This document shows, in pieces, positions 1 to 54,708 of a DNA stretch of 54,708 nucleotides. Positions within the stretch are counted from its first letter, which is position 1, and every line of letters begins with the position of its first letter. The notes beneath the pieces were generated by a model. That model was not told the DNA's origin. It did not search any database and was given only the letters and a program-made list of their open reading frames with translations. Source of the DNA: Burkholderiales bacterium (GTDB taxonomy: Bacteria > Pseudomonadota > Gammaproteobacteria > Burkholderiales > Burkholderiaceae_C). The position numbers and the translations under genes were made by a program. The stretch is from contig SXWY01000154.1 in assembly GCA_005789825.1 (NCBI GenBank), positions 1 to 54,708 on the forward strand, read 5' to 3'.

Positions 1-154
1 CATCATCGGTGGACACCACCACATGTTTAAACAAACCTGAAGCTTGGGCGGCTTTGATGGCATAGGCGATCATGGGCTGACCACCGAACGCCTTGATGTT
101 TTTACGCGGAATGCGTTTGCTGCCGCCACGTGCAGGAATGATGGCGATGTTCAC
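1..154 (-). CDS. pseF: Pseudaminic acid cytidylyltransferase, N-terminal part (cut by window edge)
   Basis: Only the first 51 codons lie in the window. They begin at a GTG whose last two bases overlap the pseC stop (GTGA), so the two genes are translationally coupled. The visible N-terminus has the nucleotide-binding signature IPARGGSKRIPRKN typical of CMP-sugar synthetases, followed by a strand ending VVVSTDD. PseF activates pseudaminic acid as CMP-Pse in the cytoplasm for transfer to flagellin. The assignment to PseF rather than a CMP-sialic or CMP-legionaminic synthetase rests on its neighbours pseC and pseB; the 51 residues alone would not separate these paralogues. Confidence 0.8.
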   Translation of the reverse strand, partial: MNIAIIPARGGSKRIPRKNIKAFGGQPMIAYAIKAAQASGLFKHVVVSTDD

Positions 155-1359
155 ACCGCAGCTCCTGCCAGGCGCTTGACCACCTTGGCATGGCACAGGC
201 TTTGAATCAGATCGACCACCCGATGTTGCTGCGCTTCGGTCATGCTGGCATAAACCGGAATGCTCATGCTCAACTTGAAATAGTCTTCGGCATACGGACA
301 GTAGCCGCGCTTGAAACCCAGGTGTGCATAGTAGGGTTGCAAATACACCGGGATGTAATGCAGGTTCACCGATACACCAGCACGGGTCAGCGCTTGGTAA
401 AGGGATTGTTGATCTACGCCCGAAGTGGCTGTCACTTGGATGGGATACAGATGAAAACTGGACAACGCATCGGGATGCTGCCAAGGGGTTTGAATGTCAA
501 CGCCTGACAAAGCATGGTCGTAACAGTGGGCGATGGCTTGTCTGGTAGACACAAACTCATCTAACTTTTGCAACTGGCTCAACCCCAGCGCGGCTTGCAA
601 CTCCGTCATGCGGTAGTTAAAGCCCAAATCAATTTGTTGGTAGTTCCATATTTCATCCAGTGGGCGCTGAACCATGTCCTCTGCTGTGCTGCTGATGCCG
701 TGGCTGCGCAGCAGGGTCATTTTTTTGGCCAACGCTGGGTCGTTGGTCAATGCCATGCCGCCTTCAGCGGTGGTGATGATCTTGACGGGATGAAAGCTGA
801 ACACGGTGATGGCTGAATAGCGGCAGTTGCCTACGGGCTCGCCTTTGTACTTGGCGCCTATGGCGTGCGAGGCGTCTTCGATGATCCTGAACCCATATTT
901 AAGCGACAACGCATGGATGGCCGCCATGTCGCAGGGCTGCCCACACATGTGTACGGGCACCACTACCTTGGGCAGCTTGCCTTGCAATTTCGCGGCGATC
1001 AGTTTTTTCTCCAAGTTCACCGGGCTCATATTGAAAGTGTGTGGGTCAATGTCGACAAAATCCACTTGGGCGCCGCAATACAAACCGCAGTTGGCTGATG
1101 CCACAAAAGTAATGGGGCTGGTCCACAGCCAATCACCCGGGCCCAAATCCAAAGCCAGACAAGCAATATGCAGGGCAGCTGTGGCATTGGATGCGGCAAC
1201 ACCATGCCGTGCGTGGCAATAGCTTGCCACCGCTTGTTCGAACGCAGGCACCACCGGCCCCTGTGTCAGAAAGTCCGAGCGCAGCACGTCCACCACCGCC
1301 TGAATGTCTGCTTCAGAAATAGATTGCTTGCCGTAAGGAATGATGTTTGCTTGGTTCAT
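151..1359 (-). CDS. pseC: UDP-4-amino-4,6-dideoxy-N-acetyl-beta-L-altrosamine transaminase PseC
   Basis: A 402-residue PLP-dependent aminotransferase of the DegT/DnrJ/EryC1 family. It transaminates the 4-keto sugar made by PseB, the second step of CMP-pseudaminic acid synthesis. Visible motifs are the cofactor-binding EDASHAIGAKY segment near residue 162 and FSFHPVKIITTAEGG near residue 190, whose Lys (HPVK) is the expected PLP Schiff-base residue. The N-terminal IPYGKQSISEADI and the length are typical of PseC. Its stop overlaps the start of pseF. It is divergent from pseB across about 140 bp. Related sugar aminotransferases share the fold, but the pseB/pseF context supports PseC. Confidence 0.92.
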   Translation of the reverse strand: MNQANIIPYGKQSISEADIQAVVDVLRSDFLTQGPVVPAFEQAVASYCHARHGVAASNATAALHIACLALDLGPGDWLWTSPITFVASANCGLYCGAQVDFVDIDPHTFNMSPVNLEKKLIAAKLQGKLPKVVVPVHMCGQPCDMAAIHALSLKYGFRIIEDASHAIGAKYKGEPVGNCRYSAITVFSFHPVKIITTAEGGMALTNDPALAKKMTLLRSHGISSTAEDMVQRPLDEIWNYQQIDLGFNYRMTELQAALGLSQLQKLDEFVSTRQAIAHCYDHALSGVDIQTPWQHPDALSSFHLYPIQVTATSGVDQQSLYQALTRAGVSVNLHYIPVYLQPYYAHLGFKRGYCPYAEDYFKLSMSIPVYASMTEAQQHRVVDLIQSLCHAKVVKRLAGAAV

Positions 1360-1401
1360 GGTTCATCCAAAGAAGCCGTCAAGATGACGTCATGGCTTCT
1401 T

Positions 1402-1428
1402 TAAAGCAAATAGCAGACCAGCCTATTT
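1402..1428 (+). promoter_or_regulatory. Candidate FliA (sigma28) promoter for pseB
   Basis: TAAAGCAA at 1402-1409 and GCCTATTT at 1421-1428 are separated by exactly 11 nt, the sigma28 spacing. Agreement with TAAAGTTT / GCCGATAA is about 5 of 8 in each half, so this is weaker than the fliC, flaG and fliD promoters in the window. It lies about 70 bp upstream of pseB and would tie glycan synthesis to filament expression. Confidence 0.4.
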
Positions 1429-1497
1429 CAGATGGCATGACTTCTGCTTTATCAGTTCATCTTTCTCAATGGACGTCGGTTTTCCGGCGGTTTTGCC

Positions 1498-2526
1498 ATG
1501 CAACAGTCAGTGGATATTTGCGACCAATCTATCTTGATCACCGGGGGCACGGGCTCCTTTGGCAAGGCCTTTGTCAAATCGGTGCTGGACCATTGCCCCA
1601 AGATCAAACGCTTGGTGGTGTACAGCCGCGACGAGCTGAAACAGTTCGAGATGCAGCAGGAATTCCCTCAGGAAAAGTACCCTGCGTTGCGTTTTTTTAT
1701 TGGCGATGTGCGAGACCCCGCCCGCTTGTCTCGCGCCATGGAAGGCATTGACACGGTGGTTCACGCTGCCGCCTTGAAGCAAGTGCCAGCTGCGGAATAC
1801 AACCCCTTCGAGTTCATCAAAACCAATGTGATGGGCGCACAAAACGTGATTGAAGCCTGTCTAGACAAAGGCGTGCGCCGCGTGGTGGCCCTGTCCACCG
1901 ACAAAGCCGCCGCCCCTATCAATTTGTACGGCGCCACCAAGCTGTGCAGCGACAAGCTGTTCATTGCCGCCAACAATTTCAAAGGCGAGCGCGATTTGCG
2001 TTTTTCTGTGGTGCGCTATGGGAACGTGATGGGATCTCGCGGTTCGGTGATTCCCTTCTTCATGAACAAAGCCAAGACAGGTGTCTTGCCCATTACCGAT
2101 TCAGCCATGACCCGCTTCAATATTCCGCTGGAAGAAGGCGTGGAAATGGTGTTTTGGGCCTTGGAGCACGCCTTGGGTGGAGAAATATTGGTGCCGAAAA
2201 TTCCGTCTTACCGAATTGGCGATGTGGCCGAAGCGATTGGCCCCAGCTGCAAACAAGAAATTGTGGGTATTCGCCCAGGCGAAAAGCTGCACGAAGAGAT
2301 GATCACCAGCAGCGACAGCCCGAACACCATTGACTTGGGTGGTTATTACGCCATCTTGGGTGCGGGCTTGCAACACAAAATGCCTGACTATTTGAAAGCT
2401 TTGAAAGCGCGGCCTGTCCCCACAGGGTTTGCCTATGAGTCGGGTAGTAATCCGGACTTCTTGAGCGTGCAACAAATAAGGGCGCTGATTAAGACGCATA
2501 TGAATCCGGAATTTGAACCGGTTTAA
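1498..2526 (+). CDS. pseB: UDP-N-acetylglucosamine 4,6-dehydratase (inverting) PseB
   Basis: A 342-residue extended short-chain dehydrogenase that catalyses the first committed step of pseudaminic acid synthesis. It converts UDP-GlcNAc to the 4-keto-6-deoxy-L-arabino sugar. The NADP-binding motif GGTGSFGKAF is at residues 16-25. The catalytic region reads STDKA then YGATK (residues about 132-146), including the DK pair and YxxxK seen in PseB/FlaA1. Length is typical. It is divergent from pseC and followed, after a 10-bp gap, by a methyltransferase gene. The product would pass directly to PseC. Confidence 0.93.
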   Translation: MQQSVDICDQSILITGGTGSFGKAFVKSVLDHCPKIKRLVVYSRDELKQFEMQQEFPQEKYPALRFFIGDVRDPARLSRAMEGIDTVVHAAALKQVPAAEYNPFEFIKTNVMGAQNVIEACLDKGVRRVVALSTDKAAAPINLYGATKLCSDKLFIAANNFKGERDLRFSVVRYGNVMGSRGSVIPFFMNKAKTGVLPITDSAMTRFNIPLEEGVEMVFWALEHALGGEILVPKIPSYRIGDVAEAIGPSCKQEIVGIRPGEKLHEEMITSSDSPNTIDLGGYYAILGAGLQHKMPDYLKALKARPVPTGFAYESGSNPDFLSVQQIRALIKTHMNPEFEPV

Positions 2527-2536
2527 GGAAAAATAT

Positions 2537-3154
2537 ATGGCTTTTCACACTGAACAAGAACAATTTTGGGCCACTGATTTTGGCAATGATTACCCTAGCC
2601 GCAATGAGGGTGAAAAATTGATTTCATCTAATTTGGCTTTATTTTCAAAGATATTTAAGAACTGCCCGTCAATACAATCTGCAGCAGAGCTAGGTTGCAA
2701 TATTGGTTTGAATTTAATTGCAATCAACCGAATTAATAAACAGCTAAAATTAAGAGGGTACGAGATCAATGAAAAAGCTGCGAAAGCTGCTCGTGAAACG
2801 AATATTGCAGAGATTGTCAACACCACTGTTGTTGAACCCTTGAATGCCAACACAACATTTGATGTAACCTTCACCAAGGGTGTTCTGATACACATCAACC
2901 CAGAGATGTTGCCAGCGGTTTATCAAAATTTATATGATTTATCCAATCGATATATTTTGGTTTGTGAATACTACAATCCTGCACCTGTGAGCATAAATTA
3001 TCGGGGACATGAGGATCGATTGTTTAAACGTGATTTTGCTGGCGAGTTAATGCAAAAATACAAATTAAAATTGGTTGATTATGGATTCAACTACCGAAAC
3101 GATCCCTATTTAACCAATGATGATACAACTTGGTTTTTACTTGAGAAATCATAA
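2537..3154 (+). CDS. Pseudaminic acid biosynthesis-associated methyltransferase
   Basis: About 205 residues of a class I SAM-dependent methyltransferase resembling the Pse_Me-ase family found next to flagellin-glycosylation genes. The glycine-rich SAM-binding segment AELGCNIGLNLIAI lies near residue 54, followed by an acidic residue in RGYEINEKA. The ATG at 2537 was chosen because AAGGA sits 8 nt upstream; an in-frame ATG at 2513 overlaps the pseB end and lacks a ribosome site. The gene is clearly more AT-rich than pseB, suggesting separate acquisition. It ends convergently with the TPR glycosyltransferase, overlapping it by 6 bp. It probably methylates the nonulosonate or a precursor, but the substrate cannot be read from sequence. 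Confidence 0.75.
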   Translation: MAFHTEQEQFWATDFGNDYPSRNEGEKLISSNLALFSKIFKNCPSIQSAAELGCNIGLNLIAINRINKQLKLRGYEINEKAAKAARETNIAEIVNTTVVEPLNANTTFDVTFTKGVLIHINPEMLPAVYQNLYDLSNRYILVCEYYNPAPVSINYRGHEDRLFKRDFAGELMQKYKLKLVDYGFNYRNDPYLTNDDTTWFLLEKS

Positions 3155-4750
3155 ATGACGAATCAAGTTGGGGACTTTATTAATATTCGACGCAATATGT
3201 TGCCCTCTGGCGGGCAACAATAATTTAACTGAATCAAACCATGGATACTGGTCCGTTTGACCCAGCATCATCCAACTTGGCTTTGAGAGCACAAATGTTG
3301 GCGTTCCAACTACCCCAGAAAACGAACTGACTGCGGTACCAACGGTCACAACAGCATCCAAATTTTTGATCAATGCCAACACACTTTCAAGGTCATTTTT
3401 TAAATCTAAATCGCTCCATCTGATGATACTGATGCCCAACCTATCCTCTAAGGTCTGGAGCTCGGCTTCACAATCATCGTATTGCAAATTGACGAATACA
3501 AAATCAGGTTGCTCGAGCAAGTATTCCCAATCAGTCAAATGGGTATAGCTATCATTACGCTGAACTGAGAGCAGTCCGCTGCGCCAACAAAGGCCGATCA
3601 ATTTTTTTTCACGATAAGGTTGCAACAAGCGTTCAAATTTTTGAACACAGCCTTGGTTTAGCAATAATGAATTGGATCTCTTGTTGAAGTTTGATAATTC
3701 ACGACGGTAAAGTTTGGGCAAGGAGCCTATCGGGTATTGAAAGTCGAAATCGTCAAATACGGGAAAGCCGTTAGCCAATACTGAGGCAGGTCGAAAATAA
3801 AACTCAGGGTAAGTTCTTTGGAACAAGCTGATCAATCGTGGTTCGCACTCTACGATAATATTCATGCTCAAAGGCTTTAAATCAGCCAAACAAGTCGAAA
3901 ACTCTATTTCATCGCCAATGCCTTGTTCTCGCCAAATAAGCAAGGACTTATCATTATGCGCCAACCCACTCCATCGTGGTTGATGAAACTTTCGGGTAGA
4001 TCGCAAGGCAGCAACTGGCAACAATGAACTAAATCCATATTCATAATAATCCCAGCCCTTAGCCAACTCTCCTTGTGATAAATAAGAATACCCTAAATAG
4101 TATTTCACCATTTCCGATTGGGATGAAGAAATGTGTTTATTTTGCAGAGCCCTTTCATATTGCCTAGCACCTTCAGCAAAGTTTTCTAATTTAATTTCAG
4201 TTTGGGCTAAATTGATAATCGCTGGAATGAAATTAGGGTCGATACTGAGCGTGGTAGCAAATGCTTCTCGGGCTTCTTGGACGTGATTGAGGTCACCAAG
4301 AGCAGTGCCCAAGTTGTTGTAAGCCAGCGCTGCATTGGGGCGGATTTCGATCGCTCGCATGGCACAACGCAAAGATTCTTCCGATTTTCCCAGAGTTTGA
4401 TAAACATTACATAAGTTAATTAAAGCATCAAAGTTATTTGGATCAATGTCTAAAAGGTATTCCAAAATGTCTTTGGCATCAGGTTGTCGTTGACAGCGTA
4501 TGAGAGCCACTCCAAAATTGACTAAAGCAATTTTATTAGTGTTATCCAACTCAACCACTTTTGCAAAATCAATTAAGCCTGATTCAAATCTTTCAAGATG
4601 CAAATAAGCCTCTCCACGCATCATTAAAAATTCAATGCTTTCGGGCACATTTTTGATTAATTGATTCAATATATCAATGGCCTTTTGGTAAGACCTTGAA
4701 TTCATGGCTTTTTTAGCCTGATTTAAAAAATGATTTGATTGATTAGACAT
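3149..4750 (-). CDS. TPR-repeat glycosyltransferase, candidate flagellin glycosyltransferase
   Basis: A 533-residue protein with two parts. Residues 1 to about 225 are tandem tetratricopeptide repeats (for example the segments around ALAYNNLGTALG and FIPAIINLAQ). The C-terminal part is a GT-B-like domain of the heptosyltransferase/GT9 or O-GlcNAc-transferase type. It carries WREQGIGDEIEF, IGLCWRSG near residue 395 and a late DAVVTVGTAVSSFSGVVGTP segment matching the nucleotide-sugar-binding end of such enzymes. It sits between the pse genes and fliC, so transfer of pseudaminic acid to flagellin Ser/Thr is a reasonable inference, not shown. The gene is AT-rich like the neighbouring methyltransferase. 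Its ATG directly abuts the poly-U tract of the fliC terminator and no good ribosome site precedes it, so the exact start is uncertain. Confidence 0.72.
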   Translation of the reverse strand: MSNQSNHFLNQAKKAMNSRSYQKAIDILNQLIKNVPESIEFLMMRGEAYLHLERFESGLIDFAKVVELDNTNKIALVNFGVALIRCQRQPDAKDILEYLLDIDPNNFDALINLCNVYQTLGKSEESLRCAMRAIEIRPNAALAYNNLGTALGDLNHVQEAREAFATTLSIDPNFIPAIINLAQTEIKLENFAEGARQYERALQNKHISSSQSEMVKYYLGYSYLSQGELAKGWDYYEYGFSSLLPVAALRSTRKFHQPRWSGLAHNDKSLLIWREQGIGDEIEFSTCLADLKPLSMNIIVECEPRLISLFQRTYPEFYFRPASVLANGFPVFDDFDFQYPIGSLPKLYRRELSNFNKRSNSLLLNQGCVQKFERLLQPYREKKLIGLCWRSGLLSVQRNDSYTHLTDWEYLLEQPDFVFVNLQYDDCEAELQTLEDRLGISIIRWSDLDLKNDLESVLALIKNLDAVVTVGTAVSSFSGVVGTPTFVLSKPSWMMLGQTDQYPWFDSVKLLLPARGQHIASNINKVPNLIRHL

Positions 4751-4781
4751 AAAAAAAGGAGAAGGTCACCCTTCTCCTTTT
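4751..4781 (-). terminator. Rho-independent terminator of fliC
   Basis: A perfect 12-bp inverted repeat pairs 4754-4765 (AAAAGGAGAAGG) with 4770-4781 (CCTTCTCCTTTT) around a 4-nt loop. On the minus strand the stem is followed by a run of seven T from 4757 to 4751, as required for transcripts leaving fliC. It lies about 20 bp beyond the fliC stop. The downstream gene's ATG begins at 4750, right after the T run. Confidence 0.88.
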
Positions 4782-4799
4782 ATACCATACTGTATTTGT

Positions 4800-6923
4800 T
4801 TATTTCAACAATGACAGGATTGATTGTGACGATTGGTTCGCTTGAGCCAACATCGCGGTTGCAGCTTGAGAAATGATCTGCTGCTTGGCAAGGTTGGTGG
4901 TTTCCGTTGCATAGTCGGTATCCAAAATTCGGCTTCTCGACGCTTGCATGTTTTTAGAACCTTCATTCAAATTGGTGATGATCGAGTCCAATCGGTTGTT
5001 GTAAGCACCTGACTTGGCCTGCTGTGCACTGATGGTATTGATAGCTGCATCAATCGCTACCAGTGCCTGAGAAGAACCACTCAAGGTACTGACATCCACT
5101 TGGTTGATTTTCAAACCGTTGTCAGTTCCACCGAAAGTACCTTGACGGAAACCGAGTTTTTCCAAATTCAAAATGCCGTTGGTGCCTGCCTCGACTTTGA
5201 ATGCGTTGTCAGAACTCAATGTCACTTGTGAATAATAGGTAACCGACAAGGCAGAAGTGTTGCTTGTACCGATAGCAATACCAGTCAAACCCAAGGCAGC
5301 TGCACCTGCAGATGAACCAATGGTGATGTTGCGACCATCGATGGCTGTGTACTCAATGCCGTCACCCCATGCTTTGGCTGTGACACCAGTTTGTCCTGAA
5401 TACTGGTTGATGGAGTCAATCAAACCATTGCGTGTTTGTGTGTTGGCTGTGATCGATACGCCATTCAGATAAATAGCGGGGCTAGATACTGCGGCAGTAA
5501 ACCCTTCGCCACGGATCACATTGGGTGACGCAGAGGCAGACACACCAGTCAAATCAGTCTTACGGTTAATTGCAGCTGCAATTGCGATGGCACTCGCAGC
5601 GCGTGATGAGGAAAGCGCTGTGTCGATAGAGGCAGTGTCATCTGTTGCCAATGCTTGGCCAATAGCCACGCCATTGATGATCATGCTGTTTGCATTCAAC
5701 AAGCCTTGCAATGCGGAAGTAGGTGCTGTTGCTGCAGCTGGATTGGTCCGCTTGAAAGATGTGTACAAAGCCGTGTCTGAGCTGTAAGTGCCGTTGCGAA
5801 GACCACTGAATGCTTCAACATCGTTATCGCCATCTTTAAAGCTGACGTTAATATCGCGTCCATCCAATGTGTACAAGGAATAGGAACCAACTTGGGTTGT
5901 TGCGGCTTGCAAGCCCAAACCAGCTGACGTGTGACCGCCAGTCGTTGCGTCAACAACAATGTTGCGACCGTCAGCAGCGGTCAAAGTGATACCGCCTTCA
6001 TCGCTTTCAGTATCCTTGGCAACGACACCAGTGATGGCGGACTTTGCATTGATGGCGTTCACAGCTGCTTTACGTGACAAGGAAGTCGATGTGCCGCTTG
6101 TTGAGAAAGTGTCAGTGTTGACGCCGTTGATAGTGACATAGCCCTGAGTAGAAGCCGCCAATGTCATGGCAGTACCAGACAAGGTAGTTTCGGATGCCTT
6201 TGCGTACACACCGCTGATTTCAGCAACTTTATTGATAGCTGCTGCCTTGGCAATGGCACTGGCGGACTGATTGGCAGATGACGCCTTGTCATCGAGTGCC
6301 AAAGATGCACCAACAGCCACGCCGTTGAGCAACAGAGCGCCTGCACTGAAGGCATCCAAGGTAGCGCCTGTTGCCCATGCGCCACCAGTTGAGGACAGAG
6401 ATGCGCGTGAACCAACACCAATGTCTTTGGTTTGAGCAGAGGCAAAACCCAACTTCATGGTGTCGCCTGAGTTAAAGCCAGTTTGGATGGTCAGATTTTG
6501 TGCGGTGCCGTCCAGCAACTTGATGTTGTTGTGGTTCGTTTTCTTGGCAATCTCGTCAATTTGTGTTTTCAACTGTGAAACTTCAAGTTGAATTGAAGCA
6601 CGGTCAGCATCATTGTTGGTACCGGTGCCTGATTGGACAGCCAACTCACGCATGCGCTGCAAAATGTCATTGACATTTCCCAATGCGCCTTCGGCAGTTT
6701 GAGTCAGAGAAATGGCGTCATTCACGTTGTTGATGGCCTTGGCCATACCGCGAATTTGCGAAGTCATGCGGTTGGTGATGGCCAAACCGGCTGCATCGTC
6801 TTTGGCGCTGTTGATTTTGCTGCCTGTAGACAAACGCTCCATGGCCTGGCTCATGCTCAGGTTGCTGGAACGCATGGACTCTTGGGCGACAAGTGCTTTC
6901 ACGTTGGTATTGATCACTGACAT
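4800..6923 (-). CDS. fliC: Flagellin FliC, main filament subunit, enlarged variable region
   Basis: A 707-residue flagellin. The N-terminal D0/D1 region (1 to about 165) is canonical: SVINTNVKALVAQ, RLSTGSKINSAKDDAAGLAI and a region ending LLDGTAQNLTIQTG. The C-terminal D1/D0 region contains RSRILDTDYATETTNLAK and ends SQSILSLLK. The middle 400 residues hold two homologous Flagellin_IN-like modules, about 197-343 and 414-548. Typical flagellins without such inserts have 270-500 residues. It is exported by the FlhA machine, capped by FliD and chaperoned by FliS, and is probably glycosylated by the adjacent pse system. A strong sigma28 promoter (6987-7013) and the ribosome site AAGGAG at 6931-6936 precede it. 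Confidence 0.96.
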   Translation of the reverse strand: MSVINTNVKALVAQESMRSSNLSMSQAMERLSTGSKINSAKDDAAGLAITNRMTSQIRGMAKAINNVNDAISLTQTAEGALGNVNDILQRMRELAVQSGTGTNNDADRASIQLEVSQLKTQIDEIAKKTNHNNIKLLDGTAQNLTIQTGFNSGDTMKLGFASAQTKDIGVGSRASLSSTGGAWATGATLDAFSAGALLLNGVAVGASLALDDKASSANQSASAIAKAAAINKVAEISGVYAKASETTLSGTAMTLAASTQGYVTINGVNTDTFSTSGTSTSLSRKAAVNAINAKSAITGVVAKDTESDEGGITLTAADGRNIVVDATTGGHTSAGLGLQAATTQVGSYSLYTLDGRDINVSFKDGDNDVEAFSGLRNGTYSSDTALYTSFKRTNPAAATAPTSALQGLLNANSMIINGVAIGQALATDDTASIDTALSSSRAASAIAIAAAINRKTDLTGVSASASPNVIRGEGFTAAVSSPAIYLNGVSITANTQTRNGLIDSINQYSGQTGVTAKAWGDGIEYTAIDGRNITIGSSAGAAALGLTGIAIGTSNTSALSVTYYSQVTLSSDNAFKVEAGTNGILNLEKLGFRQGTFGGTDNGLKINQVDVSTLSGSSQALVAIDAAINTISAQQAKSGAYNNRLDSIITNLNEGSKNMQASRSRILDTDYATETTNLAKQQIISQAATAMLAQANQSSQSILSLLK
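5280..6335 (-). repeat. Two diverged tandem modules inside fliC
   Basis: Module 1 (5895-6335, residues 197-343) and module 2 (5280-5684, residues 414-548) share an ordered series of motifs. These are LLNGVAVGASLALDD vs IINGVAIGQALATDD, AIAKAAAINKVAEISGV vs AIAIAAAINRKTDLTGV, TINGV vs YLNGV, ITGVVAK vs QTGVTAK, and TAADGRNIVV vs TAIDGRNITI. This indicates an internal duplication of a Flagellin_IN-like domain. The same two-module layout occurs in the second flagellin. Confidence 0.8.
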
Positions 6924-6960
6924 GGTGTTACTCCTTGAAGATGGATTGACCGAAACATTT

Positions 6961-6977
6961 CAAGACAACTTGTCCTG
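6961..6977. repeat. Near-perfect palindrome in the fliC leader
   Basis: The 17-bp sequence CAAGACAACTTGTCCTG is an inverted repeat with one mismatch, centred on 6969. It falls a few bases downstream of the predicted fliC start of transcription, inside the untranslated leader. It could be an operator or a short RNA element; no function is established by sequence alone. Confidence 0.4.
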
Positions 6978-6986
6978 ATAGCTGAT

Positions 6987-7013
6987 GATTCGGCGTAGAT
7001 AAAAAAACCTTTA
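6987..7013 (-). promoter_or_regulatory. FliA (sigma28) promoter of fliC
   Basis: Read on the minus strand, TAAAGGTT (7013-7006), an 11-nt spacer and GCCGAATC (6994-6987) match the sigma28 consensus TAAAGTTT / GCCGATAA. It lies about 65 bp upstream of the fliC start codon in the gap between flaG and fliC, which allows transcription of fliC independently of flaG. Confidence 0.85.
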
Positions 7014-7029
7014 ACAAAAATTTGACAAA

Positions 7030-7386
7030 TCAAATCTTTTTGTTCATCAGCATGCCCTTGAGGGCTTCAATGTTGTGGGCAACCTTCACCACCACTTCAT
7101 TGGGTATTTGGCGAATCACTTCACCGGTGTCTTCCTTGCGCACCACCACAATGGGTCGACCCAAGGCCTCGTCCATGGCGAAGGTGACGTTGCGGCCACC
7201 GTCGCGCATTTGCTCGTTCAAGCGACCAATGGTCACTTCCAAATTTTGTTTCATGCGCTCCATGTCCACAGGCACATGGGACTTGGCTTGAACCGCCTCT
7301 GGTGCTGCGGAGAGAGACGCACTGGGGGCAGGCCGACTCACCACCTGGGGCGGTGCGCTAGCAGCTGAATTGACTGGTGAAACCAT
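7030..7386 (-). CDS. flaG: FlaG family flagellar protein
   Basis: A 118-residue protein with the FlaG C-terminal domain. A helical stretch around MERMKQNLEVTIGRLNEQM leads to the signature ALGRPIVVVRKEDTGEVIRQIPNE (residues about 79-102) and a short C-terminal helix. The ATG at 7386 was chosen because AAAGG lies 8 nt upstream; a more distant ATG at 7425 lies in the predicted leader hairpin. FlaG proteins are linked to filament length or filament-cap function in several genera, but the mechanism is unclear. It is transcribed toward fliC, with a duplicated sigma28 promoter upstream. Having flaG before rather than after fliC is slightly unusual. Confidence 0.85.
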   Translation of the reverse strand: MVSPVNSAASAPPQVVSRPAPSASLSAAPEAVQAKSHVPVDMERMKQNLEVTIGRLNEQMRDGGRNVTFAMDEALGRPIVVVRKEDTGEVIRQIPNEVVVKVAHNIEALKGMLMNKKI

Positions 7387-7400
7387 GATGAGCCTTTCAG

Positions 7401-7420
7401 AAAGAGCCGAATGGCTCTTT
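7401..7420 (-). other. Hairpin in the flaG 5' leader
   Basis: AAAGAGCC (7401-7408) and GGCTCTTT (7413-7420) form a perfect 8-bp stem with a 4-nt loop. It lies between the predicted transcription start near 7427 and the flaG ribosome site. Possible roles are 5'-end stabilisation or translational control; no run of T follows it on the minus strand, so termination is unlikely. Confidence 0.5.
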
Positions 7421-7433
7421 TCCATGACCCTGT

Positions 7434-7460
7434 ATATCGGCGCGAAGTGCGCAAACTTGA
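7434..7460 (-). promoter_or_regulatory. FliA (sigma28) promoter of flaG, proximal
   Basis: On the minus strand TCAAGTTT (7460-7453), an 11-nt spacer and GCCGATAT (7441-7434) match the sigma28 consensus at 7 of 8 positions in each half. This is the best match in the window. It lies about 50 bp upstream of the chosen flaG start. Confidence 0.9.
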
Positions 7461-7492
7461 GCTTTGTGTAAAAAGCTTTTCTAACGACCTAT

Positions 7493-7519
7493 GAATCGGC
7501 TTGCATCTCCCAAGCTTGA
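7493..7519 (-). promoter_or_regulatory. Second, tandem FliA (sigma28) promoter upstream of flaG
   Basis: TCAAGCTT (7519-7512), 11 nt and GCCGATTC (7500-7493) repeat the proximal promoter 59 bp further upstream. Flanking bases also agree: the 13 bp at 7512-7524 differ from those at 7453-7465 at one position. This suggests the promoter segment was duplicated. Confidence 0.65.
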
Positions 7520-7713
7520 GCTTTCATGGGTTTATGGGCTGTTCTTTGTTTGGTTGTCTGATTTTTTGAATTCAAAAGAATCTGTTTAGGTGCGGCAAAA
7601 GTGTAAAGAGTGCAAAGGCCACTCAAGTTTTCCTTCGATTCACTCTGGCTTAGCCCATACTTCATTGAGAGTGGCAATATGTTGCCGCCCGCCCCTGTTT
7701 TAGAGGTCCCAAT

Positions 7714-9834
7714 ATGATCATCAACACCAACATGGATGCCATCAATGCAGCTTTGGCTTATTCGGATGCCACCAGCGCGGCTGCAACAGCCAGCCAACGC
7801 ATCAGTACACAACTTCGGATCAACAGCGCCAAGGACGATCCGGCAGGCCTGGGCATGGCAAACAGACTCAGCGCAAATATTTCATCGTATGCCAAGGCAG
7901 TAGACAACATCAACCAAGGTATTTCAGCGCTCTCCACAGCAGACTCAGCCATGGCGTCTATCCAGACCATTTTGACTTCGATGAAAACTTTGGCGACTTC
8001 TTCTGCATCGGGCACCGCCAGCAGCACCACATTGACCAGTAACCAGTTGGCATTTGCCTCGTATATGTCTCAACTTGATTCTGTAGCGAACACAGCTTAC
8101 TTCAATAATGTTTCATTATTGAATGGCAGTACGCCATCCATCGCCATTCAATCTGGAATTAATCCAGGCGATAAAACAACTTTGACTTTTGGATCATTGC
8201 TGTCGTCTGCACTGGGCTCTGGCAGTTCATTGGCTTTGACCTCTCTGGGCTCGTCAACATCGGCCATGGCATCAGGCGACCTGGTTTTAAACGGCTACAC
8301 CGTTGGCGCATCTTTATCTACTGATGACACCTATTCTTACTCTTTCAATTCCGGCAGTGCTATTGCAAAGGCAGCGGCAATCAATCGCATCACATCCACC
8401 AGCAATATCAAGGCAGAGGTTGGAACGACCCAAGTCGCAGGCAGTGCCATGTCAGCTGCAGGCACGGGAACGGCTGGCACGATCACCATCAATGGCACCG
8501 CCATTTCAATCACATTGGCATCCAGCAGCGATTACGCCACCAACCGCGCCGCCGTCGTAACGGCCATCAATCTCAATTCAGGAACCACTGGCGTCACCGC
8601 CACAGACAACCTTTCCACCAGCAATGGCATATCTCTGAAAGCCGCAGACGGCAGAAATATCACTGTGGCTTTCGACGGCACGAATTTAACAGCCAGCAAC
8701 ACAGGTGTCGCTGCGGCCGGTACTTATGCTGGCACTTACACGCTCCGAAGTTTGAGCCAAAGCAGCATTGTTGTGAGCAGCAATGTAGGCGGTACTTTAG
8801 CCAATGCCGATCTCGGTTTAGGCACATTCAGCAGCAACACCGCCCAGTTCACCAACAAAGCGCGCAGCGGATCCATTGCGGCGCCCACAGCACTTAGCGC
8901 TGGCGATTTGATGATCAACGGATACAACATTGGAGCTGCCTTTACATCCGATGACACGGCTTCCGTTGCCACAACCACATCTTCCACGAAAGCTGCAAGC
9001 GCCATTTCCATGGCAGCGGCCATCAACCGACAAACCTCACTGACCAAAGTGACTGCAACAGTCAACCCAAACGTCGTAGAAGGAACAGGGTTTTCCGCGG
9101 GTGCAGTCGACACCATTTATCTCAATGGCGTGTCGATTGCCGCTTCCTTGTCGACCAGTTCAACGGCTGCAGATGTAGTGAGCCTGCTCAATACATACAC
9201 CGGGCAAACTGGTGTGACAGCGACCAATAATGGAAGTGGTGTGACTTTAACGGCATCGGATGGTAGAAATATCGCAATTGGGGTGAGCAGTGGTGGCGCA
9301 GCAGTAGCTGGCACCCGCATTGGCCTAGGGGGCAATGCTGCCCTGAGCGGCGCAGCGGCCAGTTCTGCCGGGGCCATGACCTATTTGTCCACAGTGAAGC
9401 TCACTTCCACCAATGGAACTTTCAGTATTACTCCCGGTAGCAGCGGTTTAACGAACTTCAGCGCTCTGGGATTCAGAGAGGGAACGTATGGTGGCGGATC
9501 AACTTCCACGAAAGTATCCAGTTTAGATATCTCCACCACGACGGGAGGTACCAATGCCTTGACTACCTTGGCAGATGCAATCAATATGGTGTCACAGTAC
9601 CAAGCCACTGTAGGTGCATTGCAAAATCGCATGTCCTATCAAACCAGCTATGTGAACAACCTCAAAACCACCTCCACCACGGCATACGGGAATATCGTGA
9701 ATTACGATCTGGCAGCCGAAACTGCGGCCCTCGCCACAGCAAAAATCAAGCAAAATGCTTCGATGGCCATGTTGGCTCAGGCCAATATTTCTCAAGACAT
9801 GGTTTCTTATTTGCTGAAACAGTACATCAAATAG
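7714..9834 (+). CDS. Second, divergent flagellin with duplicated variable modules
   Basis: A 706-residue flagellin with recognisable D0/D1 ends: IINTNMDAINAALAY, RINSAKDDPAGLGMANRL, a C-terminal NYDLAAETAALATAKIKQ and an end LLKQYIK. Several canonical residues of FliC are changed, for example no LSTGSK and a lysine-rich tail, so packing may differ from the major subunit. The middle carries two modules (about 189-325 and 399-530) homologous to each other and to those of FliC. It is encoded on the opposite strand from fliC and flaG. No sigma28 promoter with proper spacing is visible, so timing may differ from fliC. It could be a minor, alternative or segment-specific flagellin. Confidence 0.9.
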   Translation: MIINTNMDAINAALAYSDATSAAATASQRISTQLRINSAKDDPAGLGMANRLSANISSYAKAVDNINQGISALSTADSAMASIQTILTSMKTLATSSASGTASSTTLTSNQLAFASYMSQLDSVANTAYFNNVSLLNGSTPSIAIQSGINPGDKTTLTFGSLLSSALGSGSSLALTSLGSSTSAMASGDLVLNGYTVGASLSTDDTYSYSFNSGSAIAKAAAINRITSTSNIKAEVGTTQVAGSAMSAAGTGTAGTITINGTAISITLASSSDYATNRAAVVTAINLNSGTTGVTATDNLSTSNGISLKAADGRNITVAFDGTNLTASNTGVAAAGTYAGTYTLRSLSQSSIVVSSNVGGTLANADLGLGTFSSNTAQFTNKARSGSIAAPTALSAGDLMINGYNIGAAFTSDDTASVATTTSSTKAASAISMAAAINRQTSLTKVTATVNPNVVEGTGFSAGAVDTIYLNGVSIAASLSTSSTAADVVSLLNTYTGQTGVTATNNGSGVTLTASDGRNIAIGVSSGGAAVAGTRIGLGGNAALSGAAASSAGAMTYLSTVKLTSTNGTFSITPGSSGLTNFSALGFREGTYGGGSTSTKVSSLDISTTTGGTNALTTLADAINMVSQYQATVGALQNRMSYQTSYVNNLKTTSTTAYGNIVNYDLAAETAALATAKIKQNASMAMLAQANISQDMVSYLLKQYIK
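8278..9303 (+). repeat. Two diverged modules inside the second flagellin
   Basis: Module 1 (8278-8688) and module 2 (8908-9303) share DLVLNGYTVGASLSTDD vs DLMINGYNIGAAFTSDD, AIAKAAAINRI vs AISMAAAINRQ, TINGT vs YLNGV, TTGVTAT vs QTGVTAT and KAADGRNITV vs TASDGRNIAI. The motif order is the same as in FliC, so the duplication probably predates separation of the two flagellins or has been homogenised between them. Confidence 0.8.
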
Positions 9835-9884
9835 ATTAAATAATATTCAATTTATTTTTTCAAAATCCACTCAAGAAGATTTCA

Positions 9885-10145
9885 TTGCTACCGACTATAC
9901 CAAGGGTAATCTTTGGGCAGACGCACATGATCATTGAACGACTGGAACTCAAGCAACTGGCTTTGACGAGCAACATACATACGCTCGAAACGCTGGGTAT
10001 TGGTGACAGCATTTTTTGTGATGACCTGAAAAAAGCCCACAGCCTTCGCGCCCTGTCTTATTACTTGGTTCGCACCCGCAATCTTTCTCGCAAATTTGTG
10101 TTTCGCAAAATGGACCATGGCTGGCGCATTATTCGTGTTCAATAA
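9885..10145 (+). CDS. Small basic protein of unknown function
   Basis: An 86-codon reading frame starting at TTG (9885, with AAGAAG about 10 nt upstream), or 72 codons from the ATG at 9927. I do not recognise a family. The product is rich in Lys/Arg toward the end ([20 protein letters not shown]), has no membrane segment or signal peptide and contains one Cys. It follows the second flagellin by about 50 bp in the same direction and ends 5 bp before the convergent fliD stop. It may be co-transcribed with the flagellin. A regulator or chaperone is conceivable but unsupported. Confidence 0.5.
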
Positions 10146-10150
10146 TGGTT

Positions 10151-12232
10151 TTACTTGTTGGTGTACGTGGCCATCATGCCGTCAAAAGTGGCTTTCAGAC
10201 TGGTCTTTTGGCTGTTGACGCTGCCCACCAAGCTGTCCATGGCAGCGAACTGCTTTTGATAGCGCGCTAACAACGCATCCATTCGCACTTGCAATTTAGC
10301 CAATTGCGCACGGTAGTTGGTGTTTTCTTTGTTGGCGTTTTCGCTCTTGGTCAACAACGGGCCAGTAGCTGAAAGCAGGTTGGTCAACTTCTTGACTGCA
10401 TCACCTGCAATTCCGGCAGGCAGTCCACTGTACACACTCAATTTGTTGTATCCACCGGTGAACATCTTGGCGATGTCGTCAACACCGGTTTGCAGCGCAG
10501 TGTCCAATTTGGTCTCATCCAGTGACAACACCCCCGTTTGGTCCAAACTGAACCCCAACTGGCTCATCGACTGGTAGGTGGTACCTGGCGTGCTGGAAAC
10601 ACCAAAAATCAAAGAGCGCATTTGTTGCCTCACCATGCGAGCTGTGCTGTCGCCCACCAAGGTGGCACCATAGGTTTCCAAAGTGGACTTTGGGTTGGTG
10701 GTTTCTTTGATGATGTTGTCAAAATCGTTGTAAGCCGTGACCAGTGCGGTCAATTTGGCTTTCAGTGAAGAGGTGTCACGGGCCAAGTTGATGCTGGCAG
10801 GTGTGCTGCTCGCGGCCTTGAGGTTCAAGGTCAGGCCTGGAACAATGTCAGATATGGCATTGCTCTGGCGGGTGTAACTGATACCGTCCACAGTGACACT
10901 GGCATCGCTGGCTGCATAGCCACTGGGGGTTACAAAACCCGCGCCAAACACATTGCCCACGTCATCACTCGACACGGTGAAACCTTCTGTCGCTCCATTA
11001 ATGCCAGTGATCATCACCTTATAGGGTGTGCCTGCGCTGCCATCGTTGATCAACTGCGCTTTATAGCCACGGTTAGATGCATTGATCGCCGACACCACGC
11101 CAGCTGGCGTGTCGTCATAGGTTTTTTTGGTCAAACCAATATCTGTGATCACCTTACCAGAGGCAGAACTGACCACCAGACCATTGGTGCTGTCATACGA
11201 CACACTGATGTCTGTGTTGCCATCTAGTGTGCGCAATTGCGTTTGAAGATTGGCAGCCAGTGAAGACATGTTGGCGGTCAAAGGCGCAGGTATGAGTGAA
11301 CGCTGTGTGCCCGCAATGGTCACTGTGAACCCACTGAAATCATTCACCGAAGGGTGGGTGCCAAAACTCGCGCCGGTGATGGTGGTGCTGCCTGCGGTAC
11401 CTGTCAAGGCCCCAGTGTCCAAGTTGAATGTTGCAGATGTTGAAAGTGTTGGGTTATTGACCACGCGAGTGGTGGTTGCCGAAGCGATCTCAAGCTGACT
11501 GCCGTTGTAAGTCACACTCAAATCAGAAGAACCATCCAAAGCCCGCAACTGGGATTGCAAGTTGGATGCCAAATCGCTCATGGTGGCAGTGGTGGGTGCT
11601 GGAGTCAGTGCAAAGGTTTTGCCATCGATATCGACAGAAAAAGTTTTGAAATCACTGACCGACGGAGAGGTGGCAAATGCGGGCCCATTGATAGATGCCA
11701 TGTAAGTGGAGTACGACTGGGAAGTTCCCACGGTGGCGTTGGAACTGCGAGCAATCGTCAAGCCAAAACTGCTACCTGCATTGATGCTGGTCGTGGCAGA
11801 AGCAAATCCAGCACTGATACTGCGTTGGGGTTGTGACAGTGCATTCACCACAATTTGGTGATCACCGACAGAGGCAGCTGCTGTGGCTGTGACACTTAGC
11901 GCAGAAGTGTTGCTGTTATCCAGTGTAAGCGTATTGAAATTATCACGGTCTTTGACAGCGCTGAGAGCTGTTTTGAATTCGTTCATCATGAACATGACAG
12001 CAGACATGCCACTGACCTTGGCATCGTTCTTCGCAATCTTCGCGTTGATCGCGTTTTCTTGCGGCATTTTTTCTGCATTGACCAAGTTTTGCGCCAACGA
12101 GGCCACATCTACCCCGGAGCCTGCACTCAATGAGGTGATGATTTTTTGTGCATTGGCTTTATTGGCCGCTGCCACATCCGCCGCGGTGGAAGCGGCCGTG
12201 GAGGTGCTGGAGCTGACGGGAGTGGTGGCCAT
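10151..12232 (-). CDS. fliD: Flagellar filament cap protein FliD (HAP2), enlarged
   Basis: A 693-residue FliD; many relatives have 450-500. The N-terminal domain includes SLSAGSGVDVASLAQNLVNAEK (about residues 34-55). A flagellin-hook IN-type segment follows later, and the C-terminal coiled region ends with a GSVNSQKTSLKATFDGMM-type stretch. FliD caps the filament and folds incoming flagellin. Two homologous inserts of about 80 residues (182-262 and 287-367) account for much of the extra length. A strong sigma28 promoter lies just upstream, immediately after the flgL stop. Confidence 0.95.
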   Translation of the reverse strand: MATTPVSSSTSTAASTAADVAAANKANAQKIITSLSAGSGVDVASLAQNLVNAEKMPQENAINAKIAKNDAKVSGMSAVMFMMNEFKTALSAVKDRDNFNTLTLDNSNTSALSVTATAAASVGDHQIVVNALSQPQRSISAGFASATTSINAGSSFGLTIARSSNATVGTSQSYSTYMASINGPAFATSPSVSDFKTFSVDIDGKTFALTPAPTTATMSDLASNLQSQLRALDGSSDLSVTYNGSQLEIASATTTRVVNNPTLSTSATFNLDTGALTGTAGSTTITGASFGTHPSVNDFSGFTVTIAGTQRSLIPAPLTANMSSLAANLQTQLRTLDGNTDISVSYDSTNGLVVSSASGKVITDIGLTKKTYDDTPAGVVSAINASNRGYKAQLINDGSAGTPYKVMITGINGATEGFTVSSDDVGNVFGAGFVTPSGYAASDASVTVDGISYTRQSNAISDIVPGLTLNLKAASSTPASINLARDTSSLKAKLTALVTAYNDFDNIIKETTNPKSTLETYGATLVGDSTARMVRQQMRSLIFGVSSTPGTTYQSMSQLGFSLDQTGVLSLDETKLDTALQTGVDDIAKMFTGGYNKLSVYSGLPAGIAGDAVKKLTNLLSATGPLLTKSENANKENTNYRAQLAKLQVRMDALLARYQKQFAAMDSLVGSVNSQKTSLKATFDGMMATYTNK
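11132..11689 (-). repeat. Duplicated module inside fliD
   Basis: Copy A (11447-11689) and copy B (11132-11374) align along their whole length. Examples are PSVSDFKTFSVDIDGK vs PSVNDFSGFTVTIAGT, LTPAPTTATMSDLASNLQ vs LIPAPLTANMSSLAANLQ, and QLRALDGSSDLSVTY vs QLRTLDGNTDISVSY. The level of identity suggests a fairly recent in-frame duplication. Confidence 0.85.
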
Positions 12233-12259
12233 TCGCTTTTTAAGGGTTTATCGTCAGTG

Positions 12260-12286
12260 TGATCGGATTCAACAACAGAAACTTGA
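12260..12286 (-). promoter_or_regulatory. FliA (sigma28) promoter of fliD
   Basis: On the minus strand TCAAGTTT (12286-12279), 11 nt and TCCGATCA (12267-12260) fit sigma28 at 7 and 6 of 8 positions. It sits in the 59-bp gap between the flgL stop and the fliD start, giving fliD late expression independent of the flg operon. Confidence 0.82.
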
Positions 12287-12291
12287 GCCCA

Positions 12292-13221
12292 TCAATTGAT
12301 GTAATTGAAAAGGCTCAATTTCGAAATCTTGGCAAAACTGCTTTGCGCGGCCTCCAGCGCCAGCTGGTCTTTGTTCATTTTGGTGATGGCTTCGGTGTAG
12401 TCCAAATCTTGGATGTCCGACATGGTGGTTTTCAAGCGCAAGGTGATTTCGTCCAGCACATTGTTTTGCGAGTCCACCACGTTCAAATCGGTACCGACTT
12501 GTGCGGTGGCGTCGCTCAAACCTTGCTGCAAGGTATCAATTTCACTGATGCCGCGTTGAATCGCCACGCGGTTGCTGCTCTTGACCGCTTCGATCAAGTC
12601 ACCCATGGCTTGAAAAAAACCGATGCCCACCCGACCGCCTTTGCCGTCGTCACGCACCACATTGGTAAACGCGTCAGAGCCAGGGATGTTTTGGTTCATG
12701 CGACGGTTGTCGCCCACACCGACCACCATGCGGGCTTGGTCGCCTTTGTAAACAATCACCCCTTTGGCATCGGGCGAAAACGGCATTTGGCTCACGCGGC
12801 TACCGGCGAACAAATAATTGCCATTCGAATCCTGCGAATTGGCCAAGCTCAGTATTTGGTTGCGCAATTCGGTCATTTCCAGCGCAATGGTTTTTCTGTC
12901 CGCTGCGCCCAAGGTGTCGTTGGCCGCTTGCACAGACAACTCCTTCATGCGGAACATGACATCGCTGGTGCTGTTCAAGGCGGTTTCTTCGGCTTTGCGC
13001 CTGATTTCAATCGCTTTGATGCTTTCTTGGTAGCTTTTTTGCCGCGCAATCTCAGACTCCAAACGGGTCACCAAGGATGCTTTGTCAGGCTCATCGCTGG
13101 GCTTGGTGATTTGCTTGCCGGTTGACAATTGCTCTTGTGTTTTGGCCAAGTTGCCTTGCACATTGGCCAGCTGTGCGCTGGCCCGGTCAAAAAACATGCT
13201 GGTAGAAACTTTCATGACCAT
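12292..13221 (-). CDS. flgL: Flagellar hook-filament junction protein FlgL (HAP3)
   Basis: A 309-residue protein of normal FlgL length. It starts with flagellin-like KVSTSMFFDRASAQL and LSTGKQITKPSDEP and ends with a helix containing DIQDLDYTEAITKMNKDQLAL, as in FlgL. With FlgK it joins hook to filament. The first ATG is preceded by AAGGAG at 8 nt; a second ATG two codons later is less well spaced. It lies 15 bp after flgK. Unlike its partner axial proteins it is not enlarged. Confidence 0.95.
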   Translation of the reverse strand: MVMKVSTSMFFDRASAQLANVQGNLAKTQEQLSTGKQITKPSDEPDKASLVTRLESEIARQKSYQESIKAIEIRRKAEETALNSTSDVMFRMKELSVQAANDTLGAADRKTIALEMTELRNQILSLANSQDSNGNYLFAGSRVSQMPFSPDAKGVIVYKGDQARMVVGVGDNRRMNQNIPGSDAFTNVVRDDGKGGRVGIGFFQAMGDLIEAVKSSNRVAIQRGISEIDTLQQGLSDATAQVGTDLNVVDSQNNVLDEITLRLKTTMSDIQDLDYTEAITKMNKDQLALEAAQSSFAKISKLSLFNYIN

Positions 13222-13236
13222 GGTGTCATCTCCTTA

Positions 13237-16200
13237 TTAGCGGACTTGCACGATGGCATCAAACAATTGACCAGATATTTGCAGCGCCTTGGCAGCTGCT
13301 TGGTAGGCTTGTTGAAAACGGATCAAGTCCGCTGCTTCGTCATCCAGGTTCACGCCCGACACTTTGTCGCGTGCACTTTGGGCCTGTTCATTCACCACGG
13401 TCAACGCCTGCTGTGTGATCTTGGCCTGTTGGGCGGCATTGCCCACGTTGTTGACTTGGTCGATATAACTTTCGGCCAAGGTTTTGTTGCCGACCACTTT
13501 CTTTTGCGACAAATCGGCCATGACCAACATGTTCTCGTTGTTACCAATGCCGTCATGGTTGCCATCTACCGCAAACACATCGCCCACATCGGGGGCGCGT
13601 GAAAATTTGATCGACAAGCCTTGGTACTCGATCACTGGGTCGAGCACGGTGTTGTCGTAATGGCGATTGACCAATTCGGTACCGGTGGCACCATCGATGA
13701 TCACAAAGCGGTCTGGCTCGATGAACTTGATTTGCAAATTTTGGTCGCGCAACTTGTCTTTGGGATCGATCGGCTCGCCTGAGTAACTGGCCGCGATATC
13801 GGCTTTGCCCTGGCCAGTCACAAAAACCATCAAATCGTCCGGGACTTTGCCTTCCACATAAGCAGCGGTTCTGAAGCCGAGCAAGCTCAGGTCAAACGGG
13901 CTGCCGGTTTGGCGTCGATCGGCGGGTCCGTATTCACCGAAAGACAAGCGGATGTCAGATTTTTCTGGGTCGCCCAAGCGGCGGGTCAGGCGCACCATGC
14001 CGTGGAAAAAATTCGAGCCTTCGCTCAAATTCAGGTTCAAAGCGTTGGCGGGTTTTCCTGCGTCGTCGAAGGGGCCCAGCGCAATCGTTTCACCTTCGTT
14101 GCCTGGGGTGTTTTCCAAAATCAAATCACCGTTGTCTGCCAAACGGGCATTCACGCCCGTGGCTTCGCTTTTCGATTGCAGCGCCTGCACAAACGACAAC
14201 AAGTCTTTGTATTGGGCAGGTACTTTGCCGCCAGTGGGCAATTTGCCAATCACCACGCCATTGATGGTCATTTCTTTGTGAAAGTCCAACGAGGCAGAAG
14301 GAATGCGAATTTCGTTGAACACCTCGGCATATTTCAAATCATTGGCTTTGACCGCAGCGCTCGCCACATGGCTGTCCACCACGGTGCCATTGAAACCGCG
14401 TACCAAGCCGGTCAATACGGTGTTTTTTCCCTCGGCATTGGTGGTTTTTCCGCTGTAATAAATTTGCTCGTCGCCAATTTGAATCACGCCACCCAGGTCC
14501 GAAAAAAGGTCGGCATTTTTCAACTCCAAGGAGTCAGCGCTCGACGCGATGTCGCTGACCAACATGGATTGCTCGGAAGAAAAGAATGGGTGGGCATCAA
14601 TGCCTGCGTTCAACCAATTGGCCACTTGCTGAGGACCAAGTTCTTCACCCGCAGCCAATTTCAATTCGCCCAATGGCTCATCATTGAGTTTGATCGCGCC
14701 TTCGGGAATCACCACCAAATCGGTAGAGGATGAAACCGGCACCACGCGTCCACTGGACAAAGTGGCTGCCGTGGGCGTGGCCTTGTCAGGCTGACCCAGT
14801 TTGTCAAACTGCTGCTCATACAGCACACTGGCCTTGGTGCCATAAAACACTTTCGCACCACGGTAGCCTTTTTCACCAGACTGGTTCAGGTAAGCATCGC
14901 TGTAGGTGAGTTCGGGACTGAAGCCGTTGTCGGCGTTGAGCATCTGGAATTTTTCATCCTCGCTCAAGGGCACGCCAATCAATTGGCGGCCATCGCGGGT
15001 CATCACATGCAACTGTTGACCCGGTTTGACGCTGTCCAAATAAATCGTGGTGTCCGCCATGCCCGCGGCCAAGGTGGTCACAGGCGCGAACAATCGGCCA
15101 CCGCCCACTTCCACTTTCAGCGGGTTGTTGGTGAATGGGTTGTTGGTCAACAACGGATTGCTGATACCAGGCGGCATGGTGCTGGCCAAAAAGCTCACCC
15201 GCGCACGCACATCGCTGGCGTTGTTCGGGTTTTCGGTGACGCGAAACAAACCACCGGTGGTGATGCGCAACGGGTCTTGTAACAACACCCGCACACCTAC
15301 CGCTGCACTGGCGGCCTTGTCATCGATGCGCAGCAAATCCACACCCAGATGGCCATAACCGTCGATGCCCGAGCGTTGGATCAAATTCACTTCGTTGACA
15401 AAACTTTGCGCCAAAAAATCCAGCCCTTTTTGGGCGGGCTCCAGCACCTGGCTGATGAACGTGTTGAGCCCACCCATGGTGCCACCGCTGGCGCCAGACA
15501 AGGGCTCGGTGTTGCCATAAGGGTCGAGCACCAGGTCGAGTTTGCTCAGCGAGTTGGGGTCAAAGCCGATGGGACGTGATTTCAAACCATCGACCACCAA
15601 GCTTTGCTTCATGGTGGTTCCCAGACTGACGGACACAATGCCATTCGGTGTGAAGCTGGTTTTGATGCGTGAGAATTCTGAAATTTGGCGCAACAACAAA
15701 TCGCGGCGGTCGAGCAATTCTGACGACTGGCCTTCCAATGTCGGCGACTTGGTCAGCTGCTGGTTCACCAAGGCCAATTGCTCGGTCAAGGTGTTGATTT
15801 GGTTACCAGCGCTCTCCAAGGCTTGGCGTGTTTCGGTGGACACCAAAGACAATTGCCCTGCCAGTTCAGCAAAGCGTGAACCCACGCCCTCTGACGCACG
15901 GATGAAACTGGTTCGCATCACGGTAGATGCGGGATCCACCGACAAACTGCGCGCTGCATTGAAAAATGTGTCCAAGGCCGAGCTCAAGCCCACGCTTTTG
16001 TCACCCATGATGTCCATCACACGCTGGGTGTAATTCACCAAAGGTTCTTGTGTTGCCAAGTCGGTATTGCTGTTGCGCAAATTCGATTCGGCGAATGTGT
16101 CGAACGCGCGTTTGACCGCCGTGAACAATACCCCAGTGCCCAAATACATATTGGCCTGTTTGGAAGGCGCACTCTGTGTCAATGTCGATTGCTGGCGTGA

Positions 16201-16302
16201 ATACCCTTCGGTGCTGACGTTGGCAATGTTGTTACTGACCGTGCCCAAGGCACGCTGGTAAGCGGCCACGGCGGTACTGCTGATGCCCAGCATATTGCTC
16301 AT
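13237..16302 (-). CDS. flgK: Flagellar hook-associated protein FlgK (HAP1), unusually large
   Basis: A 1021-residue FlgK; familiar homologues have about 550-650. The N-terminal rod-like motif ALGTVSNNIANVSTEGYSRQ (about 19-38) and the C-terminal GVNLDDEAADLIRFQQAYQ followed by AAKALQISGQLFDAIVQV are canonical and form the D0/D1 helices. The extra length is in the central region (about 330-900). It contains segments such as FNEIRIPSASLDFHKEMTIN and a repeated theme of beta-rich text. The start overlaps the flgJ stop by 4 bp (ATGA), indicating coupling. Confidence 0.95.
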   Translation of the reverse strand: MSNMLGISSTAVAAYQRALGTVSNNIANVSTEGYSRQQSTLTQSAPSKQANMYLGTGVLFTAVKRAFDTFAESNLRNSNTDLATQEPLVNYTQRVMDIMGDKSVGLSSALDTFFNAARSLSVDPASTVMRTSFIRASEGVGSRFAELAGQLSLVSTETRQALESAGNQINTLTEQLALVNQQLTKSPTLEGQSSELLDRRDLLLRQISEFSRIKTSFTPNGIVSVSLGTTMKQSLVVDGLKSRPIGFDPNSLSKLDLVLDPYGNTEPLSGASGGTMGGLNTFISQVLEPAQKGLDFLAQSFVNEVNLIQRSGIDGYGHLGVDLLRIDDKAASAAVGVRVLLQDPLRITTGGLFRVTENPNNASDVRARVSFLASTMPPGISNPLLTNNPFTNNPLKVEVGGGRLFAPVTTLAAGMADTTIYLDSVKPGQQLHVMTRDGRQLIGVPLSEDEKFQMLNADNGFSPELTYSDAYLNQSGEKGYRGAKVFYGTKASVLYEQQFDKLGQPDKATPTAATLSSGRVVPVSSSTDLVVIPEGAIKLNDEPLGELKLAAGEELGPQQVANWLNAGIDAHPFFSSEQSMLVSDIASSADSLELKNADLFSDLGGVIQIGDEQIYYSGKTTNAEGKNTVLTGLVRGFNGTVVDSHVASAAVKANDLKYAEVFNEIRIPSASLDFHKEMTINGVVIGKLPTGGKVPAQYKDLLSFVQALQSKSEATGVNARLADNGDLILENTPGNEGETIALGPFDDAGKPANALNLNLSEGSNFFHGMVRLTRRLGDPEKSDIRLSFGEYGPADRRQTGSPFDLSLLGFRTAAYVEGKVPDDLMVFVTGQGKADIAASYSGEPIDPKDKLRDQNLQIKFIEPDRFVIIDGATGTELVNRHYDNTVLDPVIEYQGLSIKFSRAPDVGDVFAVDGNHDGIGNNENMLVMADLSQKKVVGNKTLAESYIDQVNNVGNAAQQAKITQQALTVVNEQAQSARDKVSGVNLDDEAADLIRFQQAYQAAAKALQISGQLFDAIVQVR

Positions 16303-16820
16303 GGCTCATTCCTCGTGGGTGCCAAAGGCATGGTTTTGTGCATCGGCAGTGGCTTCAAGGTCGGGCGTGGCAAGGGCATCGCCGGTTGCTCCACAGGCGT
16401 CAAACTCATGGGCAGCACTGGTTTGTGCAGCGGCATGCCGGGGGCTTGCAAGGCAGCTGTTTTTTGGCGCAGTGCCAGCAGCTCGGCGGTGCTGGTTGCA
16501 GATTCTTGTTGGCTCAATTGCTTGACCACCACATCGGCAAAACCCAAAGCATTGCGCTTGGCCATGGACAAGGACAACTCTTTGTCGTACATGCCTTGGA
16601 AAGTTTCCAAAGCATTGGACTGGAACATATCGCTTTTCAACACATTGTTGGCTTCGCGCATGGACTTGAGCATCATTTGGATAAACAGCGCTTCAAATTG
16701 TTCTGCCGATTCACGCAACGCGCCCTTTTCATTGCGCTGGGCTTTGCCGCGCAATTCGCCCAATGCGCCAAAGTCCGCATAGGACTTGGCAGCGGTGGAG
16801 GGGTTGGTGATGTCAGCCAT
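16299..16820 (-). CDS. flgJ: Rod-cap protein FlgJ without muramidase domain
   Basis: A 173-residue protein equal to the N-terminal half of classical FlgJ. The rod-binding core ESAEQFEALFIQMMLKSMRE and DMFQSNALETFQGMYDKELS spans about residues 37-85, followed by a Pro/Met-rich tail. The C-terminal glucosaminidase domain present in enterobacterial FlgJ (about 313 residues) is absent. In such lineages a separate enzyme opens the peptidoglycan; the LysM/transglycosylase gene at 26292-27431 is the obvious candidate. It lies 10 bp after flgI and overlaps flgK by 4 bp. Confidence 0.93.
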   Translation of the reverse strand: MADITNPSTAAKSYADFGALGELRGKAQRNEKGALRESAEQFEALFIQMMLKSMREANNVLKSDMFQSNALETFQGMYDKELSLSMAKRNALGFADVVVKQLSQQESATSTAELLALRQKTAALQAPGMPLHKPVLPMSLTPVEQPAMPLPRPTLKPLPMHKTMPLAPTRNEP

Positions 16821-16830
16821 GGTCAGTGCA

Positions 16831-17964
16831 TCAAATGATGATCAGCTCAGCGCGCAAACTGCCCGAGCTTTTCAGGGCTTCCAAAATCGCAATCAACGAA
16901 GACGGCGTGGCACCGATTTGGTTAACGGCATCCACGATCTCACGCAGGTCTACGCCAGGCTTGAACAAGAACATCGGGTTTTTGGGTTCGGTCACCGCCA
17001 CATCGGCGTTTTGCACCGGTGTGGTTTGGCCTTGGCCCAAAGCATTCGGTTGCGACACATCGTTGGTGGCGGTGATGGCCACAGAGATCGTGCCGTGCGA
17101 TACCGCTGCCGCTGTCACACGCACTGCGCGGTTGATGACCACGGTGCCGGTGCGAGAGTTGATGACCACGCGTGCATTTGGTTCGGCCGGTGCGACCTCG
17201 ATGTTTTCCAACATGCCCATGAAAGTCACGCGTTGATTCAAGTCTTGGGGGGCTCGTACCGATATCGATGTGCCGTCGATGGCTTGCGCCACGTCACCGC
17301 CAAATTTTGAATTGATCGCGGCAACCATGGCGCTGCTGGTCGAGAAATCGTTGTCACGCAAATTCAAAATCAAGTGTTCAGCTTTTTCAAACGGGGTGTC
17401 AACCATGCGCTCGACGATCGCGCCTGCTGGGATACGCGCAGCGGTGGGCACGCCGATCGCCACTTTGGAGCCTGCGGCACCTGCGTCAATGCCTGTCGCG
17501 GTCAGCGCCCCTTGGGCAAGCGCATAAATTTCACCGTCCACACCGCGCATGGCAGTCATGATCAGGTTGCCGCCACGCAAATTGGTGGCTTTGCCAATGG
17601 CAGAAATATTCACATCGATGCGTTGACCAGGCTTGGCAAAGCCTGGCAAGTCAGCGGTCACCATTACTGCGGCCGCGTTTTTGATGTCGATTCGGCTGGC
17701 CGAAGTGACTTGCTCAAAATCTGACATGGGGCCGTCAATCCGCACGCCCATTTGTGCCAGCATGGCTTTCATGCTTTGCGTGGTGAATGGCACGGACGCA
17801 TCGTCTCCGGTGCCTTGCAATCCGACCACCAAACCAAACCCTATCAATTGGTTGGAGCGTTGTGCCGCCACGGTCGCCAAATCTTTGACCCGGTCGGCCC
17901 ACACTGGCGTGGCCAATGCACACAGCAACACCACACCGCTTGCTTTCAACCACGAATATGTCAT
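16831..17964 (-). CDS. flgI: Flagellar P-ring protein FlgI
   Basis: A 377-residue periplasmic protein with a signal peptide of about 23 residues ending PVWA. The mature start DRVKDLATVAAQRSNQLIGF and the GLVVGLQGTGDD motif are diagnostic for FlgI, and its C-terminal half is equally typical (PNALGQGQTTPVQNADV, VDAVNQIGATPSSLIAILEA). It forms the peptidoglycan-level bushing around the rod. Length is normal. It lies 20 bp after flgH in the flg operon. Confidence 0.96.
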   Translation of the reverse strand: MTYSWLKASGVVLLCALATPVWADRVKDLATVAAQRSNQLIGFGLVVGLQGTGDDASVPFTTQSMKAMLAQMGVRIDGPMSDFEQVTSASRIDIKNAAAVMVTADLPGFAKPGQRIDVNISAIGKATNLRGGNLIMTAMRGVDGEIYALAQGALTATGIDAGAAGSKVAIGVPTAARIPAGAIVERMVDTPFEKAEHLILNLRDNDFSTSSAMVAAINSKFGGDVAQAIDGTSISVRAPQDLNQRVTFMGMLENIEVAPAEPNARVVINSRTGTVVINRAVRVTAAAVSHGTISVAITATNDVSQPNALGQGQTTPVQNADVAVTEPKNPMFLFKPGVDLREIVDAVNQIGATPSSLIAILEALKSSGSLRAELIII

Positions 17965-17984
17965 GTCAGTTCAACCTTAAAAAA

Positions 17985-18668
17985 TCAGAAGGGCCAAAAT
18001 TTCATCAAGGCCGTGGTACCCCAGCCAGGCTTGCTGGCACTCGCCAAGTCACCCGAGCCACGGTAGGCAATTTGTGCGTTCGCCAAGCGCAATGAGTTCA
18101 CAGTGCCATTGGGGCCGACATCGTTGGGGCGAATCACGCCCGAGACTTGAATCACTTCGGTGCCTTCTGACAAGCCCAGTTTTTTCTCGCCGCGCACCAC
18201 CATGTTGCCGTTGGCCAAAATTTCAATCACAGTCACAGTGATGGAACCAGACAAGCTGGCTTTTTGGTCAGCCGTGCCTTTGCCGGTGCTCTTGGTGGTG
18301 GAAGCGTTCAAGTCCACTCCACTGAATGGGCTGGTTGAACCTGCGATGAATTTGCTGATGCCGGCAGGCAACGCTGTGTTGGAAGCGTCTTTGCTGATGT
18401 CTGTGCCTTGGCTGCGTGCGGCTTGGGTGGACTCGTTGAGTATCACGGTGATCAAGTCGCCCACTTGGTAATTGCGGCCTCGGCCAAACCAAGCATCGCT
18501 TTGGCGGTTGCCGTAAATGCCACCCGTGGCGGGTTTGGTTTGGTCTTGCACCAGGGGATACACCGGCGCGAAATCGGGAGAAGAGGTGAGCGCGGGCAAC
18601 ATCGGGTCGGGATGGGCGCAAGCTTGCAACCCAGCGACCACAGCCAATAAGGAAAGGATTTTGTTCAT
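17985..18668 (-). CDS. flgH: Flagellar L-ring lipoprotein FlgH
   Basis: A 227-residue lipoprotein. The lipobox LQAC places the acylated Cys at residue 17. The conserved core includes GSDAWFGRGRNYQVGDLITV-like text, ending in VILNESTQAARSQ, then LSGSITVTVIEILANGNM, LSEGTEVIQVSGVIRPNDV and the C-terminal YRGSGDLASASKPGWGT. It forms the outer-membrane ring of the basal body. Size and order between flgG and flgI are standard. Confidence 0.96.
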   Translation of the reverse strand: MNKILSLLAVVAGLQACAHPDPMLPALTSSPDFAPVYPLVQDQTKPATGGIYGNRQSDAWFGRGRNYQVGDLITVILNESTQAARSQGTDISKDASNTALPAGISKFIAGSTSPFSGVDLNASTTKSTGKGTADQKASLSGSITVTVIEILANGNMVVRGEKKLGLSEGTEVIQVSGVIRPNDVGPNGTVNSLRLANAQIAYRGSGDLASASKPGWGTTALMKFWPF

Positions 18669-18688
18669 GGTGTCAGTGATGTGTTGGG

Positions 18689-19474
18689 TTAGAGGTTTTG
18701 GTTCAGGTACTTCAACATGCCGTCGACCGCTTCGATCGACTTGGAGTTGATTTCGTAGGCGCGTTGGGTCTCAATCATGTTGACCATTTCTTCCACCACG
18801 TTCACATTGGACGCTTCCAATGAGCCTTGGTTCAACACGCCAGCGCCCACGGTGCCCGGTTGCAGCAACTGCACCGGACCGCTGGCGGCGGTGGCAGCCA
18901 GCAGGTTGTTGCCCAAGGGCTTCAAGCCACTCGGGTTGATGAAGGTGGCAATCTGAATCTGGCCGAGCACCTGCTGGCCCTGGCCGCCAACCAATTCCAC
19001 CGAAACGGTGCCATCGCGGCCAATCGTCAAAGAAGATGCGTTGCCGGGAATGGTGATATTGGGCTCCAGAAAAAAGCCGGTCGAGGTGACCAGTTGTCCG
19101 GTTCCCGTCAGTTTGAACGCACCATCGCGGGTGTAGGCGATCGTGCCGTCTTGTTGTTGGATTTGGAAAAAACCGTTACCCATGATGGCGATATCCAGCG
19201 GGTTTTGGCTGTTGATCAAATTGCCCTGGATATGCAGTTTTTCGGTGGCCACCACTTTGGTACCTGTGCCCAGCATCAAGCCGGTGGGTGACTGGGTGTT
19301 GGCCGTGGTTTGTCCGCCTGCTTGGCGAATGTTTTGGTAGAGCAAATCTTCGAATACCGCGCGGTCGCGTTTGAAACCGGTGGTTGAGACGTTGGCCAAG
19401 TTGTTAGAAATGACGTTCATGCGCGTCTGCTGCGCATCCAAGCCGGTCTTGGAAACCCATAAAGCTGCATCCAT
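18689..19474 (-). CDS. flgG: Flagellar distal rod protein FlgG
   Basis: A 261-residue rod protein of typical length. The N-terminal MNVISNNLANVSTTGFKRDR (about 19-38) and the C-terminal LEASNVNVVEEMVNMIETQ followed by RAYEINSKSIEAVDGML are the paired helices of axial proteins. The LMLGTGTKV and GFFQIQQQDG segments are characteristic of FlgG. It builds the distal rod through the P and L rings. It lies between flgF and flgH. Confidence 0.96.
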   Translation of the reverse strand: MDAALWVSKTGLDAQQTRMNVISNNLANVSTTGFKRDRAVFEDLLYQNIRQAGGQTTANTQSPTGLMLGTGTKVVATEKLHIQGNLINSQNPLDIAIMGNGFFQIQQQDGTIAYTRDGAFKLTGTGQLVTSTGFFLEPNITIPGNASSLTIGRDGTVSVELVGGQGQQVLGQIQIATFINPSGLKPLGNNLLAATAASGPVQLLQPGTVGAGVLNQGSLEASNVNVVEEMVNMIETQRAYEINSKSIEAVDGMLKYLNQNL

Positions 19475-19523
19475 CGTCTAACCCCTGTTCTTCAAATATT
19501 CCATCTGTCTGTGTCGACTGGCA

Positions 19524-20291
19524 TCAACCGTTCAACTTCATCATGCTGGCCCCGGCTTGGTCGTTGTCATGGCTGGACTTGACCATGCGCACCTGTTGTT
19601 CAAACATGCGGGCCTGCTCGATCAGTTTGACCATGGCCTCTTGCGGATTGACATTGCTGCCCTCCAAAGCCTGTGAGATTAATGACACCTTCACAGAACC
19701 AGAAGCAAAATCCGAGCCAGACGGTCTGTCATGCACCTTGAACAAGCCGTCTTCGCGCCGCGTCAGCGGGGTTTCGCTGGCATCGCGCAGCATCAAGGTC
19801 GCCACCAATTCGGCGTTTTGCACGCCAGGCTGGGCAGGATTGGTCACATACACGCCGCCGTCGTCGGCAATCGTCACTTTCAAATCTGGCGGCACGGTGA
19901 TCGGCGTGTTGCCATCGCCCAGGACCGGATGGCCATTGCCGGTTTGCAACACTCCGTCGACCGACACCTGCAAATCACCACGGCGGGTGAAACCGATTTC
20001 GCCGTTGGGCGCTTGCACGCCAAGCACGGTGTAGTCGTTCAAATGGATGTCCAAATCGCGCCCGGTGGCGATCAACGGACCGGGCTTCAATTGGATGAAA
20101 TCCATGTGCGCTGCTTGCGGTTGGAAGCTGGAGTCAAACCCTTCGCCACTGGCTTTGAAGGCTTTCATGGACACTTCAAATGAGCGCTTGAAACCGGTGG
20201 TGGTCAAGTTGGCCATTTCATTGGCCAGTACTTGCCGCGCCAAACGCATTTCGGTGATGGCTGCAGAAGAATTAAAGGCTAGGCGTTCCAT
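19524..20291 (-). CDS. flgF: Flagellar proximal rod protein FlgF
   Basis: A 255-residue axial rod protein. It has the N-terminal LANEMANLTTTGFKRSFEV, a GDLQVSVDGVLQTGNGHPVLG segment typical of FlgF, and a C-terminal LEGSNVNPQEAMVKLIEQAR helix. It lies between flgE and flgG in standard order with a gap of about 22 bp. The usual NNxAN motif is altered to NEMAN, which is common in FlgF homologues of this group only by inference. Confidence 0.93.
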   Translation of the reverse strand: MERLAFNSSAAITEMRLARQVLANEMANLTTTGFKRSFEVSMKAFKASGEGFDSSFQPQAAHMDFIQLKPGPLIATGRDLDIHLNDYTVLGVQAPNGEIGFTRRGDLQVSVDGVLQTGNGHPVLGDGNTPITVPPDLKVTIADDGGVYVTNPAQPGVQNAELVATLMLRDASETPLTRREDGLFKVHDRPSGSDFASGSVKVSLISQALEGSNVNPQEAMVKLIEQARMFEQQVRMVKSSHDNDQAGASMMKLNG

Positions 20292-20313
20292 GTCGATTCT
20301 CTAAGGAGGGGCT

Positions 20314-23300
20314 TTACGCCCTGATTTGGATAATGGATTGGGTCATGGTGGTGCTGGTCTCAATCGCCTTGGCATTGGCCTGGAAGTTCCGTTGCTCCGT
20401 GATCAAGTCCACCAGCTCTTGGGTCAAGTCGACGTTGGCGCGTTCTGTCGCACCCGATCGCACTGTTCCGAAACCGGCTGAACCGGCCTCACCGTACTTG
20501 GCAGCACCGGAAGTGGCCGATTTGTAGTAACTGGTGTCACCAATCTGGCGCAAGCCCGTGGGGTTGGAGAAGTTCACCAACACCACCTTGCCCAGCGATT
20601 TCTGCGCACCGTTTGAATAAGAGGCGTTGACCAAGCCATCGTCTCCGATGGACAGGCCCACCAAGTCACCTTCGGGAGCACCGTCTTGCGACTGTGACAA
20701 CACCGCATAAGGCGATGAAAACTGGGTCGACTTGGAATAGTTGATGTTGATGGTCAATGCGCCCTTACCGTCTGGCAAGAACACCGTATCCAGTTGTGAA
20801 CCTTGCTTGGGCGACACCAAGTTACCGGAAGTGTCAAAAGTCAATTCGCCTTTTTCCAAGAAGATCGGTGACCATTCGGGCAGGTTTCTGAAGCCGTCAG
20901 GGCTGAAGGTTTCCCGACCAAATTCATCGATGTACATCGCCACTTCCACCCCGTTGACGGTCTGGGTGTACTGCGTGGGTTTGATCCAGGTAGAGGTGTT
21001 GCCACGGCCACCTTCCACGTTGGCCAAACCCCACTGGCTGTCGCCAGAAACTTTGATAAAGGAATTGGTGGAGGCCGTGCCTGTGGTGAATTTCAAGCTG
21101 TTGTTGGTCTTGTCATATTCCACTTTGACACCAGACACCATGGGCCCCGTCAAACCATTTTGATCAGGAGGACCGGCCAAGCGGTTGATACCGTTTTGCA
21201 AAGCTTGCACAAACGAATCGATGGTGTAGGTTTCTTTCGGTTCCAAATACACCGTGCCCTTGACATCATCCACCGAGACCACAAATTTGTTGTTGGTCAA
21301 GTTGACACTGAAGTTGTTGTTGGCATTGATACCCAAAGGCGAGCCATTCATGACCGCAGGCTGTGAAGCAATACCACGCACCGCCAGCACCGACGGCTTG
21401 ACCTCATAGTCAGCATCCGCTGCCAAGCCAAAACGCTCGGACGCAAAAATATTCGGATTGCTGATTTTGATACTTGAATAGTCTCCGGTGGTGCCTGATT
21501 TGAAAATGAATTTTTCGTTCACCGTGTCGTATTCCACTTTCATGCCATAGCGCTGCAGTTTCAACGGACGGATGTAGTTATTGGTGATCGATGGTGAACC
21601 CGACACGCTGAGCATGTCGCTGCCCGTCTCTTGCGCCAAAGGCGTGGTGATGCCCATTTGGTTGTTCAGGCCCGACAAAGTGATGGTGTTGCCAAGCACA
21701 GGTTCGAAATTGAAGCGCTGCGTCACCGGGTCGTAATCGGCTTTGACCATGTTTTCTGGGGGCAAGGCACTGATGGCGAAGTTCTTACCACCCGCCGACA
21801 CGGTAGACGCGGTGGCCGTGGCTGGGTTGAGTGTGAAACCGGTGAGGTTGGTCAAACCACTGGCATCGATGATTTTCAAATCCTTGCCATTGATCACGGT
21901 CACTGTGATTTTGTTGACCCGATCGGTGTCGTACAAATCGGGGTCTTCGGCATTCAGCGCGGAACGGATTTTTTCCTGGATGCGAATCGCCAAGTCGTTG
22001 ATCGGGGTGCTGGACAAGGTCAGGTCTTCCAAGGCCACATTGGTGAGTGTGGTGCCGTCTTCCAAGCTGAGGTCAAACGAATTGAATTCCGCGCCCGTCG
22101 GGGTGGTGCCCAGTGGGAAGCTGACGTTGGACAAGGTGTACGAACTCGGCGTGATCACATTGCCGTCGTTGTCGGTGACCACATCGACCTGAACCGTGCT
22201 GCCGCCTTTGAGCAAACTGGGGTAGTTGGTAGTGTCAGCAGTCAGTGTCAATTCACTCATGAAATTACCGCTGGGGTCAGTCACTGTGAATGCGTTGGTA
22301 TTGCTGTCCCACGCCACCTCGGTGGTCGCACCTTTGGCAGTGGCCTGCAACAAGGTTTGTATGTCGGTCGCCAACAAATCCATGTGAACGCTGTTGGTGG
22401 GGTCAAACGTGGCGTAACTCGGGATCGGGTCCACACCGGTCAAACTGGGAAAAGATGCTGCGGTCAATGCAATCGTGCTGGTCAATGACCCGGTGGCATC
22501 TTTGGTGGTGAATTTCAAGCTGGAAAAATGGCTCAACAGGGGTTCGGTGTCCACTGGATCGGCACCGAAATCAATACCTGCCAAAGTGATGCTGGATTCA
22601 CCCACAGCCAACAAGGGTGCGGTAGGCAACGGGGTCGTGCCTGTTGTGCGCACGGCCAGAGCGAAGGAGCTGATTTCGTGGCCACCGATGTCACTGACGA
22701 TCAGATTGCCGGGTACGTCCGGGTCTTCTGAAATGCTGACCTGCTCGGCTTCGAATGTGCTCCAACCCTGCTCGATCAACTTGGCCTGTGTTTTGTCTTG
22801 CAATTCTTGTGCAAATACGCTGATATCACTGGGGTCAGAGTCTTCTATGTCCAGGGTGACGGTTTCGCCACCAATATCCAGTGTCATGCTCAGGTAATCG
22901 CCAACTTCGGTTGCGTCCACACCGGTCAACATTCTCTGATTGGTGATGGTATTTTGTGAACCCACGCTGACGCTGCTGAGCGAAAAATTCGAAATCACAC
23001 CGCCATTGGCATCGTTGATACGCACTTCGTTGCCGTTTTGCACATTCACCGTCACTTTGCTGGCTGCGTCTGCGGTGTAGCCCAGCCGCTGCTGCAAATC
23101 GAGTTGGATACGGGTTTGTAATTTGGAGGTCAGGTCTTCCATGGGCTTGGTGCTGAGCGTGGTGCCCAGGTCAATCCGGTTAGACAACACCTTGCCAGCT
23201 ATGGTCAATGTGTAACCTCTGAACTCACCGGGTTCAGGGGTTTCGCTGAAACTCACGTTGGACAGCACATTGCTGCTACCGCTCAACTGGCTGTTGATTT

Positions 23301-24516
23301 TGTCAACCACTTGCTCATAGGTCATGTCATCCGAGTCGAGCTGTATGGTGCGGTTTTGAATCAGCGTGCCGTCTGAATTGGTGGCCGTGATCTGAAAGGT
23401 TTGCTGACCGGCGAAGTTAAAAAACCGCTCGTCACCAAATTTTCGGTTCAACACATTGGTGAATTCTTTGGCAATCTCCGTGCCCGACAGCGCGGGCAAA
23501 TCCAGACCCGCCAAATGGTCCAAACCCACTGAAACCGGCGTACCTGTCCCATCCACATCGATTTCAAACAAATCTTTCAACTGCGAAGGCTGCAAGGTAC
23601 TGAAGTCAATGCCCTCCAAGGTGCTCAGGCGCGGTGCCTTGCCACCGGTCACTGTCGCTGGCTCCGAGCTGCGCAAATCGGTCAATTGGTTGAGCGAAAA
23701 CTTTTGTGTTTTGGCGTTGACCAGCAAGTCTCCCACTTCGCTCTCAGGCTTGAGCTGGCCGTATTTGTTGACATACAAAGGCTCACCGGTGGTGTCTGTG
23801 GCTTGTTGCAACGCAGCTGCCACCAAAGTTTCACCCACATACACATAGGTTTGCCATTTGTTATTCGGGTCTGCCTGGCTCGCATTTTGTGTTTTGGCGT
23901 AATAGACCGTGGCCAAGTAACCGTTACCACCCTTGTCGTATACCGTCAATGCAGTGCTCTTGTTGTAAGAAGCGGGATCGTTGCGGTTGAATGCTTTGGT
24001 CACCACCTGCGCATCGGCTGGAAAGTTCAAGCCCAATTGCACCAGCGAAGTTTCTTTCGCCATGCCGGTGGTTTTTTGTGGAATGGTCAACACGTTCAAG
24101 TCGTTCAAATTGGCTTTACCGGTCGAGTCGACTGACGCTGCCATCAAACGCTGGCCTGCCGAGTTCACCACGTTGTACTGGTCGTTCATCATGAACGAGC
24201 CGTTGCGCGTGAAGATGTCCTGGAATCCGTCGGCCGATTTCAGCGGGAAAAAACCGTCACCAGAAATGGCCAAGTCCAAGGTGTTGGACGAGAAGTTCAT
24301 GTTGCCCTGACCAAACTCTTGCGTCACGCGTTTGAGCGACACACCTTGACCGATGGTCGATGTCGCTTTTTGCAACGGCGATGTCGCAAAAATATCGCCA
24401 AAGTCAGCGCGACTGCGTTTGAAACCCACGGTACTCGCGTTGGCAATGTTGTTCGATGTCACGCCCAATTGCGCGGTGGCCGCATTCAAACCAGTGAGTG
24501 AGGTAAAAAATGACAT
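20314..24516 (-). CDS. flgE: Flagellar hook protein FlgE, giant form
   Basis: A 1400-residue hook protein, about 3.5 times the usual 400. The ends are canonical: N-terminal NAATAQLGVTSNNIANASTV and GFKRSRADFGDIF, then LDLAISGDGFFPL. The C-terminal part has ANVDLTQELVDLITEQRNFQ and AKAIETSTTMTQSIIQIRA. The region from about residue 160 to 1200 is an enormous surface-exposed insert. At least four degenerate copies of a beta-rich module of about 100 residues lie between 418 and 900. A ribosome site GGAG lies 8 nt before the ATG. The reading frame is intact with no stop or shift, so this is a real protein and not a fusion artefact. The hook it builds should be much thicker than the enterobacterial one. 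Confidence 0.94.
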   Translation of the reverse strand: MSFFTSLTGLNAATAQLGVTSNNIANASTVGFKRSRADFGDIFATSPLQKATSTIGQGVSLKRVTQEFGQGNMNFSSNTLDLAISGDGFFPLKSADGFQDIFTRNGSFMMNDQYNVVNSAGQRLMAASVDSTGKANLNDLNVLTIPQKTTGMAKETSLVQLGLNFPADAQVVTKAFNRNDPASYNKSTALTVYDKGGNGYLATVYYAKTQNASQADPNNKWQTYVYVGETLVAAALQQATDTTGEPLYVNKYGQLKPESEVGDLLVNAKTQKFSLNQLTDLRSSEPATVTGGKAPRLSTLEGIDFSTLQPSQLKDLFEIDVDGTGTPVSVGLDHLAGLDLPALSGTEIAKEFTNVLNRKFGDERFFNFAGQQTFQITATNSDGTLIQNRTIQLDSDDMTYEQVVDKINSQLSGSSNVLSNVSFSETPEPGEFRGYTLTIAGKVLSNRIDLGTTLSTKPMEDLTSKLQTRIQLDLQQRLGYTADAASKVTVNVQNGNEVRINDANGGVISNFSLSSVSVGSQNTITNQRMLTGVDATEVGDYLSMTLDIGGETVTLDIEDSDPSDISVFAQELQDKTQAKLIEQGWSTFEAEQVSISEDPDVPGNLIVSDIGGHEISSFALAVRTTGTTPLPTAPLLAVGESSITLAGIDFGADPVDTEPLLSHFSSLKFTTKDATGSLTSTIALTAASFPSLTGVDPIPSYATFDPTNSVHMDLLATDIQTLLQATAKGATTEVAWDSNTNAFTVTDPSGNFMSELTLTADTTNYPSLLKGGSTVQVDVVTDNDGNVITPSSYTLSNVSFPLGTTPTGAEFNSFDLSLEDGTTLTNVALEDLTLSSTPINDLAIRIQEKIRSALNAEDPDLYDTDRVNKITVTVINGKDLKIIDASGLTNLTGFTLNPATATASTVSAGGKNFAISALPPENMVKADYDPVTQRFNFEPVLGNTITLSGLNNQMGITTPLAQETGSDMLSVSGSPSITNNYIRPLKLQRYGMKVEYDTVNEKFIFKSGTTGDYSSIKISNPNIFASERFGLAADADYEVKPSVLAVRGIASQPAVMNGSPLGINANNNFSVNLTNNKFVVSVDDVKGTVYLEPKETYTIDSFVQALQNGINRLAGPPDQNGLTGPMVSGVKVEYDKTNNSLKFTTGTASTNSFIKVSGDSQWGLANVEGGRGNTSTWIKPTQYTQTVNGVEVAMYIDEFGRETFSPDGFRNLPEWSPIFLEKGELTFDTSGNLVSPKQGSQLDTVFLPDGKGALTININYSKSTQFSSPYAVLSQSQDGAPEGDLVGLSIGDDGLVNASYSNGAQKSLGKVVLVNFSNPTGLRQIGDTSYYKSATSGAAKYGEAGSAGFGTVRSGATERANVDLTQELVDLITEQRNFQANAKAIETSTTMTQSIIQIRA
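21817..23265 (-). repeat. Four degenerate modules in the FlgE insert
   Basis: Approximate residues 418-515, 530-622, 643-760 and 796-900 follow one pattern. An opening such as LSNVSF is followed by an FxxYxLxI-type strand, a helix with DLxxxIQxxI (DLTSKLQTRIQ, DLLATDIQTLLQ, DLAIRIQEKIR), a TVxVxNGxxLxIxDxxG strand pair and a closing F-x-L. Copies 1 and 4 agree best. The boundaries were set by eye. Confidence 0.65.
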
Positions 24517-24551
24517 GTGTTAGCTCCGTTGTGTCTGCTGTGTGGGTGTGA

Positions 24552-25256
24552 TCAGTAAGCAATGCGCTTGACGTCGGCCATGTTGACGCTCTTGCCGCCA
24601 TCGACCTCGAGTAACCAGGTGTTGTCGCCCGTGCCCGCGTTGGATACGCTGCGCACCGTGGACAAGGTGTTGACCGTGGGTTGCAGGGCTTTGCCCATGC
24701 TGCTGGCCAACACTTGCATGGTGTAGCTGCCGTCTGGCATGGCTGCACCGTTGTCGTTGTAGCCGTCCCAGCTCAAACGCATAGGACCGATGGACTGGGC
24801 GCCAAAAATTTGTTTGCGCACCAATTGCCCTTTTTCATCAAAGACCTTCATTTGCACACCGTCTGCGCCAGTGGGCAAATCGACATTCGCTTCGACCGGT
24901 TGACCGCCCAACAAAATCAGTGGGCCGTTGGGAACCGCCACTCGGCGACCAATCATGGCAGCACCTGCCAGCATCTTGTCGCCTTCCAACGACTTGACCA
25001 TGGTGTCCATGCTGCTCTTCATGGCACTGGTGGCTTCGAGTTGCGAGAACTGCGCCAACTGCGCCACAAACGCCTCGTTTTTCACTGGGTCCAGCGGGTT
25101 TTGGTTTTTGAGTTGGGTCGTGAACAAGGTCAAAAAAGCCCCTTGGTCCATGGTGTTGGACGGTGCTTTGACTTTGTTTTTGGCGATGTACTCTTCGTAA
25201 CTGACGATGCCGCTGGGCAACGGCGCTCTTGCGGTGGTGGAACTGGGGGTGGCCAT
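24552..25256 (-). CDS. flgD: Flagellar hook cap / scaffolding protein FlgD
   Basis: A 234-residue FlgD of normal size. The signature TMDQGAFLTLFTTQLKNQNP then LDPVKNEAFVAQLAQFSQLE lies at residues about 36-75. The C-terminal part has the FlgD Ig-like fold, with MRLSWDGYNDNGAAMPDGSY. FlgD caps the growing hook and is discarded. It lies between flgC and flgE. A normal-sized cap working with a hook subunit of 1400 residues is noteworthy. Confidence 0.95.
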   Translation of the reverse strand: MATPSSTTARAPLPSGIVSYEEYIAKNKVKAPSNTMDQGAFLTLFTTQLKNQNPLDPVKNEAFVAQLAQFSQLEATSAMKSSMDTMVKSLEGDKMLAGAAMIGRRVAVPNGPLILLGGQPVEANVDLPTGADGVQMKVFDEKGQLVRKQIFGAQSIGPMRLSWDGYNDNGAAMPDGSYTMQVLASSMGKALQPTVNTLSTVRSVSNAGTGDNTWLLEVDGGKSVNMADVKRIAY

Positions 25257-25275
25257 GTCAAACTGCTTTCATCGG

Positions 25276-25704
25276 TCAGGTTTTGGTGATATCGAGGGTG
25301 CGCATCATCAATTGACGAGCGGTGTTCACCACTTCAACGTTGTTTTGGTACGAGCGAGAAGCGGCCATCATTTCGACCATTTCTTGCATTTCGTTCACAT
25401 TGGACAAATACACATAGCCTTTTTCATCGGCCGATGGATTGCCCGGGTCATAAATGCTGCGTATCGGTGTCGGGTCGTCCACCACTTGGTCGACTTTCAC
25501 GCCGCCCAAATAAGGAAAACCGGCGTTGGTGAATTCGTCTTTGACCAGCGCTTTGAACACCGGGCGTTTGGCGCGAAATGCTTCGGCTTCGGTTTTGGCC
25601 ACTGTGGATGCGTTGGCCAAGTTCGAAGCAGTGGTGTTCATGCGCACCAGTTGGGAATTGAGGGCGGTGCCGGCAATGCCAAACACACTGTCTAGTGTTC
25701 TCAT
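25276..25704 (-). CDS. flgC: Flagellar proximal rod protein FlgC
   Basis: A 142-residue rod protein. It has the N-terminal MNTTASNLANASTVAKTEAE, a central VKVDQVVDDPTPIRSIYDPG segment diagnostic for FlgC, and the C-terminal NEMQEMVEMMAASRSYQNNV helix. Length is normal. It starts 6 bp after the flgB stop. Confidence 0.96.
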   Translation of the reverse strand: MRTLDSVFGIAGTALNSQLVRMNTTASNLANASTVAKTEAEAFRAKRPVFKALVKDEFTNAGFPYLGGVKVDQVVDDPTPIRSIYDPGNPSADEKGYVYLSNVNEMQEMVEMMAASRSYQNNVEVVNTARQLMMRTLDITKT

Positions 25705-25710
25705 GGTTTA

Positions 25711-26097
25711 TCACTCCCCTTTCAATGCTTTGCGGATACCGCCGATGCGGTTTTCCAAAAAATTCAAGGTGGTCTGGTATTCAGCGGCGGCTTGACCGAA
25801 TTGGGCTTGCTCGACACTGATCTCCACGGTGTTGCCGTCAAAAGTGCTGTTGAACGGCACGCGGAATCGCTTGCCATCGTCAGGTTGCTCTTCCAACGCG
25901 GCGTAATGCTTGGCATGCGTGGCAGAGATGTATTCGCGGCTGGTTTCTTTGAGCATGGCTTTGAAATCCAGCTCTTCGGCTTTGTAATTCGGCGTGTCGG
26001 CGTTGGCGATATTGCGAGACAACACTTCCAGGCGCTGGCTGCGAACGCCCAAGGCTCGCTCATGGATGCCGAATGCTTTGCTGAATAAGTCCATCAC
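25711..26097 (-). CDS. flgB: Flagellar proximal rod protein FlgB, first gene of the flg operon
   Basis: A 128-residue rod protein. It starts DLFSKAFGIHERALGVRSQR, continues with EVLSRNIANADTPNYKAEEL and ends with a short helix LNFLENRIGGIRKALKG. Length and order are standard. It heads the minus-strand series flgBCDEFGHIJKL and has a near-perfect sigma54 promoter about 75 bp upstream at 26172-26187. Confidence 0.95.
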   Translation of the reverse strand: MMDLFSKAFGIHERALGVRSQRLEVLSRNIANADTPNYKAEELDFKAMLKETSREYISATHAKHYAALEEQPDDGKRFRVPFNSTFDGNTVEISVEQAQFGQAAAEYQTTLNFLENRIGGIRKALKGE

Positions 26098-26171
26098 ACA
26101 TCTCCCTGGTGGTTGTGACCGCCGTTTTCACGACACTTGGCGCTCAAGTTGAGACACCTCCGGTCGATATG

Positions 26172-26187
26172 TGCAATTTGTGTGCCA
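26172..26187 (-). promoter_or_regulatory. Sigma54 (RpoN) promoter of the flg operon
   Basis: On the minus strand the sequence TGGCACACAAATTGCA has GG and GC with 10 nt between them and matches the -24/-12 consensus TGGCACG, N4, TTGCA at nearly every position. It lies about 75 bp upstream of flgB. Confidence 0.9.
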
Positions 26188-26291
26188 CCTGAACTGCCTG
26201 TGGATTTGTGTGCATCCGCATGGCCTGGGGTGGCAAGACTTCACCGCCACAACAGGGGTTCGGCAATGGTTTGCCGCTGGTAGCCGGTGAG

Positions 26292-27431
26292 TTAACGCAC
26301 GTAGTCCTGGTTCAAATACGCGCCGATGCGCAATGCCTGTGCCCGGCTCACCGCGTTGGCGGGGGTGGGCAGACCGCTGCGGGCCGCCGGCGTGTTTTGC
26401 GCCAGCATCGATGAGTCATGCTTGCCCAGACGCTCCATGGCATTTTGGTAGAGGCCTTGCATGATGGAGTTGCGGGTGATGGGCGCGCTCTTGTCACGGT
26501 TGACATACAAATGTTGCGCTTGGGTACCGGCGATGTTCAAACTGGCATCGGGTGCTTTTTCGCGGCGCGCAGCCGGGGTGAGCACGGTCAGGTACAAATC
26601 GTCCAAACTGGTCGGGCCGCTGTTGCGCAAGCCGGTTTCGTCGAAATATTTGGACACCATGTCTAATTGTTCAAGCACACTGTGGCCCAAGATCGCTCTG
26701 GGGTTGCTGCCAAAGCCAGCGCTGGCCGCACCACGGTCAGGGCCATCGCAAAACTGGATGATGCCGTGGCAGCGGTTATTGGTCGCCTTGGGGTTCATGC
26801 CATCGCTTTCCATCAGGGTCAAACGGGCAAAGTCATCGGGTGCAAACTGGTATGTGCGCGACATGGTCAAAATTTTGTCAAACACTTTTTGACGGTCTTC
26901 GGTGGGGATGAAACCTTTGGCGACAGCACGGTCCAAGGTTTTTTGCAACACCGGGTGGTGTTGGTTGAATTGCGGCGGTGTTTGGCGCAACACCGACAAC
27001 GCATTCGGCGTTGGGACGGCTTGCACGGTGGCCGCGGTCGGGCCTGAAGCCAACTGAGGGCTGGACAAAGCCGCCAAATTCAAACGCTGGCCGGGGTAAA
27101 TACGGTCAGGGTTGGCCAGTCCGTTGGCGCGGGCAATGTCTTGTGCCAAACGTGCAGACTCGTTATGAGACACCGTTTTGCCCAGCGCTTGCATGTGATT
27201 TTTCACGATGCCGGTCAAAGTGTCGCCTTCTTTGACGGCCACGCTGGGCACTTGGGGATTGAGAATCGTCGATGAATTGACACTGTTTCGGGCTTGCAAT
27301 TGCGCCAAGGTTTGGGCAAAGCCGATGCGGGCGATATTGGCCTCCACCGTTTGCTTGGCCGTCATCGATGACGTATTTGGTGTTGTTAAATGGGTTTTGA
27401 CGAGTGCTTTGGAATCAATTGGGAAGTTCAT
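26292..27431 (-). CDS. LysM and lytic-transglycosylase-like protein, probable flagellar peptidoglycan hydrolase
   Basis: About 379 residues from the ATG at 27431. Residues about 65-120 form a LysM-like peptidoglycan-binding domain (VKEGDTLTGIVKNHM to IYPGQRLNL). Residues about 165-300 resemble an SLT/lysozyme-like fold, with LTLMESDGMNPKATNN placing a candidate catalytic Glu at 208 and a following HGIIQF strand. There is no clear signal peptide, so secretion through the flagellar export gate is possible, as for FlgJ and SltF-type proteins. It lies between flgA and flgB, and FlgJ here lacks its own muramidase. An alternative ATG lies 33 bp upstream; the frame continues open far into flgA on the other strand but that part is not coding. 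Confidence 0.72.
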   Translation of the reverse strand: MNFPIDSKALVKTHLTTPNTSSMTAKQTVEANIARIGFAQTLAQLQARNSVNSSTILNPQVPSVAVKEGDTLTGIVKNHMQALGKTVSHNESARLAQDIARANGLANPDRIYPGQRLNLAALSSPQLASGPTAATVQAVPTPNALSVLRQTPPQFNQHHPVLQKTLDRAVAKGFIPTEDRQKVFDKILTMSRTYQFAPDDFARLTLMESDGMNPKATNNRCHGIIQFCDGPDRGAASAGFGSNPRAILGHSVLEQLDMVSKYFDETGLRNSGPTSLDDLYLTVLTPAARREKAPDASLNIAGTQAQHLYVNRDKSAPITRNSIMQGLYQNAMERLGKHDSSMLAQNTPAARSGLPTPANAVSRAQALRIGAYLNQDYVR

Positions 27432-27458
27432 TTGGCGCTCAGCAAGTTGAAAATTGGT

Positions 27459-27474
27459 TGGCATCGAAATTGCA
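27459..27474 (+). promoter_or_regulatory. Sigma54 (RpoN) promoter of flgA-flgM-flgN
   Basis: TGGCATCGAAATTGCA has the invariant GG and GC 10 nt apart and TTGCA at -12; it differs from the -24 consensus by one base. It lies about 60 bp upstream of the flgA start, in the divergent gap to the muramidase gene. Confidence 0.87.
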
Positions 27475-27530
27475 TCGGGTATGAGGCTGACGCCAAAAAC
27501 GTCAAAACTTTCACACTCTTGGAGACCATC

Positions 27531-28310
27531 TTGCAAATGCTGTGCCGAACTTTTCAAACAGGTCAAAAAACCGGGCTGATTGCCTTGGGTTGTGCCACTG
27601 CCTTGCTTGGCACGGTGTGGCAACAGGCCGGTGCACAAAACTTGCCCGCCACCAACCCAGGTTGGGCTGCGGTGGAGCAAGGTGCCAAGCAATTTGTCAT
27701 GGACACCTACAAACTGGATGCGGCCCTGGTCACCATCCAACCCATGGACAGCCGCATCAAAATGAACACCTGTGCGCAAGAGATTGCGTTTGACCAGCCC
27801 TATGGCAACAAAAACAGCGTGCGTGCCCGTTGTGCCCAACCTGTTTGGCAGCATTTTGTGATGGTGCAGGTCAAAACCGGTTTTGGCGCCCAAATTACCG
27901 CAGCCACGCCCAGCAACACGGTCGGCAAAATGGTCTGGGTCTCCACCCAATCCATCAAACGCGGCACCAGCTTGCAGCCGGGCATGTTCAAGACCACTGA
28001 AATCCAAGTGCCTGCGCATGAAACCCGTTTCGTCAGCGACGAAAAGGACATGGCAAACTCCGAGCTGTTGCGTGACCTGCCTGCCAACACCCCGCTCAAA
28101 ATGCAGGACCTGAAACCCGCCACCATGGTGCGTCGCGGCCAACAAGTCACCGTGGCCGTGGGCGGCGAAGGCAAAGGCTTTTTGATCACCGTCAAAGCAG
28201 AAGCCCAGCAAGATGGCTTGCTGGGCGAGCAAATTCGCTTGAAAAACCCGGAATCGGGTCGATCATTGACCGCAGTGGTCACGGGCGTGAATATGGCTCG
28301 CGGGCTTTAA
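27531..28310 (+). CDS. flgA: Flagellar P-ring assembly chaperone FlgA
   Basis: About 260 residues. After a hydrophobic export signal (LIALGCATALLGTVWQQAGA) the mature protein has the SAF-like/ChapFlgA C-terminal domain. Its typical text is WVSTQSIKRGTSLQPGMFK, LRDLPANTPLKMQDLKPA, RRGQQVTVAV and the ending SGRSLTAVVTGVNMA. FlgA assists P-ring assembly in the periplasm. The start is either TTG at 27531 (GGAG 6 nt upstream) or ATG at 27537 (GGAG 12 nt upstream); the first has the better spacing. A longer open frame upstream overlaps the promoter and is rejected. It is the first gene of flgA-flgM-flgN. Confidence 0.9.
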   Translation: MQMLCRTFQTGQKTGLIALGCATALLGTVWQQAGAQNLPATNPGWAAVEQGAKQFVMDTYKLDAALVTIQPMDSRIKMNTCAQEIAFDQPYGNKNSVRARCAQPVWQHFVMVQVKTGFGAQITAATPSNTVGKMVWVSTQSIKRGTSLQPGMFKTTEIQVPAHETRFVSDEKDMANSELLRDLPANTPLKMQDLKPATMVRRGQQVTVAVGGEGKGFLITVKAEAQQDGLLGEQIRLKNPESGRSLTAVVTGVNMARGL

Positions 28311-28364
28311 AGGAATACAAAATGTTTCATTCAGATACCCAGAAAAGTTTTTTCATCCAAAGCC

Positions 28365-28391
28365 TCAAGAACAATGGGCTCGGGTCGATAC
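28365..28391 (+). promoter_or_regulatory. Candidate FliA (sigma28) promoter of flgM
   Basis: TCAAGAAC (28365-28372), 11 nt and GTCGATAC (28384-28391) match sigma28 weakly at -35 and at 6 of 8 positions at -10. An overlapping alternative is AAAAGTTT, 11 nt, GCCTCAAG slightly upstream. The 134-bp gap between flgA and flgM and the known late expression of flgM in other bacteria make a promoter here likely; which element is used is unclear. Confidence 0.45.
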
Positions 28392-28444
28392 CAACGATAC
28401 CGAGTCAAAAGTTTTGTACTCTCGTTTGAACACAAGGAAGCCAC

Positions 28445-28759
28445 ATGTCTGATCCTATTTCTAACAACCCAAACCGCTTATCCAGCGCGGCGGCAGCCAA
28501 CCGCACCACGCTGGAGAAGGTGGCAAAAAAACCCGAACCCGCTGCTGCACCCACCAGCGAAGCCAAGGCGCCCGCACGCAAGCCAGAAAGCGATTCCGTG
28601 AACCTCAATAACGTCAAAGAACGCATCGATGCCCAACCCGACTTCGACCGTGCCAAGGTGGATTCGATCAAGGCCGCGCTGCAAGAAGGCAACTACCCGG
28701 TCAATCCACGCCGCATTGCCGAAAACTTTGTCTCGCTCGAAAAACTGATCCAAGGCTAA
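28445..28759 (+). CDS. flgM: Anti-sigma28 factor FlgM
   Basis: A 104-residue FlgM. The N-terminal half is low-complexity and Ala/Pro-rich, consistent with a disordered, exportable segment. The C-terminal half carries the FliA-binding helices: DSVNLNNVKERIDAQPDF, then RAKVDSIKAALQEGNYPV and RRIAENFVSLEKLI. FlgM holds FliA inactive until it is exported through the completed hook. An AAGGAAG-like ribosome site precedes the ATG. flgN follows after 9 bp. Confidence 0.92.
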   Translation: MSDPISNNPNRLSSAAAANRTTLEKVAKKPEPAAAPTSEAKAPARKPESDSVNLNNVKERIDAQPDFDRAKVDSIKAALQEGNYPVNPRRIAENFVSLEKLIQG

Positions 28760-28768
28760 AAGCTGACC

Positions 28769-29191
28769 ATGACTGACACACTGGCCATTGACGAAGCCAA
28801 CACATTGCAAGAAGCTGATGCATTGGTAGACCAGCTGGCCGAGTTGCTCGAACAAGAATTCGAAGCACTCAAAGTGCAAGACTTGGACCAGTTTGAAGTG
28901 TTGCTGAGCGGCAAAAACCATTTGCTTTCAGAACTCACGCGGCTCACCGGCGTCACGCAATTGAACGATGCGGACAAGCTGGGGGCGCACTGGAACAACT
29001 TCCGCACCCGGATGTTGCAATGCCGGGACATGCACCGCCGCAACGAAATATTGATCATGCGCAAACTCGACGCCATCCGTGGTGCGCTCGAGAGCTTGAA
29101 TGTGAACGAGGCCACCAGCCCGGTCGAGGTTTACGACCGTTTGGGCCAAATCAAACGCATACGCCGCTTACGGGGCTTTACCGAAGTTTGA
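28769..29191 (+). CDS. flgN: FlgN-type export chaperone
   Basis: A 140-residue, largely alpha-helical acidic protein with heptad-like patterning (QLAELLEQEFEALKVQDLDQ and the C-terminal YDRLGQIKRIRR). Helical content, size and position directly after flgM identify it as FlgN, the chaperone of FlgK and FlgL. The 3' end overlaps the convergent FlhB-C-like gene by 24 bp. FlgN families are weakly conserved, so context carries much of the assignment. Confidence 0.85.
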   Translation: MTDTLAIDEANTLQEADALVDQLAELLEQEFEALKVQDLDQFEVLLSGKNHLLSELTRLTGVTQLNDADKLGAHWNNFRTRMLQCRDMHRRNEILIMRKLDAIRGALESLNVNEATSPVEVYDRLGQIKRIRRLRGFTEV

Positions 29192-29482
29192 TGGCGTTTT
29201 TTCGCTGGCCTGCACCTGCTCATCGCCAGGCTGCATGCCCTTGAGCCAATACACCCAAGACAAAATCACGGCCACGGCGGTGTACATGTCTTGCGTGATT
29301 TCCTCCCCCACATCGAGTTTGCTGAGCAAGGCCAGCAGTTGCGGATCTTCCGCCACATAAATGCCTTGGCGCTTGGCTTCTTCGATGATGCGGCGAGCCA
29401 ATTCGGCCTGCCCTTTGGCCACCACACGCGGCGTTTTGCGCTGTCCGTATTCCAGGGCAATGGCTTCAAATGGCGTTTTCAT
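29168..29482 (-). CDS. FlhB C-terminal-domain-like protein (FhlB/YlqH type)
   Basis: About 104 residues corresponding to the cytoplasmic C-terminal domain of FlhB without membrane segments. Visible are IALEYGQRKTPRVVAKGQ, a helix RRIIEEAKRQGIYVAEDP as in the FlhB region after the cleavage loop, and LLALLSKLDVGEEITQDMY. The NPTH autocleavage motif is absent. Such free-standing proteins occur in flagellar loci and are often paired with a FliK-like gene, as here (Bacillus ylqG-ylqH is a precedent). The start at 29482 was chosen because homology begins there; the frame extends further upstream into the previous gene. Confidence 0.8.
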   Translation of the reverse strand: MKTPFEAIALEYGQRKTPRVVAKGQAELARRIIEEAKRQGIYVAEDPQLLALLSKLDVGEEITQDMYTAVAVILSWVYWLKGMQPGDEQVQASEKTPSNFGKAP

Positions 29483-29495
29483 GGGCAAACCGCGC

Positions 29496-30626
29496 TCAGG
29501 CTTGGGTATCGATGACAGAACCCCGACTGCCCGAGGCTTCGGAGGCGCGGACCAAGGGTCTGGCGGCATGGAATATTTGGAACGATTTCAGGTTCAACCC
29601 TGCCGCACCCAGTTCCAGCCCAAGTTCGGTGGCGCGTTGTTTGGCCATGCCAGCCACGTCGCCGCGCAATGCCCACATCACCAAATCGACCGCGCTGCCT
29701 TGGGTGATGGTGGTGTTGAGCCAAATTTCACCCAGCAAGCGACTGCGTGAATGGATGTCCACGGTCAAAGGCGGCTCCTCTTGGTTGGGTTTGCGCTCAG
29801 GTCTTTGAAAATGCAAATCCACGGGCTCGTGGTCGATAAACGGCAACACCACATGCAAAGACAGCTCGCCGTTGAGCCATTTTTGGGCGGCCTGTGCTTG
29901 TGCCGATTCGAGCTCGCGCAAGGCTTGTTCCAACTCGGCAGTGTCTTTGGGGCCCAAGCCTGCGACGGTCTCTTGCTGCAACAACGCCAGCATGTGTTTG
30001 ATGATGGACTTGGGGTCATCGTTCGCGGGCAGTCCTTGGGCGAGCAGATGTTCCGTGCTGCGGGCTTGGCCAGACACCAAGCGCTTGAGCGTGAACGGGT
30101 TCATTTGCGCCATGGAACTGCGTTGCTGCAGCAAACGCTTGACCATGTCCGAGAACTCGCCCTGCCCGCTCAGGTTGCGCAGCCCCAGCCCCGCCAACAT
30201 GCGGGTGAAGCTCTCGAACCCAGTGGGTTGGGTCAACAACAAACCCAAGGCGGTGCTGGGTAAATTCAACGCTGGGTTGATGGCAGGGGGTTGGTTCAAG
30301 CCAAAAGCCGCTGATGCGGGGGTGGCGGTGGAGGTTTGCCCGCTGGGATACGACTGAATCAAAAACCCCCAACTGCCTGCGTTTTGGCTGACCCTTAAAA
30401 AAGGTTTGTCGCCGTCTTTGAGCACCCAACCATTGGGCAATTCAAAGAAAAAATCCTTGACCCACAACCTCACCCTTTGGTCGCGTATCTCGGCAGTCGC
30501 CTGCACGATTTGGCCATCGCGCAAGCCCAACTGTTGGGCCACAGGTGTTTGCACCCATTGGCCACGGGTGTCCATTTGTACCGCGGGTAAACGGGTACTG
30601 GCAGAGACGGCGTCTGGGCCGAGCAT
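29496..30626 (-). CDS. FliK-like hook-length-control family protein
   Basis: A 376-residue protein without signal peptide. The C-terminal third resembles a Flg_hook/FliK-C domain: NGELSLHVVLPFIDHEPVDL, then PPLTVDIHSRSRLLGEIWLN, and TTITQGSAVDLVMWALR. The N-terminal half is Gln/Pro-rich and poorly conserved. It is followed after 13 bp by the FlhB-C-like gene, the same pairing seen for ylqG-ylqH in Bacillus. A canonical FliK is encoded separately at 43044-44744, so this would be a second, FliK-type factor. It may adjust hook length or export switching, but this is inference. Confidence 0.65.
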   Translation of the reverse strand: MLGPDAVSASTRLPAVQMDTRGQWVQTPVAQQLGLRDGQIVQATAEIRDQRVRLWVKDFFFELPNGWVLKDGDKPFLRVSQNAGSWGFLIQSYPSGQTSTATPASAAFGLNQPPAINPALNLPSTALGLLLTQPTGFESFTRMLAGLGLRNLSGQGEFSDMVKRLLQQRSSMAQMNPFTLKRLVSGQARSTEHLLAQGLPANDDPKSIIKHMLALLQQETVAGLGPKDTAELEQALRELESAQAQAAQKWLNGELSLHVVLPFIDHEPVDLHFQRPERKPNQEEPPLTVDIHSRSRLLGEIWLNTTITQGSAVDLVMWALRGDVAGMAKQRATELGLELGAAGLNLKSFQIFHAARPLVRASEASGSRGSVIDTQA

Positions 30627-30665
30627 GCTGTGTGTCCTTGCCTGCCGAGCAGCGTCGGCCAGTGA

Positions 30666-31382
30666 TCAGGGGTAACGCACCCAATGGCGTTTGGGATCTT
30701 GCAACGCCATATTGTGACCCGCGCTGTGCGCAGCCGCCCCGCCACCACCGGCGGGTTGGGCAGGGGTGGACACAGGTGCGGCTGCCGCGACCGCCATGGC
30801 AGGCGGCGGCACACTGGCTGGGCTGTCATTTTTGCTGGCGACCGGTGCCATCGCAGGCATCAACAGTTTTCTGCTCAGCTCCAGCGGGTCTGGCAAAGAC
30901 AAGTTGCTGCCAATGACCAGCGACTTGGCACTGCCTTTGGGAAACGCAGTGGGGTTGTTTTGTACCAAAGCATCGCGCAACACATCGGCACGCAAGGGCG
31001 ATGCGGGATAAAACTTTTGCAGAATTTTTTCAACCGTGTCACCTTTGCGGGTGATGTAGTTGCCCATCTCGGGCAAGCCGCTCAGATCTCGAGCGGGGGC
31101 ACTGGGTGCCTTTGCCGCAGGTTTGGCTGGCGCAGAGGCTTCAGATTTGGCGGGAGGCAAATTCACCGATTTGACGTCGCGGCTGGTCACGGCCTCAGAT
31201 TTTGGCGCACCCTTTTTCACCGGATCCGGTTTGGCATTTTCCACCGCAACCACCGGTTCGCCATCAGCCAGCATCTTGGGCAATTCCAAGGGCGGTTGCT
31301 TGTTGGATTCATTGGCACCGACCCATCCATGGCTGACAACCAACATCAATGCCAAGAACTGTGAACGTTTAGACAACAACAT
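30666..31382 (-). CDS. Secreted LysM/FimV-like protein in the flgP-flgT operon
   Basis: A 238-residue protein with a signal peptide of about 23 residues (ALMLVVSHGWVGA). A Pro/Ala/Lys-rich linker follows. Residues about 108-165 form a LysM-like domain resembling the FimV N-terminal repeat, including YITRKGDTVEKILQKFY and LRDALVQNNPTAFPKGSAKS. The C-terminal tail is Ala/Pro/Gly-rich. AGGAG lies 6 nt before the ATG. Between flgT-like and FliK-like genes, a role in anchoring an outer-ring element to peptidoglycan is plausible. I know no exact named homologue. Confidence 0.65.
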   Translation of the reverse strand: MLLSKRSQFLALMLVVSHGWVGANESNKQPPLELPKMLADGEPVVAVENAKPDPVKKGAPKSEAVTSRDVKSVNLPPAKSEASAPAKPAAKAPSAPARDLSGLPEMGNYITRKGDTVEKILQKFYPASPLRADVLRDALVQNNPTAFPKGSAKSLVIGSNLSLPDPLELSRKLLMPAMAPVASKNDSPASVPPPAMAVAAAAPVSTPAQPAGGGGAAAHSAGHNMALQDPKRHWVRYP

Positions 31383-31401
31383 GAAAAACTCCTGAATCCA
31401 T

Positions 31402-32475
31402 TCAAGGCATGTAGGGCACGGCCATCCATTGGGACGGGTTGTTTATTTTGGCCGAAGTTTTTAATTTCACTTCGGCGGCATATTCGCTGACAGACACCAC
31501 CTCGCCCATGGCCAAGTTGTCCAGGGCACGCGGCTCCAAGGCACGCGACGGCAACTGGTCTTTGTCGGTCAACACCACGCTGGCACCCACCTTCAAACCG
31601 CTGCCACTGCCGCCAGCAATGCGCACACTGTCTTGGCGGATTTTCAACACTTCAAACTGCGGCACGCGGCAAGACAGCACCCGCTCCATGCCTTGCGACA
31701 AGGTTTGCACAGCGGCCTGGATTTGAGCCAAGACGGCCGGCTCAAGCGGTCGGCTGGTGGCAGACACCAACGCGGGTTGGTAGATGGTGATTTTTTGCGT
31801 GGCTTGGTAGAGCGATATGCCTTGCAGACGCGACACCAGTTCCCAACGGATCTCGTAGGCGTTTGACAGGTACACCGAGTCGCGCCCTGGCACCACACTC
31901 ACACGCAACTGCCAAGGCACGTGTTGTTCACCTTGACCCACCAACAAACGCTCGTAGGTGTCTGCGACATATTTGCGTTCGTTCAAGCGCCACACGCCCG
32001 ATTGCTGGCCCGCCAGCATGGCCATTTTTCGCAATTGGAATTCCACTTGCTGGGCTTCGTACTGGTAGGCCGCCGACATGGGCACGCTGGCCGATTCCCA
32101 CGTCATCTGGTGCCACACGGGTGATGGCGAGGGCTTGCAACCGTTGGCTGGAATCGGTTTGCTGCTGTCGAGCACCACAGCGGCAGCCGCTTGTGTGTCC
32201 ATGTCGCGGCCGTAAGCCATGACCCGCACACCGCGCACTTCCATGCCGGTCACAAAGCTGCTGGATTCTCTGAGCACACCGTTGCCATCGATGAAGGAAC
32301 TCGCGCGGACCTCTGTGGGGCCCTCCATGGCGCGTTTGACCAAGGCTTCACGGATCGCGTCGAGCCGCTGTTGCGGGCTCAAGGGGTTGGCCAAGACTGG
32401 CAGCGCCAGACCCCAGCACAGCCACACCGCCACCGACCAACTTGAACGCCTGTCCATCACCGTTTTCATGGCCAT
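31402..32475 (-). CDS. flgT: FlgT-like flagellar H-ring / assembly protein
   Basis: A 357-residue exported protein with a signal peptide (VAVWLCWGLALPVLA). The organisation resembles FlgT: an N-terminal domain around LVKRAMEGPTEVRASSFIDG and FVTGMEVRGVRVMAYG, a middle beta-rich domain, and a C-terminal domain with GLKVGASVVLTDKDQ and EVVSVSEYAAEVKLK. FlgT forms the H ring around the LP ring in Vibrio. It follows flgP by 4 bp. The three closely spaced Met codons at the start leave the first residue uncertain. The symbol is given by resemblance and by neighbouring flgP. Confidence 0.72.
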   Translation of the reverse strand: MAMKTVMDRRSSWSVAVWLCWGLALPVLANPLSPQQRLDAIREALVKRAMEGPTEVRASSFIDGNGVLRESSSFVTGMEVRGVRVMAYGRDMDTQAAAAVVLDSSKPIPANGCKPSPSPVWHQMTWESASVPMSAAYQYEAQQVEFQLRKMAMLAGQQSGVWRLNERKYVADTYERLLVGQGEQHVPWQLRVSVVPGRDSVYLSNAYEIRWELVSRLQGISLYQATQKITIYQPALVSATSRPLEPAVLAQIQAAVQTLSQGMERVLSCRVPQFEVLKIRQDSVRIAGGSGSGLKVGASVVLTDKDQLPSRALEPRALDNLAMGEVVSVSEYAAEVKLKTSAKINNPSQWMAVPYMP

Positions 32476-32479
32476 GCCG

Positions 32480-33022
32480 TCAACGGTTGTTGCGTGAAGC
32501 GACTTGCGTCAAATACAGCATGCGCAAATCTTGCACCGCATTGCGGTCCAGCGACAAAGTGGTTTCGTAGGTGTCGTCACCTACCGGTGTGATGCTGACC
32601 AATGTCGCGCCATAAATCACCCCTTCAACGCGTGTGCGGAAAGTGTCGTTCAACACGGTCATGTCGGCCACGGTGGTGGTCGCATCCAATTGCTGTCCAT
32701 ACACCTGTTCGGTCAAGGCGCGGTAAGCATCGAGTTTGGAGGCGCGAATCGCCAGCAAACGCTGTTGCGCTGGGTTCTTGTGGTTTTGTATGCTGATCAC
32801 CGCGTAACCCGTGGCCACCATGGTTTCTTTGCGCTCGAGCATCGGTGTGATCATCGATGCAGGGGACGTCTCAGAAGCCGACTGCATGGTTTTCGCAGCA
32901 GCCGCCGGTGCTGGTGTTGCAACCGTCACCACGGGCGCGGGTGCGGCGGCATAAGGGCGAATGGATTCGCAGGCTGTCAATGAAGCCATCGCAACCAGCG
33001 ACAAAGTCAAACGGTAAAACAT
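32480..33022 (-). CDS. flgP: FlgP-like LPP20-family lipoprotein
   Basis: About 180 residues. The lipobox SLTAC places the lipidated Cys at residue 18. An Ala/Pro-rich linker is followed by the LPP20/FlgP core: ATGYAVISIQNHKNPAQQRL, then AIRASKLDAYRALTEQVYGQ and the late VEGVIYGATLVSITPVGDDT. The ATG at 33022 was chosen because GAGAGGA lies upstream and the signal peptide begins there; the longer frame from 33064 puts unrelated residues before it. FlgP is an outer-membrane flagellar protein in Vibrio and Campylobacter. It heads the minus-strand operon that includes flgT-like. Confidence 0.75.
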   Translation of the reverse strand: MFYRLTLSLVAMASLTACESIRPYAAAPAPVVTVATPAPAAAAKTMQSASETSPASMITPMLERKETMVATGYAVISIQNHKNPAQQRLLAIRASKLDAYRALTEQVYGQQLDATTTVADMTVLNDTFRTRVEGVIYGATLVSITPVGDDTYETTLSLDRNAVQDLRMLYLTQVASRNNR

Positions 33023-33199
33023 GGTGATTTCCTCTCTGTGTGAAGCAATCGGTGACCGGCTCATCCAGGCACCATTGATTCATGGGGTACATGCACAGAA
33101 TCGACCGCTTGGTCATCTTCTTTAAAAACAAATCCCTGTGTGGTCCGAATACTTTTGGCGACTTGCCAGCAGCATGGCATCAGCGACAATCCTCAGCGC

Positions 33200-34324
33200 A
33201 TGAAGTCGCAATCTTTTTTCATTGGTAACAGCCCTATTGCGCAAGCCTTGCGCCGCTTGGTTTCGACCATCGCCAACTCCAATGCCACCGTGTTGATCAC
33301 CGGTGAAAGTGGCACCGGCAAAGAACTTTTAGCCCGCTCCTTGCATGAGCAATCCGACCGCGTGGGCGGCGCGTTTGTACCCATTAACTGTTCAGCCATT
33401 CCCAAAGAATTACTCGAAAGTGAACTCTTCGGTCACCGCAAAGGTTCTTTCACCGGCGCTGTCGCTGACCGCATCGGACGCTTCGAATTGGCCCATGGTG
33501 GCACCATCTTTTTGGACGAAATCGGCGACATGTCACTCGACATGCAAGTCAAATTGTTGCGCGTGCTGCAAGAGCGGTTGATCGACCCGGTCGGTGCCAC
33601 ACGCCAAGTGCCTATCGATGTTCGTGTCATTGCCGCCACACACCGGGATTTAGAAGCAGAAATACAAGCCGGCCGTTTTCGCGAAGACTTGTACTATCGG
33701 CTTAATGTGTTGCCGGTGGTCACGCCACCTTTGCGTGAACGCAAAGAGGACATTCCTGAACTGCTGCGTTTTTACGCCAGCCATTACAAACTGGGCCACA
33801 CGCAAGCGGTGCGTTTTTCAACCGATTTTTTGCAAGCCTTGGTGGACTATCCCTGGCCCGGCAATGTGCGCGAATTGTGCAACCTGATTGACCGCTTCAG
33901 CACGCTGTATGCCGGACAAGAGTTGGACTTGCGTGCGATTCCGGCCAATTTATTGCCCAAGGCACTGGTGCCAATACAAGCCGAGTTGCTCGAGCGCAGC
34001 GGGCCCGCCACTTTGCAGGAAATGAGTTTGCCGCCCGAGGTGCTGGCCGAGATGCAAGCCGCTGAAGCGGCAAGCCCCATGGTCGACCAGCCCGAGCCAC
34101 AGGACAACGACATAGAAAGCATCATCATGTTGGCGCAAGGCATGCCGCATTTGCCGCCTGAAGGCATGTCGTTGAAAGACCGCCTGGCCGAGATAGAGCG
34201 CAACATCATCGAGCAAGCGCTAGAGCGCTCGCAAGGCAATGTGTCGCGCACTGCCAAGCTGCTCAATTTACAGCGCACCACGTTGATTGAAAAAATCAAC
34301 AAATACGAGCTGCGCACGGCTTAA
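33200..34324 (+). CDS. Sigma54-dependent flagellar activator (FleQ/FlrC/FlgR type) lacking a receiver domain
   Basis: 374 residues from the ATG at 33200. Nearly the whole protein is the sigma54 AAA+ domain: Walker A GESGTGKE at about 35-42, the sigma54-contact loop as GSFTGA at 82-87 (normally GAFTGA), and Walker B GGTIFLDEIGD near 100-110. The arginine-finger region REDLYYRLNV and WPGNVREL follow. A Fis-type helix-turn-helix ends the protein (GNVSRTAKLLNLQRTTLIEK). There is no N-terminal receiver, PAS or FleQ domain. An alternative GTG start at 33140 would add 20 unrecognised residues; neither start has a clear ribosome site. It is the likely activator of the sigma54 promoters before flgB, flgA and flhA. 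Confidence 0.85.
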   Translation: MKSQSFFIGNSPIAQALRRLVSTIANSNATVLITGESGTGKELLARSLHEQSDRVGGAFVPINCSAIPKELLESELFGHRKGSFTGAVADRIGRFELAHGGTIFLDEIGDMSLDMQVKLLRVLQERLIDPVGATRQVPIDVRVIAATHRDLEAEIQAGRFREDLYYRLNVLPVVTPPLRERKEDIPELLRFYASHYKLGHTQAVRFSTDFLQALVDYPWPGNVRELCNLIDRFSTLYAGQELDLRAIPANLLPKALVPIQAELLERSGPATLQEMSLPPEVLAEMQAAEAASPMVDQPEPQDNDIESIIMLAQGMPHLPPEGMSLKDRLAEIERNIIEQALERSQGNVSRTAKLLNLQRTTLIEKINKYELRTA

Positions 34325-34383
34325 AGCCTTTCACACAACACTCACCTTGGGCCATTCAGCCCCAAGCCCGCCTTGTGCCTAGG

Positions 34384-35433
34384 TCACTGTGGATCTTGGT
34401 TGAGCACCGTGATGCTCATGCGGCGGTTGCGCGGATCGAACTTGTCCTTCGGATTGAAAGGATCGGTATCAGCCACGCCCTCGATGCGGGTGAAGCGGTC
34501 TTCCTTGATGCCTTTTTTCTGCAGCAGTTGTCGGGTGACCTCGGCGCGCTCCGCTGACAGCGACCAGTTGTTCTTGCCTTCAGGGTTTTGGAAAGGCACC
34601 GCATCGGTGTGGCCCCGAATGGCGACTTTGTTGGGCATGTCTGCCAAAGAAGCTGCCACTTCGCTGATCAATGCCGCCGCCTTGCCTTGCATGCCCACAC
34701 CACCGCTGGGGAACATGGCGAAATCGGCTTTGTCGATGATTTCGATACGCAAACCTTCTTTGTCGCGGGTAATGGACACTTGGTCTTTGATCTGCTCGAA
34801 CTTTTTGTTTTCGGCCAATTTTTCCTTGATGTCTTTTTCCAGCTTCTCAAAATTTTCTTTGTCTTGCTGCTCGGCAATTTCTTTGCGTTGTTCTTTGGTC
34901 AACTGGTCAGGGTCGCTGCCACCTTCGCTCTTGCCTGTGCCAGACGTTGGGTCCTTGGCTTCGTTTTCGTTTTCAGGTCCAGGGTCGGTGTCTGGGTTGG
35001 GGCCGCCCTCCGATTTGGGTGTGAGCCTCTCGAGCAAACCGGTTTGCCGCATGGCATAGGGAAACGCATCCGGATCGATGATGGAGCGCCCGCCGAGCAC
35101 ACCGTTGGAACCCGCCAATTGGCCGACGGGTGTCAAGCTGTGTGAGGTGGGTTTGAAATAGTCGGCAATGCTTTTGCGTTGGTCGGCATTGGATGCGCCC
35201 AACAACCACATCAACAAGAAGAACGCCATCATGGCGGTCATCATGTCGGCCAGCGCAATTTTCCAGGCGCCGCCGTGGGCACCGCCATGCCCATCTTCAA
35301 TTTTCTTGATGATGATGACTGGCGCAAGCGCTTCTGACGCAGCAGGCGCTTCTGCGGGTACCTCGGCCGGCGAGTCCGTGGGCGGCGCGTTGGGATCGAC
35401 CTCCGCCAGCGGTTGGGCTTGCTCGTCGGCCAT
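34384..35433 (-). CDS. motB: Flagellar stator protein MotB
   Basis: A 349-residue stator subunit. A long Pro/Ala-rich cytoplasmic N-terminus precedes a single membrane helix (ADMMTAMMAFFLLMWLLG). Asp63 in LADMMTAMM corresponds to the ion-binding Asp of MotB. A charged linker follows, and the C-terminal OmpA-like domain has VAIRGHTDAVPF, WSLSAERAEVTRQLLQ and RRMSITVL. It anchors the stator to peptidoglycan. It is 2 bp after motA. It converges on the sigma54 activator with a short gap. Confidence 0.95.
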   Translation of the reverse strand: MADEQAQPLAEVDPNAPPTDSPAEVPAEAPAASEALAPVIIIKKIEDGHGGAHGGAWKIALADMMTAMMAFFLLMWLLGASNADQRKSIADYFKPTSHSLTPVGQLAGSNGVLGGRSIIDPDAFPYAMRQTGLLERLTPKSEGGPNPDTDPGPENENEAKDPTSGTGKSEGGSDPDQLTKEQRKEIAEQQDKENFEKLEKDIKEKLAENKKFEQIKDQVSITRDKEGLRIEIIDKADFAMFPSGGVGMQGKAAALISEVAASLADMPNKVAIRGHTDAVPFQNPEGKNNWSLSAERAEVTRQLLQKKGIKEDRFTRIEGVADTDPFNPKDKFDPRNRRMSITVLNQDPQ

Positions 35434-35435
35434 GT

Positions 35436-36296
35436 TTATTTGCCTCGCATGCCGTCAAAAATTTCGCCGAACGACGGCTTGTTGTGGTGGTTGATCACCG
35501 ATCGGGCCGCCTCAATCACCAGGGGCATCGGGTGGCCATGCAAATTGGCAACGATGAGTTGTTGCACACACTTGAAAATTTCGCCGTCCTCTTCAACCAC
35601 CTGGGCAATGCGAATGGCAAAAGGACCGGCAATACCGTAGGCCAACAACACGCCCATGAACGTACCCACGAGCGCAGAACCGATCAAGGCACCCAAAACT
35701 GGCGGCGGCTGATCGATAGCACCCATGGTTTTCACCACACCCAACACACAAGCCACAATGCCCAACGCAGGCAAAGCGCCCTCCATGGAGGCCCAGAACG
35801 TGGCATTCATGCCTTCATGGTGCTGGTGGTTTTTGATCGAGGCGGTCATCACGTCTTCCACCGCATACGGGCTCAAATTTCCTGAGGACACCACCATCAA
35901 GCGGATGGTGTCGCAAATCAAATCAAGCAATGCGTGGTCTTGAAGAATAGGCGGGTATTCGGCAAAGATCGCACTGGACTCGGGGTTTTCAATGTGCGGC
36001 TCTAAGGCCACTGCGCCTTCGGCTTTGAGCGTTTTCAATATTTTGGACACCACCAGTATGACCGCCAAGTAATCTTCTTTGTGGTATTTGGGGCCTTTGA
36101 AAACCTTGCCAGCCGCTGCAAAACCAGTGCCTACGCCTGCCTTGCTGTTGCCAATGAGGGCCGCACCAACGGCCGCGCCAAAAATGGACACAAATTCGAA
36201 CGGAGCCGCGGCAATAATAGGGGCCATGTCGCCGCCGTGGACGATGTACACGCCAAATACGCAAGCGAACAAAACCAATAAACCTACTGCTCCCAT
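35436..36296 (-). CDS. motA: Flagellar stator protein MotA
   Basis: About 286 residues with four membrane helices: the first pair at the N-terminus (LLVLFACVFGVYIVHGG and FVSIFGAAVGAALIG) and the second pair around ALPALGIVACVLGVV and LIGSALVGTFMGVLLAYG. The cytoplasmic loop includes YPPILQDHALLDLICDTIR, and the conserved PALGIVACVLGVVK carries the Pro of the ion channel. The ATG at 36296 has GGAG about 6 nt upstream; a TTG 12 bp earlier lies on the ribosome site itself. It forms the ion channel with MotB immediately downstream. Confidence 0.95.
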   Translation of the reverse strand: MGAVGLLVLFACVFGVYIVHGGDMAPIIAAAPFEFVSIFGAAVGAALIGNSKAGVGTGFAAAGKVFKGPKYHKEDYLAVILVVSKILKTLKAEGAVALEPHIENPESSAIFAEYPPILQDHALLDLICDTIRLMVVSSGNLSPYAVEDVMTASIKNHQHHEGMNATFWASMEGALPALGIVACVLGVVKTMGAIDQPPPVLGALIGSALVGTFMGVLLAYGIAGPFAIRIAQVVEEDGEIFKCVQQLIVANLHGHPMPLVIEAARSVINHHNKPSFGEIFDGMRGK

Positions 36297-36314
36297 TTTC
36301 AACTCCAAGTGTTA

Positions 36315-36345
36315 AAGCAAACGGGGCCGAACGACCCCATTGCTT
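36315..36345 (-). terminator. Possible terminator after fliS
   Basis: GCAA, a small bulge and GGGG pair with CCCC and TTGC across an 8-nt loop between fliS and motA. On the minus strand the stem is followed by only TTT. It could separate fliS from motAB transcription, but the short T run leaves it doubtful. Confidence 0.35.
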
Positions 36346-36403
36346 CAGATCTGATGCTCAGAGAGTACCCGAAAAACAGTACCCAACACGACACACCATG
36401 TTT

Positions 36404-36826
36404 TCAATTCACGGCCATGCTCGCTTGTTGCGAACGTGGAATCAACTCAGGCACAGACTCCCATGCACTGCGAATTTCAATCATCAAGCCGTAGATTTCT
36501 TCCAAGGCCTCTAAATCGTTTCTAGCATTAACGTGTAACAACCGACGTGTCACATAGTTATAAAGTTCATCCAAATTCTTGGCCAACTCGCCACCTTTTT
36601 CAAAGTCCAACGCACCTTGCAAACCCAGCACAATGCGGCTGGCGCGGGTAATGGCTTTGGATTTTTCGGCGATGTTGTTGTGCTGAATATGGCCTTTGGC
36701 GGCTGACATGCTTTCGATCAGGCCGTCAAACAGCATTTGAATCAGTTCAACACTGCTGGCCTTGGACACGCCGGTACTGACCTTGACTTGTCCGTAGGAT
36801 TCGATGGCACGGTGATTGGCTCTCAT
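36404..36826 (-). CDS. fliS: Flagellin export chaperone FliS
   Basis: A 140-residue helical protein with FliS features. The early YGQVKVSTGVSKASSVELIQ and MLFDGLIESMSAAKGHI form the first helices, LGLQGALDFEKGGELAKNL is the conserved middle, and LYNYVTRRLLHVNARND is diagnostic. FliS binds the C-terminal end of flagellin before export. It lies away from fliC and fliD, between motA and the fliA block, with its own sigma28 promoter just upstream. That suits coordinated late expression. Confidence 0.94.
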   Translation of the reverse strand: MRANHRAIESYGQVKVSTGVSKASSVELIQMLFDGLIESMSAAKGHIQHNNIAEKSKAITRASRIVLGLQGALDFEKGGELAKNLDELYNYVTRRLLHVNARNDLEALEEIYGLMIEIRSAWESVPELIPRSQQASMAVN

Positions 36827-36863
36827 TGCATAGGCTCCAGTTAATCAATCTTTGACAAAGAAT

Positions 36864-36890
36864 GATTCGGAGCCATAGCGGCTAACTTGA
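36864..36890 (-). promoter_or_regulatory. FliA (sigma28) promoter of fliS
   Basis: TCAAGTTA (36890-36883), 11 nt and TCCGAATC (36871-36864) on the minus strand resemble the fliD and fliC promoters in both halves. It lies about 40 bp upstream of the fliS ATG. Confidence 0.7.
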
Positions 36891-36917
36891 GAGTTTGTGT
36901 GAAATTGCATGCCTGGC

Positions 36918-37688
36918 TCACGCTGGAATAGGTTTGGCTTCTTGTGCTGGCTCGGCCACCACCGGGCTGGCCATCGTGGCCGCCACGGGGTTGGCGGGCT
37001 GCGCGGTGGGCAGGCTCGACAAATCGGGTTGCAACACAGTGGGCTCGTGCGTCAGTGCCGGTTCGCTGGCAGCTTCTACCGGCGCTGGCGTGGCCGCCGC
37101 AAAAGCGTCTTCTTCCGGCGGCAACTCAGGGTTTTCACCTTCTTCAGGGTGGATCAACAAAGTGGCGGAATACGCTTCAGTCAAGCCCACACCAATGCGG
37201 GCATAAATCATGGCGGTGACTTGGTCGAGCGATTGCTGAATACGCAACACATCGTCAGCATTGCCTTTGGCGAAGTCCACACCCGCCTGATAAATACTGG
37301 CCAAGTGGTGCATGGGCAACCAAGACTCCAAGGAACCACGCGGTGTCGGAATCATGCGGTTGTTGGTCGGCACACCTGCGGTGCCTGCCTTGCTGTGTTT
37401 ATAGCCTTCCATGAACACCTGCTCGATATGCTGTCGCAACACGGGTTCGTAATGCGGTTTGAGGGTGCCCACAAATTTGGCGTCGACGCCCGGCACAGGA
37501 ATGCCACTCATCGCGTCCCACAGGCTTTTGCCTGACAACTCGCCAAACAAACCATCGTTGTAGGTTTGTGGCAAATCGGGTTTGGCATAACTTTGGTAGA
37601 TCACATTCACTTTATCAATGATGTAGAGCACCAAAATAAATACCAGCAACAAACCCCAAGCCAGAAATAATTGGAAAAAACTGTTCAT
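36918..37688 (-). CDS. Unknown membrane-anchored protein in the fliA operon
   Basis: A 256-residue protein with an N-terminal membrane helix (FFQLFLAWGLLLVFILVLY). A soluble domain of about 150 residues follows (WDAMSGIPVPGVDAKF, ESWLPMHHLASIYQAGVDF). The C-terminal tail from about residue 185 is Pro/Ala/Glu-rich. No known family is recognised. It overlaps the fliA stop by 4 bp (ATGA), so it is translated with fliA. A role in the flagellar apparatus or at the cell pole is suggested only by operon membership with flhF, fleN and fliA. Confidence 0.75.
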   Translation of the reverse strand: MNSFFQLFLAWGLLLVFILVLYIIDKVNVIYQSYAKPDLPQTYNDGLFGELSGKSLWDAMSGIPVPGVDAKFVGTLKPHYEPVLRQHIEQVFMEGYKHSKAGTAGVPTNNRMIPTPRGSLESWLPMHHLASIYQAGVDFAKGNADDVLRIQQSLDQVTAMIYARIGVGLTEAYSATLLIHPEEGENPELPPEEDAFAAATPAPVEAASEPALTHEPTVLQPDLSSLPTAQPANPVAATMASPVVAEPAQEAKPIPA

Positions 37689-38440
37689 CTTGCCCTCCTG
37701 CCTGATGTACCAGCGGAATGCCCATCGACTTGCAAAGTGCCGCGCAATTTCTTCACCACGGCAGACAAAATTTGACTCACGCGTGACTCACTGACTTCCA
37801 GCACTTCGCCGATTTCTTTCAAGTTCAATTCTTCAACGTAATAGAGTTGCATCACCAGTTGTTCACGCTCTGGCAAATCGGCAATCGCATCGGTCACGGC
37901 TTGCATGAATTCGGCCTCTTCCACCATCACATCCGGCTGGTGTGAAGCGTCATCGGCAATGCCCATGACTTCTTCGGTGACCACTTCCAGCGAATAGGTT
38001 TCAAAGCGTCTGGCCTTGCCGCGTTCTTTTTGGAAGTCTTCCAAATCTTTGCCCATGTATTCGGCAATTTCCGCTTGGGTGGGCGCACGGCCCAGCTCAG
38101 CCGACAAGGCATGCAAGGTCTCGTTATGTTCTTTGTTAAAGGCCACGGCTGAGCGCGGTAAAAAAGACAAGCGCCTGACTTCGTCGAGCATGGCACCGCG
38201 CACACGGCTGTGGGCAAAGTTTTCAAAGTCCACGCCTTTGGTGGCGTCAAACACACGGGAAGCTTCGAGCAAGCCCATCATGCCGACTTGAATCAATTCA
38301 TCCAATTCCATGTAGGCAGGAACCCGGGCTTTCAAATGCAAAGCGACGCGTTTGACCAAACCTAAATGGTTGAGCACCAGTTCTTCGCCTTGCGGCCTGG
38401 CCTGGCTGTACATCTGCATGGGGGTCAAGGTACGCATCAT
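37685..38440 (-). CDS. fliA: Flagellar RNA polymerase sigma factor FliA (sigma28)
   Basis: About 251 residues with all sigma28 regions. Region 2 contains YMELDELIQVGMMGLLEASR and DFENFAHSRVRGAMLDEVRR. Region 3 contains LGRAPTQAEIAEYMGKDLED. Region 4 contains LPEREQLVMQLYYVEELN and LKEIGEVLEVSESRVSQIL. The ATG at 38440 overlaps the fleN stop as ATGA, indicating coupling; the open frame extends 28 codons further into fleN but is not needed. It directs the late promoters before fliC, flaG, fliD and fliS and is inhibited by FlgM. Confidence 0.96.
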   Translation of the reverse strand: MMRTLTPMQMYSQARPQGEELVLNHLGLVKRVALHLKARVPAYMELDELIQVGMMGLLEASRVFDATKGVDFENFAHSRVRGAMLDEVRRLSFLPRSAVAFNKEHNETLHALSAELGRAPTQAEIAEYMGKDLEDFQKERGKARRFETYSLEVVTEEVMGIADDASHQPDVMVEEAEFMQAVTDAIADLPEREQLVMQLYYVEELNLKEIGEVLEVSESRVSQILSAVVKKLRGTLQVDGHSAGTSGRRAR

Positions 38441-39261
38441 TGATTCACACTGCTTTTCAGCAGCCGCTCCATGAAAAATTGCAAACCACCCGACGGGTGA
38501 TCGATGGGCCTGAGCTGAGTGCACAACTCTGCCAGCCTGCGAAAGTCACGGGCAGCCGCTGTACCGGGTGCCAACTCCATGACCGATTGGTATTTTTTGA
38601 GAGCGGCTAACACCATTTCATCGCGCTCGATGGCGGTGAGGTAGTGGATGGATTCATTCAGAAAACGCATACAAACATCATTCAAACGCTGGTAGAGCTT
38701 CCAGCCTTGTGTTTGTGTGTCGACCAAATTGGGAACCAGGTAGATCTCGTCCAAGTGCATTTCCTGCGACATCACTTTGATCGTGCCGTAAGCATCTGCA
38801 ATGGAAGAAGGATCGTCTTGCACCACCACCAAGCGGCGGTGGCAGGCAGAGAGAAAAGCCAACACAGACGGTGAAATGCCTGCGGCCACGTCCACGATCA
38901 AGTAATCGACGCTCTTGCCCAAGTTACTGAAGGCTTGCACGATGCTGGCCGCCTGAATGTGGCTGAGTGCAGCCAACTCTTGCATGCCCGATGCGCCGGG
39001 AATCAATTGAATGCCCTGGCGAGTTTTGAGGGTGATTTCTTCCAGCGTTTTTTGGCCGGCGAGGAAATGGCTGAGGTTGTATTCGGCGCGTGCGCCCAAA
39101 GCGATTTGCGCATTGGCCAAGCCCAGATCGGCGTCAAACAACATGACATCATGGCCACGCTGCGCCAACGCCACGGCAAGGTTGATCGCCACCGTGGTTT
39201 TGCCTACCCCGCCCTTGCCGCTGGCAATGCCGATGACCTCGGTGGTTTTAAGCTTGCTCAT
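38437..39261 (-). CDS. fleN: Flagellar number regulator FleN/FlhG (MinD-like ATPase)
   Basis: A 274-residue ParA/MinD-family ATPase. The deviant Walker A motif SGKGGVGKTTVAINL lies near residue 14, followed by FDADLGLANAQIALG. The later text DYLIVDVAAGISPSVLAFLS and VVVQDDPSSIADAYGTIK is typical of FleN/FlhG. It limits flagellar number, commonly by restraining the sigma54 activator, and acts with FlhF. It overlaps flhF by 14 bp and fliA by 4 bp. Confidence 0.94.
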   Translation of the reverse strand: MSKLKTTEVIGIASGKGGVGKTTVAINLAVALAQRGHDVMLFDADLGLANAQIALGARAEYNLSHFLAGQKTLEEITLKTRQGIQLIPGASGMQELAALSHIQAASIVQAFSNLGKSVDYLIVDVAAGISPSVLAFLSACHRRLVVVQDDPSSIADAYGTIKVMSQEMHLDEIYLVPNLVDTQTQGWKLYQRLNDVCMRFLNESIHYLTAIERDEMVLAALKKYQSVMELAPGTAAARDFRRLAELCTQLRPIDHPSGGLQFFMERLLKSSVNQ

Positions 39262-40693
39262 GCGCTACCCCTGTGTGCTGTGCCGCCAATCGGCTGATTC
39301 TGGCAGATGCCATGGCCATGGTGCTGCGAAAATCTTCCTGCGCGCTGTCGATGTGATGCGCTGTCAATTGGTTCAGCGCAAGACCGACCAGTTCTTCGAC
39401 CTGCCATTGGCGGCTCCAGTCACCCGTGCGGTCTCCTCGGCTGACATGGCTGACGCCGACATGGCCTTCGGTGAGCACTTGAATCAGCGACCACGGTTGG
39501 CTGGCTTCATCGAGCTTGCTGACCATCAGGCTTTGCCACTGTATGTGTTGTGTCGAAAGCAAGCGGCGTAGCAGCGATTGCGACGCATCAGCGGGCACCA
39601 CCACATGGAATTGTGCGCTGGCTGCGATGCCTGCAATTTCCGCCACACGCTCTGCCATTTGTACCCCTGGGGTGTCGATCACAATGCATTTGCGGTGGCC
39701 GTGTTCTTCCAACAGCAACTTCAACATGGTGATGTTGGTGGCTCGGAAGCAGTCGACGCCCGACTGAGCGCTGAGCAATTGGGTCTGGTTCCAAGCGCCA
39801 GCACGCTGGTCGCTGAAACTGATCACAGCCACTTGTTCGCTGCCCAAGCTGACACTGGCTTGTTGAGCCATGCGTGCCACCATCAAGGATTTGCCTGAAC
39901 CCGAAGGGCCTGCCAACACATGGATGCCTGTGTCAGGGACGGTGACATGGGTTTGTTGCATTGAGTGGCACAACTGGCGGCGAATTTCTTCGATCGCTGG
40001 TTCCACTTCTTCAAAACTTTGGATGCTGTCGATCAACAATGCCCGCAAGGCCACGGGAATGGCGGCTTCTTGCAATGCGTTGCGCAGCGGATGCAAATTG
40101 CGCGAGAGACCTGCGCCTTGCCAAGCCATTTGCTGGCTGAGCTTGAATTCTTTGCGCAACACGGCCAGCTCTTCGCGCACCATGTCGACGATTTCGCGGC
40201 TGCGTTGCTTGTCGCGTTCTTCTTGTGCAGCCAGCAATTTTTCAGCGGCCACGGCGTCAACAGCCACCACGGGTGCAGGGCTGGCAGACGGCGCTGTTTG
40301 GGGCGCGGCGACTTTGGCAGACTCGGCCACCACTTCGGAGGTGGCTTGGGATTTCAATTGGGCGGCGGGTACAAACCCATCCGAGGATGTGGCTTTGACA
40401 GGTTTGCCCTGGCGTTTTTGGCGGGTCATGGTGTCGTCCAACACTTGGCCAAAAGTGGCGGGGGATTCATCGAGCACTGGCTTGTCTGACAACGCATATG
40501 TCTTCTCGGTCGGTGCAAAAGTTTCAGCCACCGCTGTTTCTGCGTCCAAAGGTGCGACATCCACCGCCACGATCAATTCGGTTTGCCCGCGGACTTTGCT
40601 GCTGGAGATGACGAGCACGTCAGGTCCATACAAAGCCACCGCTTTTTCATTGGCGGCCCGGGTATCGCGTGCCAGAATTCTTTTGAGTTCCAT
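39248..40693 (-). CDS. flhF: Flagellar placement GTPase FlhF (SRP family)
   Basis: A 481-residue SRP-type GTPase. The N-terminal basic region MELKRILARDTRAANEKAV is characteristic of FlhF. A Pro/Ala-rich linker leads to the N and G domains, with the P-loop as GPSGSGKS at about 262-269 (often GPTGVGKT), VIDTPGVQMAERV for G3 and MVSKLDEASQPWSL for G4. FlhF directs the pole where flagella form. With fleN downstream it suggests polar or few flagella. The unusual P-loop is worth noting but does not disrupt the GK(S/T) core. Confidence 0.93.
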   Translation of the reverse strand: MELKRILARDTRAANEKAVALYGPDVLVISSSKVRGQTELIVAVDVAPLDAETAVAETFAPTEKTYALSDKPVLDESPATFGQVLDDTMTRQKRQGKPVKATSSDGFVPAAQLKSQATSEVVAESAKVAAPQTAPSASPAPVVAVDAVAAEKLLAAQEERDKQRSREIVDMVREELAVLRKEFKLSQQMAWQGAGLSRNLHPLRNALQEAAIPVALRALLIDSIQSFEEVEPAIEEIRRQLCHSMQQTHVTVPDTGIHVLAGPSGSGKSLMVARMAQQASVSLGSEQVAVISFSDQRAGAWNQTQLLSAQSGVDCFRATNITMLKLLLEEHGHRKCIVIDTPGVQMAERVAEIAGIAASAQFHVVVPADASQSLLRRLLSTQHIQWQSLMVSKLDEASQPWSLIQVLTEGHVGVSHVSRGDRTGDWSRQWQVEELVGLALNQLTAHHIDSAQEDFRSTMAMASARISRLAAQHTGVAHEQA

Positions 40694-40726
40694 GGTATTT
40701 CTCGCAGGTCAGTGTTTTTATGTCAA

Positions 40727-42829
40727 TCAATTTCGGTTCAAGGCATTCACGGTGTGAATCACTTTGACAGCTTGGTCATCCGGAATTTCGCTGTAAGACA
40801 GCACGGTCAAATCGTTCACGCGGAATCGCACCGCTTTGGACAACCAGCCGCGAATCAGTGGCGACACCACCAACACCGCTGCATGTCCTTCTTCTTCCAT
40901 GGCGCGAGCGCCTTGGCGCAATGAACTGAACAGGTTTTCGGCCAAATTGGGTTCGAGCACCACCGGTTGCCCGGGTTGGCTTTGCTGCAACACGTTATGC
41001 AACAGTTGTTCCAGGCTGGGCTCGAGTGTCATCACTGACAAATTGTTGGATTCATCGACCAGCGCTTGCATGATCATGCGGCCGAGTTTGGGACGCACAG
41101 AGGCCGCCAGTTGTTCAGGGTCGGTGCTGCGGGCAGCGGCTTCGGTCAAGGTTTCGACGATAGAGCGCATGTCGCGGATGGACACGCCCTCGCCCAGCAA
41201 CTGCTGCAACACACGGGTGACCACACCCAGGCTGAGTTTGCCTGGCACGAGTTCTTCGACCAACTTCGGCGATTTGGCCGACAACTTGTCCAGCAGTTGC
41301 TGTACTTCGTCATGGCTCAACAAATCGGCCGAGTTCTCGCGCAATACTTTGTTCAAGTGGGTGGCAATGGCGGTGCTGGCGTCCACGACGGTGTAACCCA
41401 AGGTGCGGGCCACATCGCGCTGTGACGGTTCGATCCACACGGCTTCGAGTCCGAACGCTGGTTCGCGTGTCGGCACGCCTTGCAGTTCGCCATACACCTG
41501 TCCGGGGTTGATCGCGAGTTCACGACCCACTTTGATTTCACCCTTGCCACGCACCACGCCTTTGAGCACGATGTTGTAGCTGTCGGGGTCGATGTTCAAA
41601 TCATCGCGGATGCGAACCGGTTGCACCAAAAAGCCCAGTTCGGCGGACAATTTTTTACGCACGCCTTTGACGCGGCTCATCAGTTCACCGCCGGTTTCGG
41701 GGTTGACCAAGGGAATCAAGCCATAGCCAATTTCCAAACCGATCAAATCGACCTGGTCGACATCGTCCCAGTCCAAATCTTTGGTGGCTTCAGAGGTAGC
41801 CGCGGCTTGCGCCACAGCTTCTTGGGTGGCTTCTTCTTCCACCTCACTTTTGATCACCAACAAGCCCAGACCGGCCGTGACAGCAGCCAAGCTGATGAAC
41901 ATCAAATGGGGCATGCCGGGCACCAAGCCCAAGATCACCAAGATGATGGCTGAAATAAACAGCGCCGACGGGTTGGCCAATTGCGACCCGGCTTGCTCGG
42001 AAATGGACTCGGTCGTGGTGACACGGGTGACGATGATGGCGGTGGCCAACGACAACAACAAGGAAGGGATTTGCGCCACCAAGCCGTCGCCGATGGTCAA
42101 CAGTGTGTAGATCTTGCCTGCTTCAGATGCCGACAAATCATGTTGGATCATGCCAATCGCCAAACCACCGATCAAGTTGATCATCAGAATCAACAAACCA
42201 GCGATGGCGTCACCGCTGACAAATTTAGAAGCACCGTCCATGGCACCAAAGAAATCCGACTCTTGCGCGAGTTCTTCGCGGCGTTTTTTGGCGGTGGCCT
42301 GGTCAATCACCCCGGCATTCAAATCCGCGTCAATCGACATTTGTTTGCCAGGCATGGCATCCAAGGTGAAACGGGCATTCACTTCAGACACCCGGCCCGC
42401 ACCTTTGGTCACCACAATGAAGTTGATGATCATCAAAATAGCAAAAATGATGAAACCCACCGCATAATTTCCAGCGATCACGAATTCGCCAAATGCGGCC
42501 ACCACTTTGCCAGCGGCCTCATGGCCCGTATGGCCTTCCACCAAAATAATACGGGTGGACGCCACATTCAATCCCAAACGCAGCATGGTGGCAAACAACA
42601 AGACCGTGGGAAATGACGAGAAATCCAGTGGCTTGCGGGTATTGATGGCGATCATGATGATCACCAAGCTCGCCACAATATTGAAAGTAAACAAAAAGTC
42701 CAGCAAAAGCGGTGGCAACGGCAGCACCAACATGGCCATGATCATCAACACCAGGACGGGAATCCCCAGACCGGTGTAGTCAAACTTGGCCAAGTTCTGT
42801 CGAATCGTTGACAGGCTCAAAGTGCTCAT
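40727..42829 (-). CDS. flhA: Flagellar export gate protein FlhA
   Basis: A 700-residue export gate component of normal length. The N-terminal half has about eight membrane helices, beginning IPVLVLMIMAMLVLPLPPLL. The FHIPEP signature region reads GRVSEVNARFTLDAMPGKQM then SIDADLNAG. The cytoplasmic C-terminal half (from about 350) ends with the chaperone-docking region. It forms the nonameric ring that drives export of rod, hook and filament subunits. A near-perfect sigma54 promoter lies upstream. It starts the minus-strand series flhA-flhF-fleN-fliA and is divergent from fliK. Confidence 0.97.
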   Translation of the reverse strand: MSTLSLSTIRQNLAKFDYTGLGIPVLVLMIMAMLVLPLPPLLLDFLFTFNIVASLVIIMIAINTRKPLDFSSFPTVLLFATMLRLGLNVASTRIILVEGHTGHEAAGKVVAAFGEFVIAGNYAVGFIIFAILMIINFIVVTKGAGRVSEVNARFTLDAMPGKQMSIDADLNAGVIDQATAKKRREELAQESDFFGAMDGASKFVSGDAIAGLLILMINLIGGLAIGMIQHDLSASEAGKIYTLLTIGDGLVAQIPSLLLSLATAIIVTRVTTTESISEQAGSQLANPSALFISAIILVILGLVPGMPHLMFISLAAVTAGLGLLVIKSEVEEEATQEAVAQAAATSEATKDLDWDDVDQVDLIGLEIGYGLIPLVNPETGGELMSRVKGVRKKLSAELGFLVQPVRIRDDLNIDPDSYNIVLKGVVRGKGEIKVGRELAINPGQVYGELQGVPTREPAFGLEAVWIEPSQRDVARTLGYTVVDASTAIATHLNKVLRENSADLLSHDEVQQLLDKLSAKSPKLVEELVPGKLSLGVVTRVLQQLLGEGVSIRDMRSIVETLTEAAARSTDPEQLAASVRPKLGRMIMQALVDESNNLSVMTLEPSLEQLLHNVLQQSQPGQPVVLEPNLAENLFSSLRQGARAMEEEGHAAVLVVSPLIRGWLSKAVRFRVNDLTVLSYSEIPDDQAVKVIHTVNALNRN

Positions 42830-42903
42830 TGTGGCTTTTCTCTGGTTTTTGAAACGTTAAGAATTCAATTTTTCTGGTTTTTTCAGAACCATCGAACAGG
42901 TCA

Positions 42904-42919
42904 AGCAATGGATGTGCCA
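42904..42919 (-). promoter_or_regulatory. Sigma54 (RpoN) promoter of flhA-flhF-fleN-fliA
   Basis: On the minus strand TGGCACATCCATTGCT has GG and GC 10 nt apart, TGGCAC at -24 and TTGCT at -12. It lies about 75 bp upstream of flhA and would place fliA under the sigma54 activator. Confidence 0.88.
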
Positions 42920-42990
42920 GCCATGTGTTTGTGCTGGTTGGGCTTTTCTTGGCTTGCGGCAGCCAGTACTGGCAGCGGCAAGCTATTTCC

Positions 42991-43006
42991 AGTCACGTTT
43001 CTTGCT
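42991..43006 (+). promoter_or_regulatory. Near-consensus sigma54 promoter of fliKLMN
   Basis: AGTCACGTTTCTTGCT matches TGGCACG, N4, TTGCT except at the first and third bases, so the normally invariant GG is GT. It lies about 38 bp before the fliK start. The rest of the match is unusually good, so a weak or altered sigma54 promoter is plausible. Confidence 0.5.
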
Positions 43007-43043
43007 TAGCAGAAGGTATCTTTCAAGACAACACTGAACGGAT

Positions 43044-44744
43044 ATGAACTTATCTGCATTGAACCCACCCCAGGTCAACCCAGCCAACAGCCCGGCGGCT
43101 GAGCCGTCTGCCGCAGGCAGCACCTCCGCGCGCTTCAAATCCGAGGCCTTGTCTGGCGCTGACTTCGCCAGTTATTTCCACAACCAGGTTCAATCGCTCC
43201 AACACGGACAGCGGCCAAGCTTTGCCGCTTCTAGCAGCGCATTGCCACCACACGCGGCCAAGCCCGAGGGCCGACCGGACAAAGACAGGCCAGCAGACGA
43301 ACCCCGTTCTTCCAAACCCGCGCCAGCCCAAACCCACAAGGCCAGCCAGCGCCAAGCCTCGTCCAAAGCAGATCAGGCTGACAAAAGCAACGACCGTACC
43401 GACAAGGAAGACAGCGTCAACGACAAGCCGTCAAACGACCGCATCCAGCATGCGCAGCAAACCGATGACAGCCAACAACAAACCCTGCAAACCGCAGACG
43501 ATCACCAGGCACAGGGCGTGAGCTTGGCCCAAGACGCGACGGGCAGCGCACAACATGCGCACACAGTGGTTGCAGATGCGGACGCCGAGCTGGCAGCAGA
43601 CCATGCCTTGGCCAGCCAACACGAAACACTGACCACGATCGCGGTCAGTGAAAAATTGCAAATCATCACCACGGCGAATACCGCTGCCAGCGAACAAAGC
43701 GTGGCCGATTTCGCGCTCGCCATGGGCTTGGACCCGGAACAAGTGAAAACCTTATTTGGCGAATCTGCAGCCAGTGCGGCAGCGGCCAAACTCTCCAGCA
43801 ACCTGCCCTCCACACAGCACATACTGGGCATGAATAGCCTGCCGACGGTGGCTGTGAACACCGCCGCCAACGCCACAGCAGTGGCGGTGGCCGCCGACGG
43901 CTTGGGGGTTGGCGGTTTGCCCACCACCCCAGTCGGTCCGGTCAGCACGGCAGACTTCCAAGCGCTGCAGTCCCCAGCCCCGGTTGCGGCCACCGAGGCG
44001 CAAGACTTGTTGGCGAAAATGGACAACTTGCAAATACAAATAGGCACAGCCCAGGCACAACTGACAGCGGGCAATTCCTCGCCTGCCAGCACGCTGGCCG
44101 TTTTGTCCATGATGGACACGCAATTGCGCGAGCAAGACATTGAATCGTTGAAAAATGAGTTCGATGCCTTGTCCAGCTTTGACAGCCTGCCGCCGGTCGG
44201 CAAGGACTCAAGCGCTGCACCATTGCCTATGTTGGCCCAACGGACCGCGCAAGCCACCCACACACCCACTGCGCCGATTTTTGTCAGCCAACCCGACATG
44301 GCGCAGACCTACGACAAATTGAGCCAAAAACTGACCACCGAATTGGCCGCTCGCATGCATGAAAAACTCAATGCCGGCGAATGGAAGATGAAATTCGCGC
44401 TCAAACCCGCCAGCTTGGGCTTGGTCGATGTCCAATTGGAAATGCGTGACGGAAAACTGAGCGCCCACTTCCTATCTGACACCCATTTGACCCAAGATTT
44501 ATTGCAAAACGGCAGCCAGCGCCTGAAAGACGCGCTGGCCGAATTGGGCATGAACAACGCTTCCGTGTTTGTGGCACAAGGCCAAACACAAGGCCAAGGA
44601 ACGCAGGGCCAATCTGCGAAATCTGGCAAATTCACTCAAGATAACGATAATCGTGAGAAACTGTCAGATGAGTCTGGCCTAAAAATTGCTGGGGATAAAA
44701 CACCTCGGCGTGACGAGCGTTCACATTTTGACAGTTACGCCTGA
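43044..44744 (+). CDS. fliK: Flagellar hook-length control protein FliK
   Basis: A 566-residue FliK. The N-terminal two thirds are low-complexity and rich in Gln, Ala, Ser and Asp, as in the molecular-ruler region. The C-terminal Flg_hook domain (about 420-520) has ELAARMHEKLNAGEWKMKFA, LKPASLGLVDVQLEMRDGKL and DALAELGMNNASVFVAQGQ. FliK is secreted during hook growth and switches FlhB specificity. It starts the operon fliK-fliL-fliM-fliN. A near-consensus sigma54 element lies upstream. The length is above average, perhaps in keeping with the giant hook. Confidence 0.93.
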   Translation: MNLSALNPPQVNPANSPAAEPSAAGSTSARFKSEALSGADFASYFHNQVQSLQHGQRPSFAASSSALPPHAAKPEGRPDKDRPADEPRSSKPAPAQTHKASQRQASSKADQADKSNDRTDKEDSVNDKPSNDRIQHAQQTDDSQQQTLQTADDHQAQGVSLAQDATGSAQHAHTVVADADAELAADHALASQHETLTTIAVSEKLQIITTANTAASEQSVADFALAMGLDPEQVKTLFGESAASAAAAKLSSNLPSTQHILGMNSLPTVAVNTAANATAVAVAADGLGVGGLPTTPVGPVSTADFQALQSPAPVAATEAQDLLAKMDNLQIQIGTAQAQLTAGNSSPASTLAVLSMMDTQLREQDIESLKNEFDALSSFDSLPPVGKDSSAAPLPMLAQRTAQATHTPTAPIFVSQPDMAQTYDKLSQKLTTELAARMHEKLNAGEWKMKFALKPASLGLVDVQLEMRDGKLSAHFLSDTHLTQDLLQNGSQRLKDALAELGMNNASVFVAQGQTQGQGTQGQSAKSGKFTQDNDNREKLSDESGLKIAGDKTPRRDERSHFDSYA

Positions 44745-44769
44745 ACATTGAGTTAAATAGGAGATTTCC

Positions 44770-45357
44770 ATGGCAACCGCAGCCCCTGAAACCGAAGCCG
44801 AAGCCGGTACGGAAGAACCGAAAAAGAAAAAACCCATACTGTTGATTCTCGGTATTGTGGTGTTGGCCATCGTTTTGATGGTGGGTGTCGCTTTTGGCAC
44901 GTTGTATTTTTCGGGTTATTACGAGAAAAAAGCCGAGCTCGCCGCCATGGACAAGCTTGAAGAGCTTGAAGCCGCCGCCACCAAAGCCAAAGACGAAGCG
45001 CCTGCCAAACTGAAAAAAGAAGCCCCCGAAGCCACTCGTTTCGAGAAAAACTATTTCCAAGTTGAAAAAGAGCTGATGACCAACATCACCGGCTCCAAAA
45101 AAGTGATGGTGGTTCAACTCGCTGTCATGACGCACTACGACTCGCGCGTGTTTGACAACATCAAAAAGCATGAATTTGCCTTGCGCTCTGCCATGCTGGA
45201 TGTGATGCGCCAAACCACCGAAGCCGAAGCCAGCAAGCCTGAGTTCCGCAAGGAATTGGCCGTCAAGCTCAAAGACATCATGAATACCCTGCTCGAAGAA
45301 TACGAAGATTTCGGCGGTGTGGAAGAAGTCATGTTCACTTCATTTGTCATGCAGTAA
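44770..45357 (+). CDS. fliL: Flagellar basal-body-associated protein FliL
   Basis: A 195-residue protein with one membrane helix (ILLILGIVVLAIVLMVGVAF) after a Lys-rich cytoplasmic start. A periplasmic helical linker (about 60-95) precedes the FliL domain: RFEKNYFQVEKELMTNIT, VMVVQLAVMTHYDSRVFDN and SAMLDVMRQTTEAEASK. It surrounds the stator and affects motor output. AGGAG lies 6-7 nt before the ATG. It is 25 bp after fliK and 6 bp before fliM. Confidence 0.95.
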   Translation: MATAAPETEAEAGTEEPKKKKPILLILGIVVLAIVLMVGVAFGTLYFSGYYEKKAELAAMDKLEELEAAATKAKDEAPAKLKKEAPEATRFEKNYFQVEKELMTNITGSKKVMVVQLAVMTHYDSRVFDNIKKHEFALRSAMLDVMRQTTEAEASKPEFRKELAVKLKDIMNTLLEEYEDFGGVEEVMFTSFVMQ

Positions 45358-45363
45358 AGGCCC

Positions 45364-46362
45364 ATGGCAACCCGTCAAAACTTACTCAGTCCGGAAGAAC
45401 TGTCGGCCCTCTCAGAAGGCTTGAAAGACGGTTCGCTCGAAGCGGACACCGGTTACAACACCGGGGTGCGGGTGCGCAAGCACGACCTGGCCAGCGAAAA
45501 CAGCAGCCTGGGTGTGAATGTGTCGTCGATCGACATGATCAACGAGCGCTTCATCCGCATGTTCCGCCTGGGTTTGCTCGAAGTGCTTCGCACCACGCCG
45601 CGTGTCAACCCGACGCGTGTGCAAATCATGAAGTTTGGCGACTACCTGGGCATGCTCAAGGCGCCGCTGTCTGTCAACACGATACGCATCAATCCGATGC
45701 GCGGCAATTCGGTGATCATCATCGATCCGAATGTGGTGTTCAGCTCGCTCGACAGTTTTTTTGGCGGCTTCGGCAAGGGCGTGTCAGATTTACCGCCAGG
45801 CCGTTTGTTCACCGCCACCGAAACACGCATCATCCACATCATTTTGGAAGTTTTTTTCCGCTCGCTCAAGGAAGCATGGGGGCCGGTGCTGGAAATCGAT
45901 TGCGAACAGGTCAGCTCTGAGATCAACCCGCAGTTCGCGCAAATTGCCGATGAAAACGACTTGGTCGTGCTCAGCCGATTTGAAGCCGAAGCCACGGCAT
46001 CGGGCGGGCGTGGCTTCATCGATTTGGTCTATCCCTACGCTACCCTCAAGCCCATGCGCGACTTGTTGCGCAACCGTGTGGCCGCCGGCGACGGCAACGA
46101 GGAATCCGACAAAGTCTGGCGTGAAGATTTGGCTGTTGCAGTCGGCGATTCGCACATAGACATCAAAGTCAACATGGGGCATGTCAAAACCACTTTGCAC
46201 CATTTACAAACCATGAAGGAAGGCGACATGCTGTTCTTCAAGAAACCCGAATTGGCGCAATTTCTGGCCAATGGCGTGCCCTCTTTCGGGGTCAATATCG
46301 GTACCCGCGGCTCGAATGTGGCTGTGCGGATTGAAAAGCAAATTGTCCCCGGACAAAACTAA
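45364..46362 (+). CDS. fliM: Flagellar motor switch protein FliM
   Basis: A 332-residue switch protein. The extreme N-terminus NLLSPEELSALSEGL is the CheY-P-binding segment. The middle domain includes SSIDMINERFIRMFRLGLLE and PRVNPTRVQIMKFGDYLG. The C-terminal SpoA domain has DIKVNMGHVKTTLHHLQTMK and PSFGVNIGTRGSNVAVRIEK. It forms the C ring with FliG and FliN. Length is normal. It lies between fliL and fliN. Confidence 0.97.
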   Translation: MATRQNLLSPEELSALSEGLKDGSLEADTGYNTGVRVRKHDLASENSSLGVNVSSIDMINERFIRMFRLGLLEVLRTTPRVNPTRVQIMKFGDYLGMLKAPLSVNTIRINPMRGNSVIIIDPNVVFSSLDSFFGGFGKGVSDLPPGRLFTATETRIIHIILEVFFRSLKEAWGPVLEIDCEQVSSEINPQFAQIADENDLVVLSRFEAEATASGGRGFIDLVYPYATLKPMRDLLRNRVAAGDGNEESDKVWREDLAVAVGDSHIDIKVNMGHVKTTLHHLQTMKEGDMLFFKKPELAQFLANGVPSFGVNIGTRGSNVAVRIEKQIVPGQN

Positions 46363-46380
46363 AGCAGGCAGGAGCCCGAG

Positions 46381-46731
46381 ATGAACGACACCACCACCGA
46401 ACCGCAAGACCAGGAACCCGAAGCCAGCGAGTTGCCGCCGACATCGGAAGAGTTTCATGTCTCCCAGCCTGGCAACATCAACCCGGAAGTGCTGCAAAAC
46501 ATTTCGGTCAATTTGTCGATCGAAGTTGGGCGCACCAGCATCAAGATCAAAGATTTGATGCGGCTCACCCAAGGCAGCGTGGTCGAACTCGATCGCATCG
46601 CGGGTGAACCGCTGGATCTGCTGGTCAACGACACCGTGGTCGCGCAAGGCGAAGTGGTGTTGGTCAATGACCGCTACGGTGTGCGCTTGACGCGCGTGGT
46701 GCCGTCTACCGACCGCTTGAAATCACTCTAA
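46381..46731 (+). CDS. fliN: Flagellar motor switch protein FliN
   Basis: A 116-residue protein whose C-terminal 75 residues form a SpoA domain: NISVNLSIEVGRTSIKIKDL, LTQGSVVELDRIAGEPLDLL and EVVLVNDRYGVRLTRVV. The N-terminal part is acidic and Pro/Glu-rich. It completes the C ring and helps dock export substrates. AGGAG lies upstream of the ATG. It is the last flagellar gene in this operon; the convergent miaB follows after about 70 bp. Confidence 0.96.
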   Translation: MNDTTTEPQDQEPEASELPPTSEEFHVSQPGNINPEVLQNISVNLSIEVGRTSIKIKDLMRLTQGSVVELDRIAGEPLDLLVNDTVVAQGEVVLVNDRYGVRLTRVVPSTDRLKSL

Positions 46732-46802
46732 GCGCACAAGCCCTGAAACTGGCCGCACACCCCGCTCTTGTTGTCACAAGTGTCGGGATGTACAGCTGTT
46801 TT

Positions 46803-48140
46803 TTATTCCACGATCACCAACTCGCCACGCAGTGAATGCGGCAAGGCTTGGGTGATGCGCACATCGATCATCTGACCGACCAAGCGGGCTGACTGCGGCC
46901 CGCCATCAAAATTGACAATGCGGTTGCATTCGGTGCGACCCATCGATTCGGCGGCGCTTTTGCGCGACGGCCCTTCCACCAATATTCTTTGCACCGTGCC
47001 CAGGCGGCTTTCGCTGATGCGTCTGACGTTGTCCTCCACCGTGGCTTGCAAATGCTGCAAGCGTTTGAGCTTGACATCATGCGGTGTGTCGTCGGCCAAA
47101 TTGGCCGCCGGCGTACCGGGGCGCGGGCTGAAGATGAAACTGAACGATGCATCGAAACCGATGTCGGTGATCAGCTTCATTAACTTGTCAAAGTCTTCTT
47201 CGGTTTCGCCGGGAAAACCCACGATGAAATCCGAGCTCATTGAAATATCAGGACGCACAGCACGCAATTTGCGGATCGTGCTTTTGTATTCCATGGCGGT
47301 ATAGCCACGCTTCATCGCCATCAAGATACGGTCGCTGCCGTGCTGCACTGGCAAATGCAAATGGCTGACGAGTTGCGGCACCTTGGCATACACATCGACC
47401 AAGCGCTGGGTGAATTCGTTCGGGTGGCTGGTGGTGTAGCGGATCCGCTCAACCCCGGGAATCTCGGCGATGTATTCAATCAACAAAGCAAAGTCGGCGA
47501 TCTCTGCGGTGTGGCCCATGCTGCCTCGGTAGGCGTTGACGTTTTGGCCGAGCAAGGTGATTTCTTTCACGCCTTGGGCACACAGTCCAGCGATTTCGGT
47601 CAGCACATCGTCGAGCGGCCGGTTGATTTCTTCGCCGCGCGTATAGGGCACCACGCAATAGCTGCAATATTTGGAGCAGCCTTCCATGATGGACACAAAC
47701 GCCGAGGCGCCTTGCACCCGTGCCGGGGGCAAATGGTCGAACTTTTCAATCTCGGGAAAGCTGATGTCGACCTGTGGCTTGTTCAAGGCTTGGCGCTGAT
47801 TCAACAACTCGGGCAAACGGTGCAAGGTTTGCGGGCCAAACACCACATCCACATATGGCGCACGCGCGATGATGGCCGCGCCCTCTTGGCTGGCCACGCA
47901 TCCGCCGACCGCGATTTGCACGCCTTTTTTCTTCAGGTGCCGCACCCGTCCCAAATCGGAAAACACTTTTTCTTGGGCTTTTTCGCGCACTGAACAGGTG
48001 TTGAACACCACCAGATCGGCTTGGTCAATGTCAGTGGTTTGTTCGTAGCCTTGGGCAGCGCCCAACACATCGGCCATCTTGTCCGAGTCGTACTCGTTCA
48101 TCTGGCAGCCGAATGTTTTGATGAAGACTTTGCGGCTCAT
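46803..48140 (-). CDS. miaB: tRNA-2-methylthio-N6-dimethylallyladenosine synthase MiaB
   Basis: A 445-residue radical-SAM methylthiotransferase. The N-terminal domain supplies three cluster Cys ([21 protein letters not shown] and [10 protein letters not shown]). The radical-SAM motif is [19 protein letters not shown] near residue 154. The C-terminal TRAM domain ends the protein. It adds a methylthio group to i6A37 in tRNAs that read UNN codons. It is a housekeeping gene not linked to flagella and converges on fliN. Confidence 0.97.
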
Positions 48141-48237
48141 GGCAAAGCCTTTTTAGACATGCAGCGGGTCATGGTGTAGATCCAGAGGCTGTGAAAGAAG
48201 CCACCATTGTATCGACCGGCTTCTTTATGATGGCCGC

Positions 48238-48621
48238 ATGACGTCACTCACACGCACCGTTTTATTCACCGACACCGATGGCCGCGCTCGCTTTCGCGAA
48301 GAGCCCATTGCTTTGGACCAAGGCAGCGAAGCGGCCCGCTTGAGTGCGGTGTTGCCAGCGAACGGTTTGCAATGGCGCAAGAGCCCCGTGGGTTTTCGCA
48401 GCGCTTTTCATGTCAGCACCCATACCCAATGGGTGTTCATCTTGCAAGGTCAGATGGAGATCGGTTTGCAAGACGGTTCGTCCAAATTGTTCAATGCAGG
48501 CGAGCATTTTTACTCGGCCGATCTGTTGCCGGATGGGGCGGTGTTTGACAGCCAAGTGCATGGGCACTGGAGTCGGCAAGTCGGCGACGAAGAACTCGTG
48601 ACGCTGTTTGTGCGGGCCTGA
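48238..48621 (+). CDS. Small cupin-fold protein of unknown function
   Basis: A 127-residue protein with a cupin-like beta-barrel pattern: HTQWVFILQGQMEIGLQDGS followed by LFNAGEHFYSADLLPDGA. The usual metal-binding His/Glu set of cupins is only partly present (His in AFHVSTHTQW), so enzymatic function is uncertain. It is a stand-alone gene between miaB and the carbonic anhydrase gene, divergent from miaB. Similar small proteins are common in Burkholderiales without an assigned role. Confidence 0.75.
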   Translation: MTSLTRTVLFTDTDGRARFREEPIALDQGSEAARLSAVLPANGLQWRKSPVGFRSAFHVSTHTQWVFILQGQMEIGLQDGSSKLFNAGEHFYSADLLPDGAVFDSQVHGHWSRQVGDEELVTLFVRA

Positions 48622-48707
48622 GCGCCGGTTCGGCAACTATTTTTGTGCGCGAATCCACAAGGGCAGCTGAAAACTAATTCGAAAGAATCCATTTCTATTC
48701 CACGGGC

Positions 48708-48735
48708 TAAAGGCTTGCTTGTTCCGAGCCGATAC
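48708..48735 (+). promoter_or_regulatory. Candidate FliA-like promoter before the carbonic anhydrase gene
   Basis: TAAA at 48708-48711 and GCCGATAC at 48728-48735 match sigma28 elements, with 7 of 8 positions at -10. The TAAA to -10 distance is 16 nt rather than 15. If used it would link this gene to late flagellar expression. Confidence 0.4.
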
Positions 48736-48803
48736 CATCGCTACTCTCGGTGTTTGACAGCCCTTAACACCGCTTCTCCATGTTTTTTTCGTTCAAAGCA
48801 GTC

Positions 48804-50030
48804 ATGAAAAAATACCTACGTTTGATATTGGAAATTCTGTTGGGCGTGTGCTTCATCGCCGCAGCCACCTTGGCTTATATGAACTATTCGGCCAAAAAAC
48901 ACCTGACCACAGAAGTCAGCGAGCTGACAGAGCAACTTGGCGAAGTCAAAGAGGCGATGGAAAAAATGCAGGAGGCTGAACCTGCCGATGGCGAGGCCAG
49001 CGCCGAAACCAACACCAGCGCGCAAGAGCTTGATGCACTCAAAGCGGCTTTCTCCAATGGTGTGGTGTTGCAAGACATGGAACTGCTCTACAAAGCACAA
49101 AAAGCGCTGAGCCCTGAGCGCCAAGTTGGCATGGCCTCCGTGCGTTTGCTGACCAAAGGTCCGCAAGACGAAGGAACGATCGCCGCTTTCCAAAAAGCCC
49201 TGGAAATGGCCGAATGGAGTAACCGCTTGCAAACCGTGTGTGCTGCTCAAAACGCACTGGCAGCTGCTGGACAAAAAGTCACTGTGTTGTCCGATTGCAA
49301 AAAATCGCCTGAGAAACCAGAGTCAGGCGGCAAAGACAACCCTGCCAAAAAAGACGGCAAAGCCCATGACGTGCAATGGGGTTATGAGGGCGACAACGGG
49401 CCGGAACACTGGGGCAACAATTTCCCTGTCTGCGGCACTGGCAAAAAACAATCGCCATTGAACATCATTGGCCCGTTTGAAAAATCCAAAGACGTGTTGA
49501 GCGTGGACTACAAAGAAGGGCCGCTGAAAATTCTCAACAATGGCCACACTATCCAAGTCAATGTCGAGCCAGGCAGCACACTGACTATCAACAAAGAAAC
49601 ATTTGACTTGCTGCAATTCCACTTCCACCGTCCATCGGAAGAACAGGTCGATGGCAAAAATTCAGCCATGGTGGCCCACTTTGTTCACAAAAGCAAAGAC
49701 GGCAAACTCGCAGTCATTGGAGTGTTGCTCAATGAAGGCAAAGACAACGCTGGCATCAAAACTTTGTGGGCCAATTTGCCACCCAAAGAGGGGACTGAGT
49801 ACCTGCCTGAAAAAGTCAGCTTCAACCCTAGCAGCATGTTGCCCAAGGAACTCGGTTTTTATAACTACGAGGGCTCTTTGACCACCCCCCCTTGTACCGA
49901 AGGCGTGCAGTTCTACATCTTGAAAAAACCCGTGGATATTTCCAAAGACCAAGTCGGTAAATTTCCGTTCAAGCTCAATGCACGTCCCGTGCAAAACCTC
50001 AACGGCAGAAAAATCAGCGCAGGTGGTTGA
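48804..50030 (+). CDS. Membrane-anchored alpha-class carbonic anhydrase
   Basis: About 408 residues from the ATG at 48804 (MKKYLRLILEILLG); an ATG at 48780 would add 8. A membrane helix or uncleaved signal (about 7-26) leads to a coiled coil (EVSELTEQLGEVKEAMEKMQ). From about residue 190 to the end there is an alpha-carbonic anhydrase domain: WGYEGDNGPEHWGNNFPVCG, KKQSPLNI, then zinc ligands in LLQFHFHRPSEE and AMVAHFVHKS, and SLTTPPCTEGV. The residue two before the third zinc-ligand His, Glu in many alpha enzymes, is Val here. It probably hydrates CO2 in the periplasm. Fusion to a coiled-coil anchor is unusual. A bidirectional terminator follows. Confidence 0.9.
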   Translation: MKKYLRLILEILLGVCFIAAATLAYMNYSAKKHLTTEVSELTEQLGEVKEAMEKMQEAEPADGEASAETNTSAQELDALKAAFSNGVVLQDMELLYKAQKALSPERQVGMASVRLLTKGPQDEGTIAAFQKALEMAEWSNRLQTVCAAQNALAAAGQKVTVLSDCKKSPEKPESGGKDNPAKKDGKAHDVQWGYEGDNGPEHWGNNFPVCGTGKKQSPLNIIGPFEKSKDVLSVDYKEGPLKILNNGHTIQVNVEPGSTLTINKETFDLLQFHFHRPSEEQVDGKNSAMVAHFVHKSKDGKLAVIGVLLNEGKDNAGIKTLWANLPPKEGTEYLPEKVSFNPSSMLPKELGFYNYEGSLTTPPCTEGVQFYILKKPVDISKDQVGKFPFKLNARPVQNLNGRKISAGG

Positions 50031-50053
50031 TCACCGACACAGTGGCTGACATG

Positions 50054-50083
50054 AAAAAGCCTGCTTTTGACAGCAGGCTTTTT
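50054..50083. terminator. Bidirectional Rho-independent terminator between the carbonic anhydrase gene and ffh
   Basis: AAAAAGCCTGCT (50054-50065) pairs perfectly with AGCAGGCTTTTT (50072-50083) around a 6-nt loop. Runs of T follow the stem on both strands, so it can end transcripts from the carbonic anhydrase gene and from convergent ffh. Confidence 0.93.
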
Positions 50084-50097
50084 TCATTCAGGGCATG

Positions 50098-51471
50098 TCA
50101 ACGCGGCATGCCGGGAAAACCGCCCATGCCTTTCATGCCACCCAGCTTTTTCATCATTTTCATCAAACCGCCACCGCGCATTTTTTTCATCATGTCTTGC
50201 ATTTGGTTGAACTCGTTGAGCAAGCGGTTCACATCCTGTACTTGAACGCCAGCGCCGATGGCAATGCGCCGCTTGCGCGTGGCTTTGATGATGTCGGGCT
50301 TGGTGCGCTCATAAGGCGTCATGCTGTGGATGATGCCTTGTTTTTTGACCATTTCTTTTTCTGCGCGGTTGAGATCCACATCCTTGGCCTTGGCCGCGAT
50401 TTGCCCAGGCATTTTGTCCATCAGGCTGGACAAGCCGCCCATTTGTTTCATTTGCTGGATTTGCGACAAGAAGTCGTTGAGGTCGAAGCCGTCGCCGCTT
50501 TTCAACTTGGCCGCCATTTTTTGCGCGGCCTGCATATCCACATTGGCTGTGACTTGTTCGACCAGCGCCACGATGTCGCCCATGCCAAGCATGCGCCCGG
50601 CATGCCGTTCGGCATCGAACGCTTCTAAACCGTCAATTTTTTCGCTGGTACCTGCAAACTTGATCGGCGCCCCGGTGATTTGCCGCACCGACAAGGCGGC
50701 ACCCCCGCGTGAATCACCATCGGTTTTGGTCAACACGATGCCGGTCAAGGGCAATGCCTCTTTGAATGCCTTGGCGGTGTTGATGGCGTCTTGGCCCAAC
50801 ATCGCGTCCACCACAAACAAGGTTTCCACCGGATGGACGGCTGCGTGCAAGGCTTTGATTTCGTTCATCAAGGCTTCATCGATCGCCAAGCGTCCAGCGG
50901 TGTCGATCAACAACACATCGACATAGTGGTTGCGTGCATAAGCCAATGCCGCCAGCGCGATTTGAACCGGTTGTTGGCTTGGGTCGCTGGGAAACCATTC
51001 GGCACCGGCTTGCGCCGTCACACTTTTGAGCTGTTCTATCGCGGCTGGGCGGTACACGTCAGCCGACACGGTCAAGACTTTTTTCTTGCGCTTGTTGATC
51101 AGGTGGCGGGCCAATTTGGCAGTGGTAGTGGTTTTGCCCGCCCCTTGCAAACCCGCCATCAATATGACGGCAGGCGGCTGCGCGGCCAAATTGATGTCGC
51201 TCACACCCTCGCCCATGGTGGCGCTGAGTTCGCGTTGCACGATGCTCACCAGCACCTGTCCCGGCGTGAGCGAGCCCACCACTTCCTGACCCAGCGCACG
51301 TTCTTTGACCCGGGCAATGAAGTCGCGCACCACGGGCAAGGCCACATCGGCTTCGAGCAAAGCCATGCGCACCTCGCGCAGCATGTCTGCGACATTGGAT
51401 TCGGTGATTCGGGCTTGTCCGCTGATTTGGCGGACCATGCGCGACAATTTTTCGCTCAGCGTGTTTGACAT
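50098..51471 (-). CDS. ffh: Signal recognition particle protein Ffh (SRP54)
   Basis: 457 residues from the ATG at 51471, with AAGG 9 nt upstream. The N domain is followed by the GTPase domain: LQGAGKTTTTAKLA for G1, DVYRPAAIEQLK, DTAGRLAIDEALM for G3 and LTKTDGDSRGGAALS for G4. The Met-rich M domain at the end (MMKKMRGGGLMKMMKKLGGM) binds 4.5S RNA and signal sequences. It delivers nascent membrane proteins to FtsY. An open frame extends 59 codons upstream but contains no recognisable homology and was excluded. Confidence 0.97.
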   Translation of the reverse strand: MSNTLSEKLSRMVRQISGQARITESNVADMLREVRMALLEADVALPVVRDFIARVKERALGQEVVGSLTPGQVLVSIVQRELSATMGEGVSDINLAAQPPAVILMAGLQGAGKTTTTAKLARHLINKRKKKVLTVSADVYRPAAIEQLKSVTAQAGAEWFPSDPSQQPVQIALAALAYARNHYVDVLLIDTAGRLAIDEALMNEIKALHAAVHPVETLFVVDAMLGQDAINTAKAFKEALPLTGIVLTKTDGDSRGGAALSVRQITGAPIKFAGTSEKIDGLEAFDAERHAGRMLGMGDIVALVEQVTANVDMQAAQKMAAKLKSGDGFDLNDFLSQIQQMKQMGGLSSLMDKMPGQIAAKAKDVDLNRAEKEMVKKQGIIHSMTPYERTKPDIIKATRKRRIAIGAGVQVQDVNRLLNEFNQMQDMMKKMRGGGLMKMMKKLGGMKGMGGFPGMPR

Positions 51472-51543
51472 CTGCAATACCTTAAGTGGGGGAAGCGTGC
51501 GGTGCCATCCTACAAGTTCTGGGTGAACCGCTAAACTGTTCGC

Positions 51544-52356
51544 ATGATTGTATTGAGCGCATCCCAATTCAGCCTGGTCTGGGGCTTGGTCGCCGCCATG
51601 GCCTATGCACTGGGCGCCTTGTTTGGCGGCCGTTTGTCTGCCGCGCAAAGCCGCAACTATTTGTGGCTGATTTCATTGGTCCACGGTTTGAGTGTGATCG
51701 CCAGTTTGATTCCCGCCGAAGATGGACTGGCGCGGTTTGGTTTTGCCCCGGCGCTGTCAGCCACCGCATGGTTGGTGCTGCTGGTCTACACGTTAGAGCA
51801 CCACTGGTTTCCCCAAATGCAAACCCGCTGGCTGTTGTCTGGCGTGGGCTTGATCACGGTGATGTTGCCCTTGGTGTTTCCCGGCCATGCGCTGCACAGT
51901 TCTTCCTCTGTTTGGTTACCCTTTCACTGGGTGCTTGGCATGGCCTCATATGCGTTGTTTGCCGCAGCCGTGGTGCATGCGAGTTTGATGAGCCGCGCAG
52001 AAAGACAAATTCGATTGGGCGCCGTCGACCCCACCGGCTTGCCTTTGCTGACACTAGAGCGCCTGACTTTTCGCTTTGTCAATATTGGTTTTTTCTTGCT
52101 CAGCGCCACGCTATTGGCAGGATGGTTGTTTGGTGAACAACTTTACGGGCCAGACAAAGCCTTGCGCTTTGACCACAAAACCTTGTTTGCCCTGTTGGCT
52201 TGGTGTGTGTTCTTGGTGCTGATTGGGGGCCGCAAATACCGAGGCTGGCGCGGCGCATTGGCCGTTCGCACACTTTACACCGGTGCTTTGATGCTGTTTT
52301 TGTCGTACGCGGGATCGCGTTTTGTCACCGAAGTATTTTTAGGCCGTATCACATGA
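51544..52356 (+). CDS. CcsA/YpjD-like inner-membrane cytochrome c assembly protein
   Basis: A 270-residue polytopic protein with about eight membrane helices. It has conserved features of the CcsA/YpjD family: SSVWLPFHWVLGMASYALFA with a His in the membrane region, RLTFRFVNIGFFLLSATLLA, RFDHKTLFALLAWCVFLVL and GWRGALAVRTLYTG near the C-terminus. The tryptophan-rich WWD motif of true CcsA is not evident. It is divergent from ffh. In many Burkholderiales this gene stands between ffh and the small gene that follows. A role in haem handling is inferred. Confidence 0.82.
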   Translation: MIVLSASQFSLVWGLVAAMAYALGALFGGRLSAAQSRNYLWLISLVHGLSVIASLIPAEDGLARFGFAPALSATAWLVLLVYTLEHHWFPQMQTRWLLSGVGLITVMLPLVFPGHALHSSSSVWLPFHWVLGMASYALFAAAVVHASLMSRAERQIRLGAVDPTGLPLLTLERLTFRFVNIGFFLLSATLLAGWLFGEQLYGPDKALRFDHKTLFALLAWCVFLVLIGGRKYRGWRGALAVRTLYTGALMLFLSYAGSRFVTEVFLGRIT

Positions 52357-52580
52357 AATACCTGATATTGCTTGCCATTGTGTTCGGTGTGATCTGGTGG
52401 ATCAAACTCAGTCGTCCCGCTAAACCGCCAACATCCTCTGACAAGGCAGACAACGGGCCACAGCCCATGGTGCGCTGTGCACATTGCGGTTTGCATCTGC
52501 CACAAAAAGAAGCCATCACGGCAGGAGATCTGCAGTTCTGCAGTGAGGCACACCGTCAACTGGCAGAGCCGCACGCATGA
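52353..52580 (+). CDS. PP0621-like small membrane protein
   Basis: 75 residues: an N-terminal membrane helix (KYLILLAIVFGVIWWIKL) and a short C-terminal domain with two CxxC-like Cys (RCAHCGLHLPQKEAI) and a later FCSEAH that could bind metal. This matches the PP0621 family of small proteins commonly found beside the cytochrome assembly gene. The ATG overlaps the preceding stop by 4 bp (ATGA), and its stop overlaps ampD by 4 bp, so the three genes are coupled. Function is unknown. Confidence 0.85.
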   Translation: MKYLILLAIVFGVIWWIKLSRPAKPPTSSDKADNGPQPMVRCAHCGLHLPQKEAITAGDLQFCSEAHRQLAEPHA

Positions 52581-53164
52581 CGCCACAGCCTATGTGGCGT
52601 CAAGGCTGGTACCGCTTTGCTCACGCCGTGGCTTCGCCCAATTTTGGACCTCGGCCGATTGACACCGAGATCGACTTGGTAGTGATCCACTCCATCAGCC
52701 TGCCGCCTGGCGTGTACGGTGGCAACCAAGTGCAAGCGTTTTTCACCAACCGTTTGCAAACATCAGAGCATGCGTATTTCGAAACCTTGCGTGATCTCAA
52801 GGTGTCATCGCACTTTTATATTCGCCGTGGCGGCGAGTTGCTGCAATTTGTCAGCTGCGATGACCGTGCATGGCATGCGGGCGTGTCCACACATGCTGGC
52901 CGCTCACAATGCAATGACTTTTCCATCGGTATCGAACTCGAAGGAACAGAAGTCGATACATTCACCGAAGAACAGTACGAAAGTTTGATGGCGCTATTGC
53001 CCATGATTGCTCAGCAATACCCGCTTCAACATGTGGCAGGTCATGAACACATTGCACCCGACAGAAAAAAAGACCCTGGCAAGGGTTTTTCGTGGCGCTT
53101 TTTGCAACAAAGTCTTGGATGGCCTGACCATTTTTTCAGTGCATGCGCAAAAACCAATCGCTGA
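52577..53164 (+). CDS. ampD: 1,6-anhydro-N-acetylmuramyl-L-alanine amidase AmpD
   Basis: A 195-residue zinc amidase of the N-acetylmuramoyl-L-alanine amidase 2 family, acting in the cytoplasm on recycled anhydro-muropeptides. Zinc ligands by alignment to AmpD are His38 (VVIHSISLPPG), His156 (VAGHEHIAPDRKKDPG) and Asp166. The catalytic Glu is in FSIGIELEGTE near 120. The anchor SSHFYIRRGGELLQFV is typical. It can limit AmpC-type beta-lactamase induction in species with AmpR. It is coupled to the PP0621-like gene by a 4-bp overlap. Confidence 0.95.
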   Translation: MTPQPMWRQGWYRFAHAVASPNFGPRPIDTEIDLVVIHSISLPPGVYGGNQVQAFFTNRLQTSEHAYFETLRDLKVSSHFYIRRGGELLQFVSCDDRAWHAGVSTHAGRSQCNDFSIGIELEGTEVDTFTEEQYESLMALLPMIAQQYPLQHVAGHEHIAPDRKKDPGKGFSWRFLQQSLGWPDHFFSACAKTNR

Positions 53165-53246
53165 AAACACACTCAGGTTAAATCTAAATACAGCAAATTG
53201 CTATAAAAAGAATCACCGACCGACAATTTTTCTAAAATAAGGTCAA

Positions 53247-53294
53247 ACACTACGTGTAGTGTGTTGAAAAGAGTTGCTACCCCATATATAGTGT
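53247..53294 (+). promoter_or_regulatory. NrdR box pair and overlapping sigma70 promoter of nrdA
   Basis: ACACTACGTGTAGTGT (53247-53262) and ACCCCATATATAGTGT (53279-53294) match the NrdR consensus acaCwAtATaTwGtgt, and their starts are 32 bp apart, about three helical turns. A promoter TTGAAA (53264-53269), 17 nt, TATAGT (53287-53292) lies between and within them, so NrdR binding would block polymerase. The arrangement agrees with published NrdR regulation of ribonucleotide reductase genes. Confidence 0.9.
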
Positions 53295-53387
53295 GGGCTG
53301 TGCACATTTGCGATGGCGCTCCAATCATCCGCACACAAAAAAATAAGAAGTTACCAAAAGCATTCATGCCCACAGGATTACAAAAAA

Positions 53388-54708
53388 ATGCAAATTGCGA
53401 CAAGCCCAACGAATGTCACCCCCTTTGTCAAAACCGCCGAAACCACCGGTGCCGCACAGTCGGCTTTGATGTCTTCGTTAAGCCAGTACCAAATCATCCG
53501 CAGAAACGGTGCGGTGGTGCCTTTCGAGCCCGCCAAGATCGCGGTGGCCATGATGAAAGCGTTTTTAGCGGTGCATGGCACACAAGGTGCCGCTTCATCC
53601 AGCGTGCGCGAAACCGTCGACCAACTCACCCAAACCGTGACACGCGCGCTGATGCGTTCACGCCCCGGCGGCGGCACCTTCCACATTGAAGATGTGCAAG
53701 ACCAAGTCGAACTGGGTCTGATGCGCGGCAGCCACCACGAAGTAGCACGTGCTTATGTGCTCTACCGCGAGCGCCGCAGCCAAGAGCGCGCCGCACACAA
53801 AGAAACCACGGTATCTGCGGGTCCGCAACTGCATACCATCGTCAATGGTGAGCGTGTATTGCTCGACACACAGCGCCTGCAACAACTGATCGAAGCCGCC
53901 TGCGAAAACCTGGGTGCTGATGTCACCGCGGCCCCCATCCTGACCGAAACCATGCGCAACCTGTATGACGGCATCCCGATGGAAGAGGTGCACAAAGCCT
54001 CGGTGCTCGCAGCCCGCACATTGATTGAAAAAGAACCCGGCTACACCTTTGCCACCGCCCGCTTGCTGATGTACTCCATCACCAAAGAAGTGTTGGGCCA
54101 CGAAGCCACCCACGCCGAAATGGCAGAGCACTATCAGCGCACTTTTGCCGACTTCCTGAAAAAAGGCGTGGAAAACGATTTGCTCGATGCGCGTTTGCTG
54201 CAGTTTGATTTGCCGCGCTTGGCCAAAGCCCTCAAGCCCGAGCGTGACTTTCAGTTCGACTACCTTGGCTTGCAAACCTTGTACGACCGCTACTTCTTAC
54301 ACGTGCGCAAACAGCGCATTGAATTGCCACAGTCATTCTTCATGCGGGTTGCCATGGGCTTGTCGCTCAATGAAGTCAATCGCGAAGAACGGGCGATCGA
54401 GTTCTACGAGGTGTTGTCTTCCTTCGACTTCATGTCGAGCACGCCTACTTTGTTCAACAGCGGCACCACACGTCCGCAGCTCTCCAGCTGCTACCTCACC
54501 ACCGTGCCTGACGACCTCGACGGTATTTATGAATCCATCAAAGAAAACGCGCTTCTCTCCAAATTCGCGGGCGGCTTAGGCAACGACTGGACACGCGTGC
54601 GCGCTTTGGGCAGCCACATCAAAGGCACCAATGGCGAGTCACAAGGCGTGGTGCCGTTTCTCACAGTGGTCAATGACACCGCTGTGGCGGTCAACCAAGG
54701 CGGCAAGC
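53388..54708 (+). CDS. nrdA: Ribonucleoside-diphosphate reductase class Ia alpha subunit, N-terminal part (cut by window edge)
   Basis: The window holds 440 codons from the ATG at 53388 (AGGA about 10 nt upstream) and runs off the end. The N-terminal ATP-cone reads YQIIRRNGAVVPFEPAKIAV. The catalytic domain follows, including QSFFMRVAMGLSLNEVN, DFMSSTPTLFNSGTTRPQLS and SSCYLTTVPDDLDGIYESIK with the active-site Cys of the first redox pair. The later KFAGGLGNDWTRVRALGSHI fits class I. It reduces ribonucleotides to deoxyribonucleotides with NrdB, which lies outside the window. NrdR boxes and a promoter are placed just upstream. Confidence 0.93.
   Translation, partial: MQIATSPTNVTPFVKTAETTGAAQSALMSSLSQYQIIRRNGAVVPFEPAKIAVAMMKAFLAVHGTQGAASSSVRETVDQLTQTVTRALMRSRPGGGTFHIEDVQDQVELGLMRGSHHEVARAYVLYRERRSQERAAHKETTVSAGPQLHTIVNGERVLLDTQRLQQLIEAACENLGADVTAAPILTETMRNLYDGIPMEEVHKASVLAARTLIEKEPGYTFATARLLMYSITKEVLGHEATHAEMAEHYQRTFADFLKKGVENDLLDARLLQFDLPRLAKALKPERDFQFDYLGLQTLYDRYFLHVRKQRIELPQSFFMRVAMGLSLNEVNREERAIEFYEVLSSFDFMSSTPTLFNSGTTRPQLSSCYLTTVPDDLDGIYESIKENALLSKFAGGLGNDWTRVRALGSHIKGTNGESQGVVPFLTVVNDTAVAVNQGGK

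Follow-up and report, generated by a model that had tools for sequence, protein, structure and literature searches.

It is probable that the oversized hook and junction proteins encoded in the window, the whole 54,708-nucleotide stretch of DNA that was analysed, belong to a foreign flagellum of gammaproteobacterial type, in which the hook protein FlgE and the junction protein FlgK have grown by the insertion of domains, part of them shared with the filament cap FliD. This is the explanation that best accounts for the evidence as a whole. A preliminary description of the same DNA recognised the unusual lengths and missed the gammaproteobacterial type of the system, a giant flagellin encoded outside the window as the third of its genome, and the module family common with FliD.

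Axial proteins of the window

Open reading frames and Pfam domains identify FlgE (1400 aa; 20314..24516, minus strand), FlgK, or HAP1 (1021 aa; 13237..16302, minus strand), FliD (693 aa, with two tandem modules; 10151..12232, minus strand), a flagellin of 707 aa with tandem outer modules (4800..6923, minus strand) and a second flagellin of 706 aa (7714..9834, plus strand). The lengths first given for these proteins are correct, with open frames at the places named; both flagellins lie outside 10151..24516, the interval to which the preliminary description assigned its finding. FlgE matches Flg_bb_rod, the FlgE/F/G D1 domain, FlgE_D2 and Flg_bbr_C; FlgK matches Flg_bb_rod, FlgK_D1 and Flg_bbr_C; FliD matches FliD_N/C and the flagellins Flagellin_N/C. 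The window FlgE passes the cut-off of the subfamily TIGR03506 and is filed as FlgE because of these domains and the flg gene order, its best score against the NCBIfam FlgE equivalog, with matches on both sides of an insert, being 367.8 bits against a cut-off of 400. FlgE_D2 is matched in two separate stretches (residues ~167-289 and ~1214-1279), so the insert, which spans roughly residues 285-1212, sits inside D2, with D0/D1 at the ends of the protein. This arrangement bears out the claim that the extra mass is central and the D0/D1 ends canonical.

The other axial and rod proteins were said to be of ordinary size, which holds for FlgD (234 aa), FlgF (255 aa) and FlgG (261 aa); FlgL (12292..13221, minus strand), at 309 aa, falls below the native Burkholderiales median of 403. 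FlgJ (16299-16820) has 173 aa and consists of the rod-binding domain only. The hook-length control protein FliK (566 aa; 43044..44744, plus strand) carries a Flg_hook domain. A LysM protein lies upstream of flgE (26292-28232), and one stretch of it appears lysozyme-like by eye. A TPR protein (3149-4750), the C-terminal half of which belongs to an unknown family, adjoins a flagellin, as do its relatives in loci L101, L106, L108 and L110.

Distribution of the enlargement

The source organism is of Limnohabitans type, and its assembly is 2.1 Mb in size and 88% complete; named records with relatives comprise Limnohabitans, other Comamonadaceae, unnamed Burkholderiales and a few titles from other groups. 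FlgE was matched in 45 of 61 genomes of the genus and in 21 of the 26 good ones, counts that include matches to FlgF and FlgG. In 22 distinct intact loci, from genus members and MOLA814, start-corrected lengths were 931-1572 aa for FlgE and 929-1518 aa for FlgK, with FlgG at 261-262 and, where present, FlgL at 307-310 and FliD at 488-1032. Across the measured systems of this giant type, a clade described below, the corrected ranges were 794-1572 for FlgE (n=24), 830-1518 for FlgK (n=24) and 303-310 for FlgL (n=23), and FlgF and FlgG were constant in length. The start-corrected medians of native Burkholderiales flagella are 420 for FlgE (n=42) and 647 for FlgK (n=40), both exceeded by the window proteins in the comparison that the preliminary description had called for, and those of other gammaproteobacteria are 414 (n=20) and 633 (n=18). 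The giant-type FlgL thus stays below the median of native FlgL proteins, which reach down to 301 aa.

In the family as a whole, FlgE_D2 was found in 125 of 160 genomes, in frames mostly of 400-550 aa, which are upper bounds since open-frame lengths from genome searches overstate size; FlgK frames were mostly 630-700 aa. FlgE frames above 900 aa occurred outside the genus only in genomes G281 (989) and G306 (1222). Large FlgE and FlgK characterise the genus, along with a small number of its relatives; the family norm is about 400-450 aa for FlgE and about 650 aa for FlgK. Equally long FlgE and FlgK in all close relatives had been named as grounds for giving up the preliminary reading; the enlargement proves to be genus-wide instead of particular to this organism, though not family-wide, so that this ground applies by half.

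Several other long frames were followed. FlgE or FlgK of G228, G235, G220, G300, G264, G350, G178 and G098 became normal in length after start-codon placement, and two long D2 matches, in G171 (1507) and G135 (919), turned out to be FlgK. The frame of 808 in G288 is an uncorrected length. The FlgK of G306 (L125) is seemingly split over two frames, through a break or an assembly error, and in G241 (L137) two FlgE genes, one of 569 aa and the other of 551 aa, lie side by side. G171 is an independent case of enlargement within the native clade, with FlgE of 965, FlgK of 1504 and a flagellin of 1570 aa (L127, L128); the corresponding proteins of G135, from the same genus, have 493, 911 and 520 aa (L129, L130).

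That the giant sizes are products of assembly, frameshift or misplaced start codons is scarcely credible. One genome (G024) has interrupted FlgE matches, and some long control frames did consist of upstream open frame. However, FlgE has 1260, 1280 and 1056 aa in three Limnohabitans sp. strain records not marked as MAGs (L052, L057, L058), and in two single-contig genomes (G057, G049) it has 1269 and 1280 aa; conserved ends and purifying selection likewise contradict an artefact.

Selection on the FlgE insert

The FlgE insert gave dN/dS values of 0.068 against L099, 0.076 against L100 and 0.21 against L101, where synonymous distances above 1 are rough; the D0/D1 regions showed no amino-acid change against L099 at a dS of 0.34. 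FlgE inserts are under purifying selection, that is, they are kept. This bears on the notion of a neutral ratchet, by which a loop that tolerates additions gathers duplicated domains, and these are retained although they confer no benefit. The wide spread of FlgE lengths among congeners (931-1572) and their differing module counts would fit such a process, but the purifying selection and the finding that all 24 measured giant-type FlgEs have at least 794 aa make it fairly unlikely.

A module shared by hook, junction and cap

A recognisable part of the insert is built of a tandemly repeated module of ~100 residues, with a predicted beta-beta-alpha-beta-beta-beta fold, that is common to FlgE, FlgK and FliD. 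The window FlgE insert contains four such modules with confidence and up to six in all, filling much of its length; two of them, at residues ~397-514 (22975..23328, minus strand) and ~772-890 (21847..22203, minus strand), are assigned by homology to the same family as FliD module 1 (11408..11722, minus strand) and module 2 (11108..11407, minus strand). In hhalign comparisons FlgE module M2 scored 99.0 and 98.2% against FliD, and FlgE M2-M5 scored 97.9%, while 182 reversed controls reached a maximum of 7.0%. A profile built from FlgE modules only, run over 6099 ORFs, matched no frames other than 19 of FlgE, 10 of FlgK and 8 distinct ones of FliD. A FliD-only profile matched 10 distinct FliD, 11 FlgK, 6 FlgE and 2 giant flagellin frames, the window's own FlgE being beyond its reach. 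As judged from these profile comparisons, the hook, junction and filament cap have in common a domain family that lacks a Pfam model. Flagellin_IN (PF07196) gave no match to the FlgE and FliD modules up to an E-value of 10, in searches where HMMER filters drop most weak matches; the two window flagellins matched it below its cut-off (0.0022 and 0.061).

In a scan of the class, the module match in each of 12 other genomes was a FliD frame, a preference partly built in, as the profile included FliD rows; within those 12 FliDs the module was found again by a rebuilt profile in five and by the FlgE-only profile in two. Because the scan otherwise placed the module only in FliD, recruitment from cap to hook would be the likeliest direction. 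A tree of the modules needs four changes of host, only one of them forced by well-supported branches. Many congeners have only one to three recognisable FlgE modules, and 7 of 25 giant-type FlgEs have none, which leaves a large share of the insert in these proteins unaccounted for.

The structural model of FlgE was of moderate confidence (pLDDT 65.6). That of FlgK places a flagellin-like domain at residues ~661-766, and a domain common to FlgK and flagellin may exist, a suggestion weaker than that for the module family. A literature search, open-access in the main and by title and opening of the abstract, found no report of a large FlgE in Limnohabitans or of modules shared between FlgE and FliD.

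Ancestry of the flagellar system

Flagella of the gammaproteobacterial polar type are marked by FlhF, FlhG, a sigma-54 activator and FlgP, and by the lack of FlhDC. In the window, a FlgP-like LPP20 lipoprotein (32480..33064, minus strand) was identified by Pfam and by its match to the FlgP chain 8z5n (E 4.2e-15), followed by a sigma-54-dependent activator (33140..34324, plus strand). A putative FliA-type sigma factor (37685..38524, minus strand) has Sigma70_r2, r3 and r4; a MinD-type ATPase (38437..39261, minus strand) is presumably FlhG, from its place beside flhF; and an FlhF-like GTPase (39248..40693, minus strand) matches TIGR03499 below its cut-off. The gene flhA (40727..42829, minus strand; TIGR01398) was used as a marker. 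Beside flgP lie three ORFs of 376, 238 and 357 aa (29496-32475) for which neither Pfam nor NCBIfam gave a confident match; that of 357 aa has none in the PDB either, and that of 376 aa has a weakly FliK-like C-terminus (E 0.016).

The polar-type gene set is matched in the FlhF- and FlhG-like proteins, the activator and FlgP, and FlhC, the part of FlhDC that was looked for, is missing from the source genome at its 88% completeness. FlhC was above cut-off in none of 16 genomes of the genus, with a single sub-threshold match (G018), and in none of G281, G276, G306 and G189, whereas it passed in 16 of the 19 family members that served as native controls, in one of them as a fragment. No flagellar set besides that of the window was found in the source genome (G000), and G000, G057 and G033 each yielded a single FlgE and a single FlgK.

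Trees of FlgD/F/G, the FlgE ends and the N-terminal part of FlgK group the giant-type systems into a single clade, separate from the native flagella of Burkholderiales. Its members are the genus, G281, G276, L059, L060 and G189, together with a second flagellar set of G153. When other gammaproteobacteria were added (those with complete parts among 20 fetched as top FlgE matches to the window), this clade, with support of 1.0, fell among non-Burkholderiales flagella. FlhA identity for the giant type was 70-97% within its own type, 54-58% to other orders and 48-52% to its own family. In an AU test on seven joined parts (2016 columns), the grouping of all Burkholderiales was rejected (p=0.0005). 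These sequence comparisons support an ancestry different from that of the family's native flagellum, and we read the native flagellum as having been replaced by one of gammaproteobacterial type. It would seem quite unlikely that this is instead a fast-evolved native Burkholderiales flagellum drawn towards gammaproteobacteria by long-branch attraction; the AU test on FlhA alone did not reject Burkholderiales as one group (p 0.61) and the stem of the giant type is long (0.60 in one tree, 0.93 in the joined-parts analysis), but the joined-parts result, the absence of FlhC and the presence of FlgP all speak against it. G153, of another family, holds both a native FlgE of 407 and a giant-type FlgE of 936 aa (L133, L134, L163); with 260 contigs, 4% contamination and only a giant-type FlhA found, it may be a mixed bin.

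Filament, glycosylation and co-ordination of lengths

A Flagellin_N search found a flagellin frame above 1000 aa (1078-1793) in 11 of 12 genomes of the genus; the third flagellin of the source genome has 999 aa and is cut by the end of contig C127. The giant flagellin has 1419 aa in the sister species G006, 1331 in G057 and 1330 in G033. With this third flagellin present, the window's flagellins of 706 and 707 aa, themselves under the 1000-aa threshold, are not the organism's largest. Very long ORFs of 2032 aa (L121, 9906-16001) and 1173 aa (L120, 1-3519) lie near the giant flagellin, and both run off their stretch.

The window also encodes PseC, a transaminase of the pseudaminic acid pathway (151..1359, minus strand; TIGR03588 above cut-off), and PseB, a UDP-GlcNAc 4,6-dehydratase (1498..2526, plus strand; TIGR03589 above cut-off). 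The earlier suggestion of a glycosylated surface gains from their position adjoining the flagellins, and in G057 PseC and PseG adjoin the giant flagellin; the placement of these predicted genes supports pseudaminic acid on the flagellum.

The co-ordination of the enlargements, as first proposed, proves loose. FlgE and FlgK lengths were weakly correlated over 22 distinct loci, with a Spearman coefficient of 0.38 (p 0.08) and a Pearson coefficient of 0.52 (p 0.014; kinship ignored), but FliD length followed neither FlgE (rho -0.04) nor FlgK (rho -0.25; n=18, kinship ignored). Outside the giant-type clade, six systems had a FlgE of 600 aa or more, and FlgK reached 800 aa or more in three of these against one of the 51 others (Fisher p 0.003, in a sample partly picked for long frames and with kinship ignored); coupling there is present but partial. 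G281 and G276 (L122, L123) have long FlgE and FlgK yet flagellins of ~283 aa, which suggests that a giant hook does not need a large flagellin. We regard as doubtful the reading of the preliminary description, by which selection in this organism has acted on hook and filament in concert to make them thick and glycosylated: it would be in keeping with the pse genes beside window and giant flagellins, the genus-wide giant flagellins (the organism's own cut at 999 aa) and the low insert dN/dS, but the enlargement is genus-wide and inherited, FliD varies independently, FlgL is short, and the small flagellins of G281 and G276 do not fit.

Proposed course of the enlargement

Under the foreign-flagellum explanation, a gammaproteobacterial-type and probably polar flagellum would stand in for the family's FlhDC-type one. 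In the carrier lineage, FlgE and FlgK would have been enlarged by the insertion of domains between their D0-D2 arms, which are conserved; the core domains would polymerise as usual, assembly through the core would be kept, and each subunit would bear an outward-facing stack of domains. The hook and junction should then be much wider than usual and join a filament that contains the giant flagellin and probably carries pseudaminic acid. Hook proteins form a universal joint, which has to bend. Since the widened hook must still do so, its modules would have to glide over one another; otherwise the hook would be stiffer than usual. That the enlargement is of advantage we infer. A more far-reaching and rather improbable version has self-associating, exchangeable modules forming one continuous outer lattice over hook, junction, cap and giant filament, with a cap domain recruited into the hook and sizes roughly matched as the tiers interlock.

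A freshwater genus with cultured strains and hook proteins of 930-1570 residues makes the load tolerance of the universal joint testable. Modules common to hook, cap and junction show that axial proteins can exchange domains, and if the flagellum is indeed foreign, the motility of Limnohabitans would depend on it.

Comparison with known systems

The repeated modules resemble the outer domains of FliD and Flagellin_IN (PF07196) in being repeated outer domains of axial proteins, although PF07196 itself has no match to them here. The Campylobacter jejuni FlgE, at 865 aa, is called one of the longest hook proteins and, as here, is enlarged by extra domains (PMC5069557); the window FlgE, in contrast, has 1400 aa (relatives up to 1572) and tandem modules homologous to FliD. 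In Bermanella and Oleibacter, giant flagellins arose by tandem duplication and thick filaments were measured, so an axial protein is likewise enlarged by tandem duplication of its outer region; there it is the flagellin that is enlarged, FlgE being named once, in a supplement legend, in the available portion of that work (PMC6248924), whereas here the hook and junction are enlarged too. The Fla1 system of Rhodobacter sphaeroides, with its H-ring components, is said to come from a gammaproteobacterium and so, as here, is a gammaproteobacterial-type system in another host lineage (PMC7277832). R. sphaeroides, however, is alphaproteobacterial and keeps its own second set, unlike the single FlgE and FlgK per genome noted above for G000, G057 and G033.
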